Shown here in pieces: positions 1 through 64,000 of a stretch of 64,000 nt of DNA. Source of the stretch: Fluviicoccus sp. (GTDB taxonomy: Bacteria > Pseudomonadota > Gammaproteobacteria > Pseudomonadales > Moraxellaceae); assembly GCF_030646115.1 (NCBI RefSeq), contig NZ_JAUSMX010000015.1, positions 248,001-312,000 of the forward strand, written 5' to 3'. Made by a program: the position numbers and the translations under genes. The notes below the pieces were generated by a model. The model was not told the origin of the DNA, did no database searches, and saw nothing but the letters and a program-made list of their open reading frames with translations. How positions within the stretch are numbered: the first letter of the stretch is position 1; each line of letters starts with the position of its first letter.

Positions 1-6
1 TTACAT

Positions 7-1074
7 TCAGATGTCCAGAACCACGGCGCTCAGCGGTTCGCTGACGCAGATGCGGACCTGGGTGTTGGGGCTGCTGTCGATGGCCCCGGTAATCTTGTCA
101 CGCACCACACCGGACACCTTGGTGCAGCTGCACTGCTTGCAAACACCCATGCGGCAGCCGTAAGCGGGGCGTGCGCCACCGGCCTCGGCGCTTTCCAGCA
201 GCGTCGTCTTGGTATGCAGCATGGCTTGCTGGCTGCGGCGCAGCGTGATGGGCATGGCGTTGCCCACGGCGTCACTGGCCAGGCCCACCGGTCCGAACAG
301 TTCCTGCTTCAACTGTGCACTGATGCCCTTGGCGGCCCACAGGTCGGCGGCAGCTTTCATCAGGCCTTGCGGGCCGCAGATGAAGGCGGCGCGTTCAGCG
401 AAGTCGGCGCAGACATTGCTGAGTTGCTGTTCACTGAACTTGCCGCCCTCGCCGCTGCTGAACAGGGCGTAGTTCAGCTTCAGGCCGGGATGCTTCACCG
501 CCAGCTCCACCATTTCCTTGGCAAAGGCCAGGTCGTTTTCGGTATTGGCGTAGTAAACCACTGACACATCCAGCTCGGGACGGCGCTTCAGCGCTTCCAC
601 CAGCAGGCTGTACACCGGGGTGACACCGCTGCCGCCGGCAATCAGCAACATCTTGGCGCACAGGGCTTCCGGCAGCACGAAGTCACCGGAGGCTTCGCCA
701 AGCTCAATCAGGTCGCCCACAGCCAGATGGTCATGCAGCCAGTTGGACACCTTGCCGTTGGGCTGGCGCTTGACGCCGATCTCCAGCAGGCCGTCGGTCG
801 GTTCGCTCACCAGGCTGTAGCAGCGCTCGTGGAAGATGCCGTCGATCTGCACCCGCACCGGCATGAACTGGCCGGCGGCAAAACCCTGCCAGTTGGCGTT
901 GGGGCGGAACACGAAGCGCTTGATGTCCGGAGTTTCCTGGGAGATGGAGACCACTTCAGCCAACACGCGGTTGACGGCCAGCATCGGGTCGACATGCGAG
1001 AACACGAAATCCAGCCAGTCTTCACGTACGAATTTACCGGCGAGCTTTTTTGCGATGGGGCTGAAACTGGTCAT
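7..1074 (-). CDS. Flavodoxin/ferredoxin reductase with C-terminal 2Fe-2S ferredoxin domain (desaturase electron-transfer type)
   Basis: FAD/NAD reductase motifs (RCYSLVSEP, GGSGVTPVYSLL) and plant-type 2Fe-2S cluster CRMGVCKQCSC. Start placed at 1074 (MTSFSPIAKK) because AGGAG lies just upstream of it; the ORF track start is 1116. Confidence 0.85.
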   Translation of the reverse strand: MTSFSPIAKKLAGKFVREDWLDFVFSHVDPMLAVNRVLAEVVSISQETPDIKRFVFRPNANWQGFAAGQFMPVRVQIDGIFHERCYSLVSEPTDGLLEIGVKRQPNGKVSNWLHDHLAVGDLIELGEASGDFVLPEALCAKMLLIAGGSGVTPVYSLLVEALKRRPELDVSVVYYANTENDLAFAKEMVELAVKHPGLKLNYALFSSGEGGKFSEQQLSNVCADFAERAAFICGPQGLMKAAADLWAAKGISAQLKQELFGPVGLASDAVGNAMPITLRRSQQAMLHTKTTLLESAEAGGARPAYGCRMGVCKQCSCTKVSGVVRDKITGAIDSSPNTQVRICVSEPLSAVVLDI

Positions 1075-1095
1075 GGTCAGGCTCCTGTGTGCCTT

Positions 1096-1369
1096 GGTGA
1101 ACGTCTGTACACTCATAATAGCGGATTATTGATTTGAGTCAACATGTGTTCACTAAATTTTTTCACCTTTCGTCGCCTTCAACTACGCGCGACGCGCGTG
1201 CGAAAGGCAACCTTTTGTATTTGTTGTAATAATACAAAAACACCCGGCACAAACGAGTGAACAAACACCAGTACGCTGGTGACCATCTGTCGGCTGACCC
1301 GACCGTTCACCCTTCCCACCTCCCCAAAATCTGACAGTTTTGCTAAGATATGGTGAACAATTGTTGGCT
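1096..1369. promoter_or_regulatory. Divergent control region with DesT/FabR-like operators (1096-1113, 1137-1154, 1352-1369)
   Basis: GGTGAACGTCTGTACACT, AGTCAACATGTGTTCACT and GGTGAACAATTGTTGGCT: related 18-bp dyads between the reductase and TetR genes. Confidence 0.6.
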
Positions 1370-1381
1370 GATTTGACGACC

Positions 1382-2035
1382 ATGAGTGCTCGTGACGAAC
1401 GCAAGCAGCAAACCCGGCAGACCCTGCTGGACGCCACCCTGAAACTGATGCAGGAAGGGCGTGGCTTTGTCAGCGTCAGCCTGCGCGAAGTAACGCGCGA
1501 GGCCGGTGTGGTGCCGACCGCCTTTTACCGGCATTTCCGGGACATGGACGAGCTGGGGCTGGCGCTGGTGGACGATGTGTCCCTGAGCCTGCGCAAGATG
1601 CTGCGCGAAGAGCGGGTGAAGGCGAAGGGCGCTGGGCATATTGCGCTGCAAAGCTCGGTGATGATGTTCCTGCTGTATGTGCGCCAGGAGTCGCAAAAGT
1701 TTGAGTTCCTGGTGCGTGAGCGCATGGGCGGTTCGCCGAAGGTGCGTGAAGCCGTGCAGCGGGAGATCCGGCATTTTGTGACCGATCTGGCCAATGATTT
1801 CCGCCTGTTTCCGGAGATGCAGAACCTGCCGAGCGATGATCTGGAGATGATTGCGGATCTGGTGATCAATACCGCGATCAACTGGAGCGGGGAGATTCTG
1901 GCGCTGGCGTCGGACCAGGTGCGGTTGCAGTATGAGTTGAGCATGCGGGCGGTGAAGCAGTTGCGGCTGATTTTTGTGGGGGCGAGGCATTGGAAGGTGA
2001 CGGAGGCGGCGGGGGTGATGGGGACGGCGGCGTAG
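1382..2035 (+). CDS. TetR family regulator, DesT/FabR-like
   Basis: HTH region TLLDATLKLMQEGRGFVSVSLREVTREAGVVPTAFYRHFRDMDELGLALVDD. The ORF track start at 1340 is TTG; ATG at 1382 preferred. Confidence 0.8.
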   Translation: MSARDERKQQTRQTLLDATLKLMQEGRGFVSVSLREVTREAGVVPTAFYRHFRDMDELGLALVDDVSLSLRKMLREERVKAKGAGHIALQSSVMMFLLYVRQESQKFEFLVRERMGGSPKVREAVQREIRHFVTDLANDFRLFPEMQNLPSDDLEMIADLVINTAINWSGEILALASDQVRLQYELSMRAVKQLRLIFVGARHWKVTEAAGVMGTAA

Positions 2036-2093
2036 GGCGTTTTCTCTGCGTCAGTTGTCAGGGTGTCTCATTGGATTTGTTCATAGCTTTTGC

Positions 2094-2253
2094 CACCGGC
2101 ATCCGCCTGCCGCGGGCCTCCCTTTTGACTCGCCAAAAGGAAGCAAAAGCGAGTCCTGCGCCAAAACTCGCGATGGGCTGGTTCGCTACCGATCCTCTGC
2201 CCTTCCATCTCGTTGTTTCAGGCCGCGCTGCTCGGACAGTTGGCTGCGGACGG
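2094..2253. repeat. Dispersed intergenic hairpin repeat, copy 1 (CCGGCATCCGCCTGCCGCGGGCCT...)
   Basis: Shares CCGGC(A/G)TCCGCCTGCCGCGGGCCT, a central CTTTTG/CAAAAG stem and CCTGCGCCAAA(A)CTCGCG with 7931-8093. Confidence 0.75.
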
Positions 2254-2285
2254 CATGGGTAAAGCAGGAGGGGTTTAGCTTCTGT

Positions 2286-3707
2286 CTACTCCGCCACCAC
2301 CCTCACCACCGTCCGATCCTGCAAGTCCACCGCCAGTAACGCCGTGCCATCCGCCCCGGCTACCAGCCGTTCCACGCACGCCCCTTCCACGCGGTACGCA
2401 CGCCCCGGTTGCAAACGCCCAATGGCCAGCGTTGTCCGTTGCGGCCCTTCCCCGGCGCGCAGCACCAGATCCAGCCCGCTGCCGTCACTCACCGCCCGCG
2501 CCACCAGCACCGCCGGATAGGCCGCCTCGGTCAGCAGCGGCCCCTGCCGCCATGCCTCGGGAATGTTGCCGTTGATCAGATCGCTCATGCCCTGCGCCCG
2601 GCCAAAGCGTGCCATGGCGTAAATGCCGTTGCCCATCACCGAAATGCCGTGGAAACGCCGTGCGCCGCCTTTCCAGGTCACTTCCTTCAGTTCTTCCAGC
2701 GAGTTCTGGAAAGCCATGGCGGCGTCTTCGTCCCCCATTTCGCGGGCGGTGTGCGTGAGCATGGCGCGAGTGAAGGTGTCGCCGCGCGCCAGGTTGTAGT
2801 TGCCGAAATCAACCCGGTCCCACAGCTGTCCCTTCAATTGCGGATGCTTGTGGTCAAAATGGATATGGCAGTCGCGCACCACATGCCAGGTGTCGCGCGC
2901 CAGTTCCGGCATGGCCGGGCTTAGCCAGAACGCCATGACGGCGTCATAGGCAATGGTGGACGGCAAAATGGGGATTTTCGTGTTTTCGATCCGCCCCGAG
3001 ACAAAGCGGCCGTTGGTCCTTAACCAGCCGTCGCGGTCATAGACCTCGCGCACCCGCGTCACCAGATCGCCGGTCATGGCGGTGCCGTGCAGGCGGTCGT
3101 GCATGATCAGCGAGTTGAAGGCGAAAGTGTTGCACAGGGGATAGATCAGGTGCGGTTCGCAGGGGTATTGCGGACTGTCCGGCCGCAGCCGCATGTTGAA
3201 TTCAATGGCTCCGGCCAAACTCCCGAAATCGTATTCGTAACGCTGCTTGTCGTTCCAGCACAGGGTCAGTGCGCCGGGTTCGCTGAAGCGGCGGTCGTCA
3301 TTCAGTGTTTCGTACAGGCCCACCATCACCCCGAAATAGGCCGAGTACATGACGTTGTTGAGGGCAATGGGGTCGGGATTCCAGCGGCCGTAACCGACCA
3401 GGTTTTCATAAGCCCAGTAACGCCACACCTTGCGATGGCACATCTTGACGATGACGTTGCGCTGCGCCTCGGCCAGATAGCCGGTAAAAGCCGGGGTGCG
3501 CGTGAGCTGCGACAAGGCCAGCGCGTAGCTGAGGCTGTTGAGCTGGTAACGCAACGCCGAACCTCCCAGTTGCTCGATATGATCGTACCCTTCCCACTGG
3601 TCCACAGGCTGCAGTGACAGGTCCAGCAGGTAACGCATGATGCCCAGGTCGTCATCGGACGCTTCAACCACGGGCGGCAGGGAGGCGGTTGTCATCGGCT
3701 TAGTCAT
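2286..3707 (-). CDS. Linalool dehydratase/isomerase (LinD)-like protein
   Basis: Resembles LinD: DPIALNNVMYSAYFGVMVGLYETLNDDRRF, CEPHLIYPLCNTFAFNSLIMHDRLHGT and AREMGDEDAAMAFQNSLE align by eye with LinD [57 protein letters not shown] and AREMGDQQLFDQLLNHLE. Recalled from memory, not searched. Confidence 0.75.
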   Translation of the reverse strand: MTKPMTTASLPPVVEASDDDLGIMRYLLDLSLQPVDQWEGYDHIEQLGGSALRYQLNSLSYALALSQLTRTPAFTGYLAEAQRNVIVKMCHRKVWRYWAYENLVGYGRWNPDPIALNNVMYSAYFGVMVGLYETLNDDRRFSEPGALTLCWNDKQRYEYDFGSLAGAIEFNMRLRPDSPQYPCEPHLIYPLCNTFAFNSLIMHDRLHGTAMTGDLVTRVREVYDRDGWLRTNGRFVSGRIENTKIPILPSTIAYDAVMAFWLSPAMPELARDTWHVVRDCHIHFDHKHPQLKGQLWDRVDFGNYNLARGDTFTRAMLTHTAREMGDEDAAMAFQNSLEELKEVTWKGGARRFHGISVMGNGIYAMARFGRAQGMSDLINGNIPEAWRQGPLLTEAAYPAVLVARAVSDGSGLDLVLRAGEGPQRTTLAIGRLQPGRAYRVEGACVERLVAGADGTALLAVDLQDRTVVRVVAE

Positions 3708-4347
3708 CCAGGGGCAGGGGTTGCAGGGCGGGTTGGGGCTGGCCGGCCCAGGCGACCAACAGACCGGCGGCCAGCGTCAGCAGGCCGCCGCCGTGGAACA
3801 GCAGTTGCGGGTCGAGGGCCAGACTCAGGTGGTGGTGGTCATGGTGCGTATGCTGACGGCCGGCCAGCGCCACATCCTGCCCCTGCATCACGAACAGCTC
3901 GAACAGGTGCATGTCGGCTACGCCCAGCACCACCCAGACCATGCCGGTGAAATAGAGGGTCGAACCCACGGGATGGGACACCCCGCCTTCACTGTCACGT
4001 GTTCGGGGACGCAGCAGCCACAGCGCGGCGGCGGCATAGATCAGCGTGCGCAGCTGCCACTGCGCGGTTTCCGCCGTGCTGACGATGAATCCGGCCTGCA
4101 CCAGCCCGAAGACAGCAGCCAGATAAACCACCATGCCAATCAGCAGGCCGCCGGCCGGGGTGCGGTACAGGGGCATGGGCGGCAGGACCGGCGCCGGAAC
4201 AGGAAGCGGCAACGGGGCCTGCCCCGGCTCGCCGCGACGGGCGACGGGGGCAAAGAGCACCGGCGGCTTGACCTTCTGGAAGGTCAGGCGCAGCCACAAC
4301 CAACGCAGGAGGGTGATGAACAGGCCGAGGGCGACGCAGCAGGCCAT
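3700..4347 (-). CDS. Polytopic membrane protein, translationally coupled to the LinD-like gene
   Basis: Several hydrophobic segments (ALGLFITLLRWLWL, LLIGMVVYLAAVFGLVQ, LIYAAAALWLL, STLYFTGMVWVVLGVADMHLF, GGLLTLAAGLLVAW). Stop overlaps the LinD start (ATGACTAA). Confidence 0.65.
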   Translation of the reverse strand: MACCVALGLFITLLRWLWLRLTFQKVKPPVLFAPVARRGEPGQAPLPLPVPAPVLPPMPLYRTPAGGLLIGMVVYLAAVFGLVQAGFIVSTAETAQWQLRTLIYAAAALWLLRPRTRDSEGGVSHPVGSTLYFTGMVWVVLGVADMHLFELFVMQGQDVALAGRQHTHHDHHHLSLALDPQLLFHGGGLLTLAAGLLVAWAGQPQPALQPLPLDD

Positions 4348-4489
4348 GGTCCGGCTCCGGGCTGAGTGATGGGGGAAAATGGCCTCATCACGAGCATGCG
4401 GGAAATCCGGCCATCTGCCTATCAGTTTTGCCGAAGACGGGAAAAATGCAAATGGGATTGGCGGCCAATCCGTGGCCGGATGTCACACC

Positions 4490-5275
4490 TTACTTGAACG
4501 GATTGAATGTCTTCCCCAGCAAATACCGCACCGACTCCGGCACCGGCCGCATGCTGGCGGCAATGGCCTTGTTCACCTTGCCCGGCACGCAGAACGGCTT
4601 GCCTTTCATCACTGCCTCGTAACCCTCCTTCACCACCTCTTCCGGCTGCTGCCACAGGAAATCCGGGAACTTGTTGGTGGTGTCGCGGGTGCCCATCACA
4701 TCGTGGAATTCGCTCCAGGTGAAACCGGGGCACAGAGCGGTGACATGCACGCCGTACGGCTTCAACTCCATATCCAGCGACTGCGAGATGTTCAGTACAT
4801 AGCTCTTGATGCCGGTGTAAAGCAGGCTTTCACCCGGTGGCGCGAAGGCGGCAATCGACGACAGGTTGATGATGCGGCCCCAGCCGCGCGCCTTCATGCC
4901 GGGCGCCACGCGGTGCGCCAGTTCGGTGACGGCGGTGATCATCAACTGGATTTCCCCGGCCAGCTCCTTCCACGGTGCATCCACGAATTTGCTCTTGCCG
5001 GAGAGCCCGGCGTTGTTGACCAGGAAGTCGATGGTCAGGCCCTGACGGTCGGCAAAGTCGATGATGGCGGCCGGGGCGGCGGGATCGGTGAGGTCGGCGG
5101 CAAACACATCGCAGCGGATGCCGTGGGCGGCGGTCAGCTCCTGCGCCAGTTCGCGCAGGCGTTCTTCACGGCGGGCGACCAGCAACAGGTTGTAGCCTTC
5201 AGCGGCCAGAAAACGGGCGAAGGTGGCGCCGATACCGGCTGAGGCGCCGGTGATGAGGGCGGTGCGTTGGGACAT
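4490..5275 (-). CDS. Short-chain dehydrogenase/reductase (SDR)
   Basis: TALITGASAGIGATFARFLA Rossmann motif, NNAG, SSIA..YTGIKSYV active-site region. Confidence 0.85.
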   Translation of the reverse strand: MSQRTALITGASAGIGATFARFLAAEGYNLLLVARREERLRELAQELTAAHGIRCDVFAADLTDPAAPAAIIDFADRQGLTIDFLVNNAGLSGKSKFVDAPWKELAGEIQLMITAVTELAHRVAPGMKARGWGRIINLSSIAAFAPPGESLLYTGIKSYVLNISQSLDMELKPYGVHVTALCPGFTWSEFHDVMGTRDTTNKFPDFLWQQPEEVVKEGYEAVMKGKPFCVPGKVNKAIAASMRPVPESVRYLLGKTFNPFK

Positions 5276-5312
5276 GGGATGACTCCTGGAAAGTGACGGT
5301 TCGGTAGTGGGG

Positions 5313-5894
5313 TTAGCCCTGGCGCAGGCCGGGCACTTCCTTGCTCAGGTTGAAGGAACGGCGCGGCTTGCCGATGTCGCCGCGGTAAGGGCCGCCGGGA
5401 CCGGTCAGCAGGAACGGCAAGGGGGTGCGGCGCTGGTTGTCGGTAAAGCCCCAGGTGCCGATGCCAAGATAGACGCCCGCCTCCACCCGCCGGAGTTCAT
5501 CGACCATATGGATGTCGCCGCAACGGGACTGGAAGGCCCGGTAAACCAGGGTATAGGCCGGTTTGCCGTCGTACCGGGACGGGGCGATCAGCGTCTGCAT
5601 GGGGAAATGCTGAACGGTGCGGCCGCGCAATTGAAAGGTGTTGTAGCCCCGGCCCTGCGTCTCGCTGACCGGACGGAAGGCCTTGCACAGCCAGACGCCC
5701 AGCAGGAAGGGATTGTAGACCGCCGCATAACCGGCCACGGTGGCGGCCAGCGACGGCTGCTTCAGCAACTGCGCGGCAAATTCCCCGTTCATCTCGGTCA
5801 GGGCAGGCGCTTCCAAGCGGCTAAACAGCGCCATCAGTTCGGGGACGGCCATCTGCCGGATGGCGGCGACGGTGGGCAGGTCGGTGGATGACAT
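5313..5894 (-). CDS. Conserved hypothetical protein of the LinD-like operon
   Basis: Start at ATG 5894 (MSSTDLPTVAAIRQMAVPEL); co-directional with SDR, membrane protein and LinD-like gene. Confidence 0.65.
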   Translation of the reverse strand: MSSTDLPTVAAIRQMAVPELMALFSRLEAPALTEMNGEFAAQLLKQPSLAATVAGYAAVYNPFLLGVWLCKAFRPVSETQGRGYNTFQLRGRTVQHFPMQTLIAPSRYDGKPAYTLVYRAFQSRCGDIHMVDELRRVEAGVYLGIGTWGFTDNQRRTPLPFLLTGPGGPYRGDIGKPRRSFNLSKEVPGLRQG

Positions 5895-5908
5895 GGGCGG
5901 GACACCTT

Positions 5909-5960
5909 CTTGAACGGGATTCAAGGTTGAAAGACTAGCATATCTTGAATACAATTCAAG
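5909..5960. promoter_or_regulatory. Two identical-arm operators CTTGAA-N5-TTCAAG (5909-5925, 5944-5960)
   Basis: CTTGAAcgggaTTCAAG and CTTGAAtacaaTTCAAG, 35 bp centre to centre, between divergent genes. Confidence 0.75.
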
Positions 5961-5991
5961 AACCTTCCATCCCCTTTTCCGGAATTCCTCC

Positions 5992-6561
5992 ATGGCCCGC
6001 AACAAGCGTGATATCGACCGCCAGTCCAAGCAGGATGAGATCGTGGCCGTGGCCCGGCGGTTGTTTCTGGAGGAAGGCTACGAGGCGGCATCGATGGCGC
6101 GGGTGGCGCGGGAAGCCGGGGTGGCCGCCAATACCCTCTACTGGTATTTCACCGACAAGGATGCCTTGCTGATTGCGGTGCTGAACGGGCTGGTATTGGA
6201 AGCGCTGGCCGCCCATGCCGGGGTGCAGGCGATGCCGCTGAAGGAACAGCTGTTATGGCTGATTGCCCGCTTCGAACAGGCTCACCGGCTGGTGCTGACG
6301 GTGCATGCGCGGCTGGAAGCGTCAGAATCGGTGCGAACCTGGCATGACCAGTTCCACGGCATGCTGGAAGGGATGGTGATCGGGCAACTGACGGCGCGGG
6401 GGATGGCGGCTGAAGAAGCGACCATCACCGCCACCGCGGGCATGTTTATCGTGGAAGGCCTGCTGTCGCACCCGCATACGGCGCGGCAGCGGGAACAGGT
6501 GATTGCCTGGCTGGCGGGGCGTAGTGACGATGCGAAACTGATCACACTTCAGGGCAACTGA
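5992..6561 (+). CDS. TetR/AcrR family regulator
   Basis: EIVAVARRLFLEEGYEAASMARVAREAGVAANTLYWYFTDKDALL typical TetR N-terminus. Confidence 0.85.
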   Translation: MARNKRDIDRQSKQDEIVAVARRLFLEEGYEAASMARVAREAGVAANTLYWYFTDKDALLIAVLNGLVLEALAAHAGVQAMPLKEQLLWLIARFEQAHRLVLTVHARLEASESVRTWHDQFHGMLEGMVIGQLTARGMAAEEATITATAGMFIVEGLLSHPHTARQREQVIAWLAGRSDDAKLITLQGN

Positions 6562-6659
6562 CTGTCACATATATTGTCGCCCTGACTCTGGTCTGGCAGT
6601 ATCAGCCTCGCGGATCATCCGCGTTACAAAAAACATACCATTTCTCAAGGAGTGAATAC

Positions 6660-6920
6660 ATGTCCGGCATACCCATGGTGATTTTCATCAGCGGTCTGGT
6701 TATCCTGTTCGTTTACAGTCTGATCAATCTGATTCAGGCATTCAAGGCATCTATTCTGTGGGGGCTGGGCTCGCTGTTTGTGCCCTTCGTCCTGTACATT
6801 TTCGTGGGCATGCACTGGCAAACCACCAAACGCCCCTTCCTCATGAGCCTGGCCGGTGCCGGCCTGATGGTGCTCAGTGCACTGATCGCGGCGATGACCG
6901 GCTCCGGTTCCGCAAGCTGA
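6660..6920 (+). CDS. Small membrane protein (86 aa)
   Basis: AAGGAG RBS upstream; three hydrophobic segments. Confidence 0.6.
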   Translation: MSGIPMVIFISGLVILFVYSLINLIQAFKASILWGLGSLFVPFVLYIFVGMHWQTTKRPFLMSLAGAGLMVLSALIAAMTGSGSAS

Positions 6921-6946
6921 TTCAGGGGATAACGGGGTGAGCACCC

Positions 6947-7777
6947 TCACCCCTTCGCCACCAACTCCCGCATCATCGCCAGCACCGGCGCGGTTTCCGG
7001 TCGCACGTGCCGCCAGATGTAGAAACTCTCCGCCGCCTGCTCCACCAGCATCCCCAGCCCATCGCTGACCTGAGCCGCGCCCTGCGCCCGCGCCCAAGCC
7101 ATGAACGGCAGTTCGCCCTTGCCGTAGGCCATGTCATAGGCGCAGGCGCATTCGGCCAGGATACCGGCAGGCACCGGCGGCAGTTCGCCGCTGAGCGAGG
7201 CCGACGAGCCGTTGATGAGGATATCGACACTGCCCGCCGGGATGTCTTCGTAACGCGCCGCCGCCACATCTCCGTCCCCCTTGAACAGATCCGCCAGCGT
7301 TTCCGCCTTCTCCGGCGTGCGGTTAACAATGTGCAGAGAAGCGATGCCCGCCGCCAGCAGCGGTCCGATGACACCACGCACCGCGCCACCCGCGCCGATG
7401 ATCAGCACCCGCTTCCCTTCCAGAGTCCAGCCGTGGTTTTGCGTCATGTCGCGGACGATGCCGATGCCGTCGGTGTTGTCGCCATAGATGCGGTCGTCCT
7501 TGCCGCGCATCAGGGTGTTGACCGCCCCGGCCTGTCTGGCGCGCTTCGAGAGTACTTCGCTGAGGGCGTAGGCCTGCTCCTTGAACGGCAGGGTGACGTT
7601 GAGGCCGCGGCCACCGTCAGCGAAAAATTGCGTGACGAAGGGGGTGAAGCTGTCGAGCGGCCCAAGCAGGGCCTCGTAGCTGAGGTCCTGGCCGGTCTGC
7701 TCGGCGAAGGTGCGGTGGATGATCGGGGATCGACTGTGGGCGATGGGGTTGCCGATGACGGCGTAGCGGTCGGTCAT
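6947..7777 (-). CDS. aroE: Shikimate dehydrogenase
   Basis: YAVIGNPIAHSRSPIIHRTFAEQTGQ, LNVTLPFKEQAY, NTDGIGIVRD, GAGGAVRGVIGPLL. Confidence 0.93.
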   Translation of the reverse strand: MTDRYAVIGNPIAHSRSPIIHRTFAEQTGQDLSYEALLGPLDSFTPFVTQFFADGGRGLNVTLPFKEQAYALSEVLSKRARQAGAVNTLMRGKDDRIYGDNTDGIGIVRDMTQNHGWTLEGKRVLIIGAGGAVRGVIGPLLAAGIASLHIVNRTPEKAETLADLFKGDGDVAAARYEDIPAGSVDILINGSSASLSGELPPVPAGILAECACAYDMAYGKGELPFMAWARAQGAAQVSDGLGMLVEQAAESFYIWRHVRPETAPVLAMMRELVAKG

Positions 7778-7847
7778 GTGGGGGGATTCGATATTTAGGG
7801 GGATTTGGGGGGAAGACTAGCGCAGTGCACAGAGGTCGCCAAGTGAA

Positions 7848-7906
7848 ATGTACTCCCTCTCCCCATGTGGGAGAGGGCCGGGGAGAGGGGTACGGAAAGT
7901 CGCCCG
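7848..7906. repeat. CTCTCCCC/GGGAGAGGG intergenic hairpin repeat, single copy
   Basis: tccctctccccatgtgggagagggccggggagaggggtacggaaagtcgcccgaaca; same family as 12959-13081. Confidence 0.7.
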
Positions 7907-7930
7907 AACACCCCGCCCCTACACTTGACG

Positions 7931-8093
7931 ACCGGCGTCCGCCTGCCGCGGGCCTTACTTTTGTCTTGGCAAAAGTAAGCAAAACCGCTGTCCTGCGCCA
8001 AACTCGCGCACGGCCTGCTCTCCGTTACACCACCCCGCTTTCCTCTCTCCGCTGTCCGGCACGCTAGCTCAAACAGTGGCTTCGGACAAAAGA
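7931..8093. repeat. Dispersed intergenic hairpin repeat, copy 2
   Basis: 10-bp perfect stem CTTACTTTTG-TCTTGG-CAAAAGTAAG (7954-7979); shared flanks with 2094-2253. Confidence 0.75.
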
Positions 8094-8105
8094 CAAAAGC
8101 TGCTT

Positions 8106-9221
8106 TCAGGCTGTCTGTGGTTGTACGCTGATCGCCTTGCCCTTTCCGCTCCACGGAAACGCATATTTGACGATCCGCTTGGTGACCTGGCCGAATTGGG
8201 TGAGCAGCGAACCTTTGTTATACCGGATGCCATAACGGGCACAGATGGCCTGCACTTCCGGGGCAATTTCCGCATAACGGCAGGCAGGAATATCCGGGTA
8301 CAGGTGGTGTTCGATCTGGTGGCTGAGGTTGCCGCTGAGGATGTGGAACAGTTTGCCGCCGGTGAGGTTGGCGGAGCCGCGAATCTGCCGCCAGTACCAG
8401 TGGCCACGGGTTTCGTTGTCGACGCATTCCTTGGGGAAGACTTCAGCATCAGTGGTGAAGTGGCCGCAGAAGATAATGGTGAAAGTCCACAGGTTGCGGA
8501 TGCCGTTGGCGGCGAGGTTGCCCAGCAGCACTGGCAGGAAGAAGGGGCCGGCGAGCAGCGGGAACAGGACGTAGTCCTTGAGCAGCTGGCTGCGGATCTT
8601 CTTTTGCAGGGGGATCCATTGTTCCTTGAGTTCGGCCCAGGACTTCTTGCCGTTGGCGACGCGGCCCAGTTCCAGGTTCTGGATGGCGACACCCCACTGG
8701 AACAGCAGCGCGAAGAGGACGGCGTAAACCGGCTGGAACAGGTACATGGTCTTCCAGCGCTGTTCGGGGAACAGGCGCAGCAGGCCGTAGCCGACGTCGT
8801 CATCCATACCGCGCACGTTGGTGTAGGTGTGGTGGCGGAAGTTGTGGGTGTAGCGCCAGTTGTCGCTGGTGCCGACGATGTCCCATTCGAAGGTCTTGCC
8901 GTTGAAGGCGGGGTCGCGCATCCAGTCGAACTGGCCGTGCATGACATTGTGGCCCAATTCCATGTTGTCGAGGATCTTGGACACGCCCAGCAGCGCGGTT
9001 CCCGCCAGCCAAGCGGGCGGGAAAATACCAGCCATCAGCAGGCCGCGCCCGGCGAGGCCGGTGTAGCGCACCGCCTTGTGGATATTGCGAATGTAGGTGG
9101 CGTCACGTTCGCCGATGTCGGCGAGGACGCGGTCGCGCAGGGCGTCGAGTTCGGCGGCCAGGGCGGTGAGCTGGGCTTCGCTGAGCTGGGAATTCAGGGC
9201 ATATGGCAGGGCGGCGGTCAT
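8106..9221 (-). CDS. Membrane fatty acid / acyl-CoA desaturase
   Basis: Three histidine boxes HNVMHGQFDW, HNFRHHTYTNV, HQIEHHLYPD. Confidence 0.9.
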   Translation of the reverse strand: MTAALPYALNSQLSEAQLTALAAELDALRDRVLADIGERDATYIRNIHKAVRYTGLAGRGLLMAGIFPPAWLAGTALLGVSKILDNMELGHNVMHGQFDWMRDPAFNGKTFEWDIVGTSDNWRYTHNFRHHTYTNVRGMDDDVGYGLLRLFPEQRWKTMYLFQPVYAVLFALLFQWGVAIQNLELGRVANGKKSWAELKEQWIPLQKKIRSQLLKDYVLFPLLAGPFFLPVLLGNLAANGIRNLWTFTIIFCGHFTTDAEVFPKECVDNETRGHWYWRQIRGSANLTGGKLFHILSGNLSHQIEHHLYPDIPACRYAEIAPEVQAICARYGIRYNKGSLLTQFGQVTKRIVKYAFPWSGKGKAISVQPQTA

Positions 9222-9248
9222 GGCGGTGTCCGTGTCAATTCAAGAAGG

Positions 9249-10337
9249 TCAGAGGTCGAGCGTCAGGTCGGTTTGCGGGCGACTGATGCACAGGCGCACC
9301 TGGCTGCCTGCTTCGTCCTGCATCTCGCCGGTCAGGCGGTTGCGGCTGCTGCCCGACTGCTGCCGGCAACTGCAGGTATGGCAGATGCCCATGCGGCACC
9401 CCGATTCCGGGCGGATGCCCTGCGCTTCCAGTCCGTCCAGCAGCGTCTGCGCGGAGGACAGGGTGACGGTGCGGGCGCTGCGCGTCAGGGTGACGGTGAC
9501 GGCACGTTCGGTATCGGCCGCAGGATTTTCCGGCAGGGTGAAGGCTTCGGCGGTGAAGCTGCGCACCCGGCCCTGCAGCAGTTGGCGGGCGCTGTCGGCA
9601 AAGCCGAAGGGACCGCAGGCCATGACCTGTTGCGTGGCGAGGGTCGGCAGCTGTGCGGCGAGGAATTCGGTGGAGAGGCGGCCGTTCAATTCGCCCTTCA
9701 GGAGGACGGGTTCACGGGTGAGTATGGTCAACAAGCGGAAACGGCGGTCGCGACCGGCCAACGCCTGCAATTCATTGAGGAAACAGAGGTCGGCGCGGGT
9801 TTGCGCCCAGTAAGCCAGCGTCACGGTCACCGGGGCATCGCCATCCAGCAAAGCACGCGTCAGGCTCATCACCGGGGTGATGCCGCTGCCGGCGGCGAGC
9901 AGCAGGTAATCCCCGGCCGGATGGGCAGGCAGGGTCATCTCGCCAAAGGCCTGACCCAGTTCCAAGATGTCGCCGGGACGGGTGTGCTGGCACAGTTGCG
10001 TGCTGACCTTGCCGCCCTCCTCCTGACACACGGTGATGGCCAGACGGCCGTCGGCGCGGGGGATGTCGCTGAGGCTGTAGCTGCGGGTCAGCCGCGCGCC
10101 GTTCACTTCGACCGTGACATTGACGTGCTGGCCGGGACGGAAGCCCTTGAATAGGCGGTTCGGCTGCAGCAGCAGCGTCACCGTCTCCCGCGCCTCCACA
10201 CGGCGCTCCACCACTTCCGCCCGCACCCGCTCCAGCGACAGCAGGGGATTCAGGCGGCCCGCCCAGAACTCCAGCACCGGGGACGGCAACAGCGGACTAA
10301 GCAGGCGGGCGATGCGGGAAGAGCTTTCGGCAGACAT
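9249..10337 (-). CDS. Ferredoxin reductase with 2Fe-2S domain, partner of the desaturase
   Basis: RSYSLSDIP, GSGITPVMSLTRALL, CRMGICHTCSC. Start at MSAESS (10337); ORF track start is 10355. Confidence 0.87.
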   Translation of the reverse strand: MSAESSSRIARLLSPLLPSPVLEFWAGRLNPLLSLERVRAEVVERRVEARETVTLLLQPNRLFKGFRPGQHVNVTVEVNGARLTRSYSLSDIPRADGRLAITVCQEEGGKVSTQLCQHTRPGDILELGQAFGEMTLPAHPAGDYLLLAAGSGITPVMSLTRALLDGDAPVTVTLAYWAQTRADLCFLNELQALAGRDRRFRLLTILTREPVLLKGELNGRLSTEFLAAQLPTLATQQVMACGPFGFADSARQLLQGRVRSFTAEAFTLPENPAADTERAVTVTLTRSARTVTLSSAQTLLDGLEAQGIRPESGCRMGICHTCSCRQQSGSSRNRLTGEMQDEAGSQVRLCISRPQTDLTLDL

Positions 10338-10372
10338 GGCGAATCCGGCAAACAAGGGGAATGCCGGTCATT

Positions 10373-10408
10373 ATACATACTGAAATACATATGTCTATAC
10401 ACTTGTAT
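10373..10408. promoter_or_regulatory. Three tandem 12-bp ATACAY-type units in the divergent desaturase/TetR promoter
   Basis: ATACATACTGAA ATACATATGTCT ATACACTTGTAT, directly adjacent; unit 3 is a dyad ATACA-CT-TGTAT. Confidence 0.5.
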
Positions 10409-10505
10409 ATTAATTACAGCCACACCTGAAGACGTTTTCGACGCTCCGGTCCGGGCTGTGTATAATCAAGCGATGAATCATCACTTTACCCGAAGACAGG
10501 CCAAC

Positions 10506-11198
10506 ATGTCCCAGTCACCGCTAACCCCCTCCGCCGGCACCCCCGAGACTCCTGACGACGCTCCGGCCGAAGTCCATAACGGTCCCGGCCGCCGGGCCGT
10601 GATTTCGCGGGAAGACCTGATCCAGGCGGCGATGAAGCTGGTGGGGCCGAACCGCAGTGTCTCCACCATCAGCCTGCGGGAAGTGGCGCGGGAGGCGGGC
10701 ATTGCCCCGAACAGTTTCTACCGCCATTTCCGCGACACCGACGAACTGGCGATTGCCCTGATTGATCTGGCGGGCAGTTCGTTGCGGCAGATCATTGGTG
10801 AGGTACGACGCCGTGCCAACCGCGAAAGCAGCGTGACGCGCTTGTCGGTGGAAGTGTTCATGGAGCAGCTAACCGCCGACGAAGGCTTCCTGTCGTTGCT
10901 GCTGCGCGAGGGGCCGGTGGGCTCCACGGCATTCAAGCAGGCGGTGGAACGGCAACTACATTATTTTGAAGAAGAGTTGAAGGAAGATCTGGTGCGCCTG
11001 TCAGCGCTGCACGGGCGTTCGCTGTTCGAGCCGGGACTGGCGGCAAAGGCCATAACCCGGCTGGTCTTCACCATGGGCGCCACGGCGCTGGATATTCCGA
11101 AAGAGCGTCATCCGGAGGTGATCGACCAGACGGCGACCATGGTGCGGATGATCCTGGTGGGGGCGGAAACGATGGTGCTGCGGAAGGACAAGGACTAA
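10506..11198 (+). CDS. TetR family regulator, FabR/DesT-like
   Basis: RAVISREDLIQAAMKLVGPNRSVSTISLREVAREAGIAPNSFYRHFRDTDELAIALID; start choice (10473/10506) uncertain. Confidence 0.83.
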   Translation: MSQSPLTPSAGTPETPDDAPAEVHNGPGRRAVISREDLIQAAMKLVGPNRSVSTISLREVAREAGIAPNSFYRHFRDTDELAIALIDLAGSSLRQIIGEVRRRANRESSVTRLSVEVFMEQLTADEGFLSLLLREGPVGSTAFKQAVERQLHYFEEELKEDLVRLSALHGRSLFEPGLAAKAITRLVFTMGATALDIPKERHPEVIDQTATMVRMILVGAETMVLRKDKD

Positions 11199-11220
11199 AC
11201 CGCCCTTCCCTCCCTGCCAT

Positions 11221-11781
11221 TCAAAACTCGTTGCGGATGGCCCGGTAGCCGTGCACCAGATCCAGATTCACCCGCGCCACGCTCTCGGAAAAATCGTGGG
11301 CGTGGTTGGTGACCGGTTGCAGGGTTGAGGTATCCGACTCATGGTTCACCTTGTGGCAGGACGGCACATACACCCCCGGCGGAATCTCCCGGCTGTCGAT
11401 GACGCAGTTGTGCCGCACCACCGCATAGTCCTGCACTGTCGCGTTGTACACCACCGAATTGAAACCGATGAAGACATGGCTGCCGATCCAGCACGGCCCG
11501 TGGATGATCGAACGGTGGGCAATCGACGTATGTTCCCCAATCACCACCAGCCCGCCCGCCTTGGAGTGAATCACCACCCCGTCCTGGATGTTGGAATGCG
11601 CGCCAATCACGATTGGCTCCATATCCCCGCGCTCATTGACCTCGTCTGCGCGGATCACCGCATAGGGGCCGATGAAGACGTTCTCATGGACAATCACCTG
11701 ACCGATCAGGATGGCTGTCGGGTCGACAAAGGCGCTTTCATGCACCACCGGAATGTCACCGCGCGGATTACGCCGGATCAT
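11221..11781 (-). CDS. Left-handed beta-helix (hexapeptide) protein, gamma-carbonic-anhydrase-like
   Basis: VDPTAILIGQVIVHENVFIGPYAVIRADE, NIQDGVVIHS, IAHRSIIHGPCWIGSHVFIGFNSVVYNA. Confidence 0.8.
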   Translation of the reverse strand: MIRRNPRGDIPVVHESAFVDPTAILIGQVIVHENVFIGPYAVIRADEVNERGDMEPIVIGAHSNIQDGVVIHSKAGGLVVIGEHTSIAHRSIIHGPCWIGSHVFIGFNSVVYNATVQDYAVVRHNCVIDSREIPPGVYVPSCHKVNHESDTSTLQPVTNHAHDFSESVARVNLDLVHGYRAIRNEF

Positions 11782-11786
11782 GGGAT

Positions 11787-12449
11787 TTACCCCGCTCGTA
11801 CCCGTGGGAACAGCACGTTGTTTTCCAGATGGATGTGCTCCATCAGGTCGTCAATGAAGGCTTTGGCGCCGCTGTAGAGCGCCCGCCAGGTATTGCAGGC
11901 ATCGGCGGGCGGCACACCGTTGTGGATGGCGGCGCGCAGGCGGTCCAGACGACGGCCGTGTTCCTCGTGCTCGCACTCCATGGCGCCCATCGCCATTTCC
12001 GGGTTGGGGCCGCGCCCGGTCATGATCATCGGGAACAACACGCATTCTTCCTTCTGCATGTGCAGCTCCAATTCTTCCCGCATTTCCTTGAGCATGGCCG
12101 GAAGTCCGTCCGGGCAATCGGCGCGGTCGCCGTGCACCGACTCCACGCGCTGTGCCAGCCGGATCAGTTCCGGCAGTTGCTCGCGGTGGCGCTCGTGGAA
12201 ATCGCGATAGATATGGTCGATCAGTACCGACAGGTCGACGGTATTCCAGTCCTTCTCCGCCAGTGGGTCTTTTTCCAGCGCAATCAGGTCGCGGACGATC
12301 ATCGCGCCGTCCAGCTGTTTCTTCTGCACCAGTTGCTGCAGCGAATTCCTGCCGCCGCAGCAGAAGTCGATGCCGTATTTCTGGAAGACTCCGGTGGCGC
12401 CCGGCACTTGGGCGGCGATGTGGCCGACCGGGGAATTCAGGTAATCCAT
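11787..12449 (-). CDS. Iron-sulfur cluster repair di-iron protein (YtfE/ScdA family)
   Basis: MDYLNSPVGHIAAQVPGATGVFQKYGIDFCCGG plus hemerythrin-like histidines (IDHIYRDFHERHREQL, ELHMQKEE, ECEHEEHGRR, EHIHLENNVLFPR). Confidence 0.9.
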   Translation of the reverse strand: MDYLNSPVGHIAAQVPGATGVFQKYGIDFCCGGRNSLQQLVQKKQLDGAMIVRDLIALEKDPLAEKDWNTVDLSVLIDHIYRDFHERHREQLPELIRLAQRVESVHGDRADCPDGLPAMLKEMREELELHMQKEECVLFPMIMTGRGPNPEMAMGAMECEHEEHGRRLDRLRAAIHNGVPPADACNTWRALYSGAKAFIDDLMEHIHLENNVLFPRVRAG

Positions 12450-12475
12450 GGGAACCTCCGTTAATTGAGAGTTCA

Positions 12476-12937
12476 TCAATTCATGCTGATAACCGGCAGC
12501 CAGGTCTTGCCCATCTGGATGCCGCGGATGTTGCTGCCCGCCACCAACTTTTGAAGGTAGACGGTGACGGCCTGACGGCAGGATCGTGCTTCCAGCTCGC
12601 CGCGAATGATCAGCGCGACATCGTCATAAGGCAAGGTTTGGCCGTCCGGGCCCAGCAGCCGGTGCGCTTGCGCAGCATAGAATTCGCGACAGGCCTCTTC
12701 ACCCGGCGCGTCGACGCGGATCACCCGCGCCAGCAGGCTGTCGATCAGCTCGGCTTCATCGTTGTCGATCTGCGCGACGGCTTCGCGATGCGCCTCCTGC
12801 AACAGCAATTCGCGCAGCACCAGCGCCTCGGCGGCGCGCTGCCAGGCTTCCTGGCGGCTTTGCGCGGGATGGTACTGCATTTCCTGGCCGATAACGGCTT
12901 CAGGGATTTCTTTGTGGTTGACGATGACGGGGGTCAT
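12476..12937 (-). CDS. Parvulin-type PPIase-related protein lacking the rotamase core (nar-associated)
   Basis: N-terminal region (ALVLRELLLQEAHR..., EEACREFYAAQ) and C-terminal region (LPYDDVALIIRGELEARSCRQAVTVYLQKLVAGSNIRGI) as in nar-linked peptidylprolyl isomerases, with no central catalytic domain. Confidence 0.65.
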   Translation of the reverse strand: MTPVIVNHKEIPEAVIGQEMQYHPAQSRQEAWQRAAEALVLRELLLQEAHREAVAQIDNDEAELIDSLLARVIRVDAPGEEACREFYAAQAHRLLGPDGQTLPYDDVALIIRGELEARSCRQAVTVYLQKLVAGSNIRGIQMGKTWLPVISMN

Positions 12938-12958
12938 GGGGTTTCTCCTGCTTTTGGT

Positions 12959-13081
12959 CCCCTCTCCCCCTGTGGGAGAGGGTTAGGGAGAGGGGTGCGG
13001 AAAGTCGCTCGAACACACCGGCAGCTCAAGAGCGACCGCCGTACCCCTCTCCCCGGCCCTCTCCCACAAGGGGAGAGGGAG
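12959..13081. repeat. Paired inverted CTCTCCCC repeats forming a long hairpin between narI and the PPIase-like gene
   Basis: Left arm ccctctccccctgtgggagagggttagggagaggggtgcgg; right arm near reverse complement tacccctctccccggccctctcccacaaggggagaggg. Confidence 0.8.
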
Positions 13082-13087
13082 TTTCAA

Positions 13088-13786
13088 TTACCGCGCATTC
13101 CGACTGCGCACAATCTGATACCCCGGCCGCAGCAGATACCACACCGGCGCGCTGATGACATGCACCAGCCGGGTGAACGGCGCCACCACGAACAGCGACA
13201 GGCCCAGCCAGATATGCACCTTGAAGATGATGCTTTCTTCCAGAATGAAATCAGCAGCGCCGCTGCGGAAGGTGACGATGTGCTGCGCCCATTCCGCCAG
13301 CTTCATCATGCTGCTGCCGTCCATGTGCTGCGCGGAAACAAAGATGGTGCTGAGGCCGAGCGTGACCTGGATGAACAGCATCCACAGCACCAGCCAGTCG
13401 CTGAAACGGGTGTGGGCGCGCAAGCGCGGGCTGTTCAGGCGGCGGGTAATCAGCAGGTACAGGCCGATGAAGCACAGCGTGCCGAAGATGCCGCCCGCGA
13501 CCATCGCCAGCAGCTGCTTGTTCTCGACGCTGATCACCTGCACGTACAACGCATGCGGGGTGAGCAGGCCGACCAGATGGCCGACGATGATCAGCAGCAC
13601 GCCGATGTGGAACAGGTTGCTGCCCAGCCGCAGGCTGCTGCGGTCCAGCAACTGGGAGGAACTGGCCTTCCAGCTATACTGCTCGCGGTCGAAGCGGATG
13701 ACGCAGCCGATGATGAACACCGCGAAGGCGATGTAGGGATAAATGCCGAACAGCAGGGTGTTCAGCCAGTTTGCCATGGAATCCAT
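13088..13786 (-). CDS. narI: Respiratory nitrate reductase gamma subunit
   Basis: Gene order and NarI-like transmembrane sequence (NTLLFGIYPYIAFAVFIIGCVIRFDREQYSWKASSSQLL). RBS GAGG favours the internal ATG at 13786. Confidence 0.95.
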   Translation of the reverse strand: MDSMANWLNTLLFGIYPYIAFAVFIIGCVIRFDREQYSWKASSSQLLDRSSLRLGSNLFHIGVLLIIVGHLVGLLTPHALYVQVISVENKQLLAMVAGGIFGTLCFIGLYLLITRRLNSPRLRAHTRFSDWLVLWMLFIQVTLGLSTIFVSAQHMDGSSMMKLAEWAQHIVTFRSGAADFILEESIIFKVHIWLGLSLFVVAPFTRLVHVISAPVWYLLRPGYQIVRSRNAR

Positions 13787-13801
13787 AATCATATCCTCGT
13801 A

Positions 13802-14434
13802 TCAGGGCCGGCCGGCGGCGCTGCTGCAGGGGGCGGTGTTGTCCAGGAAGCGGACTTCAGCGTCCTGCCAGGCGGCGTCAATGTCTTCTTCCTGCGCCGG
13901 TTCGCTGGCGATCAGCGGGCGCACGCCCACCAGTTCTTCCAGTGCGGAAAACACCAGGCCATAGGCGGAGTCGTGATTGCGCAAGCGAGCGCCCAGCGCC
14001 TGAATGACGTGAAGCGGCTCCTTGAGCAACGCCATCGCTTCGTCCAGCGGCAGCACCGACAGGAACTCCAGGAACATCGGCAGATAGTCCGGCAGCTCGT
14101 GGCCATCGGTCAGTTCCAGGCCGTGCTTGGCGTAGACGTTGATCAGGTCGACCATGGCCGGGCCGCGGTCGCGTGATTCGCCGTGCACATGTTCAAACAA
14201 GTGCAGCGACAACGAACGGGTGCGGTCGAACAGGTTGACGTAGGTCTCCTGCACATCCCAGCCGTCACCGGCCTGGATGTCCTGGGCAAAACCCAGCAGG
14301 GCGCGGCGGGTGCCTTCCGACAGGCTGCGCTCTTCGCGCAGCACGTCGATCACGGCGGTCAGCTCCTTGCGCATCGCGTCATCGGGATACATCAGCAGGT
14401 GGCTGAGCGCCCGGAAAGTCAGCGGATTACTCAT
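13802..14434 (-). CDS. narJ: Nitrate reductase molybdenum cofactor assembly chaperone
   Basis: Starts MSNPLTFRALSHLLMYPDD; ATG overlaps the narH stop (CATGAGTAA). Confidence 0.93.
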   Translation of the reverse strand: MSNPLTFRALSHLLMYPDDAMRKELTAVIDVLREERSLSEGTRRALLGFAQDIQAGDGWDVQETYVNLFDRTRSLSLHLFEHVHGESRDRGPAMVDLINVYAKHGLELTDGHELPDYLPMFLEFLSVLPLDEAMALLKEPLHVIQALGARLRNHDSAYGLVFSALEELVGVRPLIASEPAQEEDIDAAWQDAEVRFLDNTAPCSSAAGRP

Positions 14435-15950
14435 GAGTGCCTCCCCACAGGTTGGGCTTGCGTTGCTTGCCGAACAGATCGGCGTCGTTGTCGCCGTTGG
14501 AGCAGCCGTTGCCGAAGGTGAAACCGCAACCGGAACGCACATCAAAGGCGCGGCCGGCGTATTCGCGGTGGGCGCTGGGGATGACGTAGCGGTCTTCGTA
14601 GTTGGCAATGGCCATGTAGCGGTACATCTCTTCCACCGTGGCGGCGTTGATGCCGGTCTGTTTGAGGACGGCGACATTGCCCTCCCCGTGCAGTTGCTGC
14701 TCGCGCTTGTAGACGCGCATCGCCAGCATCCGCTCCAGCGCCAGCTTCACCGGCGCTTCGTTGCCGCCGGTCAGCAGGTTGGCCAGGTAACGCAGCGGAA
14801 TGCGCAGCGAGTTGACGTCGGGGATGACGCCGTTGCTGCCCATCTGGCCCTTGGCGTGGGCGTTCTGGATCGGCGACAGCGGCGGGATGTACCAGACCAT
14901 CGGCAGCGTGCGGTATTCCGGGTGCAGCGGGAAGGCGATCTTCCACTCCATCGCCATCTTGTAGACGGGCGAACGGCGTGCGGCCTCCATCCACGAATCG
15001 GGAATGCCTTCCTTGCGGGCGGCTTCGATCACGGCGGGGTCGTTGGGGTTGAGGAAGATGTCCAGCTGCGCCTGATAGAGGTCGCCGTCGTTTTCGACGC
15101 TGGCGGCCTGTTCGATGCGGTCGGCGTCATACAACAGCACGCCGAGGTAGCGGATGCGGCCGACACAGGTTTCCGAGCAGACGGTGGGTTCGCCCATTTC
15201 GATGCGCGGGTAGCAGAACACGCACTTCTCCGACTTGCCGGACTCCCAGTTGAAGTAGATCTTCTTGTAGGGACAGGCGGAAACGCACATGCGCCAGCCG
15301 CGGCACTTGTCCTGGTCGATGAGGACGATACCGTCTTCCTCGCGCTTGTAGATGGCGCCGCTGGGACAGGCAGCCACGCAGGCGGGGTTGAGGCAGTGCT
15401 CGCACAGGCGCGGCAGGTACATCATGAAGGTGTTTTCGAACTGGCCGTAGATGTCCTTTTCGACGGCTTCGAAGTTGTAGTCCTTGCTGCGCTTGCTGAA
15501 TTCGCCGCCGAGGATTTCTTCCCAGTTCGGGCCTTTCTCGATCTTTTCCATCACCTTGCCGGTGATGACCGACACCGGACGGGCGGTCGGGGTCACTTTC
15601 GAGGTCGGCGCATTCTGCAAATGCGTGTAGTCGAAGGTGAACGGCTCGTAGTAGTCGTCGATGGTGGGCAGGTCATGGTTGGCGAAGATGTTGGCAAGGA
15701 TGCGCCACTTCGCCCCGAGCTTGGGCCGGATGCTGCCGTTGGCCAGCCGTTCCCAGCCGCCGTTCCAGCGTTCCTGGTTTTCCCAGTCGTCGGGATAGCC
15801 GATGCCGGGCTTGGTTTCGACGTTGTTGAACCACGCGTATTCCATGCCCTGCCGCGACGTCCAGACGTTCTTGCAGGTGACGGAGCAGGTGTGGCAGCCG
15901 ATGCATTTGTCCAGGTTGAGGACCATGCCGATTTGTGCGCGTATTTTCAT
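14427..15950 (-). CDS. narH: Respiratory nitrate reductase beta subunit
   Basis: MKIRAQIGMVLNLDKCIGCHTCSVTCKNVWTSRQGMEYAWFNNVETKPG, ferredoxin-type cysteine clusters. Confidence 0.97.
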   Translation of the reverse strand: MKIRAQIGMVLNLDKCIGCHTCSVTCKNVWTSRQGMEYAWFNNVETKPGIGYPDDWENQERWNGGWERLANGSIRPKLGAKWRILANIFANHDLPTIDDYYEPFTFDYTHLQNAPTSKVTPTARPVSVITGKVMEKIEKGPNWEEILGGEFSKRSKDYNFEAVEKDIYGQFENTFMMYLPRLCEHCLNPACVAACPSGAIYKREEDGIVLIDQDKCRGWRMCVSACPYKKIYFNWESGKSEKCVFCYPRIEMGEPTVCSETCVGRIRYLGVLLYDADRIEQAASVENDGDLYQAQLDIFLNPNDPAVIEAARKEGIPDSWMEAARRSPVYKMAMEWKIAFPLHPEYRTLPMVWYIPPLSPIQNAHAKGQMGSNGVIPDVNSLRIPLRYLANLLTGGNEAPVKLALERMLAMRVYKREQQLHGEGNVAVLKQTGINAATVEEMYRYMAIANYEDRYVIPSAHREYAGRAFDVRSGCGFTFGNGCSNGDNDADLFGKQRKPNLWGGTHE

Positions 15951-15955
15951 GGTGT

Positions 15956-18900
15956 TTACTCCTGACCCTGACGGCTGGCCAGATCGCCTTCGTTGCCCCA
16001 TTCGACCTTGTCCATCTTGCGCAGGATGATGAACTCGTCGCGGTTGGCGCCGACGGTGCCGTAGTAGTTGAAGCCGTAGGACTGCTGGGCATAGCCGCCG
16101 ATCATGTGCGTGGGCTTGGTGACGGTGCGCGTGACCGAGTTGTGCATGCCGCCGCGTTTCTGGGTGATTTCGGACAGCGGCACGTTGGTCAGCTTTTCCT
16201 GGGCGTGGTACATGAAGATCGCGCCTTCAGGAATGCGTTGCGACACCACCGCCCGCGCCACCAGCGCACCGTTGACGTTGTAGGCTTCGATCCAGTCGTT
16301 ATCGACAATGCCGATCTTTTTGGCGTCGATTTCGCTGACCCAGACAATCGGGCCGCCGCGCGACAGCGTCAGCATCAGCAGGTTGTCGGTGTAGGTGGAA
16401 TGGATTCCCCACTTCTGGTGCGGGGTGATCCAGTTCAGCACCACCTGCTTGCGGTCATCGCTGTGGGCGTCCAGCGCCGGTTTGATCGTCTTCAGGTCGA
16501 CCGGCGGTTTGTAGACGCACAGTTCTTCGCCGAAGGCGCGCATCCACGGGTGATCCTGGTACAGCTGCTGGCGGCCGCTGAGGGTGCGCCAGGGGATCAG
16601 CTCGTGGACGTTGGTGTAACCGGCGTTGTAGCTGACATGCTCGGACTCGATGCCCGACCAGGTGGGCGAGGAGATGATCTTGCGCGGCTGCGCCTGTACA
16701 TCGCGGTAACGGATGGCATCGTCTTCACGCGGCACCGCCAGATGGCTGTGGTCGCGGCCGGTGAATTCCGACAGCGCCGCCCAGGCTTTGACCGCGACAT
16801 GGCCGTTGGTTTCCGGGGCCAGCGACAGGATCATTTCGCAGGCGTCAATGGCGGTGTCCAGGCGCGGGCGGCCCTTGGCGACACCGTCCGCCACCAGATG
16901 GTTCAGTTCACCCAGCAGCTTCACTTCCTTCTTGGTATCCCAGCTGATGCCCTTGCCGCCGTTGCCGAGTTTCTCCAGGTTGGGGCCAATGGAGGTGAAA
17001 CGGGCGTAGGTGTTGGGGTAGTCGCGCTCGACGACGACGATGCTGGGCAGGGTCTTGCCGGGAATGGGCTCGCACTCGCCCTTCTTCCAGTCCTTGACGT
17101 CGAGGCCCTGCGCCAGTTCCAGCGGGGTGTCGTGCTGGATCGGGGTCAGCACCACGTCCTTTTCCACGCCCAGATGGCCGACGCAGACTTCGGAGAAGCG
17201 CTTGGCGATGCCCTTGTAGATTTCCCAGTCGGTGCGTGATTCCCAGGCGGGATCGACGGCGGCCGACAGCGGGTGGATGAACGGGTGCATGTCCGAGGTG
17301 TTGAGGTCGTGCTTTTCGTACCAGGTGGCGGTGGGCAGAACGATGTCGGAATACAGGCAGGTGGTGGACATGCGGAAGTCCAGCGTCACCAGCAGGTCCA
17401 GCTTGCCTTCCGGCCCCTTGTCCTGCCACACCACTTCCGAAGGCTTCATCGCGCCTTCCTGCCCCAAGTCCTTGTTCATCACGCCGTTTTGCGTGCCCAG
17501 CAGGTGCTTGAGGAAGTACTCGTGGCCCTTGCCGGAGGAACCCAGCAGGTTGGAGCGCCAGATGAACATGTTGCGCGGCCAGTTGACGGGATTGTCCGGG
17601 TCTTCGCAGGAAAACACGGCGGAACCGCTCTTCAGCGCGCCGACCAGGTATTCGGCCACCGGCTTGCCAGCCTTCTCCGCCAGCGCGGCGATAGTCAGCG
17701 GGTTCAGGTTCAGTTGCGGCGCGGACGGCAGCCAGCCCATGCGCTCGGCCTTGACGTTGCAGTCGATCAGGCTGACGTTGGCCCACTCTTTCTCATTGGC
17801 CAGCGGCGACAGGATCTCGTTGACCTGCAGTTTCTCGTAGCGCCATTGGTCGCTGTGGGCATAGAAGAAGGAGGTGCCGTTCATGTGGCGCGGCGGACGC
17901 ACCCAGTCGGTGGCGAAGGCCAGCGGCACCCAGCCGGTTTGCGGGCGCAGCTTTTCCTGGCCGACATAGTGCGACCAGCCGCCGCCACTCTGACCGACGC
18001 AACCGCACATCACCAGCAGGTTGATGATGCTGCGGTAGGTCATGTCCATGTGGTACCAGTGGTTCAGCGCCGCACCGACGATGATCATGGACCGGCCCTT
18101 GGTAATGGCGGCCGTTTCCGAGAACTCGCGGGCCACCTGGATCACCTGCGCGCGCGGCACGCCGGTGATCTTTTCCTGCCAGGCCGGGGTGTACGGCACA
18201 TCATCGTCGTAGCTGATGGCGGTATTGTCGCCGCCCATGCCGTTGTCGACGCCGTAGTTGGCCAGGAACAGGTCATAGACCGTGGCGACCAGCATGTCCT
18301 TGCCGTCCTTGTCCTTCAGGCGCAGGGCGGGCACGGCGCGGGGGATGATGTCGCCGTGGTCGGTATGCTGGAAGTGCTCGTGCGGGATGTTGCCGAAGTA
18401 CGGGAAGCCGACCAGCGCCACTTCGCGGTTCGGGGCGTCCTTCAGGCTGAGGCGCAATTTGACGTCTTCACCGGAGAGCGCCTTTTCTTCCAGGTTCCAC
18501 CTGCCCTTCTCGCCCCAGCGCGAGCCGATGGAGCCGTTGGGCAGCACCAGCTTTTCAGTATTGCCGTCGATGGCAACGGTCTTCCACTCGGGGTTGTTGG
18601 TGGCGCCGAGGTTGTCCGGCAGGTCGGAAGCACGGATCTGGCGCTCGGCAACCCACAGGCCGTCCTTCTGCACCAGCCGCACCAGCATCGGCATGTCGGA
18701 ATACTGGCGAGCGTAATCCTGGAAGTACGGAGTCTGCTGCTTGACGAAATGCTCGGTCAGCACCACATGGCCCATGGCCATGCCCATGGCGGCGTCGGTG
18801 CCCTGCTTCGGGTTCATCCACAGGTCGGTCAGCTTCGCCACTTCCGAGTAGTCGGGGGTGACGGAAACCGTCTTGGTGCCCTTGTAGCGCACTTCGGTGA

Positions 18901-19702
18901 AGAAGTGGGCGTCCGGCGTCCGCGTCTGCGGCACGTTGGAGCCCCAGGCGATGATGTAGGCCGAGTTGTACCAGTCGGCGGACTCGGGCACGTCGGTCTG
19001 TTCGCCCCAGGTTTGCGGGCTGGACGGCGGCAGGTCGCAGTACCAGTCGTAGAAGCTGAGGCAGTTGCCGCCGATCAGCGACAGGTAACGCGCACCGGCG
19101 GCGTAGGACACCATCGACATCGCCGGAATCGGCGAGAAACCGGCGATGCGGTCCGGGCCGTGGGTCTTGGCGGTGTAGACGTTGGCGGCGGCGATGATCT
19201 CGTTCACTTCCTCCCAGCTGGTGCGGACAAAACCGCCCAAGCCGCGATGCGACTGGTAGTCGCGCACGGCGGCCTTGTCCTGCTGCAGCATGGCCCAGGC
19301 CTTGACCGGGTCCTTTTCACGTGCCTTCAGCTCGCGCCAGGCCTTGACCAGCTTGCCGCGCGCCATCGGGTATTTCACCCGGTTGGCGCTGTACAGGTAC
19401 CAGCTGTAGGACGCGCCGCGGGCGCAGCCGCGCGGCTCGTGGTTGGGCAGGTCGGGACGAGTGCGCGGGTAATCGGTCTGCTGGGTTTCCCAGGTCACCA
19501 GGCCGTTCTTGACGTAGATTTTCCAGCTGCAGGAACCGGTGCAGTTCACGCCGTGGGTGGAGCGCACGATCTTGTCGTGCGACCAGCGGTTGCGGTAGGC
19601 ATCTTCCCAACGACGGTTCTCGTTGGTCTTGATGCCATGGCCGTTGCTGAACTCTTCCTTGGGTTGGCGGAAGAACATCAGGCGGTCGAGGAAGTGGCTC
19701 AT
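15956..19702 (-). CDS. narG: Respiratory nitrate reductase alpha subunit (Mo-bisMGD)
   Basis: 1248 aa; RWEDAYRNRWSHDKIVRSTHGVNCTGSCSWKIYVKNGLVTWE. Confidence 0.98.
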   Translation of the reverse strand: MSHFLDRLMFFRQPKEEFSNGHGIKTNENRRWEDAYRNRWSHDKIVRSTHGVNCTGSCSWKIYVKNGLVTWETQQTDYPRTRPDLPNHEPRGCARGASYSWYLYSANRVKYPMARGKLVKAWRELKAREKDPVKAWAMLQQDKAAVRDYQSHRGLGGFVRTSWEEVNEIIAAANVYTAKTHGPDRIAGFSPIPAMSMVSYAAGARYLSLIGGNCLSFYDWYCDLPPSSPQTWGEQTDVPESADWYNSAYIIAWGSNVPQTRTPDAHFFTEVRYKGTKTVSVTPDYSEVAKLTDLWMNPKQGTDAAMGMAMGHVVLTEHFVKQQTPYFQDYARQYSDMPMLVRLVQKDGLWVAERQIRASDLPDNLGATNNPEWKTVAIDGNTEKLVLPNGSIGSRWGEKGRWNLEEKALSGEDVKLRLSLKDAPNREVALVGFPYFGNIPHEHFQHTDHGDIIPRAVPALRLKDKDGKDMLVATVYDLFLANYGVDNGMGGDNTAISYDDDVPYTPAWQEKITGVPRAQVIQVAREFSETAAITKGRSMIIVGAALNHWYHMDMTYRSIINLLVMCGCVGQSGGGWSHYVGQEKLRPQTGWVPLAFATDWVRPPRHMNGTSFFYAHSDQWRYEKLQVNEILSPLANEKEWANVSLIDCNVKAERMGWLPSAPQLNLNPLTIAALAEKAGKPVAEYLVGALKSGSAVFSCEDPDNPVNWPRNMFIWRSNLLGSSGKGHEYFLKHLLGTQNGVMNKDLGQEGAMKPSEVVWQDKGPEGKLDLLVTLDFRMSTTCLYSDIVLPTATWYEKHDLNTSDMHPFIHPLSAAVDPAWESRTDWEIYKGIAKRFSEVCVGHLGVEKDVVLTPIQHDTPLELAQGLDVKDWKKGECEPIPGKTLPSIVVVERDYPNTYARFTSIGPNLEKLGNGGKGISWDTKKEVKLLGELNHLVADGVAKGRPRLDTAIDACEMILSLAPETNGHVAVKAWAALSEFTGRDHSHLAVPREDDAIRYRDVQAQPRKIISSPTWSGIESEHVSYNAGYTNVHELIPWRTLSGRQQLYQDHPWMRAFGEELCVYKPPVDLKTIKPALDAHSDDRKQVVLNWITPHQKWGIHSTYTDNLLMLTLSRGGPIVWVSEIDAKKIGIVDNDWIEAYNVNGALVARAVVSQRIPEGAIFMYHAQEKLTNVPLSEITQKRGGMHNSVTRTVTKPTHMIGGYAQQSYGFNYYGTVGANRDEFIILRKMDKVEWGNEGDLASRQGQE

Positions 19703-19712
19703 GGCATTCTCC

Positions 19713-21107
19713 TTAGCAGGGCATTTCGGCGTTCTTGCGACTGTAGAACCACCAGGTGACGATCAGGCAGGTCGCATAGAACAGGATGAAGGCATACAGC
19801 GCACCCACCGGGGAGCCCATCAGGGCGATGGAGGTGCCGTAACTCTTGGGAATGAAGAAACCGCCGTAAGCGCCGATGGCGCCGGAAAACCCGAGCACGG
19901 CGGCGGCTTCCTTGTTGGCGTTCTGCAGCACCTGATCGCGGGTCATGGCCTTGTTGCTTTTGGCCAGCCGCTCATGATGGGTGAGGAAGATCACCGGAAT
20001 CATGCGGAAGGTGGAGGCGTTGCCGATGCCGGTCAGCGCGAACAGGCAGAGGAAGGCGGCGAAGAAGCCCTGGAAATTACCGCCGGTCAGTACGCCGTCG
20101 ACCTTGCCCGGCATGAAGTTGATCACCGCGCACACGGCCACCACCATCAGCACAAAGCTCCAGAAGGTAACGCGCGCCCCACCCAGCTTGTCGGCAACAA
20201 TGCCGCCGAGGGGACGGGCGATGGCCCCGACCAACGGGCCGAGGAAAGCGATCTTGGTGGGGTCCACATCCGGAAACAGGCCCTTGATCAGCAGCGGGAA
20301 ACCGGCGGAGAAGCCAATGAAGGAACCGAAGGTGCCCAGATACAGCCAGCACATCAGCCAGTTGTGCTTGCGCTTGAAGATCACCGACTGCTCGGAGAAG
20401 GAGGCCTTGGCGGAAGCGATGTCATTCATGCCGAACCAGGCGGCGATGGCCGACAGCGCAATGAACGGCACCCAGATGAAGCCGGCGTTTTGCAGGAACA
20501 CGGACTTGGACACCCCGTCCTTGACGATGGTTTGCGGATCGCCGCCCAGCGCGCCGAACACGCCCAGGGTGATGACGATCGGAACGATGAACTGCATCGC
20601 CGACACGCCCAGGTTGCCCAGACCGGCGTTCATGCCGAGGGCATAGCCCTTCTGCGCCTTGGGGAAGAAGAAGTTGATGTTCGACATCGACGAGGAGAAG
20701 TTGCCGCCACCAAAACCGCAGAGCAGCGCCAGCATCATCATCGTCGGGTAGGACGTTGTGGGGTCCTGCACCGCGTAGCCGATGCCGATGGCGGGCAGCA
20801 GCAGCGAGGCGGTGGAGATGGCGGTCCAGCGACGGCCGCCGAAGATCGGCACCAGGAAGGAATAGAAGATCCGCAGCGTCGCGCCCGACAGCGCCGGCAG
20901 CGCGGTCAGCCAGAACAGCTGGTTCTTGGTGTAGTTGAAGCCCACATCCGGCAGCTTCACCACCACCATGCTCCACACCATCCACACCGCAAAGGCCAGC
21001 AGCAGGCAGGGAATGGATATCCACAGGTTACGATTGGCAATCGACTTGCCGGTCTCGTTCCAGAAAGCCGGGTTTTCCGGCTCCCACTTCTTCAGGACAG
21101 AAGACAT
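19713..21107 (-). CDS. narK: MFS nitrate/nitrite transporter (NarK type)
   Basis: MFS topology; nitrate-signature-like ALLCGFGGGNFSSSMSNINFFFPKAQKGYALGMNAGLGNLGV. Confidence 0.92.
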   Translation of the reverse strand: MSSVLKKWEPENPAFWNETGKSIANRNLWISIPCLLLAFAVWMVWSMVVVKLPDVGFNYTKNQLFWLTALPALSGATLRIFYSFLVPIFGGRRWTAISTASLLLPAIGIGYAVQDPTTSYPTMMMLALLCGFGGGNFSSSMSNINFFFPKAQKGYALGMNAGLGNLGVSAMQFIVPIVITLGVFGALGGDPQTIVKDGVSKSVFLQNAGFIWVPFIALSAIAAWFGMNDIASAKASFSEQSVIFKRKHNWLMCWLYLGTFGSFIGFSAGFPLLIKGLFPDVDPTKIAFLGPLVGAIARPLGGIVADKLGGARVTFWSFVLMVVAVCAVINFMPGKVDGVLTGGNFQGFFAAFLCLFALTGIGNASTFRMIPVIFLTHHERLAKSNKAMTRDQVLQNANKEAAAVLGFSGAIGAYGGFFIPKSYGTSIALMGSPVGALYAFILFYATCLIVTWWFYSRKNAEMPC

Positions 21108-21130
21108 AAGGCTTCTCCGTTAATTAAGAA

Positions 21131-22393
21131 TCAGGCGCTTGCATGCGGGGTTTGGGTGGCCGTCTTCATCACATCGATGCGGCGGACTTCGGTCAGGTAG
21201 TTCCAGGTCAGTGATACCCAGACAATCCCGTACATCAGCATGAAGCAGGAGGTGCGGACGCCGGTGAGGTCCTGCAGCGCGCCGAACATGATCGGCAACA
21301 CGAAGCCGCCCAGGCCGCCCGCCAGGCCGACCACGCCCGACACCGCGCCGATGTTGTGGCCGAATTCATCCCCGATGTACTTGAAGACCGACGCCTTGCC
21401 GAAGGCCCAGGCCACGCCCATGATTCCCATCAGCGCGGTAAAGACATAGACATTGAGGCCGATATGGAAGGTGGTGTAGCCGTCCACGGTCTTAATGGTG
21501 AAATCGGTTTGCGGGTACGACAGCAGGAACAGGCAGACCCAGGACACCCACAACACCCACCAGGTGACGTTGTGCGCGCCGAACTTGTCGGAGAGCCAGC
21601 CGCCCACCGCGCGCAGCACCCCGCCGGGCAGCGAGAAGCAGGCAGCCAGCAAGGCGGCGTTCTTCATGTTGAAACCGTATTCACCCACGTAGTACTGCAC
21701 CATCCACAACGCCAGCGCCACATAGCCGCCGAAGACGATGGAGTAGTACTGGCAGTACTTCCAGACACGCGGGTCCTTCAGCACCACCAGCTGCTCGCGC
21801 AGGGTGACGGACTTGCCGACCAGATGCTTGGGATCGCTGTAGCTGAACATCCAGAACAGGATGGCCGCCACCAGCATCACCCCGGCATAGACATGCGGCA
21901 CCGCAGTCCAGCCAAAAGCGGCCACCAGCGCCGGTGCCACGAACTTGTTGACCGCCGCCCCGGAATTGCCCGCGCCGAACACGCCCATGGCCATGCCGCG
22001 CTGGTTGACTTCAAACCAGCGCGCCACATAGGGGGTGCCCACCGAGAACGAACCGCCCGCCAAGCCGACAAACAGCCCCAGCACCAGAAAATGCCAGTAG
22101 GCGGTGGCGTAACCGATCATCCAGATGGGAATGACGCAGATCAGCATGATCAGGAACAGCACATTGCGGCCGCCGTACTTATCGGTCCAAGCCCCCAGCC
22201 AGAGGCGGGACAGTGAACCGGTCAACACCGGCATCGCCGTGAGCAGCCCGAATTCCGTGGCGTTCAGACCCAGCATCTTCTTGATCGGAATACCGATGAC
22301 GCCGAACATCATCCACACCATGAAGCAGACGGTGAAGGCCATGGTGCTGCTGGCCAGTACCGAATATTTCTGGGCGTTGCGGGAAATAGCCAT
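21131..22393 (-). CDS. narK: MFS nitrate/nitrite transporter (NarK type, second copy)
   Basis: GLAGGSFSVGTPYVARWFEVNQRGMAMGVFGAGNSGAAVNKFVAP. Confidence 0.9.
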   Translation of the reverse strand: MAISRNAQKYSVLASSTMAFTVCFMVWMMFGVIGIPIKKMLGLNATEFGLLTAMPVLTGSLSRLWLGAWTDKYGGRNVLFLIMLICVIPIWMIGYATAYWHFLVLGLFVGLAGGSFSVGTPYVARWFEVNQRGMAMGVFGAGNSGAAVNKFVAPALVAAFGWTAVPHVYAGVMLVAAILFWMFSYSDPKHLVGKSVTLREQLVVLKDPRVWKYCQYYSIVFGGYVALALWMVQYYVGEYGFNMKNAALLAACFSLPGGVLRAVGGWLSDKFGAHNVTWWVLWVSWVCLFLLSYPQTDFTIKTVDGYTTFHIGLNVYVFTALMGIMGVAWAFGKASVFKYIGDEFGHNIGAVSGVVGLAGGLGGFVLPIMFGALQDLTGVRTSCFMLMYGIVWVSLTWNYLTEVRRIDVMKTATQTPHASA

Positions 22394-22539
22394 AAGGGAA
22401 TGCTCCTCGGGAGGTTAGCGCCAGAATACGTACAAACCGCAAGGGAATTCATCGGTCGGTGGCGCAGTCGCGGGCTTCCGGAAGGCGGGCCGTTCCCTCG
22501 CCGAACGGCTAGGTCGGGGCTATACCAAAGTGTGTTTAA

Positions 22540-24489
22540 ATGGCGGACATGGCCACCTTCATCGACACCCTCAAAACCCGCCTCACCGCCAAGATCACCG
22601 GCATGCTGCTGGGCGCCATGGTCTTTGCGCTGGTGGCGATCGGCTATACGCTGCTGCTGTCGTGGGAACTGGAAGGCGCGGCCGCCGCCATCAATGACAG
22701 CGGCAGCCTGCGCATGCGCGCCTGGAAAATGGCGGCGATCATCAACCAGGCCGAAGGCGATGCCGGTCTCAGCGACAGCCAGGCCGCCGAACTGCAACAA
22801 ACGCGTGACGAATTCGAGCAAACCCTGAGCGGCCTGAGCGCCGGCGACCCGCAACGGCCGCTGTTCCTGCCCCGGGAAAACCACATCCGCAGCAACATCC
22901 GCAGCCTGCAAACCTACTGGCGTGACAGCTTCGCCCCATCACTGGACCGCATGCTGCGCGAAAGGCATATCCGCCCTGCCGCCGCTGCCGCCCACGAACT
23001 GGCCACCCGGCATTTTGTGGCGCAGATTCACGCCACCGTCGGCCTCATTGAACAGGAATACGCCCGCCAGACCTTCTGGCTGCGCTCCTCGCAAATGGCG
23101 CTGATTGTGCTGGCGATCTGTGGTTCGCTGGTGATGATCATGCTGCTGCACCTGATGATCGTCACCCCCGTCACCCGCCTGCACCAGGGCCTGCAACGCA
23201 TGAGCGCCGGCGATTTCGGCGTGCGCCTGCCGGTGGAAGGCCGGGATGAATTCGCGCAACTGGCCGAAGGCTTCAACACCATGGCCGACGAATTGCAGCA
23301 GGTCTATGACAGGCTGGAAGAACGGGTGCAGGAAAAGACGCTGCGGCTGGCCGAGAAAAACCGCCACCTCTCCGTGCTCTACGACATCAGCAAGGACTTC
23401 AACCGCCCGCAGAGCATGGAAGACATGTGCGCGCTGTTCATGCGCCGCATCGTCCCCGAATTCGGCGCGGCGGGCGGCACAGTAAGGCTGATCGACCGCA
23501 GTGCCGACCGCGTCTATCTGGTGGTGGAAGAAGGCATCCCCCCCACCCTGTCGCAACAGATGCAATGCCAACAACTGGGCAGCTGCTTCTGCACCATCGC
23601 CGCCCAACGCGGGCGGACTTCCGTCAATCACCTCAACAACCGCTGCGCCCCGAATTTCTCGCATTGCCTGGAGGCGGGATTTGCCGTGGTCATGGCCATC
23701 CCCATCCGCTCCTCGGACAAGAAACTGGGCATCTTCAACCTGCATTTCATGGAAGACCGCCATCTGGGGGCGGAAGAAGTGCAGTTGCTGGAAGCGATGG
23801 GGCAGCATCTGGGCATCGCCATCGACAATCAGCGGCTGGCCGTGCAGGCCAAGGAACTGGCGATTGTGGAAGAACGCAACCTGGTGGCGCAGGGCCTGCA
23901 TGACAGCGTGGTGCAAAGCCTCAGCTTCCTGAACCTGCACCTGCAACTGCTGAAGGAAGCCGTGGGCAAAGGTGACTTCTCGCAGGTGGCGGAAACCATC
24001 CCGCTGCTGCAGACCGGCGTGCAGCAGGGCTATGAAGATTTGCGCGAACTGATGGGCAACTTCCGCACCCGCCACGACGAAACCCAGCTCGAAGCCGCCA
24101 TTGGCGCGGTGATCCGCCGCTTCACCGAACAGACCGCCATTCCGGTCGACCTGAAGATTGACAACAGCGGCGCGCCGCTGGCCAACGAGGAGCGGTTGCA
24201 GATCCTGTTCATTTTGCAGGAAGCGCTGTCGAACATCCGCAAGCACGCCCAGGCCACCGTGGTCAGCGTGCGGGTGCTGAACCGCGCCGACTTCGACCTG
24301 ACCGTCACCGACAACGGCATCGGCTTCAACCCCGAGGCCGTGCTGTCCAGCCTGCACACCCACATCGGCCTGAAGATCATGCGTGAGCGCGCCACCCGCG
24401 CCCATGCGGAGTTGCTGCTAGACTCAACCCCGGGGCAAGGCACCACGCTGAGCCTGCACCTGCCGCGCGAACAACGGCAAAAAGCCTGA
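22540..24489 (+). CDS. narX: Nitrate/nitrite sensor histidine kinase
   Basis: P-box-like NDSGSLRMRAWKMAAIINQ, HAMP, GAF-like region, HisKA_3 RNLVAQGLHDSVVQSLSFL, HATPase. Confidence 0.93.
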   Translation: MADMATFIDTLKTRLTAKITGMLLGAMVFALVAIGYTLLLSWELEGAAAAINDSGSLRMRAWKMAAIINQAEGDAGLSDSQAAELQQTRDEFEQTLSGLSAGDPQRPLFLPRENHIRSNIRSLQTYWRDSFAPSLDRMLRERHIRPAAAAAHELATRHFVAQIHATVGLIEQEYARQTFWLRSSQMALIVLAICGSLVMIMLLHLMIVTPVTRLHQGLQRMSAGDFGVRLPVEGRDEFAQLAEGFNTMADELQQVYDRLEERVQEKTLRLAEKNRHLSVLYDISKDFNRPQSMEDMCALFMRRIVPEFGAAGGTVRLIDRSADRVYLVVEEGIPPTLSQQMQCQQLGSCFCTIAAQRGRTSVNHLNNRCAPNFSHCLEAGFAVVMAIPIRSSDKKLGIFNLHFMEDRHLGAEEVQLLEAMGQHLGIAIDNQRLAVQAKELAIVEERNLVAQGLHDSVVQSLSFLNLHLQLLKEAVGKGDFSQVAETIPLLQTGVQQGYEDLRELMGNFRTRHDETQLEAAIGAVIRRFTEQTAIPVDLKIDNSGAPLANEERLQILFILQEALSNIRKHAQATVVSVRVLNRADFDLTVTDNGIGFNPEAVLSSLHTHIGLKIMRERATRAHAELLLDSTPGQGTTLSLHLPREQRQKA

Positions 24490-24498
24490 GGACACCCC

Positions 24499-25149
24499 AT
24501 GAGCCCCATCCGAATCCTGCTGGTTGATGACCACACCCTCTTCCGCAGCGGTGTGCGCGCCCTGCTGCAACGCCAGACGGATATCGAGATTGCCGGGGAA
24601 GCCGGAGAAGGCTCGGAAGCGCTGAAGCTGATCCGCTCGCTGAAACCCGACCTGGTGCTGCTTGACCTGAACATGCCGGGCCTGTCCGGGCTGGAAGTGC
24701 TGAAGCTGGCGCTGGAGGAAAACCCGCAACAGGCAATCATCATGCTGACGCTGTCGGAGGAGTCGCGGGATTTGATGGTGGCATTGCAGACCGGGGCGCG
24801 CGGTTATCTGCTGAAAAACAGCAATGTGGATTATCTGGTCAACGCCATCCGCATGGTGGCGATGGGCGGCACGGCGATTCAGCCGGAAATGGCAGGATCA
24901 CTGGCGGCGGGCCTGCGGCAGATGAAGAAGGACGAGCATGAGCCGGAGGAGAAGGAGCATCTGACGGCGCGGGAAAAGGAAGTGCTGAAGCTGGTGGCGG
25001 CGGGACAAAGCAACAAGGAAATTGCGCGCGGACTGGATATCGGCGAAAGCACGGTAAAGTTCCATATCCAGAGTATTCTGCGCAAGCTGAACCTGACCAG
25101 CCGGGTGCAGGCGGCGGTGTATGCGACACAGGGAAAGGGGGAGGTTTGA
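24499..25149 (+). CDS. narL: Response regulator, LuxR/NarL family
   Basis: IRILLVDDHTLFRSGVRALLQRQ receiver, LTAREKEVLKLVAAGQSNKEIARGLDIGESTVKFHIQSILRKLNL HTH. Confidence 0.94.
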   Translation: MSPIRILLVDDHTLFRSGVRALLQRQTDIEIAGEAGEGSEALKLIRSLKPDLVLLDLNMPGLSGLEVLKLALEENPQQAIIMLTLSEESRDLMVALQTGARGYLLKNSNVDYLVNAIRMVAMGGTAIQPEMAGSLAAGLRQMKKDEHEPEEKEHLTAREKEVLKLVAAGQSNKEIARGLDIGESTVKFHIQSILRKLNLTSRVQAAVYATQGKGEV

Positions 25150-25158
25150 GTTTTGTAG

Positions 25159-25215
25159 GTCGGGCTTCAGCCCGACGATGTCCCCCGTTCGGAGGGTGGT
25201 GTCGGGCTGAAGCCC
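25159..25215. repeat. Inverted GTCGGGCTTCAGCCCGAC repeat, REP-like, possible bidirectional terminator
   Basis: GGGCTTCAGCCCGAC (25162-25176) is the exact reverse complement of GTCGGGCTGAAGCCC (25201-25215); lies between convergent genes. Confidence 0.75.
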
Positions 25216-25235
25216 CCCCACACGGGGCGATCAAA

Positions 25236-25681
25236 TCATCCAGCCCCGCCCAACACCCCGCCCAGCCGGTCCAGATTCTGCTCATTCCCCGGCCCGGCAA
25301 CCGCGCGAACCGCCTCCGCCACCCCGGCATTTTCAAACGCCTGAACCCACAGCACCCGGGTTCCCTCCTTCACCGGCTGAAGAGACACCGTCAACGTAAA
25401 GTACGGCTGACAAACGTGCTCAATCACCACTTTTTTCCCCGGCTCAAGCTCCTTGAACACACACTCGTTGGGATAATCGGTCCCGTCCGGGCCATGCATC
25501 ACGAAGATCCAGTGCCCCCCGACCCGGAATTCAAAAACCTTAAAGGTATTGGTGAATCCATTCGGCCCCCACCATTGCGCCAAGCGGTCCGGGTCGGCAA
25601 AGGCGGCATAAATGACATCCGGCGTATAGGGAAGGATGCGCTGTGTCTGCAACACATGTGAGACGGGTACTGACGTTTCCA
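25236..25681 (-). CDS. SRPBCC/AHSA1 domain protein
   Basis: RILPYTPDVIYAAFADPDRLAQWWGPNGFTNTFKVFEFRVGGHWIFVMHGPDGTDY; start at METSVPVS. Confidence 0.85.
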
Positions 25682-25896
25682 TTGCGAAGGCTCCGGCCAT
25701 GAACACCCCGAAGATGCCTGACGACACCCGCAGGGTGCAAGCGCCCGGTGGTCCTTCCCGACAAAAACTCCAGGCATCACGTTAAACCGCCATCTGCAAC
25801 TGGATGCGATGTGCGTGATGATCAAAACGACACTGGGCGAAATGCCGGGCGGGAAACCGGCATACCGCCTATGCTGTACGTTAAAGGAGCAGCATC

Positions 25897-27288
25897 ATGA
25901 ACGGCCGCATTGAACACGACACCATGGGCGAAATTGTTGTGCCCGAAGGCGTCTATTGGGGCGCACAAACCCAGCGCAGCCTGCAGAACTTCAGGATTGG
26001 CGATGAACGCCTGCCGCGCCCGTTGATCCGGGCGCTGGCGCTGGTCAAGAAAGCTGCCGCGCTGGTCAACACCGAACTGGGACAACTGGAGCCTTCGCTG
26101 CTGGCGCTGATTTTACCGGCGGCGGACGAAGTCATGGCCGGTCAATGGGATGACCAGTTTCCGCTGGTGATCTGGCAAACCGGCTCCGGCACCCAAAGCA
26201 ACATGAACTGCAACGAAGTGATCGCCAACCGCGCCAACGTGCTGGCGGGCAAGCCGCCGGGCAGTCAGAGCCCGGTGCATCCCAACGATCACGTCAACCG
26301 CTCCCAGTCCACCAACGACGTCTTCCCCTCCGCCCTTCATATCGCCGCCGCCACCGGCATGCGTCAACAGCTGATTCCCGCCGTCACCGCCTTGCGCCAG
26401 ACGCTGCAACGCAAGGCCGAGGATTTTGCCGCCATCGTCAAGATCGGCCGCACCCATTTGCAGGACGCCACGCCGCTGACGCTGGGCCAGGAATTCAGTG
26501 GCTATGTCAGCCAGCTGGACCATGGCCTGAAACGGCTGGAGCAGGCGCTGGGAGACCTGTATGAACTGGCCATTGGCGGCACCGCCGTGGGCACCGGTCT
26601 GAACACGCACCCGGAGTATGCCGTGCGGACAGCGGCGAAGATTGCCGAACTGACCGGCCTGCCCTTTGTCAGCGCCCCCAACAAATTCGAGGCGCTGGCG
26701 GCGCGGGATGCCGCCGTGCAAACCTCCGGGGCGTTAAAAACGTTGGCGGTGAGTTTGAACAAGATAGCCAATGATGTGCGCTGGCTTGCCAGCGGCCCGC
26801 GCTGCGGCATCGGCGAGTTGCGCATTCCCGAAAATGAACCGGGCTCCAGTATCATGCCCAGCAAGGTTAACCCGACGCAGGCCGAAGCCCTGACCATGGT
26901 TGTAGCGCAAGTGCTGGGCAACGATGTCACCATTTCCATGGCCGGGGCTTCCGGGAATTTCGAGCTGAACGTGTATATGCCGGTGATCAGCCTCAACCTG
27001 CTGCAATCCATTCGTTTGCTGGGCGACGCCTGCAACAGTTTCAACGAACATTGCGCGATGGGCATTGAACCGGTACCGGAAATCATCGACCGGAATTTGC
27101 ATCATTCGCTGATGCTGGTGACGGCGCTGAATCCGAGAATTGGCTATGACAATGCGGCGAAGGTGGCGAAGCAGGCATATCGGGAGGGAAAGACGCTGAG
27201 GGCGGTGGTCATGGAACTGGCGCTGATGAGCGGGGAGGAATTTGATGCACTGGTGCGGCCGGAGGCGATGGTGGGACCGGGGGTGTAA
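25897..27288 (+). CDS. fumC: Fumarate hydratase class II
   Basis: [51 protein letters not shown] signature. Confidence 0.95.
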
Positions 27289-27339
27289 TGTGTCTCCCCG
27301 GATGAAATGGGTGCAGCCTGAGTCAGCCGGATTTCCCGG

Positions 27340-27981
27340 CTATTTCAGCACCACTGCGATCAGCGCCGCCACGCTGCCCAAGCCAACCACCAGCACAATA
27401 GCCGCGCGCAACAGCGCCGTGTTAATCGCCTTGCTCACTTCGACAATGGCCTGATTCGCGGTGCGGCCGATTTCCTGCACAATTTTCTCCGCATCCGAGG
27501 TGACTTCCACTCGTTGATGGGTAATGGCGTTGGTGATCTCGGCGGTGAGGCCTTGCAAGGTCAGCTGCACCTTCTCCAGTGTATCGGTGACAATGCGGTC
27601 GGCGGAGCCTTCCAGTTCGCGGGTCAGGGTTTCGCTGGTGCGCTGGATGGAGTCTTCCAGTTCCTTCACCAGTTGACGCGCTTCGTTGAAGGTTTCCTGC
27701 TTGGTCTGGTCGGTGAGCGTGGAGAGGTCCGCCAGGATGCGCGGATAGAATTTGTGTTCGAAACGGCGGACGGCGTCCGGCACCACCAGATGAAAGTCGG
27801 TCATGCCGTAATCGGGCCGTGCGTGTCCTTCCTCAATGCAGACACTGCATCCCCGCCCCTTGCGGCCTTCCAGCGAGACATAGTTTTTCAGATGACCCGC
27901 ATGCTGCTTGCATACCGGCTTCTCGCAGGAAACACAGTTTTCCAGTCCCTTCTCTTCATTGCATTGGTAACAGGTAGCCAT
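27340..27981 (-). CDS. N-terminal Cys/His zinc-finger (B-box-like) protein with helical stalk and C-terminal TM
   Basis: CYQCNEEKGLENCVSCEKPVCKQHAGH...CSVCIEEGH; about 110 aa helical region; LLRAAIVLVVGLGSVAALIAVVLK. Confidence 0.7.
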   Translation of the reverse strand: MATCYQCNEEKGLENCVSCEKPVCKQHAGHLKNYVSLEGRKGRGCSVCIEEGHARPDYGMTDFHLVVPDAVRRFEHKFYPRILADLSTLTDQTKQETFNEARQLVKELEDSIQRTSETLTRELEGSADRIVTDTLEKVQLTLQGLTAEITNAITHQRVEVTSDAEKIVQEIGRTANQAIVEVSKAINTALLRAAIVLVVGLGSVAALIAVVLK

Positions 27982-28208
27982 GATCAGGTGTGACTCCAGA
28001 ATTGACGGGCAAAAAAGGCCGGAGAGATTGGAACTCGCCGTCGCTGAGGGTTGGCGCGCGGGACAGACTTCCCTGAGTAACGGGTATCACTGACGCTACA
28101 CCAAAACCGGCCAACGCGCATCCCGCAGATATTTCCGTGCCCTGACTGGTAACTTGATGCTGATCACGTTAAAAAGCCGGATATCTTCCGCCTGTCCGGC
28201 CCTGAATC

Positions 28209-29126
28209 ATGATTGTCCGTCCCCGCGAGCACTGGCTGCGCATGCTGTTCATCTGGCGCGGCTCCGTGCTGCCGCGCATCCTGCCGCAACTGGCCGCCGT
28301 CACCGGCATTGCCTGCCTGGTCACGGTGCTGCATGGGCAGCTTTATCACCTGAAAGTACCGCTTACCTTCGTGCCCTTCACCCTGATCGGCATAGCGCTG
28401 GCGGTCTTCCTCGGCTTCCGCAACAGCGCCAGCTATGACCGTTACTGGGAAGGCCGGAAACTGTGGGGCATTGTGTTGGGGGAAAGCCGTACGCTGGCGC
28501 GGCAGATACTGACCATGCCGCATGCTGTCGAAGCGCCGCGACAACGCCAAGCGGTGCTGACGCTGGCGGCCGTGACCTACGCCCTGCGCCATCAGTTGCG
28601 TCGCACCGACGCCGCGCCTGACCTGCAACGGCTGCTGCCGCCGGAGGTTCTGGAAACACTGCGGACGGCGCAGTTCGTCCCGAACCTGCTGGTGCTGGAT
28701 CTGGCGCGGCAGCTGCAAACCTGGCGGCAACAGCAGCAACTGGACGCCCTGCCCGCCACGGAAATGGAACCGCCGCTGGCGCGGCTGACCGACGCCATCT
28801 GCGGCTGCGAACGGCTGAACAGCACGCCGTTGCCGTACCCCTATTCCGTGATCATGCACCGCACCACCTACCTCTACTGCTTCCTGCTGCCCTTCGGGCT
28901 GGTGGACGCCATCGGCTGGACCACGCCGCTGATGGTGGCCTTTATCGCCTATACCTTCTTTGCGCTGGAAGCCTTGAGTGATGAGCTGGAAGAGCCTTTC
29001 GGGACCAGCGCCAATGACCTGCCATTGGAGGCGATGTGCGTGATGATTGAAACGACGTTGCGGGAAATGCTGGGCGATGGGGAGTTGCCGAAAGCCGTGG
29101 AGCCGGTGGATTATGTGTTGCTGTGA
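28209..29126 (+). CDS. Bestrophin-like (YneE family) membrane protein
   Basis: VPFTLIGIALAVFLGFRNSASYDRYWEGRKLWGIVLGESRTLARQ; EALSDELEEPFGTSANDLPLEAMC. Confidence 0.9.
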   Translation: MIVRPREHWLRMLFIWRGSVLPRILPQLAAVTGIACLVTVLHGQLYHLKVPLTFVPFTLIGIALAVFLGFRNSASYDRYWEGRKLWGIVLGESRTLARQILTMPHAVEAPRQRQAVLTLAAVTYALRHQLRRTDAAPDLQRLLPPEVLETLRTAQFVPNLLVLDLARQLQTWRQQQQLDALPATEMEPPLARLTDAICGCERLNSTPLPYPYSVIMHRTTYLYCFLLPFGLVDAIGWTTPLMVAFIAYTFFALEALSDELEEPFGTSANDLPLEAMCVMIETTLREMLGDGELPKAVEPVDYVLL

Positions 29127-29524
29127 GCGTCCGGGCGGCCCGGATCTTTACCCAGCACCCAAAACACCGCCGACAACAACGCAATGGTGCTCTCCAGCGC
29201 CAGCAACATCAGCACAAACCCGTTCGGCAGGCCGTCCAGCCCGATGCTGATCAGCCGCCCCGCCGCCAGTCCGCCCACCAGCAGCGCCTGCACCATCAAC
29301 GCGGGCCGCGTCATGGACGGCAGTAACGCCCCGATCAGCAACAGCAAACCGATACCGATCTGCAGCCCGCCATAATTGGCGCGCAGCTCATTCAGCGCAC
29401 TGACGGAGTTCGAGGTGATTTCCACCGGAGCCAACGCGGCCAGCGGGTCGTGAAAGGTGGCAAGGCCGATGTAGATAAACGCCAGCGCGCAGAGCACCAG
29501 GAACAGCTTGACCAGACGAGACAT
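29111..29524 (-). CDS. DUF4345-like small membrane protein
   Basis: MSRLVKLFLVLCALAFIYIGLATFHDPLAALAPVEITSNSVSALNELRANYGGLQIGIGLLLL. Confidence 0.7.
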   Translation of the reverse strand: MSRLVKLFLVLCALAFIYIGLATFHDPLAALAPVEITSNSVSALNELRANYGGLQIGIGLLLLIGALLPSMTRPALMVQALLVGGLAAGRLISIGLDGLPNGFVLMLLALESTIALLSAVFWVLGKDPGRPDAHSNT

Positions 29525-29531
29525 GGCAGAC

Positions 29532-30254
29532 TTAGTCCTCCGTGATGCGGTAGGGAAAAGGCTCCTCGAATTTAGCGAGCTTGGCCAGTCTGCGCATACC
29601 CAGAACCGACACATAAGGGGCATTGCGCATGATGGCGTTGACCGCCCAGGACGGGATATTTCCCCCCGGATTTATCGAACCCTCCAATTCCAGCCGTGTT
29701 TCCGCACCCATCGGCGTCAGCTTGATGTCAAAGGTGAATTCAGGAACCCGCACCAGGCCGGAAGACAGAGGCAGGACATTCGGAGCCGCATCAATGTGGA
29801 AAGTGAGATAGCCGCGCTTCTTCGAATACGGCTGTGCCTGCAGGCGCAATACAATGTCACGATCCGGCACAGGCTGCGGCACGTTGACTTTCAGGTAAGC
29901 GTAAAATTCGGTGTCGGATATCTTTTTGACCTGCCGGGACTCAAAGCATTCCCAGAAGTAGCGCTGCAGGTTGTCTGCATCCAGAATGGTCTTGGCGACG
30001 CGCTCCATCGGGGAGTCCATGATCGCTTCAAGCTTGAAAGAACGGACGGCCTTGCCATCCTCAATCTTGTACCAGGCCACGATATTGGTTCGGCGGTCAT
30101 CGCGGATCTTGATCCACTGGTTGCGTACTGCCCGTTCCTGAAACTGGTCAAGGCCATCATCATCATTATTAGTATTGGCAGCCATCGCGACCCAGGGCTG
30201 CATGCCCATGAACAACGCCAGCAAGCCGGCCCCCATCACCTTCCGCATTTTCAT
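29532..30254 (-). CDS. Exported START-domain (SRPBCC) protein, paralog A
   Basis: Signal peptide MKMRKVMGAGLLALFMGMQPWVAMA; START-like body; INPGGNIPSWAVNAIMRNAPYVSVLGMRRL is paralogous to 54489-55217. Confidence 0.8.
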   Translation of the reverse strand: MKMRKVMGAGLLALFMGMQPWVAMAANTNNDDDGLDQFQERAVRNQWIKIRDDRRTNIVAWYKIEDGKAVRSFKLEAIMDSPMERVAKTILDADNLQRYFWECFESRQVKKISDTEFYAYLKVNVPQPVPDRDIVLRLQAQPYSKKRGYLTFHIDAAPNVLPLSSGLVRVPEFTFDIKLTPMGAETRLELEGSINPGGNIPSWAVNAIMRNAPYVSVLGMRRLAKLAKFEEPFPYRITED

Positions 30255-30453
30255 CCCCTCAAACCCTTATGCGCCTTCGGCAAAGGCACTCTTATTGTTA
30301 TGCTGCCACTCACTGATCTTAACATTAATCAATATCAATACCTGAAAATCTGCACCGGCTGCGAAATACGCATTTGACCAGCGAGCTGGTGTCATAGTGG
30401 GGCGAAGGCGCAGCTGCGGTGGATCATGGCCGCAGAAATGAACAAGACTGACT

Positions 30454-30520
30454 CTGTCCAATTTGCCAAGTACCCTGTCCCGTTTTGCTGTGTCCGCAGC
30501 ATGTCACCGGCTGTAGCATG
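30454..30520 (+). promoter_or_regulatory. AraC-type operator/promoter, copy A
   Basis: TGTCCAATTTGCCAAGTACCCTGTCCCGTTTTGC; TGTCC at 30455 and 30476 (21 bp); TAGCATG at 30514 (38 bp from second repeat). Confidence 0.75.
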
Positions 30521-30662
30521 GCCCGGCTGATGCCCCCGCATGGGAACAACACAAAAAACAAGCACTCCCGGTCAGCAGAAAAGCGGTGCGGCTGAGGTCC
30601 ATCACCCATTCTGTGCTCTAAGGCTGCCCCGCCATATACGAATAAAGAATACAGGAGATACC

Positions 30663-33600
30663 ATGACCTTTGCCGACACTGCCCGATTCCGCCTATCGTG
30701 TATCGCCGCGTTGCTATCCCTGAGCGGACAGAGTATTTCCGCACACCCGGAGCCCAGGGCTCCGGAAAACAGCTATAACTGGTACAACGACCGGCCCCTG
30801 ATCAATTCCGCGTATGCCCTCGGGGTTTCGCAATGGAACTTTCTGCAATATTACGCCGAGGCGAAAGCACGTTATGGCGCCTTGCCGCCGGCCGACCAGC
30901 TCGCCAGTGCCAGTGCCGGTTGGAACCAGTATATTTCCTCCAATATCCCCGGCCTGAGCACCGTCATCGTCAATAACAATCCCCCGGACAATGGCGGTGG
31001 CTGGACGATTGCCACCCCCTTGATCCCATTGGTCAACCGCGTGGTCACACCCGTCAACCTGACCGAGGGGTTCCGCAAGCCGCTGCTGCCGCCGATGCGC
31101 CTGACGCACGACGGACGCATCGGCGTGGTTCCCGGCAGCGGCGGCCTGGACGGTAGTCCGCAACCGCTGCGCATCCGGCTCAATCGTCCGGAAGTCCTGA
31201 ACAAACACTTTCTGCAGAGCGCGGCGAGCGTGCCGACACTGGATCCGGTCACCTGGGAAGTCACCGACCACAACAAATGGGGCATGCCCGGCAGCAAGAC
31301 CACGCATTTCGTGTCCATCTGCGAAGGTGAACCGAAAACGCCTGCGGAGAGAAACCCCTACACCTGTGGCATCAACGGACAGGATGACTGCTACAAGCTG
31401 ACGCTGGTCGGCAGCGCCGTCAAGGACACCTTCAGCACCTCTGCCATCTATTCGCTTAAGGATGGCTATCGAACCCTCTATATGCCGCAACTGGAAAAAG
31501 AGGATCGTCTGTACAGCCGGGAGATGACGGTCCGGGTCAGCCTACCAAAAACCGCGCAAGCCAAAATCGCGGAAGTGACGTTCAGCCCGGACCACAAGGA
31601 AGCGCCCATTCGCCAAGGGATCCTGTTTGAACTGAACACCCCGGCGGACGGCCGTATTCTGGTGACCCGGCGGCAAGGACTGCCGCTGGTCTGGCGCCAT
31701 TCGACCACCGGCCTGATGCGCGCCGGCAGCTACGAAATGGTCTATGCCGTGGCGCCCAAGACCGCCGCCCCGTGCGATGTCACCCAATGGGGTGATTTGA
31801 AACCCATTACACATGCCCCCTTCGATCCGGAAGTCAGGGACCGGTATGCGTTCGCCAAGTATCCGTTCCGCGATCCAATGGGCAACCTCATAACCGACGG
31901 CGAGGACATCAAGGCCACCTATCCCTGGCTGGACAAGGACGCCAAGAACCTGTCGCTGATGATCAGCGACGCCAATCTCTTCCGGGACGGTTTCCTGTTC
32001 GATAATTCCCGTTTCCCCAACCGTTGTGTCAACAGCGACTGCACACCCGGTGACTCGCCGGACAAGAGCAATGTCAGCCAGTTCGCCCTGATGGGGGCAT
32101 GGACCAAAGGCAAGATGGCCGTTATTGACAACCGGCTGAACTACGCCGACTTCCGCATCAATCTCGCCAACGCGCTGTACCTGGATCTTTACCAGCCCGG
32201 TTCCGCCTTGCCCGGCACGACCAACAAATCCGCCAGTGTCGAGGTGGGGGCTTACCGGGAAGTCGGCGGCGGCACACCCAAAGACCAGTACATCGCGTTG
32301 AAGGATGAATATGGCAACACCATTCCCGGAGGCGATGGCAAGGCCCTGACCTACCTGATGAAGAACTCGTCGCTGTTCGACAGCATTGAAAACCGCATGA
32401 ACTACAACCCGCACCTGAAGCCCGCCTCGCCGCACGATGTGGTCTGGCTGCTCAGCAGCGGCGCGACGAGCGATGAATTTTCTTTCGACGACCTGCTCAA
32501 CAACAACGCCTTCATCGTCTCGGACATGGTGGCGGCCTACTCGTGGGTCAACCAGAATCCTTTCCGCATGACGGGCTATGATGGCTGGAATGAACTCTAC
32601 GGCTCATGGCGGGGTCAGGTGAAGGTGCAGAATGCAGCCACCACCCTGCCCGACCGCTGGATTGTTCCCCACTCCGGGGATGTGGTGCATGGGCGCATCG
32701 AGCCGGTGGGCAACGGCGGCGTCAAGGGCAAAGGCCTATACTTCAATGGCGATAATACGCGGATATTATACGACATCCCGTCCGGCCAGCCGCACTCCAT
32801 GGCGGCGTCTTCCTGGTTCCACTCCGTGTTCCTGGATGCACGGGGGCTGAGTCCGGATGTGGAGCGGGTGGTCCTCGACTTTCCGGACAAGAGCCGCCTG
32901 ACCATGCTGGATTCCGGCGCAAACGTCACGTTCAAGGCCTATAACAACTTCGGCGAACTGCAGCAGACATTTTCTGTTCCCGCAAGTCTCGTCAAGGCGC
33001 AATGGTTCCAGCTGGGCATCCAGAAATCACCGGCCAACCGGATTACGGTCTTTGTGAATGGCTATCCCTACACGGAATTCCTGTCAACTGCGGCAGACAG
33101 TTCCCTGTTTCAAATGACGGGGGGTGCACTGGTTCTGGGGCGCGCTCACAACAGCTACGACAAGCGCTACTCGAACTGGCTGACCCGGTTGTTCGGGATA
33201 TCGACCGCCACCTCCGCCAACTATGGCGCGTACAAAGGCTGGATGGATGAATACAAGGTTTTTTCCTGGCAGCCCGATCCGGAAACGGCCTGCAATCTGG
33301 CGCACGGTACGCTGCTGGCAACCGGAACTAATCCGCAACTGGCCGAACAGGCCAAGCGGTATTCGTCGGCCATGCATGGCCGCATCACGACAGCGCTCCA
33401 GTTGCGCGGACAACCTTTCTACTCCAGCTATGCCTGCTACATGGACAGCCCGGACCAGGACCGTACAGCCGTGATGCATAGCCTCCCCGCCGGCGCCATC
33501 AGCATCCGCGCCAGCATGCACTTCCCGGAAGGCCCGCTCTACCACGATGCCCCGCGTCCTGACTCCACCACCAACGAATTCTGCCTGATCTGTCATGCCG

Positions 33601-34112
33601 GCAACGAAACCAGCGAAAAAGTCGTCGGGCTGAAGGTGAATGCCCTGGCGTGGAAAAACGTGGCGGCGAAGCTGGATCCGCGTCGTCAACCAACCCAGGC
33701 CCCGCCTTTCATCAGCGGCAACCTTCCGTCCGATTTCCTGAATTCCATCCAGGCCAACTGGGGTGTATCCGGGTCGGGCCTCATTGACGAGTACCTGCAG
33801 CCCGGCAGTAATGGCATATCGCCGGACATCCGCAATCTGGTGACGGTGCAGAACGGCCAGCCGGTGGCGGTGGCGAACTCAGGCGCAACACTTGCCAGAA
33901 GCGGTTTCCGCGCATTACGCCTGAATGCCGGCGGGCTCACCAACCGAGCCATGTTCCAGGTCAGCGGCTCCTTGTCATTCAGTGACACGACCGCCCCGTT
34001 CGAACTGCCGGTGGGCTATTTAAGGAACGGAACCAACCAGGTGACCGTAACGACTTATGCGCCCAACGGACAGCAGAGCTCGCGCGGCTTCAGCATCACG
34101 GTCAGTCCCTAG
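30663..34112 (+). CDS. Large exported protein with LamG-like regions and one CxxCH motif, paralog A
   Basis: AGGAG RBS before ATG 30663; signal peptide; FPEGPLYHDAPRPDSTTNEFCLICHAGNET; KLDPRRQPTQAPPF shared with paralog B. Confidence 0.75.
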   Translation: MTFADTARFRLSCIAALLSLSGQSISAHPEPRAPENSYNWYNDRPLINSAYALGVSQWNFLQYYAEAKARYGALPPADQLASASAGWNQYISSNIPGLSTVIVNNNPPDNGGGWTIATPLIPLVNRVVTPVNLTEGFRKPLLPPMRLTHDGRIGVVPGSGGLDGSPQPLRIRLNRPEVLNKHFLQSAASVPTLDPVTWEVTDHNKWGMPGSKTTHFVSICEGEPKTPAERNPYTCGINGQDDCYKLTLVGSAVKDTFSTSAIYSLKDGYRTLYMPQLEKEDRLYSREMTVRVSLPKTAQAKIAEVTFSPDHKEAPIRQGILFELNTPADGRILVTRRQGLPLVWRHSTTGLMRAGSYEMVYAVAPKTAAPCDVTQWGDLKPITHAPFDPEVRDRYAFAKYPFRDPMGNLITDGEDIKATYPWLDKDAKNLSLMISDANLFRDGFLFDNSRFPNRCVNSDCTPGDSPDKSNVSQFALMGAWTKGKMAVIDNRLNYADFRINLANALYLDLYQPGSALPGTTNKSASVEVGAYREVGGGTPKDQYIALKDEYGNTIPGGDGKALTYLMKNSSLFDSIENRMNYNPHLKPASPHDVVWLLSSGATSDEFSFDDLLNNNAFIVSDMVAAYSWVNQNPFRMTGYDGWNELYGSWRGQVKVQNAATTLPDRWIVPHSGDVVHGRIEPVGNGGVKGKGLYFNGDNTRILYDIPSGQPHSMAASSWFHSVFLDARGLSPDVERVVLDFPDKSRLTMLDSGANVTFKAYNNFGELQQTFSVPASLVKAQWFQLGIQKSPANRITVFVNGYPYTEFLSTAADSSLFQMTGGALVLGRAHNSYDKRYSNWLTRLFGISTATSANYGAYKGWMDEYKVFSWQPDPETACNLAHGTLLATGTNPQLAEQAKRYSSAMHGRITTALQLRGQPFYSSYACYMDSPDQDRTAVMHSLPAGAISIRASMHFPEGPLYHDAPRPDSTTNEFCLICHAGNETSEKVVGLKVNALAWKNVAAKLDPRRQPTQAPPFISGNLPSDFLNSIQANWGVSGSGLIDEYLQPGSNGISPDIRNLVTVQNGQPVAVANSGATLARSGFRALRLNAGGLTNRAMFQVSGSLSFSDTTAPFELPVGYLRNGTNQVTVTTYAPNGQQSSRGFSITVSP

Positions 34113-34118
34113 CACTCT

Positions 34119-34156
34119 GCCCCGCGGCCTGCGGTGAGGGATCACCGCAGGCCGCG
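34119..34156. terminator. 17-bp perfect-stem hairpin after paralog A
   Basis: CCCGCGGCCTGCGGTGA-GGGA-TCACCGCAGGCCGCGGG; no strong U-tract. Confidence 0.55.
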
Positions 34157-34236
34157 GGATTGGCTTGCTGCATTTACCCTGATTAATGCATCGTTCGTTG
34201 ACCAACGGCTGGCGAACTAATCCCCTCCTTGTCCCG

Positions 34237-34302
34237 TGTCCAATTTGCCAAGCGTCCTGTCCCGTTTCGCTGTGTGTCCGCCCCCAACCCAAAAGTATCA
34301 TG
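34237..34302 (+). promoter_or_regulatory. AraC-type operator/promoter, copy B
   Basis: TGTCCAATTTGCCAAGCGTCCTGTCCCGTTTCGC; TGTCC at 34237 and 34258 (21 bp); TATCATG at 34296 (38 bp from second repeat). Confidence 0.75.
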
Positions 34303-34360
34303 CGCAAAATAAAACCATTGGCTCCGGGTATCCGGAAAATCACACATGAGAGGCGGGCCC

Positions 34361-35686
34361 GTGAAAACACGAAATTTCAATCAGCATGGTACTTTCCTGC
34401 TCCTGGCCCTGATGTTGGCGCTATTGCCAATCCATAGTCACGCGGCCGACAAAAATACGGACCGTTTTTGGCACGGATTATATGGACGCAGCTATGACTA
34501 CTACGTCCCCGAAAAAGTCAAACGTAATGCGCCTTTGCTGCTCGTTTTTCACGGAATTTATGGCGACTCCACAAAAGGATGGGCGGAGGTCGGCAACCCC
34601 AGGGATTTGCCTGCACTGGCGGATGAACATGGTTTTGTCATTATGTGGATGGAATCCAGCCAGCAGCTTTTCGGGGCCGGAAAAGCCTGGAATGCGGGGC
34701 CGTGCTGTTTCCCCGCAGGCGCTCTTAACGTAGATGACGTCGGTTACACCCTGGAGTCTGTTAAACGTCTCCGGCAACTGGTGAAGGACAAGGCCGGCAT
34801 TGATGACACTCGCATTTACCTGATGGGGCATTCCAACGGGGCGGCCATGGTGCATCGTCTGGCGCTTGAAAAATCCGATTTATTTACGGCAATTGTTCCA
34901 TCCAGCTTTCCGGTAATAGACAACTTTTCCTGGCATATCCCTGACTGGTGGGTCCAGCGTCGCCCCGTCCCCGTGCTAGCGATGCATGCGACGGATGACA
35001 ATGTCGTTCCCTATGCCGGTCATCAGTTTATCCCCCCTTATTTTACCCTCAAATGGTTCGCCAGCGCCCATGAAGGACTGCAAACCTGGGCCGCCAGAAA
35101 TGGCTGTACTGATCCTCTTTCTGCCAAGGTTCCTCATCCCACAGGTGAGGGCTCTTACACCGAGAGTCGATCACGTTGCCGTCAGGAAGTTTCAGTTAAC
35201 CTTTTGACATTCCCTCAAGGAAAGCACAACTCCCGGTACCCCGAAACCACCGGGGGGGTGGATGTGGTTCGCGATGCCTGGGACTTTTTGTCGAAACACC
35301 GGAAACCGGGGCACAAGTCGGATCGTCTTTGGTCGGGCCAGGAGTTACATCCTGACCAATACCTGACGACCGATGACGGACTGTTCCGCCTTGATGTCCA
35401 GGGTGACGGCAACGTGGTGCTGAAGAACGCCCGGACGGACAGCATCATCTGGAGCTCCGGAACCCGAGGCTCAGGGGCTGACAAGCTGGTATTGCAGCAG
35501 GACGGCAATCTGGTGATATGGAACGAGGGTTACTGGGGTTGGAAAGGCATATTTCCCGCCTATTTCAACGCGCGTGCAGTCTGGTCCAGCAACAGCGCCG
35601 GAAGTGGGGAGTCACGCCTGCAAATCAGCACCAACGGCAAGTTGCAGATCATTCGCAATGGCAAGTCCGTCTGGTCGCAAGGTTGA
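34361..35686 (+). CDS. Secreted PHB-depolymerase/LpqC-like esterase with C-terminal bulb-type lectin domain, paralog A
   Basis: GTG start with GAGAGG RBS; GHSNGAAM nucleophile elbow; C-terminal LDVQGDGNVVLKN, VLQQDGNLVIWNEG repeats. Confidence 0.82.
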   Translation: MKTRNFNQHGTFLLLALMLALLPIHSHAADKNTDRFWHGLYGRSYDYYVPEKVKRNAPLLLVFHGIYGDSTKGWAEVGNPRDLPALADEHGFVIMWMESSQQLFGAGKAWNAGPCCFPAGALNVDDVGYTLESVKRLRQLVKDKAGIDDTRIYLMGHSNGAAMVHRLALEKSDLFTAIVPSSFPVIDNFSWHIPDWWVQRRPVPVLAMHATDDNVVPYAGHQFIPPYFTLKWFASAHEGLQTWAARNGCTDPLSAKVPHPTGEGSYTESRSRCRQEVSVNLLTFPQGKHNSRYPETTGGVDVVRDAWDFLSKHRKPGHKSDRLWSGQELHPDQYLTTDDGLFRLDVQGDGNVVLKNARTDSIIWSSGTRGSGADKLVLQQDGNLVIWNEGYWGWKGIFPAYFNARAVWSSNSAGSGESRLQISTNGKLQIIRNGKSVWSQG

Positions 35687-36039
35687 CCAGCCTGTCTTTC
35701 CTTTAAACAGACGTCATTCATATTCATCACAGGCAGGTGTATTCGGATAGTCCGGTCTTGGTGTTTCCCCGAGTTGAAGCGGCAAGCCGGTCCTGCTTCA
35801 CACATGCGCTAGCGTTACTCCAAGGAAAGCAGAGTCAACGCTGTTTCACCATCCCGGTAAGCCTCTGTTCCGGGACTTCCTGATATGCCGGTTCCGGTTA
35901 GTGCGAAAGTTGCCCTACGTACTTCCGGCTTGCATGGATAAACCTTTTCGTACGCCTTCCAGAGGGCGTGATGAGAACGGGCATTACTAGAAAAATCGCT
36001 CGGTACTTGTATTCAAACCTGTTTTACGGAGTATATGTT

Positions 36040-39000
36040 ATGTGGCTACCACAGCGCACAAGAGTGCTGATACTGTCAGCCCTCTTGCCATCTGTCGTCA
36101 GTTCAAGCGAACTGCCCTACCAGATCGCGGGTCCGACCGGACCCGCCAGTGGGGCATACCCGAACTTGCCGGATGTGCCGGCCATTTTCCGGAATGTCAC
36201 CGGAATCATTGAAGGTGAATTCAGCCGCCCCATTCTGCCGCCGTTGCGCCTTACCAGGGACGGGCGTCTGGGCGTGCACAGCCAGGCCTTCGACCATGTG
36301 CCGGCCCTGGCGCTGCTGCGACCGGAGACGGTCAAGACACCCTTTATCAACAGCGCCAGAGGCGCTACGCCGCTGGTGGACGCCAATAACCCCTATCTCA
36401 AGCTGGATCTGGCAAAACTGGGGGCACCTGATGGGTTTCAGCACGTGACACTGTGTGAGTCCGACCCCGAGGAAAAAGGCCAGCGCGCCAACCCTTATGC
36501 CTGCGGCCTGTCCGGGGCTGATGATTGCTATGATGTGACCCTGGTTGGCGGCATCAATGAGAAGTCGCTGCTTTCCATTCCCGAGCCCACCAATAACGGC
36601 ACCAATCCGAGCTCTTCAGTGGAAACATTGCTGAGCGCGCCATTGACCGTCCGTGTTTCCAATCCCAAGACATCCTGGGCCAAAATAGAGGAAGTCACCG
36701 TGCGCGGCGAGGGCATCCGGCGCAACGACAAGATGCTCTCCGCCCAGTTCGAGCATATCACCCCGGCGGACGGCCGCTTGCTGGTGGTGCGACTGGGCGG
36801 CCAGAAACTGACTTGGTTCAACGAGAACACCGGCGCCTACCAGACCACCGACAGCGTGGACACGGCCTACAGCGTGGCCCCGAAGAGCGCGAATGCCTGC
36901 GACGCAGGCAACTGGAAGAAGTTCTACCCGATTTCCCACGCGCCCTACCATGCCACCATGCGCGAACGCTACAAGTTCGCGGCCTACCCTTTCCGGGACC
37001 CGAAGGGAAATCTGATTCCTGACGGCGCCGATATCAAGGGAACCTATCCCTGGATTGATCACCAGGCCCGTGTCCTGGCCTTGTCCGTGTTCAATTCCCG
37101 CCTGAATGACCACAGCGGCAAATCCCGGTTTCCCACCCGTTGCGTAGTGGATGGCTGCACGGCGGCTGACCGCAAGGATGTCACCGACTCCGTCCATGAC
37201 ATCGGGATTGTGCTGACGGGTTTATGGACCCGGGGCAAGATGGTGGTGCTGGATGGCGTGATCAATGATATTGACTTCAAGCTCGGCCAGCAGGACAGGC
37301 AGCACTCCTATGCACAGCTGTATGCCCCCAACACGGGCAGGTTGGGCAATGAAACCGGGGAGGTCCGGATGGGCAGTACCCGCGGGGTCGGCAGCTACAA
37401 CACGCCCGTCGGCAGCGCCAACAACGGCTCCATTTTCGACTCCATGGAAGAGCGGCTGAACTACCTGCCCAACCTGCGCACGGTGAGCCCGCACGATGTG
37501 AGCTGGCTCGCCAGTACCGGACGTCAGACGGACGAAATTTCCTTTGACGACTATCTGCGCCCCAACGGCTTTATTGTCTCGGAAATGACAGGCGCCCTGG
37601 ACTTCGATGCCGGAAATTCCCACCAGATGCTGTATCACGACGGCTGGGACCTGAATACCCTGTCGTTCAGCGCGCCGGTCTACATGCAGAACAGCGCTAC
37701 AACCCTGCCAGAAGAATGGCATATTCCGACCCATGGCCAAGTGATCGGCGGCCGCCTGGAGCCAGCGGCGCTGGGGGGCTTGCGGGGCAAGGGCCTGTGG
37801 CTGAACGGGAACGGAGCGCGACTGATCTATGAGATCAAGCGGCAACCGCGGAATATCGATGCCTTCCCCTGGTACATGGGCCTGAACATTGAGCCCCGGC
37901 TGGCGGGCGGCGGCGAAGTCACACTGATCCGTTTCCCGGACAACACCTCGGTCAACCTGCTGAACCGCCAGTCGGTTGTCTACCGGAACGCCAGGGGCGA
38001 GGGCCTGAACTCGATACAACTGCCGTTCCCCCTGGCGAACAAGGCCTGGGCGCATCTGGGCATCCAGGTCTTTCCCGGCGGCCGCCGCGTGCAGTTCCTT
38101 CTCAACGGCTTCGTGCTGAATGAATGGACCGGCGCATCCAGCGCACCGGGCCTGTTCCGGCTGTTGCCCGGCCAACTGGTGGTGGGGGCGCCCGCCACGG
38201 CGCAACAGGGGGCATTCCAGGGATGGATCGACGATTTCAAGATCTTCTCGGAGCATTTCAACGCCGAGGAATCGTGCAACATGGCAAGCGGTACGCTCAT
38301 CGGCTTGCCGTCCCAGTACACCGGTGTCTGGCGCGGCAAGGCCGGAGCCTATCCGGCCTCCTCCCATGCCGCTGTCAGCCGGACCCTCCAGATGCACGGG
38401 AAGCAGACCTATCCGCAATATGCCTGCTACACCGACTACAGCGCGGACTATGCCGCCCACAAGTACAACCTGCCCGCGGGCTCCAGCAGTATCCGCGAAG
38501 CCATCATCTTCCCCGAGGGACCGCTCTATCACGACGCGCCGCGCCCCGACTCAGTCTATAACCCGTTCTGCCTGGGCTGTCACACGGCCGGGGGCGAGGG
38601 AGGTCTCGGCTTGAACGCACTGAAGTTCCGCGACATTCCGGGCAAACTGGATCCTCGTCGCCAACCCTCGCAGCCGCCCGCGCTGGTGTGGGGCAACTTC
38701 CCGGCCTCCTGGCTGGCCAACGCCCCCGCATGGCCCTTCAAAACGGGCGAAGGCGGCCTATTGATCGATGAACTCCTGCTGCCTTCCGCAAGCGGCCAGA
38801 AGGCCGAGGTCAAGGCGCTGGTCCTGGTCGACGCGCGGACGGGCCGTGACATCATGCCGCTGACAAACGGCATGGTCCTGAACCTGTCCGCGCTGGAAAC
38901 AGACCAGGTGAACATCCGCGCATCCTCCACGGGACTGACGCGACGCGTGACGTTTGTGCATAACGGCGCATCATCCTACCAGGAACCGCCGTTCGCGCTT

Positions 39001-41532
39001 TTCGGCACCAACAACAGCACGCCGGAGGCCGATTTTGCCGCCGGAACCCTGGCTGCCGGACCCCATACCCTGTCGGCCAAGTCCCTGAATGGCAGCGAAC
39101 TGGTGAATGTCACCTTCACCGTGACCGGATCGTCGGCGAACGTCAGTATCCCCGGCAAGACCGTGTACACGGAAATCCTGCACGAGCAGCGTAACCTGCT
39201 GAGTGCCTTTGTCCAGGAAGCGCGCGACTTCTTCGGCAGCATTGCCGATTTCTTCAACCGCATCGGCTCTTACATCGCCGCTCAGTTCGATTCCCTGCTG
39301 GCCAAGCCGCAAACGGTTGCCCTGGGCAACACCACGCCCGCGTTCAACACGGCGGGAAACGACCTGCAACTCTTCGTGGACTTCTCCGTGCTTGACAAGG
39401 ACCGGGGCATCGTTGAAATGCGGGGACGCGCCTATGGCTCCCATGGCAACACGCTGTTCGTGAACGGTTCCGCCGTGCCGGTTGCAGACAACAAATGGAC
39501 CTGGCGCGGCAACAACCTCGCCGTAAAGGAATACGCCCTCTCGGTCCGTAACGCCAACCAGGCCGAGGAAAAGACCTGGGTCTCGTTCAACGAAGCCAAG
39601 GTCCCCGCCGGCATTGTGGTGCGTCAGGACGCCCGGGCGCTCTCGGCCAGACTGGCATCCACCGTGGACCTGCAGCAAATCGCTGACGAGCTGGCCGCCA
39701 ATGCCGGCATCAACATCTACAGCAACAACCAGGGTTCCCTGAAAATCAAATCGATCAAGCTCGACAGACTCAGCCTGACCGGCTCCACCCGGAGCTTGCC
39801 GGACAGCGCGGTGAACGCGGTGATACCAACCGTGCTGAATGCGCCCAGAATCACGATCAACGCGGAAATGACAATCAAGGGCGACTGCCTTGTCTGGCCG
39901 GTGTGCTGGGGAACCCAGGTCTTCAACAACGACATTGTCTTCAACAACACCCGGGCAAATGTAGATTTTGCGCTGAAGGCCCCACCCGCCGACAAGAACC
40001 AGGTTTTCGCCGTGGGTGTGAACGTGGCGCTTGATCCGAACAGCTTTAGCCTCATCGACAATTCGGACATCAATCCCTGGACGGTGGTCGGACAGATCAG
40101 GCTGAAAATCCGCGAGGCGGCTTTCAACTGGCTCATCAATGAGCGTGTGAGCAAAGCCTTGGAAACCCAAGCCAACAAGCTGGCTGCCAAGGTCACGGAG
40201 GATTCACTGTTTTCACCGGGCTTCAATACCCCAATGGATACCTGGGCCGCCGACAACATCGGCAAGTTCATGCCGCTGTTGCCGGACGGACTCTTTGAAA
40301 CCTTCAAAGCCTTCCAGGCGGCGGGCCTCAGCCTGCAAATGCGGGTCACGGATGCCCGGACCAAGAACAATGACCTCCTGCTGGCGGTGGACGCCGTCGC
40401 CAAGAACTCCACGCTTGACGGCCGGGTGTTCTACGGGCAGCGCCTGACGGACGCCGAGCGCGTGAAGGCGCTGCAGCAAACCGCCGGTACGGTCTTCAAT
40501 GCCCGGGGAGACACCGACTACCTGCACCTTAACGGCCGGTTCAGCGGCTCGCTGCTGGCGGCGCTGACCCAGTCCAACATCTTCAATGAATCGACCATGC
40601 TGGACCTGACAAAGCTCATCGATCTGAAGGCGGTAAAAGATGCCGTGCAATCCGGTGCGGTTGGCAATGACCCGGGGTCGCGGCAGGCATTGAATGCCCT
40701 GCTGGCGAACCCGATCGCCAGCGTGAGCGCATCAGGCCAGAATACCGGTCTGAATGCACAGTTGCGGGTAGCCATCGCCGATGCGCCTTATCAACTGGAT
40801 TCCGGGAACATGAATGTCAATCGCGTACGGATAGATGACGTGGCGCTGACGCTGGAGTCGATCCCCACCTCGCGGGCGAGAATTGAAGGCCTGAAGCCCG
40901 CCACGCTGATGTCGGCGCGGCTGGGAGTGATTCTGAACGTGAGTGGCAATTCCGTGGCGATCGAAGCCATCCGGCTGCATGAACTGAACTCCCCCGGATT
41001 GGTCATGACGCCTGCTGCGTCCAACGCGTTTGTGCGGGCCTTGCTGAACCGGGCGTTGTCCGACCGCGCGCCGCGCGGCTTCCTGTTGGTCAAACGTCAG
41101 GGAACAAACCTTCTTGCCCCCTCCAGGATCAACGTAGCGCTGAACAAGCCAGCCTTCCAATCCTCGATAGCCTGGGGCGGCGACGCGTCCAGAGCCGTCG
41201 ATGGCAATACCGACGGCAATTATTGGAGCAATTCCACCACGCATACCAATGCGGACGCATCCAATTTCTGGGGTGTCAATCTGCAAGGAACTTATGAAGT
41301 GACGGGCGTTACCATCCATAACCGCAAGGATTGCTGCACCGAACGACTGGCCAACTTCACGGTTGAACTGTTTTACCAAGGGAAACGGCAGGCGATTCTC
41401 AATCACCCGTCCGGATTAGCCGGATCTTCGGTGAACATCGATATCAAGGCCTACAATGTCGATCAAGTCCGTGTATGGGGAGTCCCGGGAACCTATCTTT
41501 CCCTGGCGGAAGTGGAGGTCTGGGGACGTTGA
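36040..41532 (+). CDS. Very large exported protein, paralog B: LamG-like/CxxCH region plus beta-rich extension and C-terminal F5/8C-like domain
   Basis: GGAG RBS before ATG 36040; FPEGPLYHDAPRPDSVYNPFCLGCHTAGG...KLDPRRQPSQPPA; C-terminus NVALNKPAFQSSIAWGGDASRAVDGNTDGNYWSN...WGVNLQGTYEVTGVTIHNRKDCCTERLANFTVELF. Confidence 0.78.
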   Translation: MWLPQRTRVLILSALLPSVVSSSELPYQIAGPTGPASGAYPNLPDVPAIFRNVTGIIEGEFSRPILPPLRLTRDGRLGVHSQAFDHVPALALLRPETVKTPFINSARGATPLVDANNPYLKLDLAKLGAPDGFQHVTLCESDPEEKGQRANPYACGLSGADDCYDVTLVGGINEKSLLSIPEPTNNGTNPSSSVETLLSAPLTVRVSNPKTSWAKIEEVTVRGEGIRRNDKMLSAQFEHITPADGRLLVVRLGGQKLTWFNENTGAYQTTDSVDTAYSVAPKSANACDAGNWKKFYPISHAPYHATMRERYKFAAYPFRDPKGNLIPDGADIKGTYPWIDHQARVLALSVFNSRLNDHSGKSRFPTRCVVDGCTAADRKDVTDSVHDIGIVLTGLWTRGKMVVLDGVINDIDFKLGQQDRQHSYAQLYAPNTGRLGNETGEVRMGSTRGVGSYNTPVGSANNGSIFDSMEERLNYLPNLRTVSPHDVSWLASTGRQTDEISFDDYLRPNGFIVSEMTGALDFDAGNSHQMLYHDGWDLNTLSFSAPVYMQNSATTLPEEWHIPTHGQVIGGRLEPAALGGLRGKGLWLNGNGARLIYEIKRQPRNIDAFPWYMGLNIEPRLAGGGEVTLIRFPDNTSVNLLNRQSVVYRNARGEGLNSIQLPFPLANKAWAHLGIQVFPGGRRVQFLLNGFVLNEWTGASSAPGLFRLLPGQLVVGAPATAQQGAFQGWIDDFKIFSEHFNAEESCNMASGTLIGLPSQYTGVWRGKAGAYPASSHAAVSRTLQMHGKQTYPQYACYTDYSADYAAHKYNLPAGSSSIREAIIFPEGPLYHDAPRPDSVYNPFCLGCHTAGGEGGLGLNALKFRDIPGKLDPRRQPSQPPALVWGNFPASWLANAPAWPFKTGEGGLLIDELLLPSASGQKAEVKALVLVDARTGRDIMPLTNGMVLNLSALETDQVNIRASSTGLTRRVTFVHNGASSYQEPPFALFGTNNSTPEADFAAGTLAAGPHTLSAKSLNGSELVNVTFTVTGSSANVSIPGKTVYTEILHEQRNLLSAFVQEARDFFGSIADFFNRIGSYIAAQFDSLLAKPQTVALGNTTPAFNTAGNDLQLFVDFSVLDKDRGIVEMRGRAYGSHGNTLFVNGSAVPVADNKWTWRGNNLAVKEYALSVRNANQAEEKTWVSFNEAKVPAGIVVRQDARALSARLASTVDLQQIADELAANAGINIYSNNQGSLKIKSIKLDRLSLTGSTRSLPDSAVNAVIPTVLNAPRITINAEMTIKGDCLVWPVCWGTQVFNNDIVFNNTRANVDFALKAPPADKNQVFAVGVNVALDPNSFSLIDNSDINPWTVVGQIRLKIREAAFNWLINERVSKALETQANKLAAKVTEDSLFSPGFNTPMDTWAADNIGKFMPLLPDGLFETFKAFQAAGLSLQMRVTDARTKNNDLLLAVDAVAKNSTLDGRVFYGQRLTDAERVKALQQTAGTVFNARGDTDYLHLNGRFSGSLLAALTQSNIFNESTMLDLTKLIDLKAVKDAVQSGAVGNDPGSRQALNALLANPIASVSASGQNTGLNAQLRVAIADAPYQLDSGNMNVNRVRIDDVALTLESIPTSRARIEGLKPATLMSARLGVILNVSGNSVAIEAIRLHELNSPGLVMTPAASNAFVRALLNRALSDRAPRGFLLVKRQGTNLLAPSRINVALNKPAFQSSIAWGGDASRAVDGNTDGNYWSNSTTHTNADASNFWGVNLQGTYEVTGVTIHNRKDCCTERLANFTVELFYQGKRQAILNHPSGLAGSSVNIDIKAYNVDQVRVWGVPGTYLSLAEVEVWGR

Positions 41533-41591
41533 GGAAACCTTTAACGGCTTGCCGTGTCATGTCACATTGACTGGCAAGTCGTTGATGTTGG

Positions 41592-41619
41592 AAAAACCCA
41601 AGCCTGGCTTGGGTTTTTT
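41592..41619. terminator. Bidirectional rho-independent terminator
   Basis: AAAAACCCAAGCCTGGCTTGGGTTTTTT between convergent genes. Confidence 0.88.
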
Positions 41620-41744
41620 CTTGATACCGGCACGGCAGGCTGATAACCAATCCACCAATGCGGGCGCGGTGTCCAAGCCGCGCTTAAGCCGTTGCCGCGC
41701 CATCAGACCTGGAACCGCGTCAGCCACCCAGAAGCGCCCGGTCT

Positions 41745-42770
41745 TCAGGTAAGCCGTTGACGGTACAGGCCCGGCGTTTCCCCCATCCAACGCTGAAAGG
41801 CCCGCGTGAACGCCGTGACGTTGGCATAGCCCAGTCGGGAAGCGATAAAGGCCAGACTCAGGTCACGACGCCTCAACAGAAATACTGCCTGCTTGAGTCT
41901 TTCCTCGGCCAGCAATTGCCGGAAGGTCAAGCCCTCGGCGGCCAGTTGCCGTTGCATGTTGCGCACGGACATATGCAGCTTCTCGGCCACATGATCAATA
42001 GGCGCGAATCCCAGCACTTCGTCATGCAGCAGCTCACGCACCGCATGGGAAAATCCAGTTTGGCCCACCAAGGCGCGCAGGTTGTTCTTGCATTGCTCAC
42101 GTGCCAATCGTGCTGCCAGCGGGTCTGCCATCAACAGGGGAAAATCGAGATAACTCGCGGGGAACACCATGCAGGGCTTCTTTTGACCAAAGCGCACATC
42201 TCCCGGCAGCAGATGCGCAAATCGGGAAAAATACGCCGGCTCGGCGAAAGGCACCTCCGCGGTTCCCACCAGGCTCAGCCCGGTGACCGCCTTACCCATC
42301 ATGGCAAAGCCCAGCATCAGACTGCAGCATGCGACCTCCTGTTGCATGGGGTTGGGCCAGTCCTGTTCGAAATAGAGGCGCGCTGTATCGCCCTCCACGA
42401 CCAGCCGTATCGCCAGCACACTGGACTGCAACAGGATGTATTGCTGGGCTACTTCCAGGGCCTCCCGGACATTCCGGCACACCATGGCCGCAAAACCAAT
42501 CAGGCCATGGCAGGTAACGGTCATCTGGAGGCCGAGGTGGAAGCCAAGCCCGGGCTCGCCGGTGAGTTGCAGGGCGCGATTCACCAAGGCGACAAAGACG
42601 CCATAGTCCACCTGCCACAAGGGATCCAGCAGCCGCTCCGGATCAATGCCGCTTCCCTCCAGCAAGCGCTCGGCGCTGATGTCCCAGCGCGCCACCACGG
42701 CCGCCAGGCTGCTGACATAGGCTCCAAAGATGGTCGGTCGGGCATGGGAACGATTCATGGCGCGTCGCAA
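41745..42770 (-). CDS. AraC family regulator (arabinose-binding-like N-terminal domain type)
   Basis: C-terminal HTH HMSVRNMQRQLAAEGLTFRQLLAEERLKQAVFLLRRRDLSLAFIASRLGYANVTAFTRAFQRWMGETPGLYR. Confidence 0.9.
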   Translation of the reverse strand: MRRAMNRSHARPTIFGAYVSSLAAVVARWDISAERLLEGSGIDPERLLDPLWQVDYGVFVALVNRALQLTGEPGLGFHLGLQMTVTCHGLIGFAAMVCRNVREALEVAQQYILLQSSVLAIRLVVEGDTARLYFEQDWPNPMQQEVACCSLMLGFAMMGKAVTGLSLVGTAEVPFAEPAYFSRFAHLLPGDVRFGQKKPCMVFPASYLDFPLLMADPLAARLAREQCKNNLRALVGQTGFSHAVRELLHDEVLGFAPIDHVAEKLHMSVRNMQRQLAAEGLTFRQLLAEERLKQAVFLLRRRDLSLAFIASRLGYANVTAFTRAFQRWMGETPGLYRQRLT

Positions 42771-42854
42771 AATGGTAAGAGGCTGGCGTGATTTGTGGAA
42801 TGTGACGCTGGATAATGGCTATGTCGACGACCCGTCATCCCGTGAGCGTGCCCC

Positions 42855-43760
42855 ATGACTGCCACCACTGCCAGCCCCTTATCCAGCCGCCAGACCGCCG
42901 GAGCCAGGGCCAATATCCCGCCGCGCCGCATGAACTTCGACTTCACCGGAGGAGTACGCTTCGGCTATGCCGGTGACGCCTACATGACCACTTTCTGGGG
43001 GGCCTTTTCCGCCCTGTTCCCGAAAGGGGAATCCTTCTTTGTGGAGTCGGTTCGCCACTACCGCAACCGGATCACAGACCCGCTGCTGAAGGCGCAAATC
43101 TCGGGCTTCATCGGCCAGGAAGCGATGCACAGCAAGGAGCACGTGGCGTTGAACGCCTGGTTCCAGAGTTACGGCTATCCCATGGACAAGCTGGATCGCG
43201 ATATCGGCTACCTGCTGGGCTTCCTGCAGAAGACCATGCCCCACAAAAGGCAGCTCGCGGTCACCGTCTGCCTGGAGCACTACACGGCCATCATCGCAGA
43301 ATACTGTCTCAAGGCCGACCATATGCACCGCATGACCGATCCGCACCTGCTACAGATCTGGCTTTGGCACGCGCTGGAAGAAAACGAGCACAAGACCGTG
43401 GCCTTCGATGTCTACGAACAAGTGGGAGGGGGCTATGCGCTGCGGACATTCACCATGATGTCCACCACCGCAACCCTGGCCCTGATCTTCCTCTGGTTCC
43501 ATGCGCGTTTGCTGGCACACGATGGCCGGCTGTTCTCGCTGCGCAAGAACTGGCCGGGCATCAAGCATTTCTGGGGGCGCGGCGGCATGATTCCCAGCAT
43601 CGTGCCCCAATTGCTCGATTTCTTTAAGCCGGGCTTCCACCCCAGCCAGCACGACACCGAGGCCCTGCTGGAGGAATGGCGCGAGAAGCTCTTTGGCAGC
43701 CAGGGCATCCTGAAGGAGCAGTGGCAAAAGCCGGGAATCGTTTCCAAGCCGATGCCCTGA
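42855..43760 (+). CDS. Metal-dependent hydrolase family protein (PF10118-like)
   Basis: RRMNFDFTGGVRFGYAGDAYMTTFWGAFSALFPKGESFFVESVRHYR...QISGFIGQEAMHSKEH...LWHALEENEHKTVAFDVYE. Confidence 0.85.
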   Translation: MTATTASPLSSRQTAGARANIPPRRMNFDFTGGVRFGYAGDAYMTTFWGAFSALFPKGESFFVESVRHYRNRITDPLLKAQISGFIGQEAMHSKEHVALNAWFQSYGYPMDKLDRDIGYLLGFLQKTMPHKRQLAVTVCLEHYTAIIAEYCLKADHMHRMTDPHLLQIWLWHALEENEHKTVAFDVYEQVGGGYALRTFTMMSTTATLALIFLWFHARLLAHDGRLFSLRKNWPGIKHFWGRGGMIPSIVPQLLDFFKPGFHPSQHDTEALLEEWREKLFGSQGILKEQWQKPGIVSKPMP

Positions 43761-43914
43761 TTTCCGGAAGCAACCGGCTGGCCGAACGGTGGCATCATGT
43801 CTGTCCCGCAGCATCAGGCACGGCAGTGTTGACAACACGCCGTCGAACCCGATGGATGCCCTGCCCCACTTCTACTGCGGCTCCCGCAAGACCGGCATAG
43901 ACCAATCTCCACCA

Positions 43915-44568
43915 TCACTTGATCGTGATCTGAAAATTGCAGGGTTGCCTGTCTTGCGCCAGGGTTCTGGACCTGAAAAAAACCACATCGGACTTTCGGC
44001 TGTTTGAGAACAGAACATCGGACTCACACAGAATCGGCATCAAGTGGCTGACATTGAGCCCTTCGGCGTAATCATTGAAGTAGCAGCGGGTAACGGTAAG
44101 TGAAAATCCGTTTTCCCTGACCTCCAGCTTACCGACGGTATTGTAAAACCGGCGGGTCAGTCGCTCAAAAAACCTGGCTTTCTTCAAGGGGCTGCTTCTA
44201 GAAAAGCGTTCGCGGTCCAGCCTGGGAATGGACTTGCCGAGAACGGCCAGCGCCACGCCCAGCGTCACTTCGCGAACGATATGGTACCGTTGTTCCCGAT
44301 CGAAACCCCGCTTCCCCAGCACCCGGTCCAGAACAATTATGGGCGCCATTTGCCGCTGACTGAGAGACTGCTTGAGATTGGGAGGGGACAGCCGGTTCAG
44401 CTCGTCAAAGGGATTGCGGAGCAGCAGCTCCCGCTGACAGTACAGCGCCACGCCCAGCGCCGACCGCCAGCCCAGTTCCCTGGCCAGCAGCTGCATGGCG
44501 AGGGGATGACCGGTTGTCAGATCAAAGGCCAGCAGCGCCAGCCTTGCGGAGAGTTCTTGTCTGTTCAA
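43915..44568 (-). CDS. L-2-amino-thiazoline-4-carboxylate hydrolase (ATC hydrolase)-like protein
   Basis: C-terminal LTVTRCYFNDYAEGLNVSHLMPILCESDVLFSN...FFRSRTLAQDRQPCNFQI pattern; ATGA overlap with upstream secreted protein gene. Confidence 0.5.
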   Translation of the reverse strand: MNRQELSARLALLAFDLTTGHPLAMQLLARELGWRSALGVALYCQRELLLRNPFDELNRLSPPNLKQSLSQRQMAPIIVLDRVLGKRGFDREQRYHIVREVTLGVALAVLGKSIPRLDRERFSRSSPLKKARFFERLTRRFYNTVGKLEVRENGFSLTVTRCYFNDYAEGLNVSHLMPILCESDVLFSNSRKSDVVFFRSRTLAQDRQPCNFQITIK

Positions 44569-45845
44569 GGGATGCTCACGGAATCAATATCCTGATGTCG
44601 ACCCAGAGGCCCGCCTTCGTAGCACTTCTTCCAATATGAAAACCAGGGGGCGGCCGGCGAGCTGTTGATGCACAGGCTCCCCCTGGCGACTCCAGGGGTG
44701 ACACTCAACGCATTCTTGAACGTGACCACCCGGGTGGTGAGCGATGCGTCCACGTTGGAATTCACGACATTGGGAGGCGACCAGATGCCCGCCCGTGAGA
44801 TAAGCTGATTACCCCCCGAAGGATTCCCCGCATGGAATGCCAACGATGTGATGTACCTGCCAACATGCTCGGTGTCATACACAACAAGATCCCACCAGTT
44901 TGAAACTTTCGGCAGGTTCTGCAACTTGAACGACAGCCCGGTGATGACTGTCGCTGACTTACCGGCGTCCCCAATTACGTCTGCAATGGGGAACAGTTGC
45001 CCGGGAATGGCGTCATACAGGCGTCGCCGGGTGGTATTCAGCTGCTCACCGGTTGCGGAGATGGACCATGAGGCGCCCGAATAGACCGCCAGATTGACCT
45101 TGATGTCATAATCAAGCCGGTGGTTCAGCGGTTTCGTTACACCGATACCAGAATCGCCAAGCTCGATGCCACCCTTTCCGGGTGTCCAGGCGCGGTCATA
45201 ATCCACATTCAAAAAGCAACTGGGGCCGCGGTTGTTTTGCTGGAAACCTCTGGCATCGCATTCCGCAATGCTGATCCTGAAGTTGATGGGCCACGCACCA
45301 TCCGAATTACACGGCTGGCCGGGCGGCTGCTTGTTGGGTTCGCACTTTGTGGCAACATCGATCCCCTGCAAACCGACCACCAAGGTTCGTGATGGGTCGA
45401 TGCTCAGATCCGGTGGCAGGTCCACCTTAACCCGCATACGACTCTGCGCGGCGGGATTGGCACTCTGATCGATCGTGTCCGTCCACTTTATTTGAGCCAT
45501 AGTCGTCCAGCGAGAAATGCCACTGCTTCCCCGTATCGTGCTGTAAAACAAGGCCGGCTTCATGAAGTTTCCATCCACGCCGGTTTTTTGCCCCATCCTG
45601 GCGATGGAGGAATAACCATCACTCTCGATAAAAGACCGCAACAGGGAGACCCTATGATTAATCGGCACCCCAAGGATTTCGCGCTTCCAGGTATGGTCAA
45701 AGCCTTGCCAAATAGGAAAATGCGACGCGGCGGCGGATTGCCATTCCCTTGCATAGTAAGAATCGGGACTGGTGGTCAAATCCGCGCGGACCCCCAACGG
45801 GGTCAACAGCAATAAGGCGGGTGTCAACAACTTGGCCAGTTTCAT
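44565..45845 (-). CDS. Secreted protein of unknown function
   Basis: Signal peptide MKLAKLLTPALLLLTPLGVRA; 426 aa; long ORF coupled to 43915-44568. Confidence 0.65.
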   Translation of the reverse strand: MKLAKLLTPALLLLTPLGVRADLTTSPDSYYAREWQSAAASHFPIWQGFDHTWKREILGVPINHRVSLLRSFIESDGYSSIARMGQKTGVDGNFMKPALFYSTIRGSSGISRWTTMAQIKWTDTIDQSANPAAQSRMRVKVDLPPDLSIDPSRTLVVGLQGIDVATKCEPNKQPPGQPCNSDGAWPINFRISIAECDARGFQQNNRGPSCFLNVDYDRAWTPGKGGIELGDSGIGVTKPLNHRLDYDIKVNLAVYSGASWSISATGEQLNTTRRRLYDAIPGQLFPIADVIGDAGKSATVITGLSFKLQNLPKVSNWWDLVVYDTEHVGRYITSLAFHAGNPSGGNQLISRAGIWSPPNVVNSNVDASLTTRVVTFKNALSVTPGVARGSLCINSSPAAPWFSYWKKCYEGGPLGRHQDIDSVSIP

Positions 45846-46251
45846 GATGTCAGTTCCACACTTGGTCCGGATGGAGAAATTGTGTTGTTGTCAGGGAAAT
45901 GCCGCAGCTTCAGGCGCCTGATGCAACAGTCCCTAGTGGAAAAAGGCGGCGGCTCTTTCGGCAATGATGACGACAGAGCCGCCGCAAAGGCCACGACAGT
46001 GACTCCAAACCCCCGGGCCGGCAGGGTTGGATTCGACACACCTTGGAAAGGAAGATGCCGCTTCACGGCCCGGACCGGTTTGAGCGGCTAGCATAGCGGT
46101 GCGGAGCCGTCAGTCGCCATAACCAAACAGGACATGCGGCTTATCCGATTGTGCAGCCAAGCGAAGGCCCGCAAGCACCTCCAACCGCCTCGCCTGGCAT
46201 GCAGACTGTCTGCACAGTCCGACAGGCATCCGGCCACTCACGCGCCACATT

Positions 46252-46785
46252 TCAGCGATTGTCTTGGTGAGGGAAACTGGCCTCACGCGCTTCCTGAATT
46301 TGCTTTTCCAAGTCTTCCTGTTGATGCTGCCCGGGTGCCAAACCCTGCCACCGTGCCATAATGATTTTTTCCTTTTCCTTGTATGCAGACATCGCCGCCT
46401 GTTCAGCCTCCTGCCTTGCGGAGTCAATCACCACCGCGTTTTTGAGTATCTCCTCTTGCCGCGCCATGCTCTCCTTGAGGGCGGCGGGGTCGGTGATACT
46501 GTCACTCAATAAGGCAGCCACCACTTGGGCATTAATGACGCCTTTGTGATATTGAACACGGGTGGTTGCACCTGATTTGTCATAAGGGACTATGATATTG
46601 CCGGTATGAACATCACCCGTGGAATAGGGCATGAAGACCATGTTCCACGCTTGAGTTTTAACACGAGTCCCCATGATGTCAATTCGACTCATCATGGGAG
46701 CCGTTTGCTCAGGAATAGAGAAATTGGTGAGGTAATTTCTGGAAATACCGTTGGGGTTGGTTGCGGCCGGCATCTTATTTCCCAT
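46252..46785 (-). CDS. Hypothetical protein
   Basis: 177-aa ORF with helical charged C-terminus; no recognised domain. Confidence 0.4.
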   Translation of the reverse strand: MGNKMPAATNPNGISRNYLTNFSIPEQTAPMMSRIDIMGTRVKTQAWNMVFMPYSTGDVHTGNIIVPYDKSGATTRVQYHKGVINAQVVAALLSDSITDPAALKESMARQEEILKNAVVIDSARQEAEQAAMSAYKEKEKIIMARWQGLAPGQHQQEDLEKQIQEAREASFPHQDNR

Positions 46786-46828
46786 GCAGCCGTCCCGGTC
46801 CCAACAACCCCCGCAGATACCCAGGCAT

Positions 46829-47620
46829 TCAGCCCTGCAGCAAGCGATATCCCCGCCCCATCACCTTAGCCTGCCACAAGCGCGGCAACAGCCGGGTGGC
46901 AACCGCCCCCAGGCGGTTGGCCGCGCCCGGCATGCAGACCGTCCGCCCCGCGAGACAGGCATCCAGCCCCTCGCGGGCCACGTCTTCAGCGGAATGCAGC
47001 AGGAATCCCGGCAGCGCCAGCTTGCCGCCCTGCGCCGGGTTATCCAGCATCGCGGTGCGGGTATAGCCCGGACAGAGCGCGCAGACATGCACACCGCTCC
47101 CTGCCGCCTTCATTTCATCCGCCAGCGCCAGCGAAAAGGCCAGAACATAGGCCTTGCTCGCGGCATAGACATTCTGGTTGGGAATCGGTGTCCAGGCTGC
47201 CAGCGACGCCAGATTGAGGATTTGCCCGCCACCGCGCTCCGCCATGTCGTTGACAAAGAGATGGCACAGGGACGTCAGCGCCACCACGTTGACGGCCAGC
47301 AGGCTTTCCTGTTGCCGCAGCGGCAGTTCGTGGAAGAATCCGTTAAACAGCAGGCCCGCGTTGTTGATGAGCAGATCGACGCTCAGGCCGCGTTGCCTGA
47401 CCTCGCCGAAGACGGTTTCCGCCGCTTGCGGCAGCGACAGGTCGCAGGGGATGACATGGCAGCGGATGGCATGACGGAGTGTCAACTGCGTGGCGATGTC
47501 CTCCAGCAACGACTGGCGGCGGGCCACCAGGATCAGGTCATAGCCGCGCGCCGCCAGCAGGCGGCAAAATTCCAGACCGATGCCATCGGAGGCGCCGGTG
47601 ACCAACGCGAGGGGGTTCAT
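46829..47620 (-). CDS. Short-chain dehydrogenase/reductase
   Basis: ALVTGASDGIGLEFCRLLAARGYDLILVARR, NNAG, YAASKAYVLAFS. Confidence 0.88.
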   Translation of the reverse strand: MNPLALVTGASDGIGLEFCRLLAARGYDLILVARRQSLLEDIATQLTLRHAIRCHVIPCDLSLPQAAETVFGEVRQRGLSVDLLINNAGLLFNGFFHELPLRQQESLLAVNVVALTSLCHLFVNDMAERGGGQILNLASLAAWTPIPNQNVYAASKAYVLAFSLALADEMKAAGSGVHVCALCPGYTRTAMLDNPAQGGKLALPGFLLHSAEDVAREGLDACLAGRTVCMPGAANRLGAVATRLLPRLWQAKVMGRGYRLLQG

Positions 47621-47707
47621 GGTTTCACTCCATTGCTCTTTAAACTAGCCTATTAACCTGCTGATCCCTGATCTAAACCGCAGGCATTCGCCGAAATGCG
47701 GCATCCT

Positions 47708-49966
47708 TTACTTGACGCCCAGATTCCGCAGATTTGTTTCAAATTGCGCACCCACGGTCGAACCTTGCTTGTAGAACGCCGCCGGGGTGCCGAGGGGGGC
47801 GTACACCCATTGCCAGCTACCTGAGGCGGGGTTGGCAATGCGCAGCCACAGCGGCGCTTCCGGGGCATTGCTGTTCTTGCCATACGTGTATCCGGTAAAG
47901 GCATGCACCCAGGTTGTACCGGCCTTGTTCGGGAAATACACCTTCTTCCAGCCATAGTTGTAGTCATTCTTGTTGACGACCGGAGCCATCAGGATTTCGC
48001 TGCCCAGCAGGAACTCATCCGTCAGGGTCGCCAGTTCCGCCTCATTCGGGTAGTGCAGCACCGGGTGCCGCACCAGCGGCCAGCCCTTGGCGGCCACATC
48101 CGCAAACAACTGGGTCCGGTAAAAGGCCAGCGCCTTGTAGACCTTGGCGAACTTGTCAAAATGGCCATACGTGGTCGCATTGTCGTAGAACTGGGCATTA
48201 TCTTCCGGCTTCAGGCCTTCATGGGTGCGATAGGCGGAGGTGAACGCGGCAAACTCCATCCAGCGCTGCAGCAACTCCTGCTCACGGTTATAGCCAATGC
48301 CGCCCAATGAAGCATTGGTGTAACCGCCAATGTCACTGTGGTTGAGCGCAATGCCCGAGAAACCGCCCGTCATGGTTGCCAGGATCGCCGTCTTGAAACC
48401 GTCATACTGATCCCAGGTAACCATCTGGTCACCTTGCCAAACCAAGGTGGAATAGGCCGGGGTGCGCGCCGCACCGGCGCGGTTGAAGAACACTGCTTCT
48501 TTTCCCAACCCGGCTTCGTTAATGGCCTCCCGGGCAATACGCGCAAAGTCTACCGGGTACTGGTTGTGGTAGCGCCCGGCACTCACGCCAGACCAAAGCG
48601 CGGCATCCAGCGGCAGGGCTTCGGCAAAATCATGCATCCAGCCCCGGCAACGCCCCTCGCCCATTAACTGAGTCTTGATGATGTTTTTAAACCATATCGT
48701 CGCTGATGGGTTGGTTAAATCCACCAATCCGGCATCAAAATCAGTCCCTTTAATCTTGTAGATGCTGCCGTCTGTGTGTTTCACCAGATAACCGCTGGCC
48801 ACCGCCTCCGAATAAAGATTGCGGCGCACATTACCCTTGGCCGAAGCATCCACCAGGAGTGGATTGATATAGCACAGCATGTGGCCGTTATCTGCTTCTA
48901 CCCGGTCTGCCAGGGCATTCCAGTTCGGATACCAGTTATGATCCAGTTCCCAGTTCCACCACAACTGCGAACCGGCAATGGTGGTGCGCTTGCCCACCCA
49001 GTCCTGCAGCCAAACTCCGGCTACCGGTGTTCCCCGGCGTTTCAGTTCGTCCAGCACCGCCGTCACTTTGGCCGTGCCTCCCTGCAACCCGACAATGGCG
49101 CCCTGATTGAACCATTCCGGCAACGCACGCATACGACCGCTGTATTCGGTAAAGCGGGTGATCAGATCCAGCATGGAGTTACCCGCCAGGATGCGGCCGG
49201 TCATGCGTCCGCTGAACAAGCGCACCCGCACTTGGTTGCTATCCGTCAAATCAAAGACTGAATACTCAGTATCTTCCAGGAACAAGGACTTGGCGGTGCT
49301 GGTAATGTATTGTGGTACTGCATAATAGGTTGTCATCGGCCCGCCGGCCGAACCTGGCGAAAGCAGGCTCACCGCAGGACTGATGATCGGATGCCCCCGC
49401 CCTATCCCGCCTTCCTGAGTCAGAACAGGCACGGCATGTCCCTTCAAATTCAGCAGGGAAAACTGCTCACCAAAGCCATGAAAGCGTTCGCCCGCCACCG
49501 AGGCATAAGCAAGCTCACTGTAATTGACAGCGGCATTGTCGAAGCTCAGGGTGAACTGAAGATGCCCGGCCAAGGGTTGGCGAAAGCTAAGGGTATATCC
49601 GGTTGCGCAAAGGGCGCTGCCGGTCAGCCGTCCTTTGACGACCACGTCAGTGGCGCTTTGGGTGAAGGAGGTTATAGTCTGATCGGCGCACTGGCTCCGG
49701 ATATTCTCGGAGACGATGAAAGACCCTCGACCCTCTGGGGCACGCATGGCATGCGTACCAGCCCGAACAAAGCTCTCACCGGCATTGCTTTCCCAGACAA
49801 TGCGCGCCCCGGACTTCACTTGCAGCCTGCTGCCCGTCCAGAACACATTAAACCCGCCCACTGCACCTGTCGTTGCACTCGGCGAACGCAGGATGGTATT
49901 AGCTGCGAGCGCCTCGTGACCACACATAGCCAGTGTGATCACCCAGCCCAGATACTGTGGCTTCAT
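47708..49966 (-). CDS. Secreted glycoside hydrolase family 31, YihQ-like clade
   Basis: Signal peptide; FHGFGEQFSLLNLKG, GVWLQDWVGKRTT, GLVDLTNPSATIWFKNIIKTQL, GWMHDFAEALP nucleophile region, WQGDQMVTWD acid/base region, ALNHSDIGGYT. Confidence 0.85.
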   Translation of the reverse strand: MKPQYLGWVITLAMCGHEALAANTILRSPSATTGAVGGFNVFWTGSRLQVKSGARIVWESNAGESFVRAGTHAMRAPEGRGSFIVSENIRSQCADQTITSFTQSATDVVVKGRLTGSALCATGYTLSFRQPLAGHLQFTLSFDNAAVNYSELAYASVAGERFHGFGEQFSLLNLKGHAVPVLTQEGGIGRGHPIISPAVSLLSPGSAGGPMTTYYAVPQYITSTAKSLFLEDTEYSVFDLTDSNQVRVRLFSGRMTGRILAGNSMLDLITRFTEYSGRMRALPEWFNQGAIVGLQGGTAKVTAVLDELKRRGTPVAGVWLQDWVGKRTTIAGSQLWWNWELDHNWYPNWNALADRVEADNGHMLCYINPLLVDASAKGNVRRNLYSEAVASGYLVKHTDGSIYKIKGTDFDAGLVDLTNPSATIWFKNIIKTQLMGEGRCRGWMHDFAEALPLDAALWSGVSAGRYHNQYPVDFARIAREAINEAGLGKEAVFFNRAGAARTPAYSTLVWQGDQMVTWDQYDGFKTAILATMTGGFSGIALNHSDIGGYTNASLGGIGYNREQELLQRWMEFAAFTSAYRTHEGLKPEDNAQFYDNATTYGHFDKFAKVYKALAFYRTQLFADVAAKGWPLVRHPVLHYPNEAELATLTDEFLLGSEILMAPVVNKNDYNYGWKKVYFPNKAGTTWVHAFTGYTYGKNSNAPEAPLWLRIANPASGSWQWVYAPLGTPAAFYKQGSTVGAQFETNLRNLGVK

Positions 49967-50021
49967 GATTATTCCTCAAAGTTGAGTCAACCGGCCAGCC
50001 GGGGAGCTCCCGGCAGGAACA

Positions 50022-51479
50022 TCAAATGAACCGCGAAAACGACTTACTGAATTCAGACGGACGAGGAGGCACCCAGCCGCCAAACTGCCGTTCCAGAGCT
50101 TGCGCGACAGCAATAGTCACCGCATCGTTGCCAGGAATACCAATAATCTGCAAACCAAGTGGCAAGCCCTTGCTATCAAGGCCCATTGGCACCTGTGTCA
50201 CTGGAAATCCAAGCGCATTGAAGGTACAGCAGTAAACTGCGTCAAAAGGTCGCAACAAAGGGAAGTGATGCCGCGGAGCCGTACTCGTGAACGTTGGGAG
50301 TAAAAGAACACCGTTCACGCCTATTTGCGCAATCAGCTTTTCCCGCAATTCTTCTCCCAACTTGACGAAACGCGCATAGGGGATTGGCACGCGTTCAAGG
50401 GCTGCAAGAACCAATGCAGGCAGGGTGTGCGGAGACTGTCCCCCGCACCATTTAATCAACTCTTTGGCAACCGGAATGCGACGGCCCAGGCCGAGTTGCT
50501 CTGCAAAATCTTGCGGCTCTGCCTTTTTCATCATGGCGGACCAGATTTCGAAACCATAGCGCAACTCTGGCAAGTGGGGAGTGCTTAGCCCCTGGCTTTG
50601 TGAGCCCAGCCAGGTTGCCGCTGCCAACTGCGCAGCTTGCAGTTCAGCCGAGACGCGCTTACGCCCTATTTGGGTAATCGACAGGATGCGGAGATCAGCA
50701 AGGCGGACGGCGCTCGGGTCGCCGCGCAATTCGTGAGCCTCATAACCGGCATCCGTGCCATCCGAGCCAGCCAGGATTTTCAGCAGCGGCCAAAGATCTT
50801 CGGCTCGGCGTGCAATGGGTCCGGTCGTACAATGCTGATTCATGGCGCCGACCGGCATCGGGATCTGCCCGGTATTGGGTACAATTCCTGGCGACGGCTT
50901 GTGGCCGAACACGCCATTGAAAAATGCCGGGAAACGAATAGACCCGGCCACATCAGCCCCCAGGCCGAATGGTGAACCTCCGGCGCCAATAATGGCACCC
51001 TCGCCTCCGCTGGAACCACCAGCAATATGACGGTGATTGTAGGGATTGGAAGTGCGGCCATAGACTTGGTTGTATGTTTCTATCCACATGCACATTTCGG
51101 GCGTATTGCTAAAGCCGAGTACAATCGCACCCGCATCCCGCAGCCGCTTTACAGTCGGCGCAAAGCTGTCTGCAATCGCGTGGCGCCGCGCCACAACCCC
51201 GGAAACCTGGGGGAATCCCTCGAAGGCAAAATTTTCTTTAATCGTACATGGAACGCCATGCAATGGCGGAAGCCCTTCGGGATTCTGCAGTACGCGCGCA
51301 TCCGCCTCCCGGGCCTCGTAAAGCGCCGCCTCAAAGCGCTGCTGCACCACCGCGTTGATAATGGGATTTACCTGCCGGATACGCTCGATGTGGGCAGTCA
51401 CCACTTGTTCAGAGGTGCATTCGCGATTGCGGATTCTGGCCGCCAGTGTCGTGGCCGAAGCCGTCAGAAAGTCATTCAT
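50022..51479 (-). CDS. Amidase signature family enzyme
   Basis: GVPCTIKENFAFEGFPQVSG, GGSSGGEGAIIGAGGSPFGLGADVAGSIRFPAFFNGVFGHKPSPG. Confidence 0.92.
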   Translation of the reverse strand: MNDFLTASATTLAARIRNRECTSEQVVTAHIERIRQVNPIINAVVQQRFEAALYEAREADARVLQNPEGLPPLHGVPCTIKENFAFEGFPQVSGVVARRHAIADSFAPTVKRLRDAGAIVLGFSNTPEMCMWIETYNQVYGRTSNPYNHRHIAGGSSGGEGAIIGAGGSPFGLGADVAGSIRFPAFFNGVFGHKPSPGIVPNTGQIPMPVGAMNQHCTTGPIARRAEDLWPLLKILAGSDGTDAGYEAHELRGDPSAVRLADLRILSITQIGRKRVSAELQAAQLAAATWLGSQSQGLSTPHLPELRYGFEIWSAMMKKAEPQDFAEQLGLGRRIPVAKELIKWCGGQSPHTLPALVLAALERVPIPYARFVKLGEELREKLIAQIGVNGVLLLPTFTSTAPRHHFPLLRPFDAVYCCTFNALGFPVTQVPMGLDSKGLPLGLQIIGIPGNDAVTIAVAQALERQFGGWVPPRPSEFSKSFSRFI

Positions 51480-52996
51480 TTTTGCGAAGACCTCTTGAGT
51501 TGCGCACGGATGTCGATGGCAACGCGCTCACCCGCACGTACAGCGCCATCCATGAATCCATGCCAGAAGTCTGCGGTTTCCGTGCCGCTCCAATGAATGC
51601 GGCCCACGGAATCACGCAGCGCCGGACCATAACCGGTCAACGTTCCCGGGCCGCCGAAAGCAATAGGCCCGCCCCGGTTCCAAACCTCACTCGCCCAGTC
51701 GTGGATGTAGAAATCCCGCACTTCACGCGCCTTAGGCCCAAAGAAGCTTACAAAGTTTTCAATCACGGCAACTCGCAAATCCTCATGAGACCGGGATCCC
51801 CACCGCCGTGCCTCATCACCGCCGACAAAGCCAAGCAGCACGCCGGGACTGCCGTCGGGCGGCGAAACGTCATAGGCGAGCTTCGCCGGACCGACATCAC
51901 TCAACGCTCCGCCGCTCAAGCCCTGTTCACGCCAGAATGGTTTGTCATAGACCGCTTCGCACTTAATGAGCCACCCAAGCGCATAGCGCTGCATCAGTTG
52001 ATCCCGTGCGGCCGGCAACCCGGGTTCATAGGTGATACGCGCCGCCATCGACGGCGGCAGGGCGACAACCACATGCAGCGCCTCAACATCCACCCGATCC
52101 GACTCAATATGCACGCCGTCTTCGGACTGCCGGATAAGCCGTACCGGGCTGGAGGTGACCACAGATTCGCCCAGCGCTGCCGCCATGCGTATCGAGAACT
52201 GTTGCGCCCCCTCGACAATACGGAACTCCTGTGCGCCGCCACGAGTTTCAATAACACGATCGAAGGTGCCCGGATTCTGTGCGTTACCGGCGCCATTGAT
52301 GTGGTGCAAGGCGGAGAGCAGCGAGATATCCCGCCCTTCTGTACCCAGGATGGTCTCGAAAGCCGCCGATGCAAATTTGAGGGCGCGCGTGCTCAGCGTA
52401 TGGCGGCGCAGCCAGGTCTCCAGCGTTTGACGATCCCATTCCTCCGCCTCGGGCGCATTCCATGGCTCACCCGGCGGGAGCCTGGAGGCCATTTGATTGA
52501 TCAGCGTGGTGACAATGGCAAGATCCGGCAGCAGCAGCAGATCCGGCGGCGCAGCGCCAGTCCAGCCCGTGTCACTGTAGGTGGATCGCTTTCCCTTATA
52601 GCAATATACCGTCTTGCCTTCGTTGAACTGGGGAAACAGGTTGATCCCCAGCTCCTTGGCCAGCGCCAGAATGCGATCTTGCGTTGAACCGACCCATGTT
52701 CCCCCGAGCTCAGCAATTTTACCCGGCGCATATTCGTAGCTAAGGGTGCGGCCGCCAACACGGTCATCGGCCTCAAGCACGGCGACAGAGATGCCCGCCT
52801 GCGACAGTCTGCGAGCGGTCGTCAGGCCGGAGATTCCACCACCCACAATCACAACATCAACCTTACGCGGCGCAAGGCGAGCGGATTTTTGGCCGTCCTT
52901 CGCTGCGGTGTCATTACTCATGCTCATGCCTGTCACTCCGGTTACACTCGTGCCCGCCTGCTGGTGTGCTTTGCGGGAAATACCCATTACATCCAT
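51476..52996 (-). CDS. Flavin monoamine oxidase family FAD-dependent protein
   Basis: DVVIVGGGISGLTTARRLSQAGISVAVLEADDRVGGRTLSYEYAPGKIAELGGTWVGSTQDRILALAKELGI; C-terminal GRIHWSGTETADFWHGFMDGAVRAGER. ATGA overlap with amidase. True start may be 52927. Confidence 0.88.
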   Translation of the reverse strand: MDVMGISRKAHQQAGTSVTGVTGMSMSNDTAAKDGQKSARLAPRKVDVVIVGGGISGLTTARRLSQAGISVAVLEADDRVGGRTLSYEYAPGKIAELGGTWVGSTQDRILALAKELGINLFPQFNEGKTVYCYKGKRSTYSDTGWTGAAPPDLLLLPDLAIVTTLINQMASRLPPGEPWNAPEAEEWDRQTLETWLRRHTLSTRALKFASAAFETILGTEGRDISLLSALHHINGAGNAQNPGTFDRVIETRGGAQEFRIVEGAQQFSIRMAAALGESVVTSSPVRLIRQSEDGVHIESDRVDVEALHVVVALPPSMAARITYEPGLPAARDQLMQRYALGWLIKCEAVYDKPFWREQGLSGGALSDVGPAKLAYDVSPPDGSPGVLLGFVGGDEARRWGSRSHEDLRVAVIENFVSFFGPKAREVRDFYIHDWASEVWNRGGPIAFGGPGTLTGYGPALRDSVGRIHWSGTETADFWHGFMDGAVRAGERVAIDIRAQLKRSSQK

Positions 52997-53076
52997 TGGA
53001 TGTTTTCAGGGTTTCTTGTTGGCCGCATTTTCGGCAAACTCCGAGGCTCAAAGATTGACAACGCAAGCCTTTTCCT

Positions 53077-54108
53077 ATGACTGAACGCGCCATGCCCAAT
53101 ACCGTCTCGATGGCCTATCTGCAGGCGCTTTTCGACTACACGCGCAGCCGTGGGTTGGCCGATGATTTGCTGCTGAGCGGTGCACCGCTGAATCTGGAGG
53201 ATGGCGAGGCCCGTTGTTCTGAAGCTTTTGCCGCGCAATTGTTCGAGCGGGCGGCAATACTGATGGGCGATGAGACGCTGGGACTGCATGCCGGCGAGAG
53301 CATTCGCCCCGGTCACTACGGGGTGCTTGGTTATGTCCTGATGAATTGTGCAACGCTTGGAGAAACACTTGATTATCTGCTGCGCTATCAAGCCCTGGTC
53401 ATCGAGCTGAAGGGCGGCTTCAGCATCCTGGCAGAAGGAGACAGTATCGTTTTGTCCTGCCCCCCGGACGAGGACTGGCCCATGCGCCAGCTTGCCGAGT
53501 TCAACCTGGCGGCCTGCATCAGCTTCATGCGCTGGGTCACCGGATATGAGGGTTCGCCGACGCGAATCGACTTTAACTACCCTGCACCCTCGACGCTGGA
53601 GGGATATGGCCGCATGTTCAGCTGTGAGCTTCGCTTCGACCAACCCTGCTACCAATTGGCGATCCCTCTGGCATGGCTGCGTATGCCGTTGATCCGGCCC
53701 GACATGACCATGCGCTCTGCGATGCTTCGACTGGCTGAAAAGCAACTTTTAGCGCTACCGCGCGGCGATGACGTGCTTTCCTGTGCGCGCAGCGTGATTG
53801 CCAGCAGCCTCAGCGAAGGGCCTGTGGATCTGGCCGGAGTGGCGAGCCGGCTGGCCATTGGCACAAGAACATTGCAGAGGGAATTGCAGGCCAATGGCAG
53901 CAGTTTTAGCGGTCTGATTGACGAGGTTCGTCAGGAGCTCGCCAAGCGGTATCTCTCCGATTCAACGCTGACCGTTGTTGACGCAGCTTTCCTGCTGGGC
54001 TTTTCCGAGCAGAGCGCTTTTCAGCGCGCCTTCAAGCGGTGGACCGGTCTGACACCGGGAGACTTCCGCCGCAAGCTCCAGCAGCCCAAGACCCAGCAAG
54101 GCGGGTGA
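53077..54108 (+). CDS. AraC family regulator
   Basis: ASRLAIGTRTLQRELQANGSSFSGLIDEVRQELAKRYLSDSTLTVVDAAFLLGFSEQSAFQRAFKRWTGLTPGDFRR. Confidence 0.9.
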   Translation: MTERAMPNTVSMAYLQALFDYTRSRGLADDLLLSGAPLNLEDGEARCSEAFAAQLFERAAILMGDETLGLHAGESIRPGHYGVLGYVLMNCATLGETLDYLLRYQALVIELKGGFSILAEGDSIVLSCPPDEDWPMRQLAEFNLAACISFMRWVTGYEGSPTRIDFNYPAPSTLEGYGRMFSCELRFDQPCYQLAIPLAWLRMPLIRPDMTMRSAMLRLAEKQLLALPRGDDVLSCARSVIASSLSEGPVDLAGVASRLAIGTRTLQRELQANGSSFSGLIDEVRQELAKRYLSDSTLTVVDAAFLLGFSEQSAFQRAFKRWTGLTPGDFRRKLQQPKTQQGG

Positions 54109-54186
54109 TCCCACCATCTTTCTGGAGTAAACGGACTGCCCCGCCTCGACTCCACTCCGGAATGCATTTGATCTGGCAAATGCAGC

Positions 54187-54447
54187 TTATCCCTGACCCT
54201 TTGTCCTTTTACTCAGCCACCGCCAAAGCAGAGTGGTTACGGAAACCAGGCAACCGGAGAGTCCGTAGAGGATGAGGAGCACAGATATTTTTTCGTGAAC
54301 CCGGATGAGCTGAAACTCTTCGGCGCTGGCGTCGGGGTAAGGGAATGCGAACACTGTGCCCCAAACGAGCCCTGCAACGAATGCGAATACGCTGCCAAGC
54401 ATCAGTTGCAGCAAGCTTCGTGTCTTGATCGTCATTTTGCGGGGCAT
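54187..54447 (-). CDS. Small membrane protein
   Basis: 86 aa with two hydrophobic segments (LLQLMLGSVFAFVAGLVWGTVFAF, ISVLLILYGLSGCLVSVTTLL). Confidence 0.5.
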   Translation of the reverse strand: MPRKMTIKTRSLLQLMLGSVFAFVAGLVWGTVFAFPYPDASAEEFQLIRVHEKISVLLILYGLSGCLVSVTTLLWRWLSKRTKGQG

Positions 54448-54488
54448 GGCGCTTTGTCTTGTTACTCCATCAGGATTTCACGTCCACA

Positions 54489-55217
54489 TCAGCTGTCTTT
54501 GGCATAATCGCTGTAACGAAAGATGGGAAACGGCAAAGGGGTCTGTGCCTTGGTGTATTTATCCTGCGAAATCATTCTTTGAAGCCCCAGCACAATACTG
54601 TATGGAATACTCCGCTGAAGGACATTTGCCGACCAGGCAGGAACGCCCCCACCCGGATTGAAATAACCTTCCGCAACCATACCAACCCTGTCACCCGGCA
54701 AGGGATGAAAACGGATATTGATCTCCTCGCCCGGCATCCGCACCATAGGCGGGTATAAGGGGAGAAAATCCGGATCTGACGTGGCTCTCAAAATCGCATA
54801 CTCTTTGGACTTGGTCTGGGGCTCATAAACAGCGCGCAGCACCGTATCACGATCCGGAAGCCCGAAAGGCGCACGATGGATCATGTAAACAATGTATTCC
54901 GTGGCAGACACCTGCTTAACCAGTTTTGACTCACGCGTCTGCCAGAACCATTTCGTGTAGTTATCGAAATCAAGGAAAACTCGGGCCAGCGCTTCAGGCT
55001 GACCATCCAACTCCGCCTCTACCTTGAAGGAGCGATAGGGCCGACCAGCTTCGAGCCGGTAATACGTCTTGATTTTATGAATTTTATCGTTTTTGGTCAG
55101 CCGCCACTCATTCAACTTCGGTGCCTGAAGCTCGTCCATTTCATCAGAATCCAGCGCCATGACGCCTGTAGAAGCCATGAACAACAGTACAAGAACCGGC
55201 AGCTTCAGAATACGCAT
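54489..55217 (-). CDS. Exported START-domain protein, paralog B
   Basis: Signal peptide MRILKLPVLVLLFMASTGVMA; GYFNPGGGVPAWSANVLQRSIPYSIVLGLQRM mirrors paralog A. Confidence 0.8.
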   Translation of the reverse strand: MRILKLPVLVLLFMASTGVMALDSDEMDELQAPKLNEWRLTKNDKIHKIKTYYRLEAGRPYRSFKVEAELDGQPEALARVFLDFDNYTKWFWQTRESKLVKQVSATEYIVYMIHRAPFGLPDRDTVLRAVYEPQTKSKEYAILRATSDPDFLPLYPPMVRMPGEEINIRFHPLPGDRVGMVAEGYFNPGGGVPAWSANVLQRSIPYSIVLGLQRMISQDKYTKAQTPLPFPIFRYSDYAKDS

Positions 55218-55595
55218 AACAAACCTCAAGGCTAATAATATTGTTTTAAGTCCGTGCCCATTGCAGCCATTCAAATTATTACACTGATGAAAACCAGCAA
55301 ATCATGAAATCAGGCCAATCATTTATTTCATTTAGGCCACTCAGACTGGCGGTATAAAACCGGAGACGGACAGGATGGATGCTGTTTATACGAAAGTTAC
55401 AAACCTCCCGGGGTCGGCTCCTACCCCGAGACGCACAACCGCTGCCCGTACATTTTGCCCCGGGGCAACCTGGCCAACAGACAGCACAGGAAATGAGGGT
55501 GAGCGCCTGCTCTCCTCTCAGAGCGGGCAACAGAATCAAAGGCGGATTCTGGTGGAACAGGTTTCGACGAGTCCATGGAGATTCCGGAAACGGAC

Positions 55596-56759
55596 TTACT
55601 TAAGCTCCGTCTGGCTTGCATGCCGGTTGCGATAGACACTGGGCGACTCACCCGTCTGATCCGCAAACCAGCGACTCAATGACGGTGTATCCTGGAAACC
55701 CAGATGGTTGGCGATGAACGCCAAAGACAGTTCCGGCTGAGTCAGGTATTGCCGGGCCAGCTCCAGGCGCACCTCATGGCTCAAGGCGCGGAAGGAAGTG
55801 CCGGCAGACTGCAGCTTTCTGTGCAGCGAGCGCGGGCTCATGTCCATTTTTTCCGCCAGCGCTTCTTTTGACGCACGGCCACCGGCAATGAGCGTGCGCA
55901 GGTGACGCCGCGCCATGGCGTCGATGTCTTCATCTATGAATTCAAAGGCGGCAAGTTGCTGGCGAGCTCGGGGTTCAAGCGCGGTTTGCAGCGCCGCATC
56001 GGCCGTCACCAATGACAGGTTCAGCGCAACGGCAGGAATACGCAGGAGGTTTTCAGCCGCACCAAAATGGATAGGGCATTTGAAGACTGCCTCATAGCGC
56101 GCCAGCAGCTCCGGTTCCTCGGGCGCAGCGTGCTGGAAATGAACGCATTCAATAACTCCCCGCGCCTCACCGGTGCACTGCTTCACAAACTTGTCGAGTT
56201 GAATAAGATAAAAGTCCGCCGCATTGGCGTAAGCCTCCGGGCTCTTGAACGTCGGTCTGATAATGATATCCAGAAAGCCCGGATGGTGACGCAAGAAAAC
56301 ATCCAGCGTATCCGCATGCAATTTCTTGTAGGCCGAGGCGACTTCGATTGCCTTGCCCAAGGTATCGGATTTTTCCGCAATGAACCCCCACAGCCCCAGA
56401 AAGCTGTTACCCAGACTGACGGCTGCCGCCATGCCTGACAGGGGGTCGCCCATGTGCTTGCACCATTGAATACCAATGACGATGATCATTTCCCAGATAT
56501 GGCCGGGAACATAACCTGGCCTCGGGGTGTCCCGGCGCAGATCAATGTTATAGAACTCCAGCATGCTGTCCACCGGCCCCCCCAGATTCTTGCCGTACGA
56601 GAGAAAGCGCAGCACGTGCTCCAGGGCAATAAAGGTACGCCTGGGGGAATCGGGGTTTGTCATATCGGCATTGTGGCCCATCTTAAGGTGCTCACTTTCT
56701 TGTTTTGTCATCCGAGCGGGTAATAGGCCGCTCTGCCTCATGCCGCCAAGCGCGGCCAT
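55596..56759 (-). CDS. AraC family regulator, divergent from esterase operon
   Basis: MDMSPRSLHRKLQSAGTSFRALSHEVRLELARQYLTQPELSLAFIANHLGFQDTPSLSRWFADQTGESPSVYRNR; exact start uncertain. Confidence 0.9.
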   Translation of the reverse strand: MAALGGMRQSGLLPARMTKQESEHLKMGHNADMTNPDSPRRTFIALEHVLRFLSYGKNLGGPVDSMLEFYNIDLRRDTPRPGYVPGHIWEMIIVIGIQWCKHMGDPLSGMAAAVSLGNSFLGLWGFIAEKSDTLGKAIEVASAYKKLHADTLDVFLRHHPGFLDIIIRPTFKSPEAYANAADFYLIQLDKFVKQCTGEARGVIECVHFQHAAPEEPELLARYEAVFKCPIHFGAAENLLRIPAVALNLSLVTADAALQTALEPRARQQLAAFEFIDEDIDAMARRHLRTLIAGGRASKEALAEKMDMSPRSLHRKLQSAGTSFRALSHEVRLELARQYLTQPELSLAFIANHLGFQDTPSLSRWFADQTGESPSVYRNRHASQTELK

Positions 56760-56833
56760 TCATAGAAAGCGGCCATACTCAGACTTGGCGCAAGCATTGT
56801 GACACAACGCACAAAAAATCTGTACTTGCCCCC

Positions 56834-56899
56834 TGTCCAATTTGCTATGCGCCCTGTCTCGTTTTGCTGTGTCTAAGGGATTTGCCGCGCAGTAGCATG
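56834..56899 (+). promoter_or_regulatory. AraC-type operator/promoter, copy C
   Basis: TGTCCAATTTGCTATGCGCCCTGTCTCGTTTTGC; TGTCY at 56834 and 56855 (21 bp); TAGCATG at 56893 (38 bp from second repeat). Confidence 0.78.
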
Positions 56900-56953
56900 C
56901 GCGTCAATACGCCCACACTGCTTGAGGGGGCAGTCATGACGACAGGAGGACAC

Positions 56954-58279
56954 ATGCTTAAAAGAATGCTCGATTTCAAGGGCCCATCCCTGCTCCTGAC
57001 GCTGGCCATGACGTCAGCACTTATGCCAATGCACAGTCACGCAGCCGTAAAGAAAACGGACAACTTCTGGCACGGAATGTATGGGCGCAGCTATGACTAC
57101 TACGTCCCCGACAACGTTAAGCCCAATGCGCCTTTACTTGTGGTTTACCATGGCATTTATGCCAACTCTGAGAGGTTATGGTCTACCGTCGGCGACGCGA
57201 GAGACCTGCCTGCACTGGCGGAAAAAAACGGCTTTGTCGTTATGTGGATGGAATCCAGCCAACAGCTCTTTGGCGCCGGGAAATCCTGGAATGCCGGTCC
57301 GTGCTGCTTCCCAGCTAATGCACTGCATGTGGATGATGTCGGTTACACCCGTGAGGCCATCAGCCGTCTTCGTGACAAAGTGAATGGCGCAACCTCTATT
57401 GATGATACCCGTATTTATTTGCTGGGGCATTCCAATGGCGGCGCCATGGTGCATCGTCTGGCGCTTCAGGAATCGGATAAATATGCGGCTATCGTTCCGG
57501 TCAGTTTTCCGGTTGTCGATAATTGGACATGGCGGATTCCTGAATGGTGGACTCAGAGTCGTGCCGTTCCGGTGCTTGCGATGCATGCAACGAATGACAA
57601 TGTCGTCCCGTATTACGGTAATCAGTGGATCCCGGTTTCGACCAACTGGTTCTCCAGCGCGCATGCCGGTCTGGAAACCTGGGCGGCCAGAAATGCATGC
57701 ACAGATTCCGTGTCACCCAAAATCCCTCATCCCACGGGCGTGGGCTCCTATACCGAAAGTCACTCCATTTGCCGGCAGGGCGTTTCCGTCAACCTTTTGA
57801 CCTTCCCCAAAGGCCAGCACCGCCCTTGGTATCCCGATGTGAACGGGGGGGTGGATGTCATCAGTGATGCCTGGAATTTTTTGTCGAAATACCGGAAGCC
57901 GGGGCACAAGTCAGATCGTCTCTGGTCCGGTCAAGAGCTGGGACGCAATCAGTTCCTGACAACCGATGACGGCCGGTTCCGCTTGGATGTTCAGGGTGAC
58001 AGCAATGTGGTGCTGAAGAACGCCAATACGAACAGCATGATCTGGAGCTCCGGCACCGGAGGTTCGGGGGCCGACAAACTGGTGTTGCAGCAGGATGGCA
58101 ATCTGGTGCTGTGGAACGATGGCTACTGGGGTTGGAAGGGCATCTTCCCGGTCTATTTCAGCCCCCGGGCGGTATGGTCCAGCAACAGCGCTGGAAATGG
58201 GGAGTCGCGAATGCAAATCAACGACCTTGGCCAGTTGCAGATCGTTCGCAACGGCGTCCCCGTCTGGTCGCGCGGTTGA
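56954..58279 (+). CDS. Secreted PHB-depolymerase/LpqC-like esterase with C-terminal bulb-type lectin domain, paralog B
   Basis: AGGAGG RBS before ATG 56954; signal peptide; LLGHSNGGAMVHRLAL; LDVQGDSNVVLKN, VLQQDGNLVLWNDGYWGWKG. Confidence 0.85.
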   Translation: MLKRMLDFKGPSLLLTLAMTSALMPMHSHAAVKKTDNFWHGMYGRSYDYYVPDNVKPNAPLLVVYHGIYANSERLWSTVGDARDLPALAEKNGFVVMWMESSQQLFGAGKSWNAGPCCFPANALHVDDVGYTREAISRLRDKVNGATSIDDTRIYLLGHSNGGAMVHRLALQESDKYAAIVPVSFPVVDNWTWRIPEWWTQSRAVPVLAMHATNDNVVPYYGNQWIPVSTNWFSSAHAGLETWAARNACTDSVSPKIPHPTGVGSYTESHSICRQGVSVNLLTFPKGQHRPWYPDVNGGVDVISDAWNFLSKYRKPGHKSDRLWSGQELGRNQFLTTDDGRFRLDVQGDSNVVLKNANTNSMIWSSGTGGSGADKLVLQQDGNLVLWNDGYWGWKGIFPVYFSPRAVWSSNSAGNGESRMQINDLGQLQIVRNGVPVWSRG

Positions 58280-58358
58280 CCGGCCGCCACTCCTCCGACG
58301 CCTGCGCCCGCCATTCTCATCCGGGGCAGGCGCAAGCTGATTCACAGGAGCAGTCCCC

Positions 58359-59141
58359 GTGAACAAACGTCTCTTAGTACTGGCGCCCATGATTGCATTG
58401 GGTCTGTATGGCATTGGCTTCCTGGCGGCAAACGATTGGCATATTCCCGTTCAGGCCTTGCATCCAAACGCTGCGGCAGCCCAGCCGGCTGTTCAAAGCG
58501 TAATGATGCCGGGCCATGCCGCCGACACCTCGGAATTCTTGAACACTGCACCGGAAAACCAGGCCGGAGCTCCGGACAGCGGTGCCGCTTTGTCTGGCAT
58601 GCACTACCGGAATATTCAGCAGCCGGCCACCCTCTCTGCCGATGAGGTTGCCCGGATTTACAGGCTGAACGATCTACCTGAAGCGGACGGGCACCTGATA
58701 CATAACAATCGCACCCGCACCATTGTCGAGGATATGGTCATGGCGCTGCCCCGGGAGGACGTACTGGCCGGCCGACACCGTATTGAACAAGCCGTGGCAT
58801 TGCGCCTAGGGCAGCAGGCGGCGTCTGAATTTTCCGCCCTGATCGTGGATTATCTGAAATACCAGGATGCTGTTGCCGCCATTGACGAAGTGCGTAATGC
58901 ACGCGGCTACAAGCCCTCTGATGCAAACGAGAACGACTACTTGCTGCGGCAGCGTCTGCAAAGTGAGGCTTTCGGGCCGGAGAGGGCCGCCGGACTATTC
59001 GGGGTTGAGCGCCAACTGCTGGCGCTCATGGCGAAACAGACGGCCAATGCCGGAGAGTCCCCCGCTGAATTAAGTCCTGCCCAGATAGAAGGCCTGAAAG
59101 CGGAATACCAGGAGATTCTGAAAAACGATGAGAGCCGCTGA
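58359..59141 (+). CDS. Divergent lipase chaperone (LifO/Lif)-like protein
   Basis: GTG start with AGGAG; N-terminal membrane anchor; Pro/Ala-rich linker; HYRNIQQ...DGHLIHNNRTRTIVEDMVMALPRED...ALRLGQQAASEFSALIVDYLKYQDAVAAI and LRQRLQSEAFGPERAAGLFGVERQLLALM resemble Lif architecture. Confidence 0.65.
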   Translation: MNKRLLVLAPMIALGLYGIGFLAANDWHIPVQALHPNAAAAQPAVQSVMMPGHAADTSEFLNTAPENQAGAPDSGAALSGMHYRNIQQPATLSADEVARIYRLNDLPEADGHLIHNNRTRTIVEDMVMALPREDVLAGRHRIEQAVALRLGQQAASEFSALIVDYLKYQDAVAAIDEVRNARGYKPSDANENDYLLRQRLQSEAFGPERAAGLFGVERQLLALMAKQTANAGESPAELSPAQIEGLKAEYQEILKNDESR

Positions 59142-59238
59142 ATGCAGCGTGCTCCTGACAGACCGGGGGACATCCTGCAAAAGTCCCGGAAACTTGTGGC
59201 TGACTGATCCAACCGATAACAAAAGAGGAAACTCCAGC

Positions 59239-60759
59239 ATGAAACAACCCGCCTTGGCCTGCCTGATGCTATTGACCGGCGCCACCCACGCCCTTGACGC
59301 CAAAAACCCGTTCCTGGCCGACTCTCCTTGGCCCATATCCCATCACGACAGCCAGGCCTCGGATACCTCGTCTGTGCCCGGGCCGACCAGCGCTGTACAA
59401 CTGGGTGCGCCCAGCTTTGTCTTCACCGGCTTTACCAACGTGACACAGGCCATCTCCCCGCGCTATCCGGACGGCAGTTATGTTTACTGGGGCTCCAACA
59501 GCAGCAATGTCTACAAGCTGGCGACACGCAACGGCAAGCTGGTCAAGCTGGCCGACATGTCCAAGCCGGGTTCGCCGATTTCTATCAAGAACCCGACTAA
59601 CGGGGCCTATACCCTGGTCGACCTGGAGAACATCTTCTACACGGTCAAGGGCACGCGCATCCTGGCTTATACCGACAAGGTGCGAGGCAACCCTGCTTCG
59701 CCGATCATGCTGCTGCGCGAGCTGAGCCTGTCTTCGAAAGTCAACCTCAAAGCTGATGACTCCGTCGTCGGCCTGAACCTGACCTGGGACGGCAAATTAG
59801 TATTTGCCACCAAATACGGCATCGTGGGCGTCGTTGACCGCGCCTTCACCACGGTCAGCAGCCTGGATCTGAACAAGAACAACATCAAGGAAGAAGACCA
59901 GGAGCAAGTCTCCAACTCCATTTCCACTGATGCCTCCGGCGGCATTTATGTCGTTACGTCGAAGAAAATGCATCGTGTGCAATGGACCGGCGCCGCCGTG
60001 ACACAAAACCCGGCGTCGGGTGCATGGACAGCGGATTACAACTTTGGAAACGGTGATACCGTGAACGGCGGTTTGGGGGCCGGCTCCGGCTCCACCCCCA
60101 CGGTGATGGGTGAAGGCTCGCAGCAATTCATCGTCATCACCGACGGAGCCAAGGTTAACAACCTGGTGCTGTTCTGGAAGGATGCCATTCCGGCTGACTG
60201 GAAGAATCCCATTGCGCCGGGAAAAGATATCCGTATTGCTGCCGAGATACCGGTGAATTTCGGCAACCCCAACCGCAAGTCCACCTATTCCGAACAGTCG
60301 GTGGTGGTCAACGGTTACGGTGCGGTCGTGGTCAGCAATGACTACCGAAACCTCAACTTTCTGCCCAGTGGAACCGGTAATCCGCTGATCGACAATATCA
60401 CGACCGGGATTTCCGCTTTTTTCAGCGGCCTGCCACTGTTCCAGCCGTGGGGCGTGCAAAAGTTTGAGTGGAACCCGCAAACACGCAAACTGTCCAGCGC
60501 CTGGGTGAACAACGATGTCAGCTGCCCCAACGCCATTCCCACCGCCAGCAGCACCGCCGGCATGTTCTATTGTGTCGGCGCCCGTGACCGGCAATGGACC
60601 ATTGAGGGACTGGACTGGGATAACGGCCAATCGCGCTTCCGCAAATACGTAGGCCTGCTGCCGCGCTTCAACAGCTTCTATGCTGCGACCCAAATCGCTG
60701 CCGACGGCGGCATCATCTACGGTTCGATTGATGGTGTGGTCTATCTGCCCCGCCGCTAG
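59239..60759 (+). CDS. Secreted beta-propeller-like protein of unknown function
   Basis: Signal peptide MKQPALACLMLLTGATHALDA; repeated VYWGSNSSNVYKL / GGIYVVTSKKMHRVQW / GGIIYGSIDGVVYL motifs. Confidence 0.6.
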   Translation: MKQPALACLMLLTGATHALDAKNPFLADSPWPISHHDSQASDTSSVPGPTSAVQLGAPSFVFTGFTNVTQAISPRYPDGSYVYWGSNSSNVYKLATRNGKLVKLADMSKPGSPISIKNPTNGAYTLVDLENIFYTVKGTRILAYTDKVRGNPASPIMLLRELSLSSKVNLKADDSVVGLNLTWDGKLVFATKYGIVGVVDRAFTTVSSLDLNKNNIKEEDQEQVSNSISTDASGGIYVVTSKKMHRVQWTGAAVTQNPASGAWTADYNFGNGDTVNGGLGAGSGSTPTVMGEGSQQFIVITDGAKVNNLVLFWKDAIPADWKNPIAPGKDIRIAAEIPVNFGNPNRKSTYSEQSVVVNGYGAVVVSNDYRNLNFLPSGTGNPLIDNITTGISAFFSGLPLFQPWGVQKFEWNPQTRKLSSAWVNNDVSCPNAIPTASSTAGMFYCVGARDRQWTIEGLDWDNGQSRFRKYVGLLPRFNSFYAATQIAADGGIIYGSIDGVVYLPRR

Positions 60760-60798
60760 GAAGGCCTCCATAACAACAATCCGCAAGGAGACAGCAAC

Positions 60799-62394
60799 AT
60801 GCTTCAGAAAATTGCCGACACCGTCCGTGTCAACCGTATTTCGCAGCGCCCGACAATTCGCGGTGCGTTGTCCCTGGCCCTCCTGTCCCTGTTGGGGTTA
60901 GGCGCAACCGGTCAGGTGATCGCCGCCGACAAACCTAACATCGTGCTGATCATGGCCGATGACCTGGACGCCACCACCAGCGAATACTGGGAGCGCGCCA
61001 CCCGCGCCGGCAAGGACGACCCGTTGAAAAAGACCCGAGCCTTGATCCGGGACAAGGGAGTCAACTTCAGCAATGCATTTGCCCCCAACCCGATCTGCTG
61101 TCCGTCGCGCTCCTCCATGCTGACGGGCCGGTTCGGCCACAACACCGGCGTGCTGACCAATGGCGGGGATCAAGGCGGGCGGACCGCTTTCGTCAACAAC
61201 GGCTGCGAGGCGCACAGTCTGGCGCCTTGGCTGAAAAATGCCGGTTACCGAACAGCCATTGTCGGCAAGTACCTCAACGGCATTGCCGAAACGCCGACCG
61301 CTATTGCGCCCGGCTGGACGGACTGGTTTGTCTTTGTGGACAACTTTGTCAACGAATACAAAGGATATGGCTATAACGTCAACGAAAACGGCACCATCGT
61401 GCACCGGGGATGGCGTGAAGAGGATTATTCGACGGATTACGTCCGTAGTAAGAGCCTGGCCTTTATCGACCGGGCTTCCGCCGCCAAGGAGCCCTTCTTC
61501 CTCTACGTTTCCGCAACGGCGCCGCACCTGCCACTGCCACCGGCGCGCCGCCATCTGATCAACCCTTACTCGCTGGCCCACCTGCCGCAACGCCCGAACA
61601 CCCATGAGCTTGACCTCTCGGACAAACCGTTATGGCTGCGAACCAGCGGCCCCCAGCGCCTGGTTGAAAGCGCCGTGTGGTCTCCCATCGATTACCGCCT
61701 GCGTCAGGGCTCGCTGTATGCCTTGGACGATTTGGTTGAGGCGGTGGTAAAAAAACTGGAAACGACGGGCCAACTGGACAACACCTACATCATTTTCCTG
61801 TCGGACAACGGTTACAACCTGGGCTCGCACCGCCTGATCCACAAGATGGCGCCGTATGAGGAGTCCATCCGCATTCCCTGGACCGTGCGCGGCCCCGGTA
61901 TTCCTGCCGGCATCACGAAAAGCCAGACGGTGCTGATGCCCGACTTCGCGCCCACGGTGCTGGAGTGGGCCGGGATCACCCAGCCGGCATCACTGGCCGG
62001 CGTTCCCTCGCCGGATCGCGATGGCGCATCCTTGGTCCCATTGCTGAAAACCACCAGTCCTTCCACCTGGCGCAAGGACTTTACCATCCAGTATGCCAGC
62101 AAGGGCTTCCTGAACGGTGTCGGCGCGGAGATACCGCCTGCGGTCTGGACCTTTTCCGGGATGGACATTCCCTCGTACCTTGCCATTCGCGAGGAGAACT
62201 ACAAGCTGATCAAGTGGGACGCCGCCATCGGCACTCAGTGGGAGCTTTACGACCTGAAGAATGATCCCTACGAACTGCACAACCTGCTGGCCAACCCGCT
62301 GAACTGGATGCTGAAGAAGCCGTTGATCGAGAGGCTGAAACAGCGCATGACGGAATTGAACCATTGCCAGGGCGCCAGTTGCCGAAGCTGGTGA
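60799..62394 (+). CDS. Exported type I sulfatase
   Basis: KPNIVLIMADDLDATTS; FAPNPICCPSRSSMLTGRFGHNTGV (Cys-type CxPSR formylglycine motif); AIVGKYLNG; DNGYNLGSHRLIHKMAPYEESIRIPW. Confidence 0.92.
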   Translation: MLQKIADTVRVNRISQRPTIRGALSLALLSLLGLGATGQVIAADKPNIVLIMADDLDATTSEYWERATRAGKDDPLKKTRALIRDKGVNFSNAFAPNPICCPSRSSMLTGRFGHNTGVLTNGGDQGGRTAFVNNGCEAHSLAPWLKNAGYRTAIVGKYLNGIAETPTAIAPGWTDWFVFVDNFVNEYKGYGYNVNENGTIVHRGWREEDYSTDYVRSKSLAFIDRASAAKEPFFLYVSATAPHLPLPPARRHLINPYSLAHLPQRPNTHELDLSDKPLWLRTSGPQRLVESAVWSPIDYRLRQGSLYALDDLVEAVVKKLETTGQLDNTYIIFLSDNGYNLGSHRLIHKMAPYEESIRIPWTVRGPGIPAGITKSQTVLMPDFAPTVLEWAGITQPASLAGVPSPDRDGASLVPLLKTTSPSTWRKDFTIQYASKGFLNGVGAEIPPAVWTFSGMDIPSYLAIREENYKLIKWDAAIGTQWELYDLKNDPYELHNLLANPLNWMLKKPLIERLKQRMTELNHCQGASCRSW

Positions 62395-62466
62395 CATGAC
62401 ACGGAAACCGGGGTCATCACGGCATGCACCCCGTAGTTCTTACTTACTCCAACAGGATGACCTCCC

Positions 62467-63684
62467 ATGAAAATCCGAACCTTATCCCTGGCCTTGCTCG
62501 CTTTGCTGGCCAGCCCGGCAACCTTCGCCAAACCTCTGGGTTTTCTCGCCATGCGCGTCTATCTGCCCGCAGGCGATGACATCAGCAAAGTCAAACTGCC
62601 AGACATGACCTTTGAGTACAGCGACGGCAGCAGCAAGACAATCTCCCCCTGCCCGGCTCCCAAAGGGGTGCTGAACGAGTGGATTAATGTCATTCGTGAA
62701 AAGCAGCCGGACTGTGCCTGGTCGATTGCTCTCAATGGTGGGCGGCTTTTAAACCCGAACATAGCCCTGCCGGATACTGCCGCCTCCTACTGGATCACCG
62801 ACTTTATTCCGGATGCAACGGTTAAGAAAGTTGTCATTAACGGCACTTTCCCCAATAGCCGCTATTTTTCTTTTAACAGCTACGATGCCACGGGCAGCTC
62901 TTTCGAGATGAACGGAGTTAAGTCATCAATACCCGACTTTCTGATTGATCCGGATCGTGGTTATCAGAACCCGTGGCAGCAACCCGCGCTGGCAGGCGGA
63001 AAATACACGCTTAATGTTGTCCGGAGCCCGGCCGAAGCCTCTGGCAATGTCCTCCTGATGCCCCCGGCCAAAGAGGGCGGTTTGAAAGATCTCATCGTCA
63101 ATATGCCCAACATCAAGAACTGTAATCCGACCTGCTTCGACACTCACTTTTTCAGGCCGGGTGCAGACTTGATAAGCGGCGCTTTTCCAAACAGTGACAG
63201 CGCCTACCTCATCAGCATGATCAAGCCGGAGCCAGGCACGGTGATGGTCATTCGCGGCAAATTACCTGCATATACCCCGGGCGACACACCCAGCACATGG
63301 CCATCCGGCAAACAGGTGCGCTATGTATCCCTCTGCAACAACCTTCTGATGAGGCCCTATCCTGTCGTTAATAACGGCTGTTTAACCGACAGCGAGCTGA
63401 AACTGGACAACAAAGGCTACTACACGGTTGTCGTCAGCCACATCAAGCCCGTGCTGCATAACCACAACTGGCTGCCCTTCTCCAGCCTGTTGCCACTTCA
63501 AGAACATGTGGTGGCGTTGCGCAACATGGTTCCGGATGCGAGCTTCTCACAGTCGGCTATGAATGTTCCTGCGGACAACAAGTGGACATCCGCCAATCAC
63601 GTGATGAAAGAGTATTACCCGACCATCAAGCGCTGCTCACGTCTGAATTATGCCCTTAAAGGCCGCGACTGCCAGGCGATGTGA
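62467..63684 (+). CDS. Secreted protein of unknown function
   Basis: Signal peptide MKIRTLSLALLALLASPATFA; NSRYFSFNSYDATGSSF reminiscent of DUF1214-type sequences, not confirmed. Confidence 0.6.
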   Translation: MKIRTLSLALLALLASPATFAKPLGFLAMRVYLPAGDDISKVKLPDMTFEYSDGSSKTISPCPAPKGVLNEWINVIREKQPDCAWSIALNGGRLLNPNIALPDTAASYWITDFIPDATVKKVVINGTFPNSRYFSFNSYDATGSSFEMNGVKSSIPDFLIDPDRGYQNPWQQPALAGGKYTLNVVRSPAEASGNVLLMPPAKEGGLKDLIVNMPNIKNCNPTCFDTHFFRPGADLISGAFPNSDSAYLISMIKPEPGTVMVIRGKLPAYTPGDTPSTWPSGKQVRYVSLCNNLLMRPYPVVNNGCLTDSELKLDNKGYYTVVVSHIKPVLHNHNWLPFSSLLPLQEHVVALRNMVPDASFSQSAMNVPADNKWTSANHVMKEYYPTIKRCSRLNYALKGRDCQAM

Positions 63685-63701
63685 TTTCTGACCGCTTCCA
63701 T

Positions 63702-63758
63702 CCGGGTACCGGCTTCGGGAATTACCGGGAGACCAAAGCCGTACCCGGTGGCATTTTT
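63702..63758 (+). terminator. Possible rho-independent terminator or attenuator
   Basis: CCGGGTACCGGCTT ... AAGCCGTACCCGG with one bulge, then TGGCATTTTT. Confidence 0.5.
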
Positions 63759-63802
63759 AAGGCGCCAATACACGACATCGTCTTATTCGCATGAGGCCAA
63801 AA

Positions 63803-64000
63803 ATGAATATAACGCAGGCAGTTCAAACCATTTCGCGGCAACTCCTTCGGCTGGCGGCAGGCGGCGCCCTCCTCTGCCAATCCGCCTGGGCGCTCGATTG
63901 CACCAGCCCCCGCTGGGTCTCCTTGTGGCAATCCGCACCGGCAGACGCCTCCCTGATCGCCTTGTCGCCGGACATCCGCATCAATTTCCCCATGGGTCCG
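63803..64000 (+). CDS. Exported protein, truncated at window end (possibly SGNH/GDSL type)
   Basis: MNITQAVQTISRQLLRLAAGGALLCQSAWALDCTSPRWVSLWQSAPADASL...; open to the window edge. Confidence 0.5.
   Translation, partial: MNITQAVQTISRQLLRLAAGGALLCQSAWALDCTSPRWVSLWQSAPADASLIALSPDIRINFPMGP

Follow-up and report, generated by a model that had tools for sequence, protein, structure and literature searches.

Two genes of the window (the whole stretch of 64,000 nucleotides analysed here), designated A and B, encode proteins that, judged from their sequences, belong to a real protein family which is rare, undescribed and without a name in family libraries, and which combines a LamG-type jelly-roll domain with a single CxxCH motif that very likely carries a covalent heme c. 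We tentatively regard both proteins, with a probability of about 40% for the full mechanism, as lectin-anchored monoheme redox accessories in the breakdown of extracellular polymers or lipids. The delivery of electrons to insoluble extracellular substrates by bacteria is poorly understood, and the A/B family would represent an independent case of a design that joins lectin modules to one heme site. As it occurs mostly in genomes devoid of AA10 LPMOs, it could reveal whether such cytochromes have roles beyond feeding LPMOs; should heme prove to be bound with no His/Met pair, the family would also contribute a heme c domain not characterised so far. The two genes and their parts are as follows.

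30663 to 34112, forward strand: gene of paralog A, 1149 aa, with LamG domain and single CxxCH, exported-type (open reading frame, translation, relatives)
30663 to 30743, forward strand: putative Sec signal peptide of A, MTFADTARFRLSCIAALLSLSGQSISA (by eye)
31017 to 32700, forward strand: N-terminal beta-rich region of A without a family, residues ~119-679 (conserved residues, strand-rich models)
32730 to 33272, forward strand: LamG/ConA-like jelly-roll domain of A, residues ~690-870 (PF13385 in relatives, profile match to 5hon, Foldseek)
33522 to 33698, forward strand: conserved block of A, FPEGPLYHDAPRPDSTTNEFCLICH...KLDPRRQPTQ (sequence, family alignment)
33582 to 33596, forward strand: CxxCH of A (CLICH), putative heme c site; sole CxxCH in A, invariant in 22 of 22 members
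36040 to 41532, forward strand: gene of paralog B, 1830 aa, 37% identical to A (open reading frame, translation)
36040 to 36105, forward strand: putative signal peptide of B, MWLPQRTRVLILSALLPSVVSS (by eye)
37795 to 38262, forward strand: LamG/ConA-like jelly-roll domain of B, residues ~586-741 (AlphaFold, Foldseek, weak PF13385)
38509 to 38673, forward strand: conserved block of B, FPEGPLYHDAPRPDSVYNPFCLGCH...KLDPRRQPSQ (sequence)
38569 to 38583, forward strand: CxxCH of B (CLGCH), putative heme c site; sole CxxCH in B, invariant in 22 of 22 members
39358 to 41100, forward strand: ~580-aa module of B, of no known family (comparison with relatives)
41122 to 41523, forward strand: F5/8-type galactose-binding-like domain of B, fucolectin-like (PF22633, E 8e-13; 2j1r, E 2e-25)

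The initial annotation had placed two large exported paralogs here and had quoted a set of conserved strings, and both the proteins and every one of these strings have been recovered. A and B appear to be intact, exported proteins that share 37% identity and 53% positives over 1023 columns (BLASTP). The longest open reading frame of A opens at 30540, with the Sec-type signal beginning at 30663, and a GTG start further upstream would extend B to 1854 aa; the Sec-type signal sequences of both have been assigned by eye. In the family tree, A groups with Moraxellaceae MAGs and Alcanivorax (support 100/99), and B is found among other gammaproteobacterial sequences, together with L008 and L014 (91/91). 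Since the two are placed apart, they are not each other's closest relatives, and the pair would represent old paralogs or separate acquisitions and not a recent tandem duplication.

The family comprises 22 distinct near-complete members from Gammaproteobacteria, Verrucomicrobiota and Planctomycetota. A and B are the sole copies in their own genome, and one further genome with a copy has been found among 58 near relatives. Scanning the contig collection of GTDB species has yielded 11 loci, which derive from two Moraxellaceae MAGs, Alcanivorax sp. 1008, four unclassified gammaproteobacterial assemblies, a Pseudomonadales MAG, two Verrucomicrobia MAGs and a Planctomycetota MAG. Profile searches have returned near-full-length copies in the own genome and seven others at order level (392 genomes), in one further genome of the phylum sample (399 genomes), and in 4 of 241 genomes of the phylum to which the Verrucomicrobiales member belongs, a count that includes this member. 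Based on these low counts, the family is rare and patchy. Plasmids and viral contigs contain no family match, which leaves a mobile or phage origin without a hit in either, and no description of a family with LamG and CxxCH has been found in the literature. Four extra partial family matches have been observed in Alcanivorax sp. 1008 (L053-L056, on contigs C34, C71, C18 and C37), several of them at contig ends, so that this strain probably has several copies split by the assembly. At L022 (G254:C13), the family match contains one in-frame TGA, and the open reading frame terminates close to where the conserved core does.

Regarding the domain structure, a LamG domain is supported by both profile and predicted fold, in line with the LamG-like region noted before. 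PF13385 matches 7 of 13 family members with a best E of 1.1e-9, and neither A nor B alone attains its cut-off in the Pfam scan (B reaches 17.2 bits, under the cut-off of 27.6); a further profile match connects the region to domain 4 of AbnA (5hon). An AlphaFold model of B residues 42-987, built from 24 sequences, has reached a pLDDT of 82 and a pTM of 0.86, with values mostly >90 in the LamG region; an earlier model of A from 13 sequences was poor (pLDDT 57). Foldseek has returned solely jelly-roll lectin domains, i.e., those of trans-sialidases, AbnA and clostridial toxin binding domains, matches which reflect a widespread fold and are uninformative on function. The N-terminal ~500 aa have no Pfam, NCBIfam or PDB match; they are strand-rich in the models and hold many invariant residues (YPW, W480/G483/K484, D592-V-W, F608-D-D). 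A beta-propeller has been considered for this region, as the top matches combined a propeller with LamG, and was dropped because TM-scores of ~0.2 fit the LamG part alone. The earlier statement that the proteins cannot be assigned to a known family thus holds for the N-terminal ~500 aa and the CxxCH block, both of which lack a Pfam, NCBIfam or PDB family.

The last ~800 aa of B have no counterpart in A, and their content, the ~580-aa module and the fucolectin-like domain, had been overlooked in the initial annotation, as had the location of the esterase between the two genes and its second copy in the window. The module occupies a C-terminal position in B, L008, L014 and L037 and an N-terminal one in L011, L012 and L042. 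It has no Pfam or PDB match, and one may guess from its sequence at an Ig-like domain together with a two-lobed lipid-binding-type (TULIP/BPI-like) fold. The F5/8 domain, which forms the last ~130 aa of B, scores 49.3 bits at a Pfam cut-off of 27.8; it has no equivalent in A, and an all-against-all comparison has shown no match to it in the tail of any relative.

The CxxCH motif lies inside a block common to A and B (FPEGPLYHDAPRPDS..N.FCL.CH...KLDPRRQP.Q). The corresponding DNA pattern occurs 7 times across the window at 6.3 expected matches and hence at chance level, so that the case for a heme site rests on conservation. Cys974, Cys977 and His978 (A numbering) are invariant in all 22 distinct near-complete relatives, down to ~30% identity, and the two cysteines are the only family-wide ones. 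Cysteines 220, 235, 243, 371, 455 and 460 are jointly lost in the Verrucomicrobiota/Planctomycetota clade and in L059, and 877 and 925 have been lost piecemeal in several members; the grouped loss suits disulfides for these other cysteines and not for CxxCH. The own genome encodes CcmF (E 3.4e-122), a component of host heme c maturation. With the motif invariant while other cysteines have been lost, and with CcmF present, heme c is the best reading, and the single heme-c-like site proposed earlier for each protein is borne out as a motif, with the heme being what we infer from it. Apart from the CxxCH histidine, no His or Met is invariant among the 22 members. The nearest distal-ligand candidates are Met622 (21/22) and His905 (19/22), and Tyr923 is near-invariant as well; Lys484, Lys865, Tyr361 and Tyr420 are invariant. 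The Met of RRQPMQP has been ruled out as a distal ligand, as A has Thr at this position, B has Ser, and L037 and L040, which are close relatives of each other, have Leu/Ser. No curated cytochrome c profile matches the block above threshold, with Cytochrome_CBB3 appearing below it in 11 of 22 members (best E 0.018), and in the model of the B core the block shows a pLDDT of 60-87 and little helix.

The nearest known kind is the Cbp2D-type extracellular cytochrome of Cellvibrio and Teredinibacter. In Cellvibrio Cbp2D and Teredinibacter TERTU_3803, single-CxxCH domains are joined to carbohydrate-binding modules (PMC8981238, PMC10916295), and the His/Met heme c domain CjX183 of Cbp2D can act as a slow reductant of LPMOs (PMC8981238). 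Both Cbp2D and Cbp2E are indispensable when cells grow on insoluble cellulose (PMC12542752). For the Teredinibacter relatives, a function as LPMO donor has been judged unlikely, and published work leaves open what the CBM-linked cytochromes known so far do (PMC10916295). Cbp2D, TERTU_3803 and TERTU_2913 (CBM, X158, X122, X183, X132) resemble A and B as large exported modular proteins with carbohydrate-binding or jelly-roll domains and single-CxxCH domains. The suggestion that the combination has no precedent is therefore not fully supported, although the domains themselves are unrelated. The CxxCH block of A and B matches no PDB chain, where X183 structures would be expected, and CBM2 and YceI have not been found by Pfam in A, B or the relatives' cores, which contain LamG and, in B, F5/8 instead. 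The family further differs by having one CxxCH per protein, no conserved distal Met and other neighbours. Since the design is shared but the domains differ and the genomes mostly lack AA10 LPMOs, we have not filed the family as a Cbp2D-type member; this comparison covered X183, CBM2/YceI and the AA10 LPMO. Proteins of the Laminin_G_3/ConA-like type (AbnA domain 4, the lectin domain of trans-sialidases) agree with A and B in the LamG domain, by profile and fold, but the Foldseek TM-scores cover the jelly roll and not the remainder. To our knowledge, no CxxCH block occurs in such proteins. The likeness to fucolectin-type F5/8 (2j1r, E 2e-25) is confined to the last ~130 aa of B.

The genes around A and B are arranged in the order START-like, A, lectin-esterase, B and AraC regulator.

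29532 to 30254, reverse strand: exported START-like protein, divergent from A (named in the initial annotation, no Pfam match)
34346 to 35686, forward strand: exported alpha/beta-hydrolase esterase, scl-PHA-depolymerase-like, with a C-terminal GNA/B_lectin-like domain, between A and B (Pfam/NCBIfam)
41745 to 42770, reverse strand: AraC-family regulator, convergent with B (PF12625/PF12833)

The likeness of the esterase to short-chain PHA depolymerases stays below the cut-off, and scans for promoters and terminators have remained at or below chance. An association of the family with esterase and START genes, raised from the sequence of this stretch, stands in part: the window and Alcanivorax sp. 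1008 each have such an esterase adjoining a family gene, 10 of 12 family-bearing genomes have none, and no relative of the START gene occurs in the neighbourhoods that were compared. In Alcanivorax sp. 1008, the contig of the family gene carries two such esterases and a lipase-chaperone relative, and at its locus L007 lectin-esterases and a carboxylesterase lie near the family gene; a carboxylesterase-like gene is found at L006. Three GH16 genes and a sulfatase lie near the family gene at L060, sulfatases and a CBM6/GH42-like protein at L077, a sulfatase at L044 and L061, and a thiolase, an enoyl-CoA-hydratase-like gene (named by reading) and a DUF35-type protein at L037. Breakdown of extracellular or lipid substrates is the theme that recurs in these annotations, with neighbours varying by clade and no partner gene conserved throughout. 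A TetR regulator adjacent to the family gene and divergent from it has been observed at L005, L006, L043 and L062, with 52-55% identity between the Moraxellaceae MAGs and L043/L062. An AA10 LPMO is absent from the own genome and from 13 of 16 family-bearing genomes (own included) and present in 3 of 16, which leaves a general role as LPMO electron donor unsupported.

In the proposed mechanism, the LamG domain, together with the fucolectin-like domain in B, would tether the protein to a surface that bears glycans or is itself polymeric, and one covalent heme c, seated on the CxxCH block directly after the LamG domain, would pass single electrons between a substrate or partner and the respiratory chain, such that the family would work like Cbp2D. 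We infer heme binding, electron transfer and substrate binding by the domains alike; the reading draws on one family with an invariant CxxCH, a LamG fold, exported-type N-termini, CcmF, and neighbourhoods with esterases or glycan hydrolases and sulfatases. It is in keeping with the known CBM-linked single-CxxCH domains, which bind heme, are slow LPMO donors and form part of proteins that growth on insoluble cellulose depends on (PMC8981238, PMC12542752). Cytochromes encoded near family members also count in its favour: the neighbouring gene at L007 has cytochrome c domains of the HZS_alpha type, and at L038 a DUF1588/DUF1592-type cytochrome is encoded upstream. Several points speak against a redox accessory: the distal side offers no invariant His or Met, as would be usual where a heme transfers electrons, the cytochrome c scores are sub-threshold and the neighbourhoods depend on the clade; moreover, the own genome has no AA10 LPMO and hence lacks the sole partner that has been demonstrated for the known kind.

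As no His or Met besides that of CxxCH is invariant, the heme may be an electron carrier or a catalytic site, and the main rival, which we consider rather unlikely, takes A and B for heme enzymes whose open or non-standard distal site activates peroxide or oxygen; a polymer or lipid, bound by the LamG domain together with the N-terminal region of no known family, would be oxidised. The lack of another invariant His or Met would suit such an enzyme, as would the near-invariant Met622, His905 and Tyr923, the four invariant Lys and Tyr residues, the number of invariant N-terminal residues, which exceeds the need of a passive scaffold, and an N-terminal region that matches no known fold family; no likeness to a known heme enzyme has been found, however, and the ligands may differ among members.

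That the CxxCH block is a highly diverged PSCyt1 or PSCyt3, and the family an outlying branch of the planctomycete multidomain cytochromes, is unlikely. In both, CxxCH is followed by GL.L, and PSCyt1/PSCyt3 occur in some of the same genomes. One-on-one hhalign comparisons with the block have given probabilities of 45% for PSCyt1 (E 2.2e-4 over 38 columns, with RP..CxxCH..GL.L in common), 22% for PSCyt3 and 11% for HZS_alpha. Members are known from Verrucomicrobiota and Planctomycetota, and L038 carries a DUF1588/DUF1592 cytochrome with three CxxCH motifs (891-5458) upstream of the family gene, followed by a DUF1501 gene. All these similarities are nevertheless local to the surroundings of CxxCH, where unrelated cytochromes match too; the likeness spans 38 columns, the MPP motif of PSCyt1 has no counterpart in the A/B family, and Pfam detects PSCyt1 in 0 of 22 members. 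HZS_alpha-like proteins (PF18582) are likewise exported and contain CxxCH, and one of them, with two CxxCH motifs, is encoded at 685-3249 of L007, directly upstream of the Alcanivorax sp. 1008 family gene (E 9e-31). Homology of the block to hydrazine synthase alpha, considered for this neighbour and for a similar motif spacing, has been rejected on profile comparison, which gives 11% and 3% for the block and <1% for the core.

A structural zinc or disulfide site in an adhesive or scaffold protein is improbable. No cytochrome c fold is recognisable, few helices are predicted around the motif and the cytochrome c HMM scores lie below threshold, as such a site would allow, but the His is as invariant as both Cys, no extra invariant Cys or His would complete a typical zinc site, and the proteins look exported in a genome that encodes CcmF. 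Heme c is favoured over a disulfide since CxxCH never varies among the 22 members, its His included, and the remaining cysteines disappear in groups. It is equally doubtful that the family constitutes an undescribed extracellular monoheme enzyme class for oxidative attack on polymers or lipids, which would combine an uncurated heme c domain lacking a His/Met distal ligand with a LamG scaffold and a new N-terminal beta domain, and whose hosts would be lipid- and polysaccharide-degrading bacteria.

A second cluster of the window (54489-62394) contains another esterase, which shares 73% identity with that encoded between A and B, as well as a START-like paralog (54522-55217, 35% identical), an AraC regulator, a lipase-chaperone-like gene, a sulfatase and a gene for a 543-aa protein that has no Pfam match; another AraC regulator lies just ahead of it (53077-54108).
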